Source: a virus | IMG/VR virus record: IMGVR_UViG_3300035698_010668 | Coordinates: 1-34,553 of that record | DNA: 34,553 nt | Strand: one strand, 5' to 3' | Shown: positions 1 to 34,553 of the stretch, piece after piece | Layout: each line of letters opens with the position of its first letter | Position numbering within the stretch: position 1 is the stretch's first letter | Translations under genes and position numbers: made by a program | The notes under the pieces: generated by a model | Database searches by the model: none | Told to the model about the DNA's origin: nothing | The model's input: the letters and a program-made list of their open reading frames with translations, nothing else

Positions 1-126
1 CCGCCGCACTACTGGCGATGCCCGAGGTGCCGGGGCAAGCGGCTGAACAAAGACGGAACGCCGTGTCAGCGCTGCCGGGGCGTGGGGAAACTGAACGCAG
101 AGCCCGAGGAGAAGGCCGATGCCTAA
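1..126 (+). CDS. C-terminal fragment of a Cys4 zinc-binding protein (5' end outside window)
   Basis: The frame is open from base 1 to the TAA at 124-126 and gives 41 residues. Two knuckles are visible, CPRCRGKR and CQRCRGVG, about ten residues apart, followed by an acidic tail. The CxxCxGxG-like spacing is that of DnaJ-type zinc knuckles and small phage zinc-ribbon proteins. The end overlaps the glycosyltransferase start by 8 bases, so the two are probably translated from one mRNA. What lies N-terminal to the zinc module is outside the window, so the role is unknown. That this is a real coding end is supported by the paired Cys motifs and the overlap. Confidence 0.6.
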   Translation, partial: PPHYWRCPRCRGKRLNKDGTPCQRCRGVGKLNAEPEEKADA

Positions 127-919
127 AATCTGCCTGATCCTGAGCTGCTACGGCGAGGACCGCTGGTGCATCCGGCGATGTCTGGAGTCGTTTTACGAGC
201 ACACCTCGATGCCCGTCGCGGTAATTAGCGACGACGGCACGCCGGACATCGACGTGGACGAGTGGACCGCCGTCACGAGCGGGATTCCCAACTGCCACCC
301 TAGCCGGTTTACCACCAACGGGGGTTTGACACGTGGCTGGAATCATGGGTTAAGGGCGGCCAGGGCACTCCACGTGGAGTACGCCGTGTGCGGAAACTCG
401 GATACAATCTTTGCACCTGGCTGGGAATCTGGTATGCTGGACGCGCTGCGGGACCACACACTGGTGGGACCGCTGACGAACTGCCCGGGATGGGGCAGCG
501 ATCTGCAACAGGTTAAGCACCTTCTGCCCGGCTACGTGGCCTCCGACAGCGCCGAGGCCATCGAGTGTGTTGCGCATGCACTCCGTGGTCGACCGGCCAC
601 CGAACTTCCTCCTCCGCGCGTGCAGGCGCAGAGGTCGGGCGTTGTAATGAGCGTGCCGGCGATGCTCAACGGGTTCACGCTGATGGCCCGCACGGAAGAC
701 TGGTGGGGAGGCGCACTGGATAATGAAAACGTGTTCAACCCGCAGATGAAAATGGCCCACAACGAACTCGAACTGCAGCTCCGCTGGGCGGCGGCGCGGA
801 AGAAGAGTGCCGTGGCTAACGCGAGCTTCGTGTTCCACTGCCGTGCCGTGTCACGCGGCCAACAATACTTGACCGAGGGGGCGTTCCGGCCCGTGGAGGA
901 CAGCCTGTGTGTGGAATGA
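119..919 (+). CDS. GT-A fold (family 2-like) glycosyltransferase
   Basis: 266 aa. The N-terminus (PKICLILSCYGEDRWCIRRC) is the first beta strand and helix of a Rossmann-like GT-A domain. SDDG at residues 37-40 fits the nucleotide-sugar-binding acidic motif, GGLTRGWNHGL (68-78) is the usual GxxxArNxG-type helix, and NSD at 93-95 stands where the metal-binding DxD lies. A later NELELQLRW helix matches the ED-type acceptor region. Such enzymes move a sugar from an NDP-sugar to an acceptor; in phages the acceptor may be DNA, a virion protein or a host surface glycan, which the sequence does not tell. It sits just ahead of the capsid genes and overlaps its downstream neighbour. A second GT-A gene lies at 4812-5573. 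Confidence 0.75.
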   Translation: MPKICLILSCYGEDRWCIRRCLESFYEHTSMPVAVISDDGTPDIDVDEWTAVTSGIPNCHPSRFTTNGGLTRGWNHGLRAARALHVEYAVCGNSDTIFAPGWESGMLDALRDHTLVGPLTNCPGWGSDLQQVKHLLPGYVASDSAEAIECVAHALRGRPATELPPPRVQAQRSGVVMSVPAMLNGFTLMARTEDWWGGALDNENVFNPQMKMAHNELELQLRWAAARKKSAVANASFVFHCRAVSRGQQYLTEGAFRPVEDSLCVE

Positions 920-1422
920 TGTCCGACATCGTGATCGTGGATGGGGAGCGATGGGGGTTCAGTTTTTTCGGCCCTCGTTCCGACGAGTTCAGCCAGCAAC
1001 TGAGAGAGAGACTTCCCAACAAAGAGACCGCGCCGTGGGGGGAAACGGCACTCGCCACGGGAATGACGATGCCGTCCTTGTGCTGCAAGCTGCGGCCGCT
1101 GTGTGTGTACCGCGTTGACGACGGCAGGCTGAAGGTGGTTCTGGAAGACGGCGATCTCAGCGTGGACGTAACGGGGACGTTTTACGTCTTTCGGTACAGA
1201 AGCGGCGAAGCCCCAGTATTCTGTAGCATACACCTCCATCCAGGCGACGCGAGAGTGCTTGCGTTGGACGTTCGTGACGGCGATGTGACAGGGAAGCGGG
1301 AATACCTCCCAGAAGGCGAGTTCCCAATGTCCGAAGCCGCGAAGCAAGACCTGGAACTCGCGATTCCAAAAGAAGACGAAAAGCCAATCCGCCTGCGCCA
1401 GCAGGAAGAGACCTCTGTATAA
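907..1422 (+). CDS. Hypothetical phage protein (171 aa)
   Basis: No family recognised. The GTG at 907 is chosen because GGAGGA at 895-900 lies six bases upstream. The ATG at 916 would give an ATGA overlap with the glycosyltransferase stop but sits about 15 bases from that site. The protein looks like an all-beta soluble domain: an opening strand around IVIVDGERWGFSFF, a middle with RLKVVLEDGDLSVDVTGT, then VLALDVRDGDVTGKREYLP. The C-terminus is charged and rich in Glu, Lys and Arg (KEDEKPIRLRQQEE). No signal peptide or membrane segment. Its place between a glycosyltransferase and the scaffold gene suggests a virion or assembly role, which is inference only. Confidence 0.6.
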   Translation: MCGMMSDIVIVDGERWGFSFFGPRSDEFSQQLRERLPNKETAPWGETALATGMTMPSLCCKLRPLCVYRVDDGRLKVVLEDGDLSVDVTGTFYVFRYRSGEAPVFCSIHLHPGDARVLALDVRDGDVTGKREYLPEGEFPMSEAAKQDLELAIPKEDEKPIRLRQQEETSV

Positions 1423-1459
1423 CGAGACCCTCCGCGCACCTCTGCATTGGGGATGCGCC

Positions 1460-2536
1460 ATGCCGCAAGACGAAGACGACATTCAACTGGAAGACCTACT
1501 GAAGAAGGAGGAGCCGGCTGAAAAACCGGACGCCGAGGAAGATGCCGAAGAGGCGTCCGAAGAAGAGCCGGCCGTGGAGGAGCCCGAAGGGGAGGCCTCC
1601 GAAGAAGAGGCGGACGAGGAAGAGGCCGTCGACGGGGCCGACGACGCTGCACCGGAGGGGGAACCCTCCGGGGAACAGGCCCAGGAGGCCCGCGATCTGA
1701 TCGAGTGGGCCGCCAAGCTGGGGCACGAGGGGGTCGCCGGCCGCTACAAGAACGATGAGGCGATGATCCTCGGTCTGTTGGAAACGGCCAAGAAGATCGG
1801 GGTCCGCGACCAAGACGCCGAGTTGGGGCGGATGGCCCGCGCACGGCCCGATGTGATCGAGTTCCTGCAGGGCAAGCAGCCCCAGCAGCAGGCGCCTCCG
1901 CCGCCCAAGCAAGAGACCCCGACCACGGCGGCCCAGGTAGAGGCGTGGCAGGCCGCGGTGGCCGCCAATCCGCAGAACCCGCCCACGGAAGCGGTGGCAG
2001 GTCTTCAAAAGGTCTCCCGGGACGCGGTGGGGTTCTACCTGCAGATGCAGGATCCCAATTTCCGCTCCCAGATGCTCCAGCCCGTGCTCCAGGAGCAGCA
2101 GCAGGCGCTCCAGCAGCAGTGGCAGCAGACGGCCACCCAGCAGGCCGCCCAACAGCAGGAGAACGCCCAACTTCGCGATCTCCAGGAACAATACAAGGCA
2201 GACCTGTTCGTGAACGGCGATCCGGCCACGCAGCAGTTCACCCCCGCCGGAGTCCGCGCGGACGAACTGTTTCGCGAGGAGCAGTCCAAGGGGATGCCTA
2301 AGTTGGAGGCGGCGCGGATTGCACTGCTCCGCCTTGAGTCCGAGCAGTACGGCCAGCTCCGCGCGCAGCGGACTCCCAAACCAGCCCGCCCCGGCGCCAA
2401 GCGGAAGCCCAACGTGGCCAGTCCGGCGGCCCCCGACGGTGCCGTCGACATGGACAAGATGATCGACGGTGCCGACAGTGTCGGCGAATTGCTGTGCCGC
2501 GCAGCGGGGATCGACCCCAAGAGACTCCATGAGTGA
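1460..2536 (+). CDS. Putative capsid scaffolding protein
   Basis: 358 aa. The first ~75 residues are almost purely Glu/Asp/Ala/Pro (repeats of EEPAEE type). The centre (about 140-265) is Gln-rich and helical, with long Q/A/L stretches that suggest coiled coil, and the C-terminal third is basic (RTPKPARPGAKRKPN) before a final helix around DGADSVGELLCRAAGID. An acidic N-terminus, helical middle and basic C-terminus directly upstream of the major capsid gene is the usual make-up of tailed-phage scaffolds, which bind capsid subunits and leave during maturation. No protease domain is visible. The assignment rests on position and composition, not on a sequence family. Other Gln-rich virion proteins of this phage are at 18981-22713. 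Confidence 0.65.
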   Translation: MPQDEDDIQLEDLLKKEEPAEKPDAEEDAEEASEEEPAVEEPEGEASEEEADEEEAVDGADDAAPEGEPSGEQAQEARDLIEWAAKLGHEGVAGRYKNDEAMILGLLETAKKIGVRDQDAELGRMARARPDVIEFLQGKQPQQQAPPPPKQETPTTAAQVEAWQAAVAANPQNPPTEAVAGLQKVSRDAVGFYLQMQDPNFRSQMLQPVLQEQQQALQQQWQQTATQQAAQQQENAQLRDLQEQYKADLFVNGDPATQQFTPAGVRADELFREEQSKGMPKLEAARIALLRLESEQYGQLRAQRTPKPARPGAKRKPNVASPAAPDGAVDMDKMIDGADSVGELLCRAAGIDPKRLHE

Positions 2537-2597
2537 CCAAGAGACCAAGGGACTTCGTGCCGGCCATTTTTGCGGAGGGGTGGTTGGCGCGGATGGA

Positions 2598-2639
2598 GGA
2601 GGAGCCGGATTCCCGCCCGTAGCGGCCCGGCTCCCCTCC
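2598..2639 (+). terminator. GC-rich hairpin between scaffold and capsid genes
   Basis: The arms GGAGGAGCCGG (2598-2608) and CCGGCTCCCCTCC (2627-2639) pair with a one-base bulge around an 18-nt loop. A run of C and three T follows instead of a clear T tract. It may be a weak terminator, a processing site or a block that separates scaffold and capsid translation. The 192-base gap holds nothing else clear: an ORF coupled by ATGA at both ends (2529-2732) runs through it but has an unconvincing composition. Confidence 0.4.
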
Positions 2640-2714
2640 CCCTTTACAATACGTGACGAAAGGATCCCCCCGCATCTGCAACTCCGCGACCCTCCATTAC
2701 TGAAAGCGTTAATC

Positions 2715-2720
2715 AGGAGG
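2715..2720 (+). promoter_or_regulatory. Strong ribosome binding site of the capsid gene
   Basis: AGGAGG ends eight bases before the ATG at 2729. It is one of the best Shine-Dalgarno matches in the + operon, as expected for the most abundant virion protein, and it fixes the start codon. Confidence 0.8.
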
Positions 2721-2728
2721 ACTCGCAA

Positions 2729-3844
2729 ATGAGTACCGAACATATTGCGGCATGGGCTCGCATCGACGCCGTGGCGCTGTCCAAGTGGCTCACCAAGAAG
2801 GTGATTACCCCGGTCGCCTACAACAACCCCGTGTTTGCCATGCTGAGGAAGCGTGGCCGGATGAAGTACAACATCGGCGGCGAGGAGGTCGAATGGCTCA
2901 CCCAATTCCGGCGTTACACTCCGGAATACGGCGGCGACATGGAGGCCACCTCGTTCCCGCGGACCAACGTCCACAAGAAGTGCAAGCTCACGCACCGCAC
3001 GATGAAGCTCGGGCAGGCGTGGAGCAAGTTCGAGAAGCTCGCCACGAAGGGCAAGGACGTGGCGCTGATTAAGTGGCTGGACCAGATCCTGCCGCTGATG
3101 ACCAAGAGCATGATGGAGGAGCTGGCCCTGCAGATCTACTCCAACGGCCACGCCGCCGGGGCCAAGTGCCTGCACGGCACGGAGAGTTGGTTCGGGACCA
3201 GCGGCGAGCAGATCGCCTACAGCGCGTGCGACACGCCGGACGATACCTACGCCGGTCTTTCCACCGCCCTGGGCAACTACGGCGGGTCCTGGACAGCGGC
3301 GGGGACGGGCGATTTCGACGGCTGGCCCAACGGGCAGGCTGCCAACATGAGCGGCGATTGGGAGTACCACTTCTTCACGCCGCTGAGCGTGTCCTACAAG
3401 TACGCCGGATTCAACGGCACGGCGGCGACGTGGTTCTACAACTGGCGCGAAGCGATCAACTACGCCCAGACGTACCAGATGCAGTTGCGCTCCAAGAAGA
3501 TCGACACGGTGACGATGACCTCGCAGATGATGCAGGACGTCAAGCGCTCGCTGGCCGGTCTGGAGACCTACGAGTTGACGCAGAAGTCGGACCTCACCGA
3601 CCTCGGCTTCACCACCGTCAAGGTCGACGGCACGGAGTTGGTCAACGCCTACGGGCACCCGGCCAACAAGGCGATCGGATGGAACTGGGATGCGATGGAA
3701 TTCTGGTCGATGCAACCCGACCTGTTCGCCGTCGACCGGGACGAAGACATCAGCCGCGACACGTTCATGATTAAGGAGGATTTCTGGGGGAACATGCGTA
3801 CGGAATCCCCCGCGGACCAGGTCGAGTTCACGGACGCCGCCTGA
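2729..3844 (+). CDS. Major capsid protein
   Basis: 371 aa. Position directly after the scaffold-like gene, the strong ribosome site and the length all fit a HK97-fold major capsid protein. The N-terminal helical part (VALSKWLTKKVITPVAYNNP) leads to a region with strand-rich Gly/Trp/Tyr segments. The middle has PDDTYAGLSTALGNYGG, which resembles the conserved 'GLxxALG' turn near the head of the P domain in many phage capsid proteins. A late segment (TSQMMQDVKRSLAGLETYEL) fits the long A-domain helix, and the C-terminus ends in receptor-like strands around MIKEDFWGNMRTESP. The exact family cannot be named without a search. The expected role is to form the icosahedral shell with the portal at one vertex. 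Confidence 0.8.
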   Translation: MSTEHIAAWARIDAVALSKWLTKKVITPVAYNNPVFAMLRKRGRMKYNIGGEEVEWLTQFRRYTPEYGGDMEATSFPRTNVHKKCKLTHRTMKLGQAWSKFEKLATKGKDVALIKWLDQILPLMTKSMMEELALQIYSNGHAAGAKCLHGTESWFGTSGEQIAYSACDTPDDTYAGLSTALGNYGGSWTAAGTGDFDGWPNGQAANMSGDWEYHFFTPLSVSYKYAGFNGTAATWFYNWREAINYAQTYQMQLRSKKIDTVTMTSQMMQDVKRSLAGLETYELTQKSDLTDLGFTTVKVDGTELVNAYGHPANKAIGWNWDAMEFWSMQPDLFAVDRDEDISRDTFMIKEDFWGNMRTESPADQVEFTDAA

Positions 3845-3892
3845 TCCTGACTTGCGGAGCGTTTTCTGACACAAACACAAAGGAGTTCTTTG

Positions 3893-4441
3893 ATGGATAA
3901 CGTATTACCGTTCCCGCGCGGCGAAACTTGGAGCGGGGCGACCGCGGACGTCTCCGACACGATTCCGCTGGGCCTTGAGGGCGCGATCTTCGATGCCACG
4001 GACACCGAACACGGCACGTCCGTGCCGATCAAGCTGCGGGTCGTCAAGAACGACTCGGGCGGCGACCTCACCGCGGCCCGCCAGTTGATGGGCTGGAGCA
4101 CGACCTCGGACACCGACCTCGGCCGTCGCTCGGACGGCTACACGGGAGCCCAGGGGGAGCGCTGCAAGCCGCTGGACGACGCCTACGCGGTTGGTTTCAC
4201 GATCCCCGAGGACGACCTGTTCTACTGCCTTGAATCCGGCTACTGCGACGTGAATGGTGACGGCACGGCGGTGGATCTCACCGTCGGCGACGAGGTCTGC
4301 ACGCAGAACGACGGGACGATGGACGGGACCCCCGCGACCACGGAAGACTACGTCTTCGGGACCGTGGCCGAGACGACGACCGCCGAATCGACCGCCACGC
4401 TGGTGTTGGTCGAGGAGGGGATCGGACGCGAGCACCACTAA
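3893..4441 (+). CDS. Putative head decoration/cement protein
   Basis: 182 aa. The ATG at 3893 is preceded by AGGAG (3881-3885) at a seven-base spacing. The sequence is strand-rich, acidic and rich in Thr, Gly and Asp, with few helices. The opening (ETWSGATADVSDTIPLGLEGAIFDATD) and the VGDEVCTQNDG segment look like the beta-barrel proteins that cover phage capsids. It follows the capsid gene, the usual place for a capsid cement gene, and a terminator-like hairpin closes the unit just after its stop, so capsid and this protein may form a high-expression block. The family is not certain; a minor capsid or head fibre protein is the alternative. Confidence 0.55.
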   Translation: MDNVLPFPRGETWSGATADVSDTIPLGLEGAIFDATDTEHGTSVPIKLRVVKNDSGGDLTAARQLMGWSTTSDTDLGRRSDGYTGAQGERCKPLDDAYAVGFTIPEDDLFYCLESGYCDVNGDGTAVDLTVGDEVCTQNDGTMDGTPATTEDYVFGTVAETTTAESTATLVLVEEGIGREHH

Positions 4442-4455
4442 CGAACGCCACCTTC

Positions 4456-4490
4456 GCTCCGGGCGCCAGACGCCAAAAGGCGCCCGGAGC
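4456..4490 (+). terminator. Rho-independent terminator-like hairpin after the capsid block
   Basis: A perfect 12-bp stem, GCTCCGGGCGCC (4456-4467) and GGCGCCCGGAGC (4479-4490), has an 11-nt loop and is followed by ACTTTGT. The U-tract is short, so termination is probably partial and lets some transcripts continue into the next genes. It lies in the gap between the decoration-like gene and the next ORF. Confidence 0.7.
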
Positions 4491-4527
4491 ACTTTGTACT
4501 CCGCCGATCCCTTCGCAAGGAATTTGC

Positions 4528-4815
4528 ATGATTGATTCAGAATACCTAGACGCATGGAGGAAATCGCGGCGCAAGGCGTGCCGTAAGAAGCTCGGCGGCG
4601 ATGACTGGGAGACCCAGTTGTTGATAGCAACCCAGATATTCAATGAGCCCTTCGACGCCACGGGGCACAAGTTTTACGGCTGGCTGGAAAACGAGTGGTT
4701 GACCGATGGGTGGCACGCCAGCGACCCGCTCAAGGACGTGTGGGATCAAGCCGCCTTTGACGAGGAGTGGGACAACCGCCGCTCCAACAATCCCCCCGCA
4801 AGGATCTCCGCATGA
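4528..4815 (+). CDS. Hypothetical protein (95 aa)
   Basis: No family recognised. AAGGA sits upstream of the ATG at 4528. The protein is highly charged and Trp-rich (WRKSRRKACRKK near the start; YGWLENEWLTDGWHASDPLKDVWDQ in the middle), without membrane segments. The stop overlaps the next gene's start by ATGA (4812-4815), so the two are probably co-translated. It begins right after a terminator-like hairpin, so its expression may depend on read-through. Confidence 0.6.
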   Translation: MIDSEYLDAWRKSRRKACRKKLGGDDWETQLLIATQIFNEPFDATGHKFYGWLENEWLTDGWHASDPLKDVWDQAAFDEEWDNRRSNNPPARISA

Positions 4816-5573
4816 GCTATTCACTATTTATAGCCCGCCCGTGTGGCTGGCAATTGGAAAGCCCCAAGACGGGCACGTGGCTGTTCCTGCTCGGAATGAC
4901 GCTGGGGAAGATCGCTTGCGCCGAGCAGATCACCTCCATCGGGTGCCTGGAGTTCAGCAACTCGCGAATCGGGATGAGCCGCAACTTCTTCGTCCAGCAG
5001 GCCCGCCAACACGGGGCCACGCACCTGCTGATGGTCGACCCGGACATGTGGCCGGACAGCAACGTGGAGCAATCCGGCCAGCGGTTCTTCGAGAGCGCCT
5101 GGGAGTTTTCCAAGATGCACCCGGGCTGCGTGATTGCCGCGCCCTACACGGGCAAGCGACCGGACGGGCTGGTCCACGTGTTTGGGCTGGAGGCGGACGG
5201 CAAGATGGTCCGCATCGACCGCGAGACGGCCGCCAAGACGGGCGGTTGGCTGCAGGTCGCGGGGGCCGGCACGGGGCTGATGCTCGTGGACATGACCGTG
5301 TTCGACAAGCTGGAGGAGAAGGGTTTCGTCCCGTTCTTCCAGGACCGCTACAGGGACAAGTACGAGGCGGAACTGGACCTTTCCCAAGACATCGCGTTCT
5401 GTGCCAACTGCGGCCGCGCGCAGGTCCCGATCTACGTCAACATGGAGACGCCGGCCACGCACCAGCAGTTCGGCTTCGAGGAGATGCCGGGTTGGGATGG
5501 GCCCCGTCCGCCGCTGGACGGCAAAATCCGCACACTGAGGATGGGAGCCAGCGATGCAGGATTACCTATTTGA
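4812..5573 (+). CDS. GT-A-like glycosyltransferase
   Basis: 253 aa from the ATG at 4812 (coupled ATGA, AAGGA upstream). SRNFFVQQARQHGATHLLMVDPDMWP is a textbook GT-A core: a helix with conserved Arg-Asn, a strand, then DPD (76-78) in the place of the DxD metal/NDP-sugar motif. GAGTGLMLVD (151-160) matches the small-residue strand that follows the acceptor loop, and DLSQDIAFC fits the acidic 'EDxxxC' helix. The opening SYSLFIARPCGWQ gives no signal peptide. It is distinct from the glycosyltransferase at 119-919. Target and sugar are unknown; virion glycosylation is possible from the context. It overlaps the next gene by 20 bases. Confidence 0.7.
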   Translation: MSYSLFIARPCGWQLESPKTGTWLFLLGMTLGKIACAEQITSIGCLEFSNSRIGMSRNFFVQQARQHGATHLLMVDPDMWPDSNVEQSGQRFFESAWEFSKMHPGCVIAAPYTGKRPDGLVHVFGLEADGKMVRIDRETAAKTGGWLQVAGAGTGLMLVDMTVFDKLEEKGFVPFFQDRYRDKYEAELDLSQDIAFCANCGRAQVPIYVNMETPATHQQFGFEEMPGWDGPRPPLDGKIRTLRMGASDAGLPI

Positions 5574-5955
5574 CGCAAACTGCGAGGAGGTGCCCCAGTG
5601 GCTGATGCAGGTGTTCACGGATCGCAACCAGTTCGGGACGTGGGCCGGACACGCTCAGAACCTCCGCGAGGAACTCTGGGAACTCAGCCGCACGACCGGC
5701 GGGGCGCTGGTCGACGTGGAGGCGGCGATGCTGGCACTAGACCGGGCGAAGATCCTGGTGCTCAAGCAGATGCCGTTCGCGATGTGCGGTTGCCCGAGCG
5801 GCTGCAAGCGGTGCAACTACCGGGGTTGGACCACCGACCCCGAGCTGGCGCCGTTCTCGTTGGACGACTCGCCGAGTGGGCCAGCTTCGAGACCCGAGGA
5901 GGGGAGATCCGCGGAAGCGCCCGAATCGAGGTCGACGGACTCAGTGTGTGGGTGA
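5554..5955 (+). CDS. Hypothetical Cys-motif protein, C-terminal part doubtful
   Basis: 133 aa as read. The first ~105 residues look like a real helical protein (VPQWLMQVFTDRNQFGTW, then EELWELSRTTGGALVDVEAA) followed by a Cys cluster, CGCPSGCKRC, at about 78-87, which may bind zinc. From about residue 105 the translation becomes Ser/Pro/Arg-rich without structure, and over the same bases the -1 frame encodes a credible OB-fold. That suggests either a true stop at 5955 with an overlapping second gene, or a frameshift that joins the two. No function is recognised. Confidence 0.5.
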   Translation: MQDYLFDANCEEVPQWLMQVFTDRNQFGTWAGHAQNLREELWELSRTTGGALVDVEAAMLALDRAKILVLKQMPFAMCGCPSGCKRCNYRGWTTDPELAPFSLDDSPSGPASRPEEGRSAEAPESRSTDSVCG

Positions 5956-6152
5956 CGGCCCACGGCCGACAGGCGAGGAAGCTGGAGACGATCGAGAAGT
6001 CGGCAATGGTCCGCGTCGACGGCCGCTTGAAGGAGGCCGACTGGACCGGGGTGGGCGAGAAGCGGCACAAACGGTTGGTGGTGGAGGCCGAGGCGATCAA
6101 GGCGCTGGAGGGCCCCGAGCGGGATTTCAAGTACGTAGAGGACGTGCCATGA
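5826..6152 (+). CDS. Small OB-fold protein, SSB-like; start uncertain
   Basis: The frame encodes VLVGRLAEW, then SARIEVDGLSVWVTAHGRQA, then MVRVDGRLKEADW and RLVVEAEAI, which is the strand order of a single-stranded-DNA-binding OB-fold (GRL opening, VTAHG centre, VRVDGRL and VVEAEAI closing strands). There is no ATG ahead of the domain. The options in frame are TTG at 5826 (used here, 108 aa) or GTG at 5811, neither with a clear ribosome site, or a -1 frameshift from the 5554 gene. The typical acidic SSB tail is missing, although the end GPERDFKYVEDVP is mildly acidic. If real, it would coat ssDNA or act in repair or replication. Confidence 0.5.
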   Translation: MDHRPRAGAVLVGRLAEWASFETRGGEIRGSARIEVDGLSVWVTAHGRQARKLETIEKSAMVRVDGRLKEADWTGVGEKRHKRLVVEAEAIKALEGPERDFKYVEDVP

Positions 6153-6159
6153 ATCTACT
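6138..6159 (+). repeat. 22-bp direct repeat, copy 1
   Basis: This segment is repeated at 6378-6399 with one mismatch (C at 6147, G at 6387), exactly 240 bases apart. Each copy ends one gene (EDV then Pro or Ala) and starts ATGAATCTACT. Here the start leads only to a nine-codon ORF, which stops at 6178. Confidence 0.85.
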
Positions 6160-6170
6160 GGAGGGTAAGA

Positions 6171-6392
6171 ATGGGTAATCCCGCAAATCCGCACTGCCCC
6201 GCTTGTGGTCGGGTGTTGGCGTCGATCGGCCGACTCGACGTGGAGTGCTGCCGTTCGTGTCAGCTTGAGGAGGAAGATGGCGTGGCCGTTCCATCCACGG
6301 TGATGCTGGATGGGGAAGAGCTGGCCGTCTGCTGCACGGTCGCGACGGTGTACCGCAAGCACCGCAAGCTGGTGCCGGAGGACGTGGCATGA
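6171..6392 (+). CDS. Small zinc-ribbon protein
   Basis: 73 aa. GGAGGG at 6160-6165 lies five bases before the ATG. CPAC (about 9-12) and CRSC (about 28-31, preceded by another Cys) are two CxxC knuckles about 16 residues apart, a small zinc ribbon; two more Cys follow in AVCCTV. The C-terminus is basic (YRKHRKLVPEDVA). The gene lies exactly between the two copies of a 22-bp repeat, and its last codons lie in the second copy, so it looks as if it was gained by a duplication or recombination event. It may bind nucleic acid or protein; no specific role can be given. Confidence 0.65.
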   Translation: MGNPANPHCPACGRVLASIGRLDVECCRSCQLEEEDGVAVPSTVMLDGEELAVCCTVATVYRKHRKLVPEDVA

Positions 6393-6399
6393 ATCTACT
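6378..6399 (+). repeat. 22-bp direct repeat, copy 2
   Basis: The partner of 6138-6159. It spans the end of the zinc-ribbon ORF and the start of the DUF3307-like gene (MNLL...), which is the full-length version of the nine-codon MNLLEGKNG ORF after copy 1. Confidence 0.85.
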
Positions 6400-6721
6400 T
6401 ATGGGGCATCTCGTCGGCGACTATTTGCTGCAGAACGATTGGATGGCGCTAAACAAGAAGCGCTCCAGTTGGCATTGCGGAGTCCACTGCCTGCTTTACA
6501 CCTTGGCTATTGCCCTCTTTACAGGCTGGCCCGTCTTGCCGTTAGCGGTGGTGGCGACGACACACTTTGCGATAGACCGAACAGGTGTCGTTCTTGGCTG
6601 GATGAAACTCATTGGACAGTCGCGATTCAGCGAACCGCCCATGGGGCCGTGGTCCATTGTTGTGGTTGACAACACGATGCACTTGCTCGTGCTCTATATA
6701 ACCTCACTGGTGATCGCATGA
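6389..6721 (+). CDS. DUF3307-like integral membrane protein
   Basis: 110 aa. The signature of the DUF3307 family is visible: GHLVGDYLLQNDWMALNKK at the start (His, Asp and Gln in the membrane-edge motif), then a His/Cys helix, and ATTHFAIDR in the middle (usual form THFxID). Hydrophobic segments lie at about 33-58 and 90-110, so it is a small inner-membrane protein. The function of the family is unknown; phage members are often placed near morphogenesis or lysis genes. The start overlaps the upstream stop by ATGA and the stop overlaps the next ATG by ATGA. Confidence 0.75.
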   Translation: MNLLMGHLVGDYLLQNDWMALNKKRSSWHCGVHCLLYTLAIALFTGWPVLPLAVVATTHFAIDRTGVVLGWMKLIGQSRFSEPPMGPWSIVVVDNTMHLLVLYITSLVIA

Positions 6722-7014
6722 AAGCCGACGACGCAATTCGAGAACTACGCGAGGCCCAGGAGGGGCAGGTCGACGTTCACGACCTGCTGCAGCACATCCT
6801 CATCGAGTTCGGCGGCAACGAGGGGATGGCCAAGATCCTCAAGAAGTGTTTCGACGCCGCTCCCGAGGGCTCCAACGTCCAGGCCAAGATTGCCAGCGAC
6901 ATTATGAAGCTGGTTCACTCCCTGACCACGGGCGAGGTGGACGACGGACTCTCCGAAGAGGACTTGGCGGCAGAGGCGGCGGCGCTGATGCGAGGTAACG
7001 ATGAAGGCGAGTGA
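6718..7014 (+). CDS. Putative terminase small subunit (by position)
   Basis: 98 aa, acidic and mostly helical: DDAIRELREAQEGQVDVHDLLQHIL, then GMAKILKKCFDAAPEGSNVQAK, then a Glu/Ala-rich end. It lies directly before the large terminase and overlaps it by 14 bases, the usual place of a DNA-recognising small terminase. No helix-turn-helix is obvious, so the label rests on position and size. A small structural or regulatory protein is the alternative. Confidence 0.45.
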   Translation: MKADDAIRELREAQEGQVDVHDLLQHILIEFGGNEGMAKILKKCFDAAPEGSNVQAKIASDIMKLVHSLTTGEVDDGLSEEDLAAEAAALMRGNDEGE

Positions 7015-8671
7015 GCTTGTCAATCTGAGCGACCGGTTGGGTGCGCCGAAGAAGACGCTTGATATGGTCCGCGTCAAGAAGTTGCTGACCCGGCTGCACA
7101 AGTTGCGGATGGAGGGGCTGAAGCTCTACACCTCCTGTCCCGTGCCCACCGCGTTCCACGAGTGCCGCAGCAAGTGGCGGATTCTGGACGGCTCCAACCA
7201 GAGCATGAAGACCACCACGGCCGCCGCCGAAGTGGCGCGGATTCTCATGGGGCTGGACCCCTACAAGAAGTGCCCCGAGAAGAACGGGCGGGCGATTGCC
7301 GTGGGGCTGGACTGGGCCCACGTAGGCGACCCGATGTGGCTGAAGCTGGGAGAGCAGGGGGCGTTCAAGGTAATCAAGGACGAGATCACCGGGCTGACGC
7401 GGTCGATCCGTCCCGACCCCAACGACCCGGCTAAGCTGGACCCCTACGACGAGGCCTATCGCGAGAAGTGGCAGGACGCCCCGCCGCTGTTGCCGGAACG
7501 GATGATCGAGACGATCGCCTGGGAGGACTCCCGCAAGCGGCAACCCAAGCTGGTGATTCTCAAGAACGGGTGGAGGATCGAGTTCCGCTCCTCGGAAGGT
7601 GCTCCCGCCCAGGGAAAAGTCTACGACCAGGGCTGGATCGACGAGCAGATTCTCCGCGGCGAGCACTACAAGGAAATGGCCCGCGGCCTGATGGCCCGAC
7701 GTGGAATCGGGATCTGGAGCGCCACGCCGCAAAACTGCAACCCGGAACTGTTGGAACTGCGAGAGCGGGCCGATGCCGGCGACGAGTTCGTCAGCGGGTT
7801 CCTGTTGCTGTTGGAGGACAACCCCTACATTCACCCCGACGAGAAGCGGGCCTACTTTGAGAGCCTCTCACCGGAGGAGCGGGCGGTTCGCTACTTCGGC
7901 GAGTACGCGCTGGTGGGGCGAAGGATCTATCCGAACTACAACCCGATGGGGATTCACGGCTGCGAGCCGTTCAAGATCCCCGACACGTGGTCCCGCTACG
8001 TGATCCTCGATCCGGCCAACCAATACCTCGGCACACTGTTCATTGCCGTGGACCCCGACGAAACGCACGTGTGGGTCTACGACGGGTTCATTATGCGGAA
8101 CGCGACCTCTGCGAAGTGGGCCGAGCGGGTCGCCGAGATGGAGGGCGACAACCGCTTCGAGGCGATGGTGATCGACCAGCGGATGGGCCGCCAGCGCCCG
8201 GTAGGCCCCTCGGACATGAAGAACGCAGCTTGCTACTACATGGACGCCCTGGAGGCGTGCGGCGTGAAACCCAACCGCCACGGCCCGCTGCACGGCTTCT
8301 ACCCCGGCACGGACGACGTGTACGCCCGCGAAGAGGCGGTGCAGGAGTGGCTCAGGCCCCGGCCGGACGGGCCGCTGGCGGGGAAGCCGGTGCTGCAAGT
8401 CTTCCGTGGCTGCCTCCCAGAACTCGACAAGCAGATCCGCAGCGCCCACTACCGGCTTGACAGGCCGGAAAAGCGCGAGATGACCATCACCTCCGACGCG
8501 CTCGACTGCCTTGAATACGCTGCTGCCTTCCGCCCGCGATACTTCGAGCCGACCCCCGTGGCCGCCGACGAAGAGGAGCCGGTGTGGCAGGCGTGGAAAG
8601 ACAAGCAGATGAAGGCCAAACAATCGAAACAACGTGACCTCCGTAACCGCCAGCTAGGAGCCCTTCGATGA
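7001..8671 (+). CDS. terL: Terminase large subunit (ATPase and nuclease)
   Basis: 556 aa. The N-terminal ATPase has a P-loop-like ILDGSNQSMKTT (61-72), Walker B around KVYDQGWIDEQ (206-216, with the catalytic acidic pair near its end) and the SATP coupling motif at 240-243. The C-terminal RNase H-like nuclease opens with YVILDPAN (Asp337), has a second acidic site in MVIDQRMG (Asp392) and a late TSDALDCLEYA acidic helix, giving the three-acid metal site. The protein drives DNA into the prohead and cuts it. The P-loop is unusual: Met69 stands where the family has Gly before the catalytic Lys70. It overlaps both neighbours (14 and 4 bases). Confidence 0.9.
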   Translation: MKASELVNLSDRLGAPKKTLDMVRVKKLLTRLHKLRMEGLKLYTSCPVPTAFHECRSKWRILDGSNQSMKTTTAAAEVARILMGLDPYKKCPEKNGRAIAVGLDWAHVGDPMWLKLGEQGAFKVIKDEITGLTRSIRPDPNDPAKLDPYDEAYREKWQDAPPLLPERMIETIAWEDSRKRQPKLVILKNGWRIEFRSSEGAPAQGKVYDQGWIDEQILRGEHYKEMARGLMARRGIGIWSATPQNCNPELLELRERADAGDEFVSGFLLLLEDNPYIHPDEKRAYFESLSPEERAVRYFGEYALVGRRIYPNYNPMGIHGCEPFKIPDTWSRYVILDPANQYLGTLFIAVDPDETHVWVYDGFIMRNATSAKWAERVAEMEGDNRFEAMVIDQRMGRQRPVGPSDMKNAACYYMDALEACGVKPNRHGPLHGFYPGTDDVYAREEAVQEWLRPRPDGPLAGKPVLQVFRGCLPELDKQIRSAHYRLDRPEKREMTITSDALDCLEYAAAFRPRYFEPTPVAADEEEPVWQAWKDKQMKAKQSKQRDLRNRQLGALR

Positions 8672-9069
8672 GCGAGAGTCAAGAATCCTTCCGTTTTCCC
8701 ACCGTCCAACCGGCCGACGGAATCCTCGTGGCCGGTCTGCCTGGCCAGCCGTGCCTGATGCCGGCGATCGTGATCAACGTCAACGACAGGTCCGTGTCCG
8801 CGTTGGGGATCCTCGACAACGGCTACCGTCCGTGGATTTGCCTGCGGCACAAGGACGACCCCTGGGTGGTCACGCATCCCGACTTCTGCGAGGACGGGGC
8901 CAACGGGGTGTTCGAGGTCGGTCCCACGATCAGGCGGCTGGAGCTGCTGGAACGGGAGGTTGTGGAGCTGAGAAGCATGGTCCGCGTCCCCGGGCGTTCC
9001 AAAGGCCCCAAGGACCCGAAGGACCCCAAGGACCCCAAGAAACCCGAAACCGACGAGGCGCCTGAATGA
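8668..9069 (+). CDS. Hypothetical protein with Pro/Lys/Asp repeat tail
   Basis: 133 aa between terminase and portal, with ATGA overlaps at both ends. Residues ~15-90 form a small domain rich in strands (ILVAGLPGQPCLMPAIVINV; WICLRHKDDPWVVTHPDFC), followed by a helix with heptad-like Leu/Glu spacing (RRLELLEREVVELRSMV), then a low-complexity tail made of repeated KDP triplets (GPKDPKDPKDPKKP). The helix could trimerise and the tail is probably disordered. No family recognised; conserved coupling to terL and portal suggests a packaging or head role. Confidence 0.6.
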   Translation: MSESQESFRFPTVQPADGILVAGLPGQPCLMPAIVINVNDRSVSALGILDNGYRPWICLRHKDDPWVVTHPDFCEDGANGVFEVGPTIRRLELLEREVVELRSMVRVPGRSKGPKDPKDPKDPKKPETDEAPE

Positions 9070-11054
9070 GCCTGTTGGAGAGTATCGTCTCGACTTGGAA
9101 CCGCCAGATCAAGCAGGCCGAGAAGGTCAAGGATCGGCGGTTCACCAAACAGGCCGAGGAGGCGTGGGACTACTACGACGCCTACGAGGGTCGCGAGATC
9201 CTGCTTGACGGCGAGAAGGAGTTTCCCGACGCCGACGAGGCGGAGCAGCAGCGGGTGACCTGCAATCTGGTCGCGCTCTACGCCCACACGTATCTGCCGT
9301 TTCTGCACCACAAGGTGCCGCATCGCCTCGTGACGCCGAGAGGGCCGGAGCTGCCGCCGGAGATTTTTGGGCTCCAGCCGGGCTCGCCCACCCCGCCCTC
9401 GCCGCAGGCGGTCCCCAACAAGACCCGCGCGGCGCTGTTGGAGTGGTGGTTGAACTACACGCCGCAGGAATTCGATCTCCGCCGCGAGGGCCGGAAGGCA
9501 TGTCTGGACGCGCTGATTTCGGGGCTCGGCGTGCTCGTCCACGAGGTCGTGGAGACACCTGCGGGGGAGATCGTCGGCAGCCGGGCGATCTCCTCGGCGG
9601 ACATCGTGTTCGACCCCGACGCGGTCGACGTGCGGCACGACGCGGGATGGATCGCGATCCGCCACCAGCAGAGCATTTACAAGATAGCCGAACAGTTCGA
9701 GGGCGTGGAGGCCAAGGACATCCGCACCGCCTACCGCTCGCACCGCAAGCTGGCCAACGACGAGGAGCCGGAGGAGCATCGCCAGACGCAGGAAGGCGAA
9801 GAACTCTCCGGCGACGTGGGGGTCTGGTGGGAGGTGTTCTCGCGGGTAGGGATCGGCGAGCGATTCGAGCGGACCGACGACGAGACGGCCGTCGAGATGC
9901 AGCGGCTCGTGGACACGCTGGGCGACTACGCGCGGATCTGCTTCGTGCCGGGGATGAAGTACCCGCTGAACCTGGCCCCGGCCTTGCTGGGCTCGCCCGA
10001 GCCAGAGCAGGTGCTGGATGGGTTGAAGTGGCCGATCGAGTTCTATCACGACCTGACCGATCCCTGGCCGGTGACGCTGTTCACGTTCTACGAATCGGAC
10101 GGCGGATATGGCGACGCCAAGAACCGCGACCCCTACCCCTACTCGCCGTTGCAACACGCGATGCCGCTGCAACGCTTCATCGACCAGAGTTACACGTTTT
10201 TGAAGCAGCACGTCAAGAGCGCCTGCCGCACGATCTACGTGGGCTCTGAGGAACTCGAAGAGGACGTGAAGGAGGGCTTGCTGAACGGGTTCCATAACGA
10301 ACTCGTGCAGATGAAGGGCAAGGCGGGCGTGGAACTGAAAAAGCTCCTGGACGTACTCCAGGCGCCCTCTCTCCAAAAGGATCTGCCGGAGTTCCTCGGG
10401 ATGGTCGTCTCCACGTTCCGAGAGATGACGGGGCTGAATGAGTTGATGTTCGGTGGCGGGGGCGGCAAGCAGATGCGGTCCAGCGCCGAGGCCCAGATCC
10501 GCCAGAGCAACCTGCAGATCAGGCCGGACGACATGGCGGAGTGCATCGAGGCCGCGCACTCGATGGCCGCTCGCAAGGAAGGCGGGGCCACCCGCTTGCA
10601 CGTGTCACCCGAGACGATCGCATTCGAGGCCGGCGAAGACCCCTCGGGGATGGCGGCCAACGCCCCGCTGTCGATGCTGTGGGGGAAACTCGTGACCGTC
10701 GAGGAGCCGTGGATGGCGTGGAGCGACGTGTGGTTCTCCGTGGAGGCCGGCTCGGGGCGGAAGAAGAACAAGCAGAAGCAGCTCTCCGACATGAACGACA
10801 CGGGGCAGAGCGTGCTGCCGATCATGATGGGCTACGCCCAGGCCACGGGCAACGTGCAGCAGGTCAACGCCTGGATGAAGACAATTTTGGGACCCGCCCT
10901 GGACATCGACGTGACGCCGATGCTGCTGTCGGGGATGCCGCCCCCGCCTCAGCCCGGCGCCGCTCCGCCCGGACAGGGACCACCGCAGGGACAGGGGCAA
11001 GGACCTCCGCCCGGACCTCCACAACAAGGACCCCCGCAAGGACCCCCACAATGA
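9066..11054 (+). CDS. Portal protein
   Basis: 662 aa, directly downstream of the terminase block. The N-terminus (LESIVSTWNRQIKQAEKVKDRR) is a helical stretch followed by FTKQAEEAWDYYDAYEG, which is a common opening of podovirus-type portals. DIVFDPDAVDVRHDAGWIAIR is the conserved 'fDPxA' segment of the wing/stem region. PLQHAMPLQRFIDQSY and the long helix ELVQMKGKAGVELKKLLDVL fit the stem and crown helices. The last ~50 residues are a Pro/Gln/Gly low-complexity tail (repeats of GPPQ). Twelve copies would form the DNA gate at one capsid vertex and bind TerL. The length is within the range of large portals. Confidence 0.85.
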   Translation: MSLLESIVSTWNRQIKQAEKVKDRRFTKQAEEAWDYYDAYEGREILLDGEKEFPDADEAEQQRVTCNLVALYAHTYLPFLHHKVPHRLVTPRGPELPPEIFGLQPGSPTPPSPQAVPNKTRAALLEWWLNYTPQEFDLRREGRKACLDALISGLGVLVHEVVETPAGEIVGSRAISSADIVFDPDAVDVRHDAGWIAIRHQQSIYKIAEQFEGVEAKDIRTAYRSHRKLANDEEPEEHRQTQEGEELSGDVGVWWEVFSRVGIGERFERTDDETAVEMQRLVDTLGDYARICFVPGMKYPLNLAPALLGSPEPEQVLDGLKWPIEFYHDLTDPWPVTLFTFYESDGGYGDAKNRDPYPYSPLQHAMPLQRFIDQSYTFLKQHVKSACRTIYVGSEELEEDVKEGLLNGFHNELVQMKGKAGVELKKLLDVLQAPSLQKDLPEFLGMVVSTFREMTGLNELMFGGGGGKQMRSSAEAQIRQSNLQIRPDDMAECIEAAHSMAARKEGGATRLHVSPETIAFEAGEDPSGMAANAPLSMLWGKLVTVEEPWMAWSDVWFSVEAGSGRKKNKQKQLSDMNDTGQSVLPIMMGYAQATGNVQQVNAWMKTILGPALDIDVTPMLLSGMPPPPQPGAAPPGQGPPQGQGQGPPPGPPQQGPPQGPPQ

Positions 11055-11593
11055 ACCCCTCGCAATACCGACACTACGTCCGTCTGCTGCACAAGGGCTG
11101 TCCGGAACCGAAAGCCATGGAGATCGCCACCGCTCCGTTTGCCGGATACGCTACAATGGGACTGGACACCGACACCAACCGCTGGTCCCAGTTTCAGCCA
11201 CCCGCTCCGCACGAGGTGGCCGCCGCCCGCAAGGCCGGGATCAACATCGTCGGCAAGAAGCGGTGCTGCCAGTTGGGGGCAGGGCTTACCGACCCCGACT
11301 CCTGGATCTCCTCGACCGACGAACTGGAGAGCAAGTGCCGGGCCAAGGGGATTGGGGCCACGCGGCACGGCAAGACCCGCGTGGCTGCTCCGATGACCAG
11401 CGGCCCCGACCCGCGCGGGGAAACCTACAGCCCGGCTCCTGACGTGATTGCCGGGGAGGTGCGGCAGACGATTATGAACGAGGGGATCACCGACATCTCT
11501 CCCAAGGAACTTACCGAACTGGCCCACAAGACCAGAAAGCGGATCAGTGGGAATAGCGACACCACCGGCGCCGCGATCAAGTTCAAAGACTGA
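11051..11593 (+). CDS. Hypothetical protein (180 aa)
   Basis: The ATG at 11051 overlaps the portal stop (ATGA). The N-terminal ~25 residues (YRHYVRLLHKGCPEPKAMEIA) are helical with a HxGCPxxxAxE pattern that recalls a small helix-turn-helix-like or packing motif. The rest is mixed and basic: FQPPAPHEVAAARKAGINIVGKKRCC, then a C-terminal helix ISPKELTELAHKTRKRISG. No membrane segment. It is placed between portal and connector, so a head or neck role is likely, but no family is recognised. Confidence 0.55.
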   Translation: MNPSQYRHYVRLLHKGCPEPKAMEIATAPFAGYATMGLDTDTNRWSQFQPPAPHEVAAARKAGINIVGKKRCCQLGAGLTDPDSWISSTDELESKCRAKGIGATRHGKTRVAAPMTSGPDPRGETYSPAPDVIAGEVRQTIMNEGITDISPKELTELAHKTRKRISGNSDTTGAAIKFKD

Positions 11594-11625
11594 CAGGACC
11601 TCCGCCTCCACGACTGGAGGCCCCT

Positions 11626-12807
11626 GTGGCACAACCCAGACTACTCACGTTTCGCGATGCAATCGACTACGCGGTGGAAATCGTTGCCGCCACGACCAGC
11701 GCTTCGCTGACGACGATCCGCGAGGCGATCGCGGCGGCCTACGACAACCTGCCCCAGGAGCACCACTGGCGAAGCCTCGTCCAGCCCGGGCGAATTCACC
11801 TCGTGGCCGCCGACTCGGACGGGACGGTTGAATACGACCACACCGGAAACGCCAGTGGCTACGAGCGCTACGTGACGCTCTCCGGCACGACGTTCCCCAC
11901 CGCCGCCGCGGACTACTACATCCGTATCGGCGACGACGTGTGTGCGATCGAGCAGTACGTGGACTCCACGCACTGCACGCTGGACGTACACCTCAATCCG
12001 GGCGCCGACGTCGACGCCGGCACGTCCGCCACGATCTTCCCCTCCTACTACCTGCTGCCGGCCGACTTCGACAGCTTCTCCGGGCCGTTCGGCGAGGACC
12101 TGTGGAGCGCGGCCGCGTACGTCGACCCCACGCGCTGGATGACGTTGACGCGCTACTGGGACGAGACGGGCTCGACCAGGTACTACTCGGTGCTGGACGC
12201 GGCCGACCTCTACAACCAGCCCGTGCTGGCGATCTGGCCCCCCAGCGACGCCGTGGAGACGCTGGACTTCATGTACACGCGGCGCCCCAGGCCGCTGCGA
12301 TATTCCGGGCACGACGCCACCAACGACACGGCGGGCACGATCAGCGTTACCTCGGGCAGTGCCACGGTGACCGGGAGCGGGACGGCGTTCTCCTCGGCGA
12401 TGGTCAACTCGGTGCTGCGGATCGGCACCGACTCCACGCACATCCCCACCCAACCGCATCAACTCTACCCATATAGTGAGGAGCGGACCGTCAAGGCCGT
12501 GGCCTCGGCGACCACGCTGACGCTGGACGCCAATGTGAGCACCTCGCAGGCCGCGGTCAAGTACGTGGTCTCCGATCCGATCGACATCCACCGCAACATG
12601 TACCGGGCGTTCCTGGCGCTGTGTGCGTCGGAGGTGGCCACGATCCGCAACGCGGAGAACGCGCGGATGCTGTACGCGGCCTACCAGACGGCGTTGGTCC
12701 GTGCCAAGCGTGGCGACACTCGCGTTCGCCAGCGCCGCGTGGTGGGCGGTCCGCAACGCATCCACACGAGGCTCAAAGACGGAGTGACAGTCAGTGACGT
12801 CGAATAA
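11626..12807 (+). CDS. Putative head-tail connector/adaptor protein with inserted beta domain
   Basis: 393 aa from GTG at 11626 (GGAGG five bases upstream). The N-terminus, TFRDAIDYAVEIVAATTSAS followed by a helix and NLPQEHHW, is the opening of phage adaptor/gatekeeper proteins that attach below the portal. The C-terminal helices (DIHRNMYRAFLALCASEVATIRNAENARMLYAAYQTALVRAKR) fit the rod-like helix bundle of such connectors. Residues ~238-320 are an inserted beta module (TVTGSGTAFSSAMVNSVLRI ... VASATTLTLD) also found in the 700-aa tail protein at 15122. It ends 14 bases inside the next ORF. Confidence 0.65.
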   Translation: MAQPRLLTFRDAIDYAVEIVAATTSASLTTIREAIAAAYDNLPQEHHWRSLVQPGRIHLVAADSDGTVEYDHTGNASGYERYVTLSGTTFPTAAADYYIRIGDDVCAIEQYVDSTHCTLDVHLNPGADVDAGTSATIFPSYYLLPADFDSFSGPFGEDLWSAAAYVDPTRWMTLTRYWDETGSTRYYSVLDAADLYNQPVLAIWPPSDAVETLDFMYTRRPRPLRYSGHDATNDTAGTISVTSGSATVTGSGTAFSSAMVNSVLRIGTDSTHIPTQPHQLYPYSEERTVKAVASATTLTLDANVSTSQAAVKYVVSDPIDIHRNMYRAFLALCASEVATIRNAENARMLYAAYQTALVRAKRGDTRVRQRRVVGGPQRIHTRLKDGVTVSDVE

Positions 12808-12964
12808 GCGCGTGCTGCGAATCCGAGATTTCACGGGGTTGATCTCTAACCGGGGGCCGTTCGCCCACCGGCCGGGAGACGCCCAAGTGCAAAAGAACCT
12901 CCGCAGCGTGAAGCCTGGATTGCTCCAGACGCGCGGCGGGCAGAGAATTTTGAGGTGGGAATGA
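12794..12964 (+). CDS. 56-aa DFTGL peptide, N-terminal segment of a tail protein family
   Basis: GTG start at 12794 with GGAG upstream; the stop TGA overlaps the next ATG (ATGA). The peptide contains RDFTGLISNRGP, HRPGDAQVQKNL and KPGLLQTRGGQRIL. This is the typical opening of long phage tail or neck proteins, in which 'DFTGL..N..P....PG..Q.Q.N......G.L..RGG' anchors the chain. Here it ends after 56 residues, and the likely remainder of the protein is 2.1 kb downstream (15122). It may work as a separate peptide or be a split gene. At 56 residues, gene finders easily miss it. Confidence 0.65.
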   Translation: MTSNKRVLRIRDFTGLISNRGPFAHRPGDAQVQKNLRSVKPGLLQTRGGQRILRWE

Positions 12965-13275
12965 GCGAAAACTACGAAGTCCAACTCGGCGGGGACGTGT
13001 ACCTGGACCTGGCGACCTACGACTCGGATGGCGCCCCGGCCGCCGCAGCCGCCCTGCCGACCTACGCGATCTGGGACTACGACCTCTCGGCGATCGTCTC
13101 CAACGGGACGGGCACGCTGGCTATCGTGGACGCCACGATCACGGGCTGGTACTTCAAGAAGCACACCCCCACGGCGGCAGACGGGTTTGTCGCCGGCAAA
13201 CAGTACAAGGTGCGGCACGCCTACACGGTGGGCGGGACCGCCTATACCGAGTACCGGACGATCACGGTGTTCTAA
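12961..13275 (+). CDS. Small beta-rich virion-like protein (104 aa)
   Basis: The ATG at 12961 has GAGG five bases upstream. The translation is a compact beta-sandwich-like domain: YEVQLGGDVYLDLATYDSDG, then IWDYDLSAIVSNGTGTLAIVD and GKQYKVRHAYTVGGTAYTEYRT. This pattern, in which a short polypeptide describes an Ig-like fold, is common in phage head-tail or tail accessory proteins. It is followed by another small gene with a one-base stop/start overlap (TAATG). No specific family named. Confidence 0.6.
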   Translation: MSENYEVQLGGDVYLDLATYDSDGAPAAAAALPTYAIWDYDLSAIVSNGTGTLAIVDATITGWYFKKHTPTAADGFVAGKQYKVRHAYTVGGTAYTEYRTITVF

Positions 13276-13733
13276 TGGAACGAGTCTTCCAGGGCGAGAC
13301 GATCGGGATTCACGTCGGCACCTACACGCCGACTGCGCACCCCAGCGCGCCGGGGGCGGCACACATCCCCGCCTGGCCCACGACGGCCCCCACGGTCTAC
13401 GTGTACCACGTGGAGGACACCACGGCCACGCAGTTGGTGGACGCCTCGATGGCCCGCCAGCACCAGCAGACGGGGCTGCACTACCACCTGCACAGGACGG
13501 AGCGGACGGGGGTCCATCTCGTTCGCTGCGAGTGGACCTCGGCGGGTGTGACGTGCGCTATCGCGTCGACCTTCAACGTGGTCGCCAACCCGGCCGACCC
13601 CGCCGGAAGCCTGGGCACGAGCCACGGCAGCGGGATGCTCGTTTCGATCTACGAGTTCGACCGCCCCGAGGTGACGCACATCGTGTGGGAGACGGACAAC
13701 GGGGAACTAGCAGCGAGGCCGAATCCAGCATGA
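13275..13733 (+). CDS. Small beta-rich virion-like protein (152 aa)
   Basis: It starts inside the upstream stop (TAATG). Strand-rich: ERVFQGETIGIHVGTYTPTA, TVYVYHVEDTTATQLVDASM, HYHLHRTERTGVHLVRCEW, ASTFNVVANPADPAGSLG. The layout is like the previous protein (a one- or two-domain Ig-like protein), so the pair may come from one another or build one complex. His and Gln are frequent in the middle (ARQHQQTGLHYHLH). It overlaps the ART-like gene by four bases. Confidence 0.6.
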   Translation: MERVFQGETIGIHVGTYTPTAHPSAPGAAHIPAWPTTAPTVYVYHVEDTTATQLVDASMARQHQQTGLHYHLHRTERTGVHLVRCEWTSAGVTCAIASTFNVVANPADPAGSLGTSHGSGMLVSIYEFDRPEVTHIVWETDNGELAARPNPA

Positions 13734-15121
13734 ATCTCTGGGACATCCTCAATGGCGCGATGTACGCACTGGACACTCCGGGGGCTCTTACCCGTGGCAC
13801 GCTGGCTGGAGATCCCGGCTCGCGGGCCAGCGGTCGGGAGATGCTGGAGGCATGGGGAGCACTGGATGCCAACACCGAGGGGCTCGACTGGGGTGATGTG
13901 GCTGGGTTTGGGGCAGACGTGATCGTCGACCCCCTTAATCTAATCCCCGGGATGGGCTTCGTGAAGACCGCCAAAGCCAGGCAGGCGGCGAAGGCGAGCA
14001 ACGCCCTGCGAGCGGAGCGGCTGGCCGCGGGCGGGATGCCCGAAGAGGTGGCGAGGCTGACCAAGGCACGACACCCGGCAGGGGCCAAGCAGTTGGTGGC
14101 CACCGACGAGGAGTTGGCTGCCGTGTTGCGTCAGCACAGCGAGATCGACAAGCCGACGAAGTGGGCCGACGAGGTGGAGTTTGACGCCGACGATCTGGTG
14201 CCGGCCGACGAGATGATGCCCAGATACAGCGACGAGTCCCTGGCTGGCCTCGCCCGCAACCTGCTTGGGAAACCGAGCGCCGGCGACAAGCGATACTTCG
14301 CGGCGGCGATCCCCGAGCTGCAGAAGCTGCAGAAGGAGACGGGCGGGCAAGTCAAACGGCTGTACCACGGCACGCCGGAAGCCTACGGGAAGGTAGACTT
14401 CGATGACCTCAACCCGGACGACTGGGTGCATGGGTACTTTACCACGGACAGCCCGAAGGTGGCGAGTGGGTACTCCGAGGGTGCCATGGCGCAGAGGCTT
14501 GTGTTGCCGTCAGGTGCGGACGTTGGCGAGACAGCAGGCAGGATCAGGAAGTTCTGGCGAGGGTTCAATGGGAAAAACGCCGGCAAGGGCATGTCCGACG
14601 AACAGGTGGTACACGATGTGCTCCGAGACATGAACACTGGGACGATCAGCGTGCCAGAATACAATCGTTTTCAGGAGCTGTTTGAAGAGGCCGTGCCGAC
14701 CTCCAACGTCCGTATGCAGCACCTTGACGTTCGCAATCCGTTTGATTTAGAGGCTTTGTACACTCCCGCTGAGGCCGAGAAGATTCTCAGAAGTGTTCCG
14801 TCCATCCCGGGAATCGCCGAACGAGAGATCGCAGGCTTCCCCGATTACGCGATGACGGGGCAACAGTTGATGGAAAAACTTCGCCCCGTCGCCAATCCGC
14901 TGGGGGTGGACACAGAGGCCCGCCTTGTCACCGACGCGCTTCAGTCCGCTGGCTACGACTCGCTCACACACATGGGCGGTGGTGGCGCGCACCAAGTCAC
15001 CGTCGCCTTTTCCCCCGAGCAAATCTACTCCCCGTGGATCGCCCCCGCGATGCAAAAGACACCCTCGTACATGCCGTGGCTGGCCGGCACCGCCGCCTAT
15101 CACTCCGTCCCGAGCTACTGA
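13730..15121 (+). CDS. Virion protein with ADP-ribosyltransferase-like (ART, polyvalent-type) domain
   Basis: 463 aa from the coupled ATG at 13730. Residues 1-80 form a module (ALDTPGALTRG ... GADVIVDPLNLIPG) that recurs at the N-terminus of the 1246-aa protein. Residues ~208-435 look like an ART domain of the polyvalent-protein type: RLYHGTPEAYGKVDF (His213) for strand 1, HGYFTTDSPKVASGYSEG for the 'YFT...A..Y' motif, and GYDSLTH ... HQVTVAFSPEQIYS for the end of the fold. Such domains transfer ADP-ribose from NAD to a target; in phages they are thought to be ejected with DNA and to act on host proteins. Activity is inferred. The position between virion genes supports packaging in the particle. 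Confidence 0.65.
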   Translation: MNLWDILNGAMYALDTPGALTRGTLAGDPGSRASGREMLEAWGALDANTEGLDWGDVAGFGADVIVDPLNLIPGMGFVKTAKARQAAKASNALRAERLAAGGMPEEVARLTKARHPAGAKQLVATDEELAAVLRQHSEIDKPTKWADEVEFDADDLVPADEMMPRYSDESLAGLARNLLGKPSAGDKRYFAAAIPELQKLQKETGGQVKRLYHGTPEAYGKVDFDDLNPDDWVHGYFTTDSPKVASGYSEGAMAQRLVLPSGADVGETAGRIRKFWRGFNGKNAGKGMSDEQVVHDVLRDMNTGTISVPEYNRFQELFEEAVPTSNVRMQHLDVRNPFDLEALYTPAEAEKILRSVPSIPGIAEREIAGFPDYAMTGQQLMEKLRPVANPLGVDTEARLVTDALQSAGYDSLTHMGGGGAHQVTVAFSPEQIYSPWIAPAMQKTPSYMPWLAGTAAYHSVPSY

Positions 15122-17224
15122 ATGGCACGCATCAAAACCGGATTGAACGCTTGGCAGCCCGTCGTGATGGTTCGCGGACCCAGCGGCCACCTGTTCGCCT
15201 ACAACGGCCTGGATCGCGGCCAGCGATGGAACGGCCAGGACGCCGTGAGTGAGGACGCGGGGATCTCGCCCAGCGCCACCGCCCCCACGGCGACCGCCGA
15301 CGGCAACGGCTCGCTGTACGGCACGTACCAGATGTACGTGCGGTTCCTGGACGACGAGAGCATCCCAAGCAACTTCTCCGACGTGTACGCCTCGCTGACG
15401 TTGACCTCGGGGGCCGCCTGCGAGACGATCCTCTACACCGACGTGCCGACTTCCTCGGAGTCGCGCGTCACACAACGCCAGATTTGGAGGAATACGGACG
15501 GGCAGATCACCACGTTCTGCCTGGACGCCACGATCGCCGACAACACCACCACCACCGCCTCCTCGACCAACAGCGACGACGACCTGGAAGACAACGACTC
15601 ACTTAGGTACCTGACCGAGGACGGCTGGCCCAACGCCAACCGGTTTGGTGTCCCGCCCAACTACATGAGCGTGTGTGTCAACTTCCGCAATCGGCTCTGG
15701 TGGCTGGTTCCCGTGCCCTACAGCGAGGGCTCGATTACCTCGATCTCAGGCGTCACAGTGACGGCGGCGGGCACCAACTTCACCTCGGCGATGGTGGGCC
15801 GCAAGCTGTTCCTCTCAGGGAGCCTGGCGGGCACGATCTTGACGGTCGACTCGGCGACCACGCTGACGCTCTCCGCGGCGCCGGCCGCGGGCTACGGCGG
15901 CGCCCTGGAGCACTACGCGATCTATCCGGCCGAGGACATGCGCAACGCGGTCATGTTCTCCGAATGGAACGAGCCGGAGAGTGTGGCGGTCAACGACGAC
16001 GACGAGGTCGTCAACCAGTGGACGCTGCAGGAGGACGGCGACCAGTTGACCGGGGCGATCCCCGTGCGAAGCTACCTGTTCCTGCTGAAGAACCGCTTCA
16101 TCTACAGGCTCTCGACCAACGGCGACCCCCGCAACGACTGCCAGGTGGCCCAGGTAGCCGAGCGCGGCTGTCTCAACCAGCAGAGCTGGTGCCGCGTGGA
16201 GGGGCTGGCGTTTTTGATGGACAAGCAGGGCCCGTACCTGTTCGATGGCTCGGCGATCCAGGACATCGGCACGGCGGTGTGCGACTACTGGCGCGAGAAG
16301 ATCGTCTGGAAGAACCGAAAGCACTTCCATGTCCGCCACTGCCCGGACCTGGAGTGCGTGCGATTCTTCGTCTGCCTGGACGGCTCGGACAGGCCGAGAC
16401 ACGCACTGGAGTTCAACTACCGCCGTCGCGTGTGGACGGAGATCGAGTATCCCGTCCCGATCGGGGCCTCTTGTGCGACCGACATCCAAGGCAAGCGGCG
16501 GCTGATCGCGGGGGCCGACGCGCAGGTCGTGTTGCTGGACGAGGGCGTGCTGGACGGGGCCTCGCCCACCGCCTCGCACCAGACCGACCGGCTCGACTCG
16601 TGGGGTGACGGGACACTGGCCGGGACCGTGACCGCCGCCACGCGGTACTCGATCAGCGACAGTGCCGCCACGCTGGACTTCTCCACGGACCTGGAGCACT
16701 CCGGGGTGATCGGTTCTCCGCTGTACGTGATCGACTCGGACGGCAACTGGCAGAGGCGGCGGATCTGCGAGATCGACGACAAGACGCTGATCGTGGCCCA
16801 GCCGTTCACCACGCAACCATCGGTAGGCGACACCTATCATGTGGGTGGGATCGACTATCGGGTCAAGCTGGGCACGTTCCCCTATCGCCAGCAGGAGACG
16901 GACAACTCCAGGGACGTGGGTGTGTGGTTCGAGCCGCTGGACGAGACGGCCACGCTCAACGTGAGGCGATACCACAATCACTCGGATACGCCTCAGACCC
17001 ACCAGATCAGCAAGGATTTTCAGGATGGCTACACGGTCACGGCGGCCAGCCCCAACGGCAAGATCGACCTGACCGAGGCGACGGGGTTTGTGGAGGCCCG
17101 CGAGGCGGGGCACCTGGAGCAGGGCGTGCCGGCCAACCGCGTGGTCGACGTGGAACTCAAAGGTGTGGCGGGGCAGGAGGCGGTGAAACTGCACGGCGTG
17201 GACCTGGAGGGTGTCGATGGATAA
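15122..17224 (+). CDS. Large tail protein, probably beta-propeller (tail tubular B/stabilisation-like)
   Basis: 700 aa. The N-terminus (IKTGLNAWQPVVMVRGPSGH, then YNGLDRGQRWNG) and repeated blade-like segments such as FSEWNEPESVAVNDDDEV, PVRSYLFLLKNRFIYRLS, GLAFLMDKQGPYLFDGS and RHALEFNYRRRVWTEIEYP suggest a propeller or nozzle protein that closes the neck or tail of short-tailed phages. Residues ~200-270 hold the same inserted beta module as the connector (TVTAAGTNFTSAMVGRKLFL ... VDSATTLTLS). The stop lies inside the next gene (8-base overlap). Naming by fold is inference; relatives are usually called tail or virion proteins. Confidence 0.65.
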   Translation: MARIKTGLNAWQPVVMVRGPSGHLFAYNGLDRGQRWNGQDAVSEDAGISPSATAPTATADGNGSLYGTYQMYVRFLDDESIPSNFSDVYASLTLTSGAACETILYTDVPTSSESRVTQRQIWRNTDGQITTFCLDATIADNTTTTASSTNSDDDLEDNDSLRYLTEDGWPNANRFGVPPNYMSVCVNFRNRLWWLVPVPYSEGSITSISGVTVTAAGTNFTSAMVGRKLFLSGSLAGTILTVDSATTLTLSAAPAAGYGGALEHYAIYPAEDMRNAVMFSEWNEPESVAVNDDDEVVNQWTLQEDGDQLTGAIPVRSYLFLLKNRFIYRLSTNGDPRNDCQVAQVAERGCLNQQSWCRVEGLAFLMDKQGPYLFDGSAIQDIGTAVCDYWREKIVWKNRKHFHVRHCPDLECVRFFVCLDGSDRPRHALEFNYRRRVWTEIEYPVPIGASCATDIQGKRRLIAGADAQVVLLDEGVLDGASPTASHQTDRLDSWGDGTLAGTVTAATRYSISDSAATLDFSTDLEHSGVIGSPLYVIDSDGNWQRRRICEIDDKTLIVAQPFTTQPSVGDTYHVGGIDYRVKLGTFPYRQQETDNSRDVGVWFEPLDETATLNVRRYHNHSDTPQTHQISKDFQDGYTVTAASPNGKIDLTEATGFVEAREAGHLEQGVPANRVVDVELKGVAGQEAVKLHGVDLEGVDG

Positions 17225-18140
17225 GCAACACGGATGCATGATCTCCGCGCTGGCCTCGATGCAGGGCGGCCTGGACGCGGCGGACGAACTGGCCCATGCG
17301 GCCAGCGGCGCCAACAGCGACGTGGTCTACCACAACCCGGTCAAGATCATCGGCAGTCTGCCGCAGGCCGACCGCGGCTGGCCCGCCAATCAGCAGCCCG
17401 ACCCGGACACGATCTTCGAGCCGATCATCACGCGGGGTCTGTTGGAGATCGACAACCAGGGCCGCAATGGCAGGGACGGCAAGGACGGGCAGAACGGCTT
17501 CGCGCTGAAGATCATCCGCGGCATCGGCTGGTTTCAAGGGCCGGTGTGGGGGGCGATCAAGTGGATGTACGTGGACGGGTCGGGGGAGAGCAGCGGGGGC
17601 AAGGATTACTCCTACGGTCGCGTCTGCGACATGTACGGCGAGGACGTTAGCGACGAGAAGGTGTCGGTGTTTCACCCCGCCGATACGCAATCGCTGCCCA
17701 GCGAGGGAACGATCCAGCCGTTCTGGTACGACATGACCGGGCAGGCGGCGCCGCTGTCCACACCGTCGAGCGGCATTCCGCGCGCCAACGCCACGCTGGG
17801 CGCCGAACTCGATCCCGACGCCCCCGATGTCAGCGTAACGATTACGGAGATGCTGGACGGCACCGCGATTCCCGATGACCCGGTGGTGACCGCGGCCAAC
17901 AACATGGGGTTCTGCGGCCCCAACGGCAGTTCGTGCAAGATCGAGTACAACCGCGGGAGAACGGTTCCGCGTTGGGAATTCTACATGGTCAAGCCGTCCA
18001 GCGTGGAGCACATCGTAACCACGGTGGAGATCGACTCCGACGACATGACGTTCAGCCAGACGCAGCACGGGAGCTTCTACGGGTGGACGATCGCCTCGGC
18101 AACGCCAGAAGTCCTTCACACAGGAACGGCATGTGAGTAG
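17217..18140 (+). CDS. Virion protein with short collagen-like segment
   Basis: 307 aa. The ATG at 17217 is selected by GGAGG at 17206-17210. It has a Gly-X-Y stretch (GRNGRDGKDGQNG) at about residues 83-95, a common trimer-forming module in phage tail and head fibres. The rest is soluble and strand-rich with a Trp/Tyr/Gly-rich part (IRGIGWFQGPVWGAIKWMYV) and a C-terminal Ig-like region ending VEHIVTTVEIDSDD. It may be a tail accessory or fibre-base protein; receptor specificity cannot be inferred. It follows the tail protein and precedes the Cys-rich gene by two bases. Confidence 0.55.
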   Translation: MDKQHGCMISALASMQGGLDAADELAHAASGANSDVVYHNPVKIIGSLPQADRGWPANQQPDPDTIFEPIITRGLLEIDNQGRNGRDGKDGQNGFALKIIRGIGWFQGPVWGAIKWMYVDGSGESSGGKDYSYGRVCDMYGEDVSDEKVSVFHPADTQSLPSEGTIQPFWYDMTGQAAPLSTPSSGIPRANATLGAELDPDAPDVSVTITEMLDGTAIPDDPVVTAANNMGFCGPNGSSCKIEYNRGRTVPRWEFYMVKPSSVEHIVTTVEIDSDDMTFSQTQHGSFYGWTIASATPEVLHTGTACE

Positions 18141-18142
18141 TC

Positions 18143-18670
18143 ATGGGGCAGATCCAATTCTGGGACGGGAAGGTATTATTCAACACCGACAGCGGCAGCA
18201 AGGTCGCGTTCGACGAGGACTGCTGCTGCGAAGAAGCAGACTGCTTGTGGTGCTCGACCACCCCAGGCACGATTACGGCGACCTTCTCTGGCGTGGCCGA
18301 CTACCTCGGAAACGATTGCAGTGACTGGAGCCTCGGTATTGAGGTTCCATACGATTTTGAAGGCGTTGCGTGTATATGGGCAGGTCATGGCAACAACATG
18401 GTGCCGTCGGTCCCTGGACAGGGCGACCTGGTAGAAGCGATCTCAGACGACAGCCGTATTGTGATTACCGTTCTAGGCGATTTACTCCCGCCACCGTCCG
18501 TTACCGTCAGTTGTCTCGTTTACGAGGCTGGCATCAACGTGGCGCGATTTTGGGAGAAATTCGACGGCGTCTCGACGATCGACTGCTCCGACATCGGCGC
18601 GGTAACGAGGGTTTACGAGTACCCGTCCTACTACTGTAACTGGAGCAATGCAGAACTCACGCTCTCATAG
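18143..18670 (+). CDS. Cys-rich virion-associated protein (175 aa)
   Basis: The opening GQIQFWDGKVLFNTDSGSKV followed by CCCEEADCLWC is a pattern I associate with small beta proteins next to tail genes in uncultured phages. Cysteines at the front and in the later C-terminus (IDCSDIGAV, YYCNWSN) could bind metal or form disulfides in the virion. Two strand-rich halves follow (TITATFSGVADYLG; SRIVITVLGDLLPPPSVTVSC). Base use looks less GC-rich than the neighbours. No precise function. Confidence 0.6.
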   Translation: MGQIQFWDGKVLFNTDSGSKVAFDEDCCCEEADCLWCSTTPGTITATFSGVADYLGNDCSDWSLGIEVPYDFEGVACIWAGHGNNMVPSVPGQGDLVEAISDDSRIVITVLGDLLPPPSVTVSCLVYEAGINVARFWEKFDGVSTIDCSDIGAVTRVYEYPSYYCNWSNAELTLS

Positions 18671-18860
18671 CTGGGAAGACATCTCGGGAAGGCATCCGCG
18701 GTTTCGCTGCCGCGCGTGCCGCCTGAGTGTGACGTTTCCCAACGGGGGCGTCGAGGAAGGCTTGGCGCGGCAAGGCGAGTGCCCGGGGAAGCCAGCAGGC
18801 AGTGTCGAGCCGGCCGCCTACCGCCGCAGCGACGACGTGATCGAAGCCAACCTCCGATAG
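18648..18860 (+). CDS. Small Cys-motif protein, reading frame continues after TAG
   Basis: 70 aa from the ATG at 18648, overlapping the previous gene by 23 bases. It contains RFRCRACRLSV and a later GECPGK. After the TAG at 18858-18860 the same frame stays open to 18977 without any start codon before its middle, and the extra 38 residues are Cys-rich (see the next entry). So this may be the front half of a longer zinc-binding protein. The ribosome site is weak (GGAG only two bases from ATG). Confidence 0.5.
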   Translation: MQNSRSHSWEDISGRHPRFRCRACRLSVTFPNGGVEEGLARQGECPGKPAGSVEPAAYRRSDDVIEANLR

Positions 18861-18977
18861 TGCAAAACGTGTGAGTTTTGGGTAGGGGATGAGTGCGAGG
18901 CGCTCACTCCGTGTAGACGCAAAAAATGGGAGATGTGGGTTCTCAGGGGCCCCTGCCCGAAACAGAAGTGGAGGTAA
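18861..18977 (+). pseudogene. Cys-rich in-frame continuation after a TAG stop
   Basis: The 38 codons after the TAG read CKTCEFWVGDECEALTPC and then RRKKWEMWVLRG ... CPKQKWR, ending at TAA. CxxCxxW with further spaced Cys is the pattern of small phage zinc proteins, and the Cys-rich gene at 34199-34553 carries CETCKHVDTCW. No ATG, GTG or TTG precedes the Cys motif in frame, so it would be made only by read-through of the TAG, or it is the relic of a gene whose continuity was broken by a nonsense change. Confidence 0.45.
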
Positions 18978-18980
18978 ACA

Positions 18981-19628
18981 ATGGGAATTCCTAGCATTCT
19001 TGGTCTTGCCGGAGGGCTTGTCGGGGGCCTGTCTGGAGGAGGCTTCCAACAGTCTAGCGGAGGGGCCCCGCCGCCTATTCAATTAACCAATGCAGACGCG
19101 AGGTCAATCAGGAATATGAACAGCTACGGACAACAGCAATCCCCGATGGGCCTCCAGCAGTACATGCAGGGGATTCAACAGGGGCAACAGCAAAACCAGC
19201 AGAACCAGCAGGCGCAGGGCCAGCAGCAGATGGCCGACGCCTACCGCTACATGTCGGACAACAACCGCATGGCCTCCAACCGCCAGGCTTCGGCCTCTGA
19301 GTTTGGGGCTGCAATGCAACCGGAGGTGGCGGGCATCCAAGCCCAGAGTTCGCTGGCCGACTCGGTCACGGGACTGCAAGGGACGCTGGCGCAGGCCAAC
19401 GCCAAGATGCAGACCGACCCCCTGAACTCGCTGGCCTCGATGTACGGATCGAACATGAACGCCGTGGCCGGGCAGAACATCGCCGAGATGCAGAACCGGG
19501 CGAGGATGCAGAGCCTGCAACAGATCCTCGGGTCGATCGGGCCCATGATGGGCGGGATGGGCGGCGGGATGGGCGGCGCCCCTAATATCAACACCAACTA
19601 CGGAGCCGGCGTAAGCTGGGGACAATAA
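18981..19628 (+). CDS. Gly/Gln-rich internal-virion-like protein (215 aa)
   Basis: GGAGG at 18970-18974 fixes the ATG at 18981. The N-terminus is small and hydrophobic (GIPSILGLAGGLVGGLSGGG) and could be a membrane-active segment. Residues ~45-75 are nearly pure Gln (QQYMQGIQQGQQQNQQNQQ), the middle is Ala/Gln helical (SEFGAAMQPEVAGIQAQSS ... LAQANAKMQTD), and the C-terminus is Gly/Met-rich (MMGGMGGGMGGAP). Internal ejection proteins of short-tailed phages have similar hydrophobic-helical layouts. First of four Gln-rich genes in a row. Confidence 0.55.
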   Translation: MGIPSILGLAGGLVGGLSGGGFQQSSGGAPPPIQLTNADARSIRNMNSYGQQQSPMGLQQYMQGIQQGQQQNQQNQQAQGQQQMADAYRYMSDNNRMASNRQASASEFGAAMQPEVAGIQAQSSLADSVTGLQGTLAQANAKMQTDPLNSLASMYGSNMNAVAGQNIAEMQNRARMQSLQQILGSIGPMMGGMGGGMGGAPNINTNYGAGVSWGQ

Positions 19629-20287
19629 TGTCGTATACCGACGCGCAACAGAATCAACCGTGGGGTTATCAGGGGTGGGCGCACAATGTCGCGCAGAACC
19701 CCAACACCATGAACTACGACGATCATGGCGTGCGGGGGATTCGCGGGGGGCCGTCGCAACTTCCCCAGCAACAACAGGCCCCGCAGACGCAGGCCTGGGA
19801 CTACATCGACGCCAATCAGTACCAGACCCAGCCGCAGTTGACTGACATGGACTACATGCAGAACATGCTGGGGCTGTTGAACCCGGTGGCGGGGATGGAC
19901 AGCTACGGGCAGTACGGCGACGGAAGCACGCAGCAGGCAGCCGGCGGCGGGCAGCAAGCCCCGCAGCAGAACATGAACGTGCAGGCGGGAATCACGCCGC
20001 CGCAAATGGCGCAGCCGGGGATGGGCACGCCGCAGATGGCGGGGTTGAGTCCGATGGGCGGATCGGGCTACGACGCTCAACTGGCGGCCCAGCAGGCACC
20101 GATGCAGCAGCAGTTGATGGCCCAGTATTACCCGGCCATGGCGGGGCTGCAGGGCGCCTTTCAGCAGGCACAGGCGCAAAGCGGTCTTGGCTGGGGTGGC
20201 CTCGGTAGCCAGGCCAACCAGGCGCAGCAGGGCTACCAGACGGCGATGCAGAACAACCTGTTGAGCCTGCTGGGAGGACTGATATGA
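19628..20287 (+). CDS. Gln-rich low-complexity virion-like protein (219 aa)
   Basis: The ATG shares one base with the upstream TAA. Long Gln, Pro, Met and Tyr tracts run throughout (LPQQQQAPQTQAWDYID; QAPQQNMNVQAG), ending in a helical tail with YQTAMQNNLLSLLGGLI. The next gene ends in a very similar tail (SNNLAQQGGLLGLLSGL), so the two may be old duplicates. Prion-like composition would suit condensate-like packing in a virion, but this is speculation. No enzyme motif. Confidence 0.55.
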   Translation: MSYTDAQQNQPWGYQGWAHNVAQNPNTMNYDDHGVRGIRGGPSQLPQQQQAPQTQAWDYIDANQYQTQPQLTDMDYMQNMLGLLNPVAGMDSYGQYGDGSTQQAAGGGQQAPQQNMNVQAGITPPQMAQPGMGTPQMAGLSPMGGSGYDAQLAAQQAPMQQQLMAQYYPAMAGLQGAFQQAQAQSGLGWGGLGSQANQAQQGYQTAMQNNLLSLLGGLI

Positions 20288-21114
20288 ACTGGAACACGGG
20301 CGGCAACCAGGGCGGCTGGGGACAGCAGCCCAACACGAACACGTGGGGCGGGGGGCGCAACCAGCAGTCCTCTTGGGGCTCTCCGGCGATGACCCAGGCG
20401 GGCAACGCGGCCGGGCAGATCATCAACACGATGACCGGCCAGCCAGTGCCACAGGACCAAGTGGCGATCCAGGTCAACGGCATCGCTCCCACGCCGCAGC
20501 AGAACGCCTTCCAGCAGGACGCCCTGCAGCAGACGATGCAGCAGTACGGTTCCTCGCCCGAAGACATCCAGGCACAATTGCAGGCCCGCAACGCCTACCA
20601 GGGCAACCTCCAGGGGGGCGGCACGGTTCCGCAGCCCAACCCGAACATGGGGATTCCCGGTGGGACCGGTGCGCAGGGACCAGCCGCGCCGGGGGGCGGA
20701 GACCTGATGAATACGCTCAACGCCAACTCCTCGATCCAACCCCAGGGCGTCTATCCCGACCAGTTCACTCAGCAGATGCAGCACATGGCCCGCGCCCTGG
20801 GCCAGCCGTCGATGAACAGCCTCGGCGTGGCCCGCGGCCAGGAAGGGATGAGCGGGGCCTCCCCGGCGGGCCAGTACGGGATGGGGATCGACGCCGCCAA
20901 CCAGCTCTCGCAGGCCGCCTACGCCCCGGCGCAGATCGGCCTGCAACACCAGCAGGCCAACCAGCAGAACATGATGCAAGGCCAGCAGGCCCGAGACCAG
21001 GAGGCCCAGGGCTGGGCGGGGCTTGGCGTGCAGAACTATCAGAACCAACTCAGTAACAACCTCGCGCAGCAGGGCGGTCTTCTGGGCCTGCTGTCGGGTT
21101 TGAATCAGTGGTAA
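20284..21114 (+). CDS. Gln/Asn-rich virion-like protein (276 aa)
   Basis: ATGA overlap with the previous stop. It opens with Trp/Gly/Asn/Gln repeats (WNTGGNQGGWGQQPNTNT) and continues with Gln-rich helices (NAFQQDALQQTMQQYGSS), a Pro/Gly linker, and a C-terminal stretch GLGVQNYQNQLSNNLAQQ leading to a hydrophobic tail GGLLGLLSGLNQW. The tail resembles that of the 219-aa protein. Probably a virion component; function unknown. Confidence 0.55.
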   Translation: MNWNTGGNQGGWGQQPNTNTWGGGRNQQSSWGSPAMTQAGNAAGQIINTMTGQPVPQDQVAIQVNGIAPTPQQNAFQQDALQQTMQQYGSSPEDIQAQLQARNAYQGNLQGGGTVPQPNPNMGIPGGTGAQGPAAPGGGDLMNTLNANSSIQPQGVYPDQFTQQMQHMARALGQPSMNSLGVARGQEGMSGASPAGQYGMGIDAANQLSQAAYAPAQIGLQHQQANQQNMMQGQQARDQEAQGWAGLGVQNYQNQLSNNLAQQGGLLGLLSGLNQW

Positions 21115-21126
21115 GGAGGAGCAGAG

Positions 21127-22713
21127 ATGACTCAATTTCCGTCCTTAATTGCGCAGGTGCTCAGGGCGATGCCGCAGATCCAAATGCCTCCAATGCCACA
21201 ACCGGCTGTTCCCGTGGGTGATCCGCAGGAGGAGTTGTTTCGCCACATGCAGGCGAATCCGGGTGGGTGGGCAGTTCCGCAGGACCCGATCCCCGACAGG
21301 TTTCGGGAGATGGTCGACCCCGCTGGCTACCCCGGGATGCAGGCCCAAGACCCGTTTGGGCAGATGCCCGTCACGCAGTATCCGCAGATGGCCGGAACGA
21401 TGCAGGCCGAGGCCCCGTTCGGTCAACCGCTGACCGTTCCGGTCCCCGGCACCGACCTGACGGCAAGGGTGGCCGAGACAAACCCGATGGGCGGGATCAC
21501 GCAGCCGGACCTGATGCGTGCCCTGGACATGGCCGATGCGCGATACGGCCCCCAGGCGGCAAGGGCCAACGAACTCGCCGCCGGTTCGGCCCTCACGCAG
21601 CAGGTCAGTGGACCGCTGGGGATGACCAGTGAGCAGTACGCGGCGGGGCAGCAGCAGTACGAACGGGAGAAGGCGGCAAGGCTGGCTGGCATTCAGGGTG
21701 GAGCACCACCCGCAACGCCCGGCACGCAGTTCAACACGATGGAAGATGAGGTCGCTCGCGGGAACGCAGCCCGGCCACCTGCCGTTGCCCCGCCCAAGAT
21801 GCCGGATGCTGCTGGGATGGCGAGGGCGCTAAACGACCGAGCCGAGGCCCAGACCTCCAAACCTTACGGCGAGGGGACGCTGTCGATCGAGACGAAGCCG
21901 ATCGGTGCAAGTGGGCAGGCCGGGCCGGGGAAAACGACCGCCGCAGGCCATCGCGCCGAGGTGCAGAACGATCCCGCCTACCAGGCGTACCTTGCTGCGG
22001 CGCGGGCGGGCAACGCGATGCCCGACCAGAGCCAGCGGCCGGACATGCCCAACCTGTACATCGGGCCGAGCGCAGGGAACGCCACTCCTGGACCAGCCAA
22101 GCCGACGCCGGAACAGGTTGCCACAAACAAGCAGGACCGGCAGGACGAGTTGGCCTCCCGCCAACAGAACCTGGAGGCGAAGAACCGCGGGATGACCCCC
22201 GAGTTGATGAACGTGCTTCAGGTCGCGGCAAGCGGAGGAACACTGACGCCCGGCCAAGCATCCTTGATTAATCCGCAGCTCGGGGCTGTGGCAATGCAAC
22301 AGCAGGGAAGAGACCCACTGCTGGAGGCCCTCGTGGCCGCGCAGACTCCAGAGGCTGCGGCGGCCATTCAGGCTCGCATCCAAGCCCAAAATGCTGAGAG
22401 GACACGAGCTGATCTGGCGTCTCGTCGCACTGAATCCGCCGAACAGGGCGGGGACTTGCACGAGAAGACGCGGGCAGAACTCAACGCAATGACTCCAGGG
22501 CCCAACGGGCGACTTCCGTACAAAGACTTCAAGGCGAAGGCGACTGCCGCCGGTTACTCGCCGGAAGAGGTGCGGCAGTTTGCGTGGGCCGACCCAGAGT
22601 ATCGGGAAGAGGTTCAATGGGAAGATGCGAGCGCGGCAGGAGCACCGTGGTACCACCGACCGCTTATGACAATAGGGAAGGGCGTGTCCGACGTCGTTGA
22701 TCTGTTCAAGTAG
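21127..22713 (+). CDS. Pro/Gln/Ala-rich virion-like protein (528 aa)
   Basis: AAGGAGG lies ahead of the ATG at 21127. The N-terminal part is Pro/Met/Gln-rich (PQIQMPPMPQPAVPVGDPQE), the middle is disordered-looking with Ala/Pro/Gly, and the C-terminal 150 residues become helical and charged (AAAAIQARIQAQNAERTRADLASRR) before a compact end (YKDFKAKATAAGYSPEEVRQF; WYHRPLMTIGKGVSDVVDLF). It closes the + structural operon before the antiparallel gene. Candidate internal-virion or tail-assembly protein. Confidence 0.5.
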   Translation: MTQFPSLIAQVLRAMPQIQMPPMPQPAVPVGDPQEELFRHMQANPGGWAVPQDPIPDRFREMVDPAGYPGMQAQDPFGQMPVTQYPQMAGTMQAEAPFGQPLTVPVPGTDLTARVAETNPMGGITQPDLMRALDMADARYGPQAARANELAAGSALTQQVSGPLGMTSEQYAAGQQQYEREKAARLAGIQGGAPPATPGTQFNTMEDEVARGNAARPPAVAPPKMPDAAGMARALNDRAEAQTSKPYGEGTLSIETKPIGASGQAGPGKTTAAGHRAEVQNDPAYQAYLAAARAGNAMPDQSQRPDMPNLYIGPSAGNATPGPAKPTPEQVATNKQDRQDELASRQQNLEAKNRGMTPELMNVLQVAASGGTLTPGQASLINPQLGAVAMQQQGRDPLLEALVAAQTPEAAAAIQARIQAQNAERTRADLASRRTESAEQGGDLHEKTRAELNAMTPGPNGRLPYKDFKAKATAAGYSPEEVRQFAWADPEYREEVQWEDASAAGAPWYHRPLMTIGKGVSDVVDLFK

Positions 22714-22714
22714 C

Positions 22715-23062
22715 TCAAATCGGTCCGCGGAGCAAGTCCACGGGTGGTTTCTGAAATAGGCGCACCGCGCTGTCATCTCCCTGGAACAACTCTACCCTCG
22801 GCTCCCCGTCATGCACCGTGAGGAGAACCTTTGCTTTCCCGTTGGCGTCGGTCATCAGCAGCGTTGGGCCCGAAGACGGCGGCTCCACGGAGAGCATGAT
22901 CCGCTCCCCGCTACGAAAGCCGGTGATCGACAGACTTTCCGCATTGAGCGACTTCACCCGAACCAAGTCGCCGTGAAACGAAACACCGTTGAATCCAGCA
23001 ATCGCAAACATCAACGCCACCGACATGATCGACGACACCAAACACGTTGCTAAGAACTTCAT
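22715..23062 (-). CDS. Exported small protein with beta repeats, antiparallel gene
   Basis: 115 aa on the minus strand, with AAGGAGG (23074-23068) five bases before the ATG. Residues 1-27 are a signal/anchor helix (FLATCLVSSIMSVALMFAIAG). After it come repeats of the type TLLMTDANGKAKVLLTVHDG and PRVELFQGDDSAVRLFQ, which match a family of exported proteins whose strands end in 'DxxGKxRxxL'. It ends one base from the stop of the + gene at 22713 and begins 12 bases before the + 1246-aa gene. That single minus gene inside a + operon suggests an added cargo (moron) gene. Confidence 0.65.
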   Translation of the reverse strand: MKFLATCLVSSIMSVALMFAIAGFNGVSFHGDLVRVKSLNAESLSITGFRSGERIMLSVEPPSSGPTLLMTDANGKAKVLLTVHDGEPRVELFQGDDSAVRLFQKPPVDLLRGPI

Positions 23063-23074
23063 GGGAACCTCCTT

Positions 23075-26000
23075 ATGGCTCTAGCACCATTACCACCGCT
23101 TCCCAGCCTAACCCACATCACCACCCCACGCAAGAGGCGGCACTCCACACCTGCGCAAATGCCCAATCAGGATGAGGAGAGCAGCCTGCTGGGGTCGGTG
23201 ATGGGTGGGCTGGAGTTTGCAGCCCTGACGCTGGACAAGCCGGGGGCTGCCGCGCGCGGGCTGATCTCCGGGGCAATGGGTGGACCCTGGGGTGGGGGGC
23301 TATTGAACCTCGTGCCGTTCTCGGACACGGTCGGGATCACTCGGCCGGACGAAAGGGTGTGGGGGCGGGACCTCGTCGAGCAGATGGGGGGGAGGAAGAA
23401 TAAGCCAGGCATCCTCAACACGTTCACGGACCCCACGGAGTTCGCCCTCGACACGGCGGGGCTGGGGCTGGAAGTCTTCACCGACCCCTTGATCTTGTTG
23501 ACGGGGCCAGGGAAGTCGCTGACGGCCAAGGGGATCAAGGCCTCCAAGCGGGTGGCCCCCAGGCTGGAGAAGGTTGCCGGCACGCTGGAAGCGGCGCTGG
23601 GCGGCGTGAGCCACAAGCTGGGCACGACGCCGATCGCCAAGGCCGACGAGATCGGCCAGGGCCTGCGGGGCGTGATGGGTCTGAAGGTCCCGTTCGCCAA
23701 GAACGCCTTCGCCACGTTCGGGGCCGGCAGCGAGACGGCGGCCAAATACTACGAGAAGTTGATGTATGCCCCTGGAGTGCGTCATTGGCGGTCCCTGTGG
23801 GCGCCGTCACTGCAGGGCATCTCTCATCCAGAAGGTGCCCGCGTGGCCGACAGGCAGTGGCACAAGCTGCACCAGGTGTCCGGGGCGATGGAGGACATGA
23901 TTCCCACGTTCCAGGAGTCGCAGAAGCGGCTGATGGGAGAGTTCGAGACGCTCTCAAAGCACCTCAGAACCACGGCCAACAAGGCGGGGGCCGACGAGTT
24001 CGACGCGCTGGTGAGGCATCTTGGCGAGACGTTCCCGATGATCGAGGGCAAGATGTCGCTGACGGCGGCCGACGTCAAGGGGATGCTGGTTCTTCCGCCT
24101 GGGATCGACATCGAAAAGCAGGCCGGTCGGTTCTCGGCGGAGTTGGCTACCTACATTGACCAGTTTCACCAGGTTAAGGACACGCTGTGGAGCAGGGCTC
24201 AAGACCTGGGGATCAAGGGGGAGTGGTTGGACGACGCGTTCGCGAGCCACGTCCCCCGTGGGCTCGACAAGCAAATGAAGGGGGCCCTGGACGGGATCCG
24301 CAGCCGGATGATGCTCAACACCCGCAACCCCAACGCGATCCGTCGTGCCGGGTCCCTGACTGACATGCCGGGGGCGACACTCGGCATCAATCGCGGTGCG
24401 ATGCACCCGTTCCACGGGGCGCTGTCCTCGGCGCCGAGGTCGAAAAACGTCACCAAGCCCACCATGGAGGGCGTCAAACAGGAGTTGTTCGCGGGCGTAT
24501 GGGCGGAAGTTCCCGGGACCGATAAGTTCGGCAGGATCCTGAAAACGTCGCCCAAGTCGGCCACGCTCCAGCAGATGAGCCACGACGGGAAGTACAGCGT
24601 GGAGGCGTTCAACCTCGCCGACTTGCGGCCGATGGACGCGGTCCCACCCAGCGCGATGGAAGCGATGCCTTCCATGCCCGTGCCGCAGCAGCAGACGTTG
24701 AAGGAACTCAAGGCCTGGTACCGGGCCAAGTACGGGGCCACCAAGGGCGTCTCGCTTCAGGAGATCAAGCGGCAGAACTACTTCGACGAGATCACGCTGC
24801 CGGCGATCAAGGAAAACAACGCGGCGGCGGCGATCAGCACGGCGGTAAAGCCGGACGGAACCAAGGCGATCCAGCATATCCCCGAGGTTCTCACCCCGGA
24901 CCTTGCGGACCAGTTGGATGTCACCATCCGACACCTCAACCGCCTCCCCGACAACGTGAGACAGAAGGGGCTGTTCACCAAGAGCTACGTGGAGGACCTG
25001 TTCGGCTACATGCACCACGCGGCGGAGAACATCGCCAACGCGGAAGTGATGCACGGGTTTCTGGGGCAGGCGTCGCGGAACATGGTTAAGGACCGGGTCC
25101 CGCTCAAGGACTCGGAGTTGTCGCTGGGCGATTCGTGGATGCGGACCGTGGGGACGGACGGCAAGCCCGCCCTGAACCACGAGGGGCTGCGGACGTTTAT
25201 GACGCGCAAGGGCGAGAAGGGTCTACCCGAGATCCCGAAGATGCCAAGAGAGAAGGATCTACTGGCGGCCGGGGTTCCGCAGGAGGAGATCGCCAAGGAG
25301 ATGGGCCTTGCACGCGATGCGATCGAGTCGGCCAAGGGAGTGATCCAGCAGCGTGCCGCCAACTACGCCGTCGACCGCAAGGTGACGGGGGCCCTGAACA
25401 CCTACGTGCAGGCAATGGACCCCAAGATGGAAGGCTTTCTGGCGGAGACATTCCGCGAATGGACGGCGGTCTGGAAGGCCAGCGCGACGACCATCTGGCC
25501 CGCGTTCCACATCAGAAACCTCGTGGATTCGGCGATCTTCCGCAATTGGGCCAGCGCCGGGAGTTCGTTCCCGATGTTCGGCAAGAACGGGCTAGTGCAG
25601 GCCAACCGCGAGTTCTGGAGGTTTGCCCGCGGCAAGGCATCGCTGGAGATGCGCGAGGAGATCGAGGCGATCGGACTGCTTTCCAACAGTCGATTCTGGG
25701 ACTCGGTGGGCGAGGTGGCCGGGGAAGCCGTCGAGGGTGCCGGTCGCGTGCCCACGCTGGCTGGGTTCAAGGTGAGCAAGGATGCGATGAAGGAGCCCGG
25801 GGCGCTGAACATCTTCAACATCCTTGGCGGGCCGAAGAAGGTCCCCACGCTCCGGCATCCGATCAAGGGCGCCAAGTACGCCACGCAGAACGTGTCGGCC
25901 AAGCTCGGGCAACAGGCGTTCGAGACGATCGAGGCCGCGGCAAGGGTGCCGGCCTACATCGCGCTCAGGCGCAACGGGTTTAGTCCGAGCCAGGCCAAGC

Positions 26001-26815
26001 TGTGGGTCAACACGGTCCACTTCGACTACTCCAAGGTCTCGCCGTTCGGTCGCAAGGTTCGCAAGGTCGTGCCGTTCTACGGATTCCTCTCAAACAACCT
26101 GCCTTACCAGATCAAGAGCCTCTTCGACCGCCCCGGGGGTCGCCACGCGCAGACGCTGCGGACGATCGCCGCCTTGCACCGCGAGGGTGGGACCTACCTG
26201 CCGGCCTGGATGCGCGAGAAGGTGGGGCTGCCAATGTCCACCGACGAGGAGGGCCGCACGCAGGTGATCCGCCAGTTGGGGCTCTCGATCGAGGACCTGG
26301 GCAATTACCAGTTCGAGGGCGGACACCCGGTCACGCGGCGTTCGGGAGAGAGGCTGCTGGCCCAGACGCATCCGCTGCTCTCGGCGGGCTACAAGCTGCT
26401 GTCCCAGCGCGACCCGTTCACCGGCCGGGACCTGAACTCGATGTACGGGCTGACCGGCAACACCACGGCCGACACCGCGATTCAGACGCTGCCCTACGCG
26501 CGGGCCCTGAGTGAGAGCCGCGTGGTCACCGACATTGCCTCGGGGCGGAAGTCCGGCCCGGTGGCGATCGGCGACTTCCTGACGGGGGTCAAGGTCGGGA
26601 CCTACGACCTGGAGGCGTGGCGGGCCATCGACCAGCAGCGGTTGCTCAGGCGGCTGATGGAAGAGAGCCCCGAGATCGGCACGCTGGAGGTGCCCTACGC
26701 GCGGGACAAGGAGGCGATCAGTCCCGATGCGGCTCGGAACCTGGAGATGTATCGGGCTCTCCAGGCAGCACTGTCGAAAGGTAGGGAAAAGCGCAAGGCG
26801 GGAGCCGCAAAGTGA
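23075..26815 (+). CDS. Large internal-virion/polyvalent-type protein (1246 aa)
   Basis: The N-terminus (~40-150) carries LDKPGAAARGLISG ... LGLEVFTDPLILLTGPG, a module shared with the ART-like virion protein. It continues in long amphipathic helices; around residue 808 it has WPAFHIRNLVDSAIFRNW, a motif I associate with internal virion and large polyvalent proteins, and around residue 998 KVVPFYGFLSNNLPYQIKSL. No signal peptide, no cysteine protease motif seen. Likely packed in the head and ejected with the DNA. The start is uncertain: the ATG at 23075 has no ribosome site upstream (its leader holds CCTCCTT, the antisense of the minus gene's site), and the ATG at 23159 would align better with the paralogue. 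Confidence 0.65.
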   Translation: MALAPLPPLPSLTHITTPRKRRHSTPAQMPNQDEESSLLGSVMGGLEFAALTLDKPGAAARGLISGAMGGPWGGGLLNLVPFSDTVGITRPDERVWGRDLVEQMGGRKNKPGILNTFTDPTEFALDTAGLGLEVFTDPLILLTGPGKSLTAKGIKASKRVAPRLEKVAGTLEAALGGVSHKLGTTPIAKADEIGQGLRGVMGLKVPFAKNAFATFGAGSETAAKYYEKLMYAPGVRHWRSLWAPSLQGISHPEGARVADRQWHKLHQVSGAMEDMIPTFQESQKRLMGEFETLSKHLRTTANKAGADEFDALVRHLGETFPMIEGKMSLTAADVKGMLVLPPGIDIEKQAGRFSAELATYIDQFHQVKDTLWSRAQDLGIKGEWLDDAFASHVPRGLDKQMKGALDGIRSRMMLNTRNPNAIRRAGSLTDMPGATLGINRGAMHPFHGALSSAPRSKNVTKPTMEGVKQELFAGVWAEVPGTDKFGRILKTSPKSATLQQMSHDGKYSVEAFNLADLRPMDAVPPSAMEAMPSMPVPQQQTLKELKAWYRAKYGATKGVSLQEIKRQNYFDEITLPAIKENNAAAAISTAVKPDGTKAIQHIPEVLTPDLADQLDVTIRHLNRLPDNVRQKGLFTKSYVEDLFGYMHHAAENIANAEVMHGFLGQASRNMVKDRVPLKDSELSLGDSWMRTVGTDGKPALNHEGLRTFMTRKGEKGLPEIPKMPREKDLLAAGVPQEEIAKEMGLARDAIESAKGVIQQRAANYAVDRKVTGALNTYVQAMDPKMEGFLAETFREWTAVWKASATTIWPAFHIRNLVDSAIFRNWASAGSSFPMFGKNGLVQANREFWRFARGKASLEMREEIEAIGLLSNSRFWDSVGEVAGEAVEGAGRVPTLAGFKVSKDAMKEPGALNIFNILGGPKKVPTLRHPIKGAKYATQNVSAKLGQQAFETIEAAARVPAYIALRRNGFSPSQAKLWVNTVHFDYSKVSPFGRKVRKVVPFYGFLSNNLPYQIKSLFDRPGGRHAQTLRTIAALHREGGTYLPAWMREKVGLPMSTDEEGRTQVIRQLGLSIEDLGNYQFEGGHPVTRRSGERLLAQTHPLLSAGYKLLSQRDPFTGRDLNSMYGLTGNTTADTAIQTLPYARALSESRVVTDIASGRKSGPVAIGDFLTGVKVGTYDLEAWRAIDQQRLLRRLMEESPEIGTLEVPYARDKEAISPDAARNLEMYRALQAALSKGREKRKAGAAK

Positions 26816-27455
26816 GGCAGCGGCGGATGTGCCGCCGGGCTTCCATCACTTGCCGCTTGGACATTCGATTCCCCTCGCAGTCGATGACCCTGGCGAATTC
26901 GTTGTGGGCCGTTCGGAGCCGGTCCCCCTCGTAGAGCCATTGCTGGCGGCGGAGCAATTTGTTCTGCAGCCGGTAGCGGGACATCCCGATCCCACGCCTC
27001 TTGCGCGACAGCCCGAGCCGATTCTTCTGCTTGCCCATCACGATCTGCAGGCACCACATCCGCGCGTCGGTGGCGGCCTTCGTCGGCTCCGGGGCGTCGA
27101 TCACCGCGCCGCGGGCTCGGAGCGAGGTAAACGCATGGCGGCACTCGGACACCGTGCGACCCAGCAGGATCCCCGATTGCATCACGAGGATGTCGCCCGG
27201 TTGGAGGTGTTCGATCAGCAGTCGCGTGTGGTAGCGGATGCCGAACTGCTCGGGGCAGCCCGGCTTGTAGCCGTCGCGAATCACATGCAAAAACACGCCG
27301 CGACCGAGACTCTCAAGCTCCCGGCCGCGGCGTTCTGCGTACTGGACCTGTTGGAAGATCCCGTCCTCGTACTGCCGCGTGCGGGCATAGCCCACGATCA
27401 CGGGGTTGGTGCGTGGGACGGAGAGGATCTCAGCGTCGGAGAGGTTACGATCCAT
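26718..27455 (-). CDS. Serine-recombinase-like protein lacking catalytic serine
   Basis: 245 aa, overlapping the end of the + 1246-aa gene by 98 bases. Residues 18-122 match the resolvase N-terminal fold: VIVGYARTRQYEDG (usually YARVS), then VFLHVIRDGYK, LLIEHLQPGDILVMQSG and LLGRTVSECRHAFTSLRARG. The catalytic Ser position (27) is Arg, and the usual DR before LGR is missing, although Arg25 and Arg100 remain. It is therefore probably not a working recombinase but may bind DNA through its basic C-terminus (SRKRRGIGMSRYRLQNKLLRR). It comes three bases after the 31-aa gene, so the two are likely co-expressed. Confidence 0.6.
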   Translation of the reverse strand: MDRNLSDAEILSVPRTNPVIVGYARTRQYEDGIFQQVQYAERRGRELESLGRGVFLHVIRDGYKPGCPEQFGIRYHTRLLIEHLQPGDILVMQSGILLGRTVSECRHAFTSLRARGAVIDAPEPTKAATDARMWCLQIVMGKQKNRLGLSRKRRGIGMSRYRLQNKLLRRQQWLYEGDRLRTAHNEFARVIDCEGNRMSKRQVMEARRHIRRCLTLRLPPCAFPYLSTVLPGEPDTSPGSEPHRD

Positions 27456-27458
27456 TGG

Positions 27459-27554
27459 TCATTTCCAGCAGGTGGTGAACGCGGAAAGCATCAACAGCAG
27501 GAAGGCCGCAATCAGCAGCCACCAGGCGCCGGGGTCGTCGTTGGGTTGGGTCAC
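27459..27554 (-). CDS. 31-aa single-span membrane peptide
   Basis: GTG at 27554 with AGGAG six bases upstream. The peptide has a polar front (TQPNDDPGAWW), one hydrophobic stretch (LLIAAFLLLMLSAF) and a short end TTCWK. The Cys near the end would be a poor lipobox. Gene length is below most annotation cut-offs. It lies directly after a terminator-like structure, so it would be made only when that is read through. Holin-like, toxin-like or regulatory roles are all possible; none is supported yet. Confidence 0.5.
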   Translation of the reverse strand: MTQPNDDPGAWWLLIAAFLLLMLSAFTTCWK

Positions 27555-27567
27555 GGGCTACTCCTGT

Positions 27568-27648
27568 AAAAAAGCCGACCGGCCCACGCGAGGGGTAGGA
27601 GACCCTGGCGCGGCACCGAGAGGGTGGACTCCCCAGCCACCGGTCGGC
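27568..27648 (-). terminator. Complex hairpin with U6 tail (terminator or structured RNA)
   Basis: In the minus RNA a perfect 9-bp stem (27640-27648 with 27574-27582) closes a 57-nt interior that can fold into two further hairpins: GTGG/CCAC, and CGCG plus GGGT with ACCC plus CGCG, giving a three-way junction. Six U follow at 27573-27568. It lies between the Cys4 gene and the 31-aa gene. A tRNA was considered and rejected because no T-loop is present. Confidence 0.6.
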
Positions 27649-27661
27649 GTGTACGGGGAAG

Positions 27662-27820
27662 CTACTCGGGGTCGATGCGGTTCAGCGTCTGTGCGTCCCG
27701 TTCTCGCTGCTCTTGCTTGCGTGTGCGTTTCCGCTCGCAATCGCCGCAGCGCTCTTCGCCGTCAGCTCCAGACGGCACACACACGCGGCGCTTGCCGCAG
27801 TCGTGGCATTTGGTTCGCAT
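27662..27820 (-). CDS. Small Cys4 zinc-binding protein (52 aa)
   Basis: Read on the minus strand: MRTKCHDCGKRRVC, then PSGADGEERCGDC, then a basic coiled tail (ERKRTRKQEQRERDAQTLN). CxxC and CxxC with an intervening Cys form a zinc knuckle. GGAGGA sits about eight bases upstream of the ATG. The strong basic helix after the zinc module suggests nucleic-acid binding. Too small for most gene callers. Confidence 0.65.
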   Translation of the reverse strand: MRTKCHDCGKRRVCVPSGADGEERCGDCERKRTRKQEQRERDAQTLNRIDPE

Positions 27821-27853
27821 CGCTTCATCCTCCGGGGTTAGTGGTCCAGGACT

Positions 27854-27876
27854 CCGCGCCGCTCACGACGGCGCGG
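27854..27876 (-). other. Intergenic hairpin
   Basis: CCGCGCCG (27854-27861) pairs with CGGCGCGG (27869-27876), 8 bp, 7-nt loop, in the gap between the 58-aa and 52-aa Cys4 genes. No U tract, so it is not a standard terminator. Confidence 0.6.
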
Positions 27877-27885
27877 GCTCGCGGA

Positions 27886-28062
27886 TCACTTCCGCTTCTT
27901 GGGGCTCTTCGGGCCCTCAAGCAACAGGACGGACGGGGCTTCGCCCGGATCGGCGCCGGCGGCGCACATGTCGTCCTGCAATTCTCCTGCCGCAGTGTTG
28001 ACGATCCACTGCTTGACCCAGTCGACCAGCGGGCGAAGAGTCAGTTTCGGAAGGCTTATCAT
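27886..28062 (-). CDS. Small hypothetical protein (58 aa)
   Basis: The ATG at 28062 has GAGGAGGAG upstream. The protein starts MISLPKLTLRPLVDWVKQW, which is an amphipathic helix, continues with an Ala/Asp/Gly part (ELQDDMCAAGADPGEAP) and ends basic (PKSPKKRK). No membrane span long enough to be certain. It follows the covarying leader hairpin at 28071-28121. No family recognised. Confidence 0.55.
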   Translation of the reverse strand: MISLPKLTLRPLVDWVKQWIVNTAAGELQDDMCAAGADPGEAPSVLLLEGPKSPKKRK

Positions 28063-28070
28063 ACGATCTC

Positions 28071-28121
28071 CTCCTCGGGGTTGTCGCGGCCTCTACCCGG
28101 CCGCTGGGGTTGTACGCTTGG
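28071..28121 (-). repeat. 51-nt leader repeat, copy 1
   Basis: Identical to 28291-28341 at 45 of 51 positions. It holds the stem GCGGCC/GGCCGC (28086-28091 with 28099-28104), ACAACCCC on both sides when read on the minus strand, and ends at the GAGGAG ribosome site. The differing stem bases are compensated on the opposite arm. Confidence 0.85.
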
Positions 28122-28122
28122 G

Positions 28123-28281
28123 TCAGGCGTCGAATGCCTCAGACGCATCTGCGCATAAGTCGGGCCGGTGTCGCCGCAGATCAGATTCGACGATTTCCCA
28201 GCGATCTCGCACGGGATCGTATAGCCCGCAGTCCACAGGCAGGCCCATATCTCGCCGGAGTGCGTCGGATATTAAGATCAT
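28123..28281 (-). CDS. Small hypothetical protein (52 aa)
   Basis: ATG at 28281 with GAGGAGG upstream. Begins MILISDALRRDMGLPVDCGL and continues YDPVRDRWEIVESDLRRHR, then DLCADASEAFDA. Predominantly helical, no membrane segment. It lies between the two 51-nt repeats. No family recognised. Confidence 0.55.
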   Translation of the reverse strand: MILISDALRRDMGLPVDCGLYDPVRDRWEIVESDLRRHRPDLCADASEAFDA

Positions 28282-28290
28282 CGCTCTCGC

Positions 28291-28341
28291 CTCCTCGGGG
28301 TTGTCGCCGGCTTCACCCGCCGGCTGGGGTTGTACGCTTGG
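28291..28341 (-). repeat. 51-nt leader repeat, copy 2
   Basis: Stem GCCGGC/GCCGGC (28306-28311 with 28319-28324) with a seven-nt loop. Compared with copy 1, two base pairs are swapped from G-C to C-G on both arms at once, so the fold is kept. It lies ahead of the 52-aa gene at 28123. Confidence 0.85.
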
Positions 28342-28357
28342 AACACCGCGGGCCTCG

Positions 28358-28377
28358 GCGCCCCGTTGCCGGGGCGC
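28358..28377 (-). other. Intergenic hairpin
   Basis: GCGCCCC (28358-28364) pairs with GGGGCGC (28371-28377), 7 bp with a 6-nt loop. It follows a 15-bp element at 28340-28354 that is repeated at 28961-28975, also beside a hairpin. Confidence 0.6.
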
Positions 28378-28392
28378 TTGGGCTCGGGGTGG

Positions 28393-28938
28393 TTAGGCGT
28401 CGGTTTTGGCGTCCATCGTGCCGTTGTCGCGGTGCCACTCAATCGCCTCGTCGTCGAGCATCGTGTATCCCACCGTGTCGTGATCGCCGGGGTTCCGCTG
28501 GCTGCCGGTACGGTGCTCGGTGCGATGCAGGCCACAGCGCCGGCAGTGCTGGCTGACGCTGATCGCCGTGCCACCATGCCCCCAGACGCCGGGGTTCTCG
28601 TCGCAGCCACCTTCACCCTTGCCGGTCCAGTCGTGGTCCTCGGGGTTGGTCCCGCACCCTGCCACCTCGTAGCCGTCGTAGCAGGCGGCGCGAATCAGCG
28701 CCTCGTGGTTGGGTTCGATCTCCACGGTATGGCAGCCCTCGTCGATCTCGTCGCCGTCCTCGTCGGTCAGCGTCCAGCGTACGTCGATCGCGGCGCCATC
28801 ATCGCCCCACTCACCTCCGGCGCACCAGTCCTCGCATTCGGCAGGGGCCTGCTCGGCGGCCTGCTCGGCAGTGTCCGCTTCGATCTCGCTGGTCTCGTTA
28901 GTGCAGTCGTCTCGCATTCTCAGTTGGTAGGTCGCCAT
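28393..28938 (-). CDS. Conserved phage/plasmid protein with zinc-binding Cys residues (181 aa)
   Basis: The ATG at 28938 (after GGAGG) is preferred to a longer GTG-type start because the protein begins MATYQLRMRDD. The core DHDWTGKGEGGCDENPGVW followed by HCRRCGLHRTEHRTGSQRN and NPGDHDTVGY is a recognisable sequence of small phage and plasmid proteins of unknown function; the CxxC and His residues can hold zinc. The N-terminal half is acidic (EIEADTAEQAAEQAPAECED). No enzymatic motif known to me. Confidence 0.65.
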   Translation of the reverse strand: MATYQLRMRDDCTNETSEIEADTAEQAAEQAPAECEDWCAGGEWGDDGAAIDVRWTLTDEDGDEIDEGCHTVEIEPNHEALIRAACYDGYEVAGCGTNPEDHDWTGKGEGGCDENPGVWGHGGTAISVSQHCRRCGLHRTEHRTGSQRNPGDHDTVGYTMLDDEAIEWHRDNGTMDAKTDA

Positions 28939-28960
28939 CGCATCACCTCCAGGGTTAGGG

Positions 28961-28996
28961 GGAACACCGCGGGCCATGCCCCCGCCGCAACGGGGG
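28961..28996 (-). other. Leader element and hairpin ahead of 28938 gene
   Basis: It comprises the 15-bp repeat copy (28961-28975) and a hairpin CCCCCG (28979-28984) with CGGGGG (28991-28996). The same 15 bases occur at 28340-28354 next to another hairpin. Confidence 0.6.
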
Positions 28997-29011
28997 TTAG
29001 GTGCAAGGTGG

Positions 29012-29215
29012 TTAGATCACAACGTCGGCGTCCTGAATTTGTCGGCCGGTCTTGGTTGCCACGCGATGGACCGGGACGCGAAACTCCGGCTCGTCGCCAG
29101 GCGTGCCGCGCCATAGCTCGTTGTCGCCGTAGTCGGTGATCGAGATTTCCAGAACCTCTACCACGTCGCCGGTGGGGCCGTCGGGGCCAAGTGTTTCGGT
29201 GCCGTAGACTTTCAT
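29012..29215 (-). CDS. Small hypothetical protein (67 aa)
   Basis: ATG at 29215 with AGGAGGA upstream. It starts MKVYGTETLGPDGPTGDVVE and continues ISITDYGDNELWRGTP, EFRVPVHRVATKTG. Strand-rich, acidic first half, no membrane segment. No family recognised. A large hairpin pair lies directly upstream (29246-29296). Confidence 0.55.
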   Translation of the reverse strand: MKVYGTETLGPDGPTGDVVEVLEISITDYGDNELWRGTPGDEPEFRVPVHRVATKTGRQIQDADVVI

Positions 29216-29245
29216 CGCTCTTCCTCCTGCTTGGGTGAACGGAAA

Positions 29246-29296
29246 CCGCCAGGCCACCCGTAACGAGAGGGCAGCCAGGCGGGCCCCGTGGGGCCC
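29246..29296 (-). other. Two intergenic hairpins ahead of 29215 gene
   Basis: One hairpin closes with CCGCC (29246-29250) and GGCGG (29278-29282), with further pairing inside. The second is GGGCCCC and GGGGCCC (29281-29287, 29290-29296). Since they share bases at 29281-29282, they may be alternative folds. No U tract follows either. Confidence 0.55.
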
Positions 29297-29303
29297 TGGG
29301 GTG

Positions 29304-29627
29304 TTAGCGGAGTGACGCGGCGCCGCAGGAGTCAACCCACTTCAAGCCGCACTCATCGTCGAATAGGTTGCCCCGGGCGTGCTTCGCCGGTCCCTTCCAG
29401 CCGGCCGGTTTCAGGATGTCGCCGTTGGTCGTGTCGATGAACACGTGCGCGGATCGGCTGGAGCCGTTCACGTCGGCCCGTACCACGCGAATGTATCGCT
29501 TGCCGCGCGACAACTCCAGCCGCGGCGGGTCCAGGTTGGAATAGTTGGCCGCGAAGTAGTCGTCAATTTTGGACTGGGCGCCAGTCAGCCAGATTGCCAA
29601 TCGCTCCTCGAAGTCTTCTCGGATCAT
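29304..29627 (-). CDS. Hypothetical protein (107 aa)
   Basis: Start ATG at 29627 overlaps the stop of the DUF3560 gene (ATGA), so translation is coupled. N-terminal helix IREDFEERLAIWLTGAQSKIDDY, then a strand region RGKRYIRVVRADVNGSSRSAHVFIDT, then KPAGWKGPAKHARGN. The 'GDILKPAGWK.P.KHARGN' ending resembles small phage proteins next to DUF3560 genes. No specific role. Confidence 0.6.
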   Translation of the reverse strand: MIREDFEERLAIWLTGAQSKIDDYFAANYSNLDPPRLELSRGKRYIRVVRADVNGSSRSAHVFIDTTNGDILKPAGWKGPAKHARGNLFDDECGLKWVDSCGAASLR

Positions 29628-30457
29628 ACTGCACCCCCTTTGAGCAACTCGGGCAGGGCCTCGGCGGCCCATGTGGCGTACATCCGGCCATTGCCGTTCA
29701 GGTGTCGCACCCACGCCAGCCGGGATTTTGCCCACCGCCAGCCGTGGGCCTTCAGGTATGTGCGCACGGGTTCGGCCGGCTTGCCGTCAAACACGATCAA
29801 CACGCGGCCCCACTCGGAATCCTCTTCGATCGTGAAGCCGTCGCCCTCGATCGGCTCGGCCTCGGGAGTGTCTTGGCGGGTCTCAAGTTCGGCGATACGT
29901 TCCTTGATCCGCTTCATGTTGCCGTTGTTGTTGGTCAGGTGGTAGGTGTAGGGGGCACGATCCAGGAAGTCGCGGGCCATGTCCAAGCGGGCCTTGGAAA
30001 TCGCTTCCACCGTGACGCCAAGCCTGCCCGCGATCCGCTCCCATGCCGGCAGGTCGTCAGGCTTCGGCTTGCCTTCCTTCCGCCAAGCCGCGTTGATGCG
30101 CTTCATGCTATCATGCAGCCGCTCCATGCCTGCCAGCTTCTCGCGCAGCTTGTCCAGGGCCTCGGGATCGTCGCTGCTGATGCTGCGGTTGTTCTCTGCG
30201 GCCTCGGCCTTGGCCTCGTAGTGCTGGGCCATTTGCTGGGCCTGATAGCTCTTGCCGTGCTGCCGGTCGATGCGGTCGCGGTAGCGGCGGTCTGCGGCCT
30301 CGGAGTGGTGCCCTACTAGGATCGGCTGGCCAAAGGGAATCACGCTCTGCATCTTGCGGGCCTGCTCGTGGTGGGCCACACTCTCGGCCGTTGCCCTGGT
30401 TGCACGCTCTTTCAGGCGTTCAATGCGTGCCTGCCGTCGTGCCTCGAATTCGTTCAT
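29624..30457 (-). CDS. DUF3560-family protein
   Basis: 277 aa. The N-terminal ~70 residues are a charged helix (EARRQARIERLKERATRATA) followed by IPFGQPILVGHHSEAADRRYR, the hallmark segment of DUF3560. The middle is helical with heptad-like pattern; the C-terminus has EWGRVLIVFDGKP, GWRWAKSRLAWVRHLNGNGR, which is the second conserved part of the family. DUF3560 proteins are found on plasmids and phages and have no proven function; roles near DNA handling have been suggested but I treat that as open. It overlaps the next gene by ATGA. Confidence 0.75.
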   Translation of the reverse strand: MNEFEARRQARIERLKERATRATAESVAHHEQARKMQSVIPFGQPILVGHHSEAADRRYRDRIDRQHGKSYQAQQMAQHYEAKAEAAENNRSISSDDPEALDKLREKLAGMERLHDSMKRINAAWRKEGKPKPDDLPAWERIAGRLGVTVEAISKARLDMARDFLDRAPYTYHLTNNNGNMKRIKERIAELETRQDTPEAEPIEGDGFTIEEDSEWGRVLIVFDGKPAEPVRTYLKAHGWRWAKSRLAWVRHLNGNGRMYATWAAEALPELLKGGAV

Positions 30458-30501
30458 TGTCTCAATCTCCTACATCGGGGGTAACGTAACAGAAACCAAG
30501 G

Positions 30502-30523
30502 GGCGGGGATGCCAAGCCCCGCC
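30502..30523 (-). other. Intergenic hairpin
   Basis: GGCGGGG (30502-30508) pairs with CCCCGCC (30517-30523), 8-nt loop, between the 89-aa gene and the DUF3560 gene, upstream of its leader. Confidence 0.6.
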
Positions 30524-30536
30524 GGCTGGGTTGCTG

Positions 30537-30806
30537 TTATTCGGTCGATCCGTCGGGGTTGCCAACGGCGAGAATCCGACCGTCAAACGCCAGAAACTCG
30601 TCCTCGTCAGAGTATCGGAGGGGGCGTAGTGAGTAAGACAAGTCTCGCCCTTGATTGTCGACAATCACCACCGCGGGGTTATCGTCAGCGCAATAGGGGC
30701 CGCCCGAGTACGGGAAACCGTACCAGCCGTTTCCCCGATAAAACCAGACTGTGAAGGATTGCAGAAAGCGGAAGGGTGTGTCGGTTTTCAAGTCTCTAAG
30801 GTTCAT
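30537..30806 (-). CDS. Small hypothetical protein (89 aa)
   Basis: ATG at 30806 with AGGAG upstream in the CAGTAGGAGA leader. Sequence NLRDLKTDTPFRFLQSFTVW, then FYRGNGWYGFPYSGGPYC, VVIVDNQGRDLSYSLRPLRY. Strand-rich, many aromatics, no signal peptide. Similar in layout to the next upstream gene (104 aa), perhaps same family type. No function recognised. Confidence 0.6.
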   Translation of the reverse strand: MNLRDLKTDTPFRFLQSFTVWFYRGNGWYGFPYSGGPYCADDNPAVVIVDNQGRDLSYSLRPLRYSDEDEFLAFDGRILAVGNPDGSTE

Positions 30807-30837
30807 CGGTTCATTCTCCTACTGGGGAAGTTAGCAA

Positions 30838-30874
30838 CCACGCTAGGCGCTTCGGGGTGAAGCGCCACGCGTGG
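30838..30874 (-). other. Intergenic hairpin with internal loop
   Basis: Outer stem CCACGC (30838-30843) with GCGTGG (30869-30874), inner stem GGCGCTTC (30846-30853) with GAAGCGCC (30859-30866), a TA/AC internal loop and a 5-nt top loop. One of the most stable-looking folds in the window. No U tract. Confidence 0.7.
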
Positions 30875-30877
30875 GGG

Positions 30878-31192
30878 CTAGCGCGCCGCCACGTTTCTCC
30901 ACCCGACATTCTCTCGCCGCATTGATTCGGAGGGGGTTTCATGCCGGCCAACCTCGAATCGTGCGGCGCTTAGGTCATATCGCCAAGAAAGGGGGCGGTT
31001 GTACAATCCCCACGAGAACGGCGAGCCGTCGGGAAGTTGGCCGCTGACGTAATACTCCCGGTTGGCAGTGTCCCAAGCTATCGCATCAATGATCCAGTCT
31101 TGGGCGTACGGCCAGGACTCGCGCGGTCGCGCTTCTTGCGAGAGTCCGGGGATACTGGCAACGTCCGTTCCGAGCCACTTATTAATCCGCAT
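30878..31192 (-). CDS. Hypothetical protein (104 aa)
   Basis: ATG at 31192 after CAGTAGGAGATCGATCG. It reads MRINKWLGTDVASIPGLSQE, then WPYAQDWIIDAIAWDTANRE, YYVSGQLPDGSPFSW and a basic tail MRRENVGWRNVAAR. Trp-rich and soluble. No family recognised. Confidence 0.6.
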   Translation of the reverse strand: MRINKWLGTDVASIPGLSQEARPRESWPYAQDWIIDAIAWDTANREYYVSGQLPDGSPFSWGLYNRPLSWRYDLSAARFEVGRHETPSESMRRENVGWRNVAAR

Positions 31193-31219
31193 CGATCGAT
31201 CTCCTACTGGGGAAGGGGG

Positions 31220-31414
31220 CTAAAACATATCGGGCGTGATCGGATCTAGTTCAGGATCGATTGCACGGGCGATGACAGCGCACAAGGAGCGCTGGTCAAA
31301 GTCTTCCGCCAGATTGTCCAGCACCGACCGGAAGGCATCCAGCGATAGCACGCGCTGCGCGATAGAAATTGCCTGTACGCTTGCGCCGGCTTGTGCGGGG
31401 GTGAGTGTGTGCAC
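31220..31414 (-). CDS. Hypothetical protein (64 aa), first gene of the minus operon
   Basis: GTG at 31414 with AGGAG eight bases upstream. Reads VHTLTPAQAGASVQAISIAQ, RVLSLDAFRSVLDNLAEDF, DQRSLCAVIARAIDPELDP. Mostly helical, small and acidic at the end. It is the promoter-proximal gene of this operon. No family recognised. Confidence 0.6.
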   Translation of the reverse strand: MHTLTPAQAGASVQAISIAQRVLSLDAFRSVLDNLAEDFDQRSLCAVIARAIDPELDPITPDMF

Positions 31415-31460
31415 GGTCGTCTCTCCTACTGGGGTGTGGGTGTGTTTTCTCTCCACAGCT

Positions 31461-31488
31461 ATCCTAGCAGAAATGCAGAAATAGGCAA
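31461..31488 (-). promoter_or_regulatory. Sigma70-like promoter for the minus operon
   Basis: On the minus strand, TTGCCT (31488-31483) and TAGGAT (31466-31461) are separated by 16 bases, with TGC just before the -10 (extended -10 form). The predicted start lies about 40 bases ahead of the GTG at 31414. CTATTC motifs cluster just upstream (31501-31560), where a regulator could bind. The surrounding ~160 bases are visibly AT-richer than the window. Confidence 0.55.
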
Positions 31489-31657
31489 TAATCTGCGGTA
31501 GAATAGCGGCGGAATAGTGAAATAATCGGCCGACGCACCTAGCAGAGAACAGAACTATTCTGCGATTATTTTGGATTGTGAACTGGACACTTAACAAAAC
31601 GAAACCAAGGGGGGGTATAGGTCAAGGGCTACCCTGCCATTAGGTGGAATTCGCGTG

Positions 31658-31669
31658 AGGATGCATCCT
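31658..31669. promoter_or_regulatory. Perfect palindrome AGGATGCATCCT
   Basis: A 12-bp perfect palindrome whose half-site AGGAT recurs in the palindrome at 31725-31736; together they look like operators for a dimer. Confidence 0.5.
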
Positions 31670-31724
31670 AAGGGGGAGCAGGCTGTTGTGGGTTAGGAGT
31701 CAAGAAGGTGCATCGGATCGCGTT

Positions 31725-31736
31725 AGGATCGATCCT
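31725..31736. promoter_or_regulatory. Perfect palindrome AGGATCGATCCT
   Basis: Same half-site as 31658-31669 with the two central bases swapped; the centres are 67 bases apart. Confidence 0.5.
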
Positions 31737-31831
31737 GGGGGACTGTTTTCAGAAACAGATTGACGCAATGGGTGGAGTCTGTATATTGGAGGTAATCGGG
31801 CAAAACCGAATACGTTCCCTTGTGGAACACG

Positions 31832-31876
31832 AGAAGGCCAGTAAGAGCCCTGCCCGGTTGCGCTGGCCTTCTTTTA
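31832..31876 (+). terminator. Strong rho-independent terminator (+)
   Basis: AGAAGGCCAG (31832-31841) pairs with CTGGCCTTCT (31863-31872), 10 bp, with a 21-nt loop and a TTTATT tail completing a T-rich tract. In the + direction this is a good terminator, yet no + gene precedes it, so a non-coding + transcript of about 200 bases is possible. Confidence 0.65.
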
Positions 31877-31930
31877 TTGGCGCACGCGGGCCGTCGTACA
31901 GCTAAGAATGCAATTAGCCCGCAACCGGTA

Positions 31931-32037
31931 GCAAGCGGAAACGGTACGCCACCTACGGCAAGAACGGATCCGCGGCCCAATGACCCGCAACCCGGTGACA
32001 GGGTCCACCTAGGTTTGCAAGCGGATCTTGCAAGCGG
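31931..32037 (+). repeat. Iteron-like GCAAGCGG repeats
   Basis: GCAAGCGG is found at 31931-31938, 32017-32024 and 32030-32037. The last two are part of TTGCAAGCGG copies exactly 13 bases apart, as in tandem iterons. Confidence 0.55.
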
Positions 32038-32439
32038 CCACGCTACTGGAACTCTCCTCTATTGGTCATCCGGTTCTTTGCGCGCCAACTCTACGCGCTA
32101 CCAGCTTCAGCCGATGCACGCCATGTACTCTGAGGGTTTGGCCTACATCCCGTAGAGGGGCATGGTTTGGCCGGCTTGTCGATCATGGATCGGCAGCGAT
32201 GAGTCACAAGCCAGCTTGTCGGCAACGAGTGGAAGGCTACTGAGGCCCTATTCCAGGGCTATTCTGGCACCGATCTGGCACTATTCCGGCACCACGTCAC
32301 GGGTGCGATCGGCAGGACAAGAGAAAGCAGAATGGGGTCGAGGGGGAAGAGGAACGGCTGTTACTCTATGTTAGAGCACCTTTTACCCCGTTCAGGGGGG
32401 GAACCACGGGCCAGCAGGAAACCCGGTTCAATTCTCGCC

Positions 32440-32485
32440 GGCATGGCCCCTCTAGGGGGCATGATACGAATGGCACGGCCATGCC
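32440..32485. repeat. Inverted repeat with nested hairpin
   Basis: GGCATGGCC (32440-32448) and GGCCATGCC (32477-32485) pair perfectly; GCCCC and GGGGC at 32446-32460 form a nested hairpin. Confidence 0.55.
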
Positions 32486-32688
32486 ATTTGCCACCGTGGC
32501 GGGTCTACACCTAAGAGGTACGGGGCGTGCTCTATCCACGCGGGATAGTGCATGCGTTGCCCCAACCCATTGCAGCATAAGGGGTTACGCCAACGGAAGG
32601 AAGCCGCCGGTAGTGGTGAGCGAATCGAGGATGCGAGGGGATGGCAGTCTAGGCAAGGGGGTGGTGGATCGTGCGAATGCATGGTCTG

Positions 32689-32754
32689 CCCCGTCCCCCT
32701 ACCCCGCCGGGCCCCCAACGCGGTCCCCGTCCCCTATATGGTACCTACTCCCCC
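32689..32754 (-). other. Tract with seven G runs (G-quadruplex potential)
   Basis: On the minus strand, seven runs of four or five G fall within 66 bases (C runs at 32689, 32695, 32702, 32712, 32725, 32731 and 32750 on +). It is just downstream of the stop of the 111-aa gene. Confidence 0.6.
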
Positions 32755-32796
32755 TACTTCGCAGAACATCCATACCCTAACCCATTTGAATGCCCA

Positions 32797-33132
32797 TTAA
32801 GGCGTCTGAGAGCGTCCCTGAGCGTCTGCTGTCGTGCGTGCAGATTGGGACGTGGGTGGAGTTTGAGGCTGTGAGGGAGGCGTACAGGGCGTGTGGATGT
32901 CTACCCCTATCTTCGCCACCTCCGCGTGGGATGTTTCCCTGAGCGTCTTCAGAAACTGAATGTCTTCGGGGGTTTCTGGACAGCAGTTTCCGTTTCGCAG
33001 GCAGCACAGTCGGGGCTGCACGAGCAGGAAGGTCACGCACAGTGGTTTGTCGGTATCGAGGGCTTGCTCGCATTTTTCGATTGTGGTGTACGATCCGTGG
33101 ATGCCTGACGTGGAGAACAGGACGAAGTTCAT
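32797..33132 (-). CDS. Hypothetical protein (111 aa), conserved-looking core
   Basis: ATG at 33132 overlaps the previous stop (ATGA). MNFVLFSTSGIHGSYTTIEK is the front; VTFLLVQPRLCCLRNGNCC followed by PETPEDIQFLKTLRETS is a strand-turn-helix pattern I have seen in small phage proteins. The C-terminal third is Pro/Thr/Ser-rich and likely disordered. Unknown function. The gene ends before the G-run tract. Confidence 0.6.
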   Translation of the reverse strand: MNFVLFSTSGIHGSYTTIEKCEQALDTDKPLCVTFLLVQPRLCCLRNGNCCPETPEDIQFLKTLRETSHAEVAKIGVDIHTPCTPPSQPQTPPTSQSARTTADAQGRSQTP

Positions 33133-33341
33133 CTCGTCCGCCTGTCCTCCAGCCGGAAGAACCCGGTGAAGTCGTCACCGAGCCCCACCGCATGGTAGTG
33201 CCACGGTTCTGGTGAATGGCTCATCCCGTCATCCTTTCTGCTAAACATGCCCGCAGTATTCAGAGGTGAGCCTCCCCAGTTCGTAATGGGGTCGTACTCG
33301 TTCCCCACCGCCTTCACTGGCCACTTGCTTGGGTCGTACAT
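33129..33341 (-). CDS. Small protein with internal MSHSPEPW start (70 aa)
   Basis: ATG at 33341 with GGAGG upstream gives 70 aa: MYDPSKWPVKAVGNEYDPIT and, from residue 40, MSHSPEPWHYHAVG. The MSHSPEPW element is the start of the neighbouring family, and an AAAGGA lies eight bases before its ATG at 33224, so a 31-aa product is also possible. The family's later CVN segment is missing, so this looks truncated and joined to another N-terminus. Confidence 0.5.
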   Translation of the reverse strand: MYDPSKWPVKAVGNEYDPITNWGGSPLNTAGMFSRKDDGMSHSPEPWHYHAVGLGDDFTGFFRLEDRRTR

Positions 33342-33706
33342 CCCTCACCTCCAGTGCTACGCTTCTGTGCCCGATAATGGTTCAACCACGACTCCAACAC
33401 GGGGCCGTATGGCGAGTCGCTGGTGACCTTGACCGGCATAGTCATCAGGCTGTCGATCAGGTTCTTGATCGTCCCGCACTTTAGGACTTCACTGGGCACG
33501 CTGGCCAACTCGTTCACGCAAGCGACGATGCGCTCCATGTCGGCGGCGTTGATTCCTTCCGCGTTCTCGCAGTAATCCCTGCCGATTATGGCGTCTGCTA
33601 CAAGATTGCCGTTGGCGTCGAAGATTCCATCGACGGAACACAGATTCTTGCCGTTTCGGTCAAGCAGTTCGCCCTCTGTGCTCCACGGTTCCGGTGAATG
33701 GCTCAC
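33314..33706 (-). CDS. (M/V)SHSPEPW-family protein (130 aa)
   Basis: GTG at 33706 after GGAGG, coupled by GTGA to the preceding gene. It starts VSHSPEPWSTEGELLDRNGK and continues with DGIFDANGNLVADAI, NAADMERIVACVNELASVP. The 'N..D..RIVACVN' helix is the hallmark of this common phage family of unknown function. A C-terminal extension (NLIDSLMTMPVKVTS) is specific to this copy. It overlaps the next gene by 28 bases. Confidence 0.65.
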   Translation of the reverse strand: MSHSPEPWSTEGELLDRNGKNLCSVDGIFDANGNLVADAIIGRDYCENAEGINAADMERIVACVNELASVPSEVLKCGTIKNLIDSLMTMPVKVTSDSPYGPVLESWLNHYRAQKRSTGGEGCTTQASGQ

Positions 33707-34020
33707 TTCACATCCTCCCTGATAGTCTTGACAATCCCGAGCGACTCCTCTGCCTCTGCAACCTCCCCGCCGACGGCAATCTGCGGCTTGAGATGGACCC
33801 CCTCCATCAGCTCGTCTGGCAGCTCCCGGCAAAAGTTCACGCAGGCCACGATGTGCTTGGCGTCTTCCTCGGTGAAATCGACATACGAGCCATCGAAGTA
33901 GTTCTCGTTGCCAACCCCCGCAACCTCATCGCCGGCGGCGTCCACGACGGCCGTGTAGTCGTCGTAGGTGCCACTGTGTTCTCGCTGTTCTACCTTCCAC
34001 GGTTTCGGTGAATGGGTCAC
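33703..34020 (-). CDS. VTHSPKPW-family protein (105 aa)
   Basis: GTG at 34020 after AAGGAGG. Starts VTHSPKPWKVEQREHSGT and continues AVVDAAGDEVAGVGNENYFD and EEDAKHIVACVNFCRELPDE, again the family with a CVN helix. It is a diverged paralogue of the 130-aa neighbour. Unknown function. Confidence 0.65.
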   Translation of the reverse strand: MTHSPKPWKVEQREHSGTYDDYTAVVDAAGDEVAGVGNENYFDGSYVDFTEEDAKHIVACVNFCRELPDELMEGVHLKPQIAVGGEVAEAEESLGIVKTIREDVK

Positions 34021-34202
34021 CTCTCCACCTCCTTCCATCGTGTCAGTATCAACCACCCCTCGCATTCCAGCACCGCGGCCCCGGAGCTGCCCGTCTTCTT
34101 GTCCGTTACCTCAACGTCTCGCTGGATCGTGTGCTCTTTCCACGCTCGGTCGGGGTCATCGGCTCGGCAGACGGAGACCCTGGTGCCGGCGCGGAGGATC
34201 AC
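34017..34202 (-). CDS. Hypothetical protein (61 aa)
   Basis: GTG at 34202 is used because it overlaps the stop of the Cys-rich gene (GTGA). An alternative ATG at 34292 would extend deep into that gene. It reads ILRAGTRVSVCRADDPDRAW, then EHTIQRDVEVTDKKTGSSGA and VLECEGWLILTRWKEVER. Strand-rich. No family recognised. Confidence 0.55.
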   Translation of the reverse strand: MILRAGTRVSVCRADDPDRAWKEHTIQRDVEVTDKKTGSSGAAVLECEGWLILTRWKEVER

Positions 34203-34553
34203 TTGGCTTCCCAGTTGGGACAGTTCACTGGCGTGCATGTGCAGGTACGAGAAGACATCCAGCAAGTATCCACATGTTTGCACGTTTCGCACGTCCGCTC
34301 GGAAGCCACCTTCGTGCAGACATCCCGAGCAACTGCGACGAGTGCTGGGTCAGTTGCGCCAGAGCGGCAGCCGCCGTGGAAAATCCTCCAGTGGGACGCT
34401 AGTTCGGGTTCCTTCGCTTCCCAGCCCTCACATCTTGGCGACACGGTCAGCGTCGCGTACCCTTTCGGGTGCTCACAACACGGCATCCCCTGCACGTAGG
34501 CGCAGTGTTTGCAGTCAGCACACGCCAGCTCGGGTTCCTTCGGCCTGAACTTC
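34199..34553 (-). CDS. Cys-rich protein (5' end outside window)
   Basis: Open to the right edge of the window. Upstream part: KEPELACADCKHCAYVQG, then GMPCCEHPKGYATLTVSPRC, GWEAKEPELASHW, and near the end ERTCETCKHVDTC with CTCTPVNCPNWEAK. Several CxxC knuckles suggest two zinc-binding units; the KEPELA phrase occurs twice, so the unit may be duplicated. The start codon lies beyond base 34553. Confidence 0.6.
   Translation of the reverse strand, partial: KFRPKEPELACADCKHCAYVQGMPCCEHPKGYATLTVSPRCEGWEAKEPELASHWRIFHGGCRSGATDPALVAVARDVCTKVASERTCETCKHVDTCWMSSRTCTCTPVNCPNWEAK

Follow-up and report, generated by a model that had tools for sequence, protein, structure and literature searches.

The DNA analyzed (hereafter, the window) is the IMG/VR virus record IMGVR_UViG_3300035698_010668 over its whole length of 34,553 bases. 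On its plus strand, positions 13730..15121 encode a 463-residue protein in which an N-terminal LDxPG-containing module precedes an ADP-ribosyltransferase (ART)-like domain. This frame is a real gene, as seen from the open frame, the Pfam and independent profile matches, and its junctions. Its ATG overlaps the preceding stop codon as ATGA, and its TGA directly abuts the ATG of the next gene; therefore, the gene and its neighbors are taken to form one unit. GC content peaks at codon position 3 in this gene and in the neighbors measured, unlike in the in-frame upstream extension to 13028 (0.76/0.73/0.53 by codon position), which was rejected as coding. The window also encodes a major head protein (2729-3844; PHROGs match to phrog_9953), a terminase (7001-8671), a portal protein (9066..11054, plus strand; phrog_156, E 9.3e-10) and, immediately downstream of the ART-like gene, a virion structural protein (15122..17224, plus strand; phrog_3287, E 3.4e-9). 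The initial annotation placed the gene inside the tail gene block, a fair description of its position between the portal and virion structural protein genes. No foreign origin is claimed from base composition, because the GC3 of 0.77 lies below the value of about 0.87 in many neighbors, yet other genes of the record are equally low.

Several further features of the window were noted. The products of 11626-12807 and 15122-17224 contain a similar stretch (SGSATVTGSGTAFSSAMV... and SGVTVTAAGTNFTSAMV..., respectively), followed by SATTLTL in each, and appear to share a beta domain; in the former product, the SGSATVTGSGTAFSSAMV stretch matches PHROG tail-fibre families. The 15122-17224 protein had no relatives among phages and none in four further records. 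The left end (119-919) encodes a family 2 glycosyltransferase, and the right fifth (27000-34553) contains few convincing plus-strand frames, so that its genes may be on the other strand. The relatives search using the 463-residue protein, the terminase, the module, the ART pair, and the C-terminal alignments returned no relatives; a second DNA pattern search gave no match, and a plasmid search gave none.

The N-terminal module (LDxPG...GFGADVIVDPL; residues 1-99; 13730..14026, plus strand) recurs within the same genome. A second copy (23183..23592, plus strand, with LDxPG at 23231), delineated by local alignment, occupies the N-terminal region of a 1246-residue protein encoded at 23075..26815 on the plus strand. 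Residues 1-110 of the ART protein align with this region with a local score of 101, compared with at most 63 in 1000 shuffles, and score at most 45 against 18 other proteins of the record. The LDxPG module singled out in the initial annotation is thus real, occurring twice in the record, and the common stretch spans approximately 85-130 residues. The two genes are not adjacent. PHROGs and profile scans found no named family for the 1246-residue protein, and a relatives search with it returned one weak phage record, whose protein matched itself alone. From its late place in the structural block and from its homologues, we infer that it is a putative large ejection protein. Four consecutive Gln/Gly/Met-rich or low-complexity frames precede its gene (18981-22713), the first starting with a glycine-rich hydrophobic stretch; their products may be smaller ejection proteins.

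Outside the window, the module was found in the viral contigs L108-L111. Among the fetched contigs, a two-sequence module profile matches L108-L111 with E-values of 5e-5 to 1.3e-4. When six records were searched, the module profile matched the three that belong to L108-L111 (E 1.6e-7 to 5.4e-7) but not the remaining three, and the score between the ART-protein module and the L108 copy was reached in 0 of 500 shuffles. A four-row profile, applied to 81 records (80 of them ART-bearing viral contigs), gave four strong matches, which include the source records of two of its own four rows, as well as two weak ones; the 75 records without a match indicate that the module is not a general partner of ART-PolyVal. 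The module was not above background in profile searches of the Vibrio phages K385 and JSF7 or of MW202803, and an L129/L130 match (E 0.003-0.006), located in C-terminal helices, was judged to be due to chance.

L108-L111 each carry a protein of 1797 or 1801 residues (two variants) with the module near its N-terminus and an ART-PolyVal domain at residues 842-1017 or 846-1021 (95.6 bits in the one variant scanned). The ends of this protein are homologous to the 1246-residue protein of the window (E 5e-20 for the C-terminal and 3e-6 for the N-terminal part). The portals of L108 and L111, the two tested, are homologous to the portal encoded at 9066-11054 (E 3.0e-50 and 2.2e-50, respectively; 28% identity), and these two contigs have one ART each. 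The one-chain proteins and the portal homology indicate that kin of this phage carry the ART inside a large protein, whereas here it has its own gene and its own copy of the module. In L110 (2484-7868, read as 1795 residues), a HELGH stretch downstream of the ART suggests a zincin-type peptidase, perhaps a second effector; Pfam gives the ART alone.

A front end like that of the phage's large, probably injected protein suggests that the ART protein is loaded into the particle and delivered with the DNA. We tentatively regard the module as a loading or delivery tag, a reading somewhat short of even odds. Alternatively, it may carry no packaging signal and instead insert into or cross the host membrane, the protein being part of an ejected channel on which the ART domain rides along. 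In favor of this alternative, the most hydrophobic 19-mer of both module-bearing proteins falls within the module; its mean hydrophobicity of 1.24 is, however, modest for a membrane span. The gp16 protein of phage T7 is described as having membrane-inserting regions (PMC8954989). A membrane role would be compatible with a packaging role, and we consider the membrane-only reading rather unlikely.

The ART-like domain comprises residues 204-437 (14339..15040, plus strand), as defined by profiles, a 131-row alignment, and the predicted fold. The initial annotation proposed a profile search for ART-PolyVal and a structure prediction. A Pfam scan of the 463-residue protein returned one family, ART-PolyVal (PF18760), with an E-value of 6.5e-6 and 27.4 bits, below the gathering cut-off of 31.2 bits; we therefore term the domain an ART-PolyVal-like divergent relative and do not file it as a PF18760 member. 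In a six-frame search, the profile was matched in two ordered pieces (positions 3-48, then 82-132), which are separated by a long insert in the protein. A profile of 11 phage ART sequences, built without the 463-residue protein, scores it at 37.8 bits, whereas the best of 2000 shuffles reached 5.2. With the protein alone as a query, tblastn against 50,697 phage records retrieved 20 Vibrio phage records (E 5e-6). The protein of Vibrio phage K385 itself scores 37 bits with Pfam ART-PolyVal, above the cut-off, when searched in six frames with neighbors in frame, and 28.9 bits, just below it, as a whole protein; that of JSF7 scores 28.5 bits. The four motifs that had been named are all present in order, starting at residues 212 (YHGT), 236 (YFTTD), 408 (GYDSLTH), and 425 (VAFSPEQI). 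The ART-like identity is therefore borne out by profile, relatives, and predicted fold, and we regard the homology and fold as nearly certain. Polyvalent proteins, as characterized in PMC5512222, combine several effector domains in one chain and occur where an invasive element would deliver them. By Pfam and PHROGs, the protein has one recognized effector domain plus the module and is encoded among virion genes.

Among other records encountered, a pattern match in L004 was out of frame and due to chance, and H41 showed only weak similarity, confined to a glycine-rich stretch. Three genome contigs (L047, L054, and L056) contain four, three, and three separate ART-PolyVal stretches, respectively, and L047 and L056 both come from one Saccharibacteria MAG. 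The 39-kb phage record PQ492659.1, with a gene of more than 9 kb, is filed under Inoviridae and looks misclassified.

In the AlphaFold prediction of the full protein with 88 relatives, the model was good across the ART region but poor across the N-terminal half (mean pLDDT 63.9), and the prediction of the ART domain alone with 75 relatives gave a pLDDT of 78.9 and a pTM of 0.67. A Foldseek search of the PDB gave a single match under 1e-3, the chain 9k3a_B (entry title 'Cyanophage A4 pre-ejectosome'; E-values of 7.8e-4 and 7.0e-4), and VIA-align superimposed the models on this chain with Z-scores of 10.8 (161 residues, rmsd 3.3) and 10.9 (166 residues, rmsd 4.0). The rows that follow it among the best 50, with Z-scores of at most 7.2, are mostly known ARTs, including MbcT, tankyrases, diphtheria toxin, PARP1, and an anti-CRISPR protein; a Z-score near 7 is by itself no proof of fold. 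The proposed structure prediction thus returned an ART fold, and since ART relatives in the alignments guided the models, the fold supports the family assignment and does not independently prove it. A profile of alignment A6 searched against PDB sequences gave weak matches (E 0.024 and up), and 9k3a is not among the matches listed.

The conserved residues were examined in an ART alignment of 131 rows. Its source was 188 ART frames in 172 loci; 50 frames with a matched span outside 90-260 residues were left out, the remaining 138 were deduplicated, and JSF7 and the 463-residue protein were added. His213 (codon 14366..14368, plus strand) is located in the model strand 211-215, corresponding to strand 1, and is His in all 131 rows. 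The strand-2 column contains Tyr in 77 rows, Phe in 34, Trp in 12, His in seven, and Met in one, and is occupied by Phe237 (codon 14438..14440, plus strand), as placed by the alignment column and the spacing to Ala245. This eight-residue distance is kept in 120 of the 131 rows, indicating that Tyr236 lies one place too early and that Phe237 is the aligned aromatic residue. Asp410 (codon 14957..14959, plus strand), at the start of the model strand 411-416, is Asp in 129 of 130 rows. Of the two residues proposed for mutation in the initial annotation, His213 holds, Tyr236 gives way to Phe237, and Asp410 had been missed. The Glu column preceding VAF, considered by presumed analogy with Glu988 of PARP1, was rejected as the third catalytic residue in favor of Asp410, because only 53 of 130 rows contain Glu and the present protein has Val423. 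The predicted active site is accordingly His213-Phe237-Asp410. According to Iyer and colleagues, ART-PolyVal carries His in strand 1, Tyr in strand 2, and Asp in strand 5 (PMC5512222). The first and last are found here as His213 and Asp410, and the strand-2 Tyr is absent, Phe237 occupying its column.

The 463-residue protein is probably an active enzyme. Of the 131 rows, 76 have the triad H-Y-D and 33 have H-F-D, the second commonest, which suggests that Phe is tolerated. Caution about activity comes from Val423 and from Tyr433, whose column is Lys in 128 of 131 rows. These departures, together with Phe237 and a pre-ejectosome structural chain as the best match among solved structures, could point to a packaged pseudo-enzyme, whose ART fold would play a structural or binding part in the ejection machine without catalysis. 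Retention of both His213 and Asp410, along with the frequency of H-F-D, argues against such a loss of catalysis, and we judge it unlikely.

The closest ART relatives, from Vibrio phages K385 and JSF7, reside inside proteins of 1528 and 1683 residues. These proteins are T7 gp16-like, their PHROGs match being phrog_342 ('internal virion protein with endolysin domain'; E 3.7e-60 for K385 and 6.4e-79 for JSF7). The genes immediately after theirs carry the annotations tail fiber protein and pectin lyase. In a FastTree phylogeny, the 463-residue ART groups with those of K385, JSF7, and L129 with a support of 0.911, while the placement within the four has a support of 0.026. The L129 ART frame encodes 1215 residues and is followed by a frame that appears tailspike-like by eye; PHROGs gave it no named function. 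Sequence identity to the ART of the 463-residue protein is 33.0% for K385, 26.7% for JSF7, and 24.8% for L110, and several others are as close, such as Caulobacter phage JessA (35.0%). With weak support, the ART here looks like a separate acquisition rather than the product of simple splitting of a large protein.

The operon position, the T7 gp16-like relatives, the pre-ejectosome fold match, and the module common with the 1246-residue protein all favor packaging, and the ART protein is likely packaged and ejected. If it were instead made late and left unpackaged, it would act in the phage-producing cell. Its place among late genes fits that reading too, and some phage ARTs, such as ModA and ModB, are stand-alone intracellular enzymes according to PMC9503650. 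However, the module recurs on the large 1246-residue protein, the nearest relatives are fused into internal virion proteins, and L108-L111, from kin phages, have the fused form; an unpackaged protein is thus improbable. That the motif order arose by chance with no ART present is rejected: the Pfam match lies under the cut-off and ART relatives in the input alignment steered the structure prediction, but the tblastn match obtained with the protein alone and the independent profile score far above all shuffles leave this practically no probability.

Overall, we lean toward a virion-loaded, ejected ART encoded by its own gene, with the N-terminal module of an ejection protein as its delivery tag. 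In the pathway that we infer, the ART protein would be made together with the head and tail proteins, and the module would recruit it to the assembly of ejection proteins within the capsid. The protein would leave with the ejection proteins and the DNA at infection, and its ART domain (His213, Phe237, and Asp410) would then use NAD+ to ADP-ribosylate a host factor, most likely something that would hinder early infection. More broadly, the LDxPG...GFG.D...DPL module may be a transferable tag for virion loading and ejection in short-tailed phages, corresponding to the capsid targeting sequence of T4 and carried both by a large ejection protein and by an effector that was acquired separately; we place this reading a little below even odds. 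The same tag on both proteins would mean that effectors can join the injected set either by fusion, as in L108-L111 and perhaps A-4L, or through their own copy of the tag, as in this phage. To our knowledge, little is known outside T4-like phages of how effectors are marked for loading or ejection. A module present on both an effector and a second protein of the same genome, together with the one-chain relatives, provides a concrete, testable signal. Should the module work on a reporter, sequence searches could pick out injected effectors, and experiments could address how short-tailed phage particles are loaded.

That phages package ARTs is a known theme, based on prediction, and such ARTs in virions are predicted to be widespread. 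In the survey of PMC9503650, approximately 44% of phage ARTs had contexts suggesting packaging. The exchange of domains among ejection proteins is also described (PMC8954989). In the open-licence literature searched, which did not include the A4 structure paper, no report was found that joins packaged ARTs to an N-terminal module shared with an ejection protein. The present protein resembles ART-PolyVal, as characterized in PMC5512222, in motif order, predicted ART fold, the strand-1 His and strand-5 Asp, and predicted virion delivery. It differs in its sub-threshold score, Phe in place of the strand-2 Tyr, and the long insert between the two halves. It is also encoded by a stand-alone gene with an ejection-protein module, whereas 111 of the 174 ART frames examined, some of them cut by contig ends, encode at least 1500 residues. 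The K385 and JSF7 internal virion proteins contain the closest ART domains found and share the strand-2 Phe; unlike here, the ART lies inside a much larger chain in which the module was not detected. L108-L111 share the N-terminal module, the homologous ejection-protein body, an ART-PolyVal domain, and the homologous portal (tested for L108 and L111). They differ in having one chain in place of two genes, and their ART is canonical and not the nearest relative of the 463-residue one.

The best fold match offers a further comparison. The 9k3a_B sequence is ORF27 of Anabaena phage A-4L (cyanophage A4) over residues 1-1717, with YHGT at 1424 and GTYFS nearby. Its ART was undetected by Pfam and by pairwise sequence comparison, in which 356 of 500 shuffles scored as well. 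Residues 353-396 contain a module-like AGFGLDTILDP with a score of 6.7 bits, whereas the 71 shuffles reported out of 200 did not exceed 2.3. Against ORF27, the L108 module copy scores 58, above the maximum of 54 among 500 shuffles, and the score of the ART-protein copy was reached by three of 500 shuffles; the 1246-residue protein's copy gave no such match, with 46 of 500 shuffles as good. ORF27 is therefore alike in fold, YHGT, and the module-like stretch, and unlike in its 1717-residue length, its sequence-undetected ART, and the weakness of its module similarity. For phage T4, Alt is described as a packaged, injected ART of the R-S-E clade (PMC5512222), a clade distinct from that considered here, and N-terminal capsid targeting sequences are described as directing internal proteins into the prohead (PMC5694885). 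The T4 targeting sequences are propeptides of 10-20 residues that a prohead protease removes, whereas the module, at approximately 85-130 residues, is not a short N-terminal propeptide of the T4 type. The comparison with T4 is one of way of working: T4 has a packaged, injected ART and an N-terminal targeting sequence common to several internal proteins (PMC5512222, PMC5694885), and a counterpart of each is proposed here.

Follow-up and report, generated by a model that had tools for sequence, protein, structure and literature searches.

The leftward small-gene operon and its surroundings

The window, by which the whole stretch of DNA under analysis is meant, comprises all 34,553 bases of an IMG/VR virus record that is classed as linear. 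Among its rightward genes, matches were found to a major head protein, a terminase large subunit and a portal protein, and a leftward operon of small genes spans from approximately 31.4 kb down to 27.6 kb. The operon encodes DUF3560 and DUF7717 proteins, and several of its ORFs are without a family match. Among these are a 52-aa ORF (28123-28281, minus strand), which sits between two near-identical leaders of 51 nt, and a 58-aa ORF (27886-28062, minus strand), which lies behind the first of the leaders and is, by eye, unlike the 52-aa ORF. No DNA-level match to the window was found by blastn among sequenced phages, the relatives of the window terminase are remote only, and no bacterial genome encoding a relative of the window's 181-aa protein was found in the GTDB genome set.

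Several other features were observed around the operon. A 245-aa ORF (26718-27455, minus strand) displayed a weak, below-threshold match to a resolvase N-terminal domain (E 0.046), and the small-gene run closes with a likely terminator, a long hairpin (GCCGACCGG...CCGGTCGGC) with TTTTTT behind it (27560-27650, minus strand). Upstream of the operon lies approximately 1.3 kb of apparently non-coding DNA (31420-32760), within which short palindromes occur, for instance GCCCCTCTAGGGG/CCCGTAGAGGGGC at 32149-32161 and 32446-32458; this region could contain the promoter of the leftward operon or a replication origin. Further along, several small paralogous genes share the N-terminus M(S/T)HSP(E/K)PW, which is encoded by minus-strand repeats at 33200, 33682 and 33996, and a similar start, M(N/S)HTPGPW, is present in two of the related phage loci (L003 and L011).

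Two 51-nt leaders with paired changes in the stem

The two leaders, both on the minus strand, end in the ribosome sites of the 58-aa ORF (copy 1, 28071-28121) and the 52-aa ORF (copy 2, 28291-28341). They align without gaps and with 6 differences in 51 nt (alignment positions 20, 22, 28, 29, 32 and 34), and as the genes behind them are unrelated, the leader was probably copied independently of its gene. The hairpin of copy 1, GCGGCC-GGGUAGA-GGCCGC (28086-28104, minus strand), starts 18 nt past the upstream stop codon, with its end 23 nt ahead of the start codon, and that of copy 2, GCCGGC-GGGUGAA-GCCGGC (28306-28324, minus strand), has two pairs swapped in comparison. These swaps turn pair 3 of the 6-bp stem from G-C into C-G and pair 5 from C-G into G-C, with both arms changed, and account for four of the six differences; the other two lie in the loop, which reads GGGUAGA in copy 1 and GGGUGAA in copy 2.

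Each hairpin is flanked by ACAACCCC on either side. The upstream copies are found at 28106-28113 (copy 1) and 28326-28333 (copy 2) and the downstream copies at 28077-28084 (copy 1) and 28297-28304 (copy 2), all on the minus strand, with the downstream ones forming a single-stranded, C/A-rich spacer followed by GAGGAG. This ACAACCCC-N-ACAACCCC arrangement is present twice, against zero copies expected. The description in an earlier note on this DNA was accurate, including the coordinates and strand of the leaders, the two G-C/C-G swaps on both arms, the retained GGGU loop core, and the ACAACCCC flanks of which the downstream one abuts GAGGAG.

Both copies fold to -13.5 kcal/mol. Compared to shuffled sequences, the z values were -2.0 and -1.2 for the 37-nt core but only -0.5 and 0.0 for the full 51 nt, and as the energy of the 51-mer is thus near chance and that of the core modestly better, energy alone is no proof of the fold. 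The probability that six random substitutions would keep 6/6 pairs with at least two double changes was 1.3e-4 (approximately 1 in 8,000), a value computed post hoc, after the pair had been picked. The count of paired changes amounts to two double swaps in two copies, plus a second leader pair described below, and thus comes from few independent copies. Moreover, G-C/C-G swaps are, as far as the letters go, the same for an RNA and a DNA hairpin.

Strong hairpins in all larger gaps of the operon

Seven of the gaps that separate the small genes of the operon measure at least 60 nt, and every one of them carries a strong hairpin. The best perfect stems of these gaps summed to 55, compared to 40.7±3.1 in dinucleotide shuffles, and 0/1,000 shuffles reached this value. 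In four of the seven gaps, a shared bulged architecture is predicted, which opens at most a few nucleotides from the stop codon of the preceding gene with 4 bp, continues with a 1x1 pyrimidine mismatch, 2 bp and an internal loop, and closes with 7-9 bp and a loop of 4-8 nt; in two of the four cases the internal loop is divided by an extra 2-3 bp and a 3x3 loop. The architecture occurred in 0/7,000 gap shuffles and 0/260 coding windows, figures to be read with the descriptor having been written after the folds were seen and with two of its four members being related to each other. Applied to the window, the structure descriptor matched the four gaps and three minus-strand sites in the region of the rightward genes and gave zero matches on the plus strand, against a background of 0-4 matches per shuffled strand (mean about 1.5).

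The four stop-proximal hairpins are all located on the minus strand. The one at 28344-28391 (4 bp, Y.Y mismatch, 2 bp, internal loop, 3 bp, 3x3 loop, 8 bp) shares its gap with leader copy 2, and the one at 28965-29010 is its sequence relative, in which the inner stem has changed with all layers paired. The hairpin at 27845-27885 has the same architecture in unrelated sequence, and that at 30489-30537 adopts it in the fold of the whole gap, with a competing register when folded alone. The gap at 30807-30877 (minus strand) holds another strong hairpin (z -5.3), which consists of 6 bp, a 2x2 loop and 8 bp. In other phages, matches to the stop-proximal architecture were scattered, occurred at a shuffle-like rate and look like chance, so that the architecture is, so far, specific to this genome.

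The related hairpins at 28344-28391 and 28965-29010, compared by eye and without an alignment program, both start with CCACC and end with GGCCCGCGGTGTT, and represent a second covarying pair. GCGCCCCG/CGGGGCGC forms the inner stem of one and CCCCCGU/GCGGGGG that of the other, with every layer still paired. Counted from the internal loop, three inner pairs are altered on both sides, one pair goes from C-G to U-G, and a C-G to U-G change is seen in the outer 2-bp helix as well. Because of these U-G pairs, an RNA structure is favoured for the second pair. That letters change while the fold is kept in duplicated copies suggests that the fold matters.

The earlier note had taken the covariation of the two 51-nt copies to point to selection for RNA shape. 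Conserved pairing, the part of this claim that held up, draws its backing more from the rest of the operon than from the 51-nt pair; covariation of two paralogous copies is in itself no proof of selection, since template switching can rewrite both arms at once (PMC8794818).

Searches for further copies of the 51-nt leader

With a covariance model of the 51-nt leader, no third copy was found in the window, and no credible copy was found in 20 relative loci and ten whole records. The matches in other records reached at most approximately 18 bits (the best in L013 and G010), compared to 87 bits for the two known copies, and were treated as chance. This covariance search had been suggested in the earlier note as a check, and by returning the two window copies and no relatives it neither refutes nor confirms the proposed selection on shape. 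Likewise, a specific DNA pattern of the leader gave no match in the IMG/VR viral contigs; a looser pattern gave two, both inside coding repeats, which were rejected. No blastn match of the operon or leader was obtained against phages, and a single match against plasmids was at chance level and was also rejected. When the terminase, the DUF3560 and DUF7717 proteins and the 181-aa protein were used as bait, no phage close enough for a leader alignment was retrieved. Finally, no match to the window at the curated gathering score was found among the 4227 Rfam models, where the matches at E up to 10 were all at chance level, and a ribozyme reading of the window hairpins was dropped as being without Rfam support. 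Within the data searched, the 51-nt leader appears private to this phage.

Possible roles and origins of the hairpins

Judged from its sequence, the 51-nt leader is a real, small, shape-conserving repeat within an operon-wide hairpin arrangement, and its role can be put forward as a proposal. The reading that we tentatively prefer, at a probability of about 0.45, is that several intercistronic RNA hairpins, which occur at nearly every junction of the operon, are kept as cistron boundaries, and that the two leaders are paralogous copies of one of them. The hairpins would form in the polycistronic mRNA, be kept for their shape, and protect or punctuate the transcript between genes. Each would separate the upstream coding region from the next initiation region, giving every gene an initiation region of its own, with the C/A-rich stretch and the ribosome site lying just outside, downstream of the hairpin. 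The leader may have been duplicated as a ready-made expression module before unrelated genes, after which the arms would have drifted yet remained complementary. Counting against this boundary role are the number of 51-nt copies (only two, in one genome, with no homologue in the collections searched), the near-chance energy of the 51-mer, and the four related loci (L013, L014, L015 and L017) that display no clear stem excess. Within the set of papers covered by a word search, no earlier report of intercistronic phage hairpins was found, which is weak evidence of absence. The small-gene runs of phages are long and their expression is mostly unstudied; a shape-conserved hairpin at each junction would, if true, amount to a simple punctuation rule for the mRNA and provide a handle for finding such operons.

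A different origin for the paired changes, which we consider somewhat unlikely, is purely mutational: after duplication of the leader and a change in one of its arms, the other arm was made to match by a template switch in replication, with no selection on the RNA. Hairpins and multibase compensatory changes are documented products of a single template-switch event (PMC8794818), and such an origin would fit the presence of only two copies, the clustering of the swaps, all of which are G-C/C-G, and the frequent duplication of leaders in these phages. It is harder to reconcile with the hairpins in 7/7 gaps exceeding the shuffle expectation, with four gaps sharing an architecture with one pyrimidine mismatch of which the operon's coding windows have none, and with the C-G to U-G change in the second pair, which is not expected from a template copy. 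Given one architecture on unrelated sequences, together with the U-G change, template switching is less likely to be the whole story, and the hairpin pairs provide a natural test case for distinguishing selection on RNA shape from template-switch mutation. The leaders could also be elements of the DNA, either as a palindromic operator or as a small palindrome that is mobile and, on insertion, duplicated its 8-bp target ACAACCCC. The position of ACAACCCC directly on both sides of the hairpin agrees with an insertion, as does the single AACCCC before the ribosome site of other leaders, which resembles an empty site; furthermore, the G-C/C-G swaps preserve the pairing of DNA too, and intergenic dyads are recurrent in related phages. 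Nevertheless, we regard a DNA-level element as unlikely. A protein operator would preserve the letters of its arms, which have changed here, and the identity of the two copies runs 8 nt past the upstream ACAACCCC (CCAAGCGT), which argues for one leader duplication rather than two insertions. In addition, no other copies were found in the window or the collections, and the stop-proximal hairpins use U-G pairs.

The earlier note had also suggested that the loop GGGU pairs with ACCC, forming a pseudoknot that hides or frees the ribosome site and thereby acts as a translation switch. The retention of GGGU and both ACCC tracts in the two copies, with the downstream tract abutting GAGGAG, is in line with such pairing, but four kept letters say little given six differences in 51 nt. 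The GGGU:ACCC helix of 4 bp is weak (-4.2 kcal/mol), and the first loop of the pseudoknot would have zero nucleotides, leaving nothing to link stem 1 to the GGGU strand. Moreover, the same C-rich tracts (CCCC/AACCC) precede the ribosome sites of leaders that lack these GGGU-loop hairpins (27838, 28950 and 30815), and the native hairpin left predicted access to the ribosome site unchanged or slightly reduced compared to a shuffled one (0.23 vs 0.28 in one copy, 0.16 vs 0.23 in the other). The pseudoknot is therefore not supported, and we hold a switch of this kind to be very improbable; as predicted access is not raised, the idea that the hairpin insulates the ribosome site likewise lacks computational support. 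Lower still is the probability that we would give to intrinsic terminators or attenuators between the genes. GC-rich hairpins do lie directly after stop codons, and one gap hairpin (30502-30523) fits a loose terminator pattern. However, both hairpins of the 51-nt leaders are followed by ACAACCCC rather than a T-run, terminator-like matches in the region were at chance level (8 vs 6.0±2.5) with none at the two leader hairpins, and a terminator-like structure with TTTTTT is present only at the end of the operon (about 27560-27650).

In a broader and distinctly unlikely scheme, genome-specific families of stop-proximal and leader hairpins would stand at almost all small-gene junctions, both in this lineage and in unrelated phages sharing accessory genes. 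A phage-encoded RNA-binding or processing factor would recognise their shape, made up of 4 bp, a pyrimidine mismatch, 2 bp, an internal loop and a long stem, rather than their sequence, and would thereby set how strongly the whole operon is expressed.

Comparison with described elements

Hairpins of the REP type and intercistronic stabiliser hairpins of bacterial operons are GC-rich, lie between cistrons and often directly follow stop codons. The gap hairpins of the window, being GC-rich, intercistronic and near stop codons, resemble them, although this is a likeness of description only.

In the arrangement of its parts, the extended start-associated sequence (ESAS) of cluster K mycobacteriophages is the closest described analogue of the 51-nt leaders. 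The ESAS consists of 17-bp imperfect inverted repeats with a spacer of mostly 4-13 bp and lies directly upstream of the SAS, a 13-bp sequence (GGGATAGGAGCCC) that overlaps the ribosome site (PMC3203893). Both the ESAS and the leaders have inverted repeats with a spacer between the arms, repeated in one genome just upstream of the ribosome sites of unrelated genes, and as with the ESAS the two leaders are found in one orientation before the start codons of different gene families (ORFs 27886-28062 and 28123-28281). In the ESAS, however, the arm sequence is conserved, whereas the arms of the leaders are 6 bp with a 7-nt loop and change their letters while remaining paired. The leaders are also without the SAS consensus and read ACAACCCCGAGGAGG before the start codon. 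With both the SAS consensus and the 17-bp arms missing, the window leaders fall outside the ESAS. Another type of repeated leader is found at the head of the operon, where three near-identical 16-nt start-associated sequences (30815-30830, 31200-31215 and 31422-31437; minus reading CTTCCCCAGTAGGAGA) cover the ribosome sites, resembling the idea of the SAS.

The compensatory changes ascribed to template switching (PMC8794818) resemble those of the leaders in that several bases of a short stem differ, pair by pair, from one related copy to the other. They differ in that template switching is a mutation mechanism rather than an element, and it explains neither the hairpins in all gaps nor the U-G change.

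Junction elements in related phages

A stem excess at gene junctions was also found in gene-level relatives, with z values of 4.6 in L003, 4.1 in L006 and 2.4 in L011; at the junctions of L016 the excess was by energy only (z -4.7), and no clear stem excess was found at those of L013, L014, L015 and L017. In L003, a 10-bp hairpin leader (GATCCCGAGGGGAAATTCGGGATC) occurs three times at junctions. The 98.5-kb record that holds L006 (G002) contains at least 27 intergenic copies of a TTAAAT-N16-CGAATAAC motif at fixed spacing, the arms of which pair better with their own partner than with swapped arms (0/10,000 permutations, 27 copies). Similar to the 51-nt leaders, this motif is repeated at gene junctions and has self-complementary arms of varying sequence; in contrast to them, it has strong conserved blocks at fixed spacing and a variable stem register, and it shares no sequence similarity with the 51-nt leader. 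No Rfam match for the motif was found in the L006 part of the record, and it may represent either a promoter combined with a hairpin or an RNA motif of a new kind. The loci in which the motif is seen, as TTAAAT-N16-CGAATAAC...AGAG, include L019-L023, for example L020 (2229-18361, minus strand). The elements of the relatives differ by sequence; they show junction hairpins to be common in operons of this kind, which does not imply a single family.

Two further observations were made among these loci. In L011, a hammerhead ribozyme is located at 6198-6250 (plus strand), between two phage genes and immediately ahead of the one that is homologous to the 181-aa gene of the window; its core (CUGACGAG...CGAAAC...GUC) is intact, and it scored 31.3 bits against RF00163 (gathering 34). 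In L005, a dyad (TAGGACATCTTGACCTATAGGTCATTCTGTCCTATATT) stands before genes in up to eight copies (905-7013), and it recurs in L004 at 5882 and 7067; by its appearance, this dyad looks like a promoter-operator.
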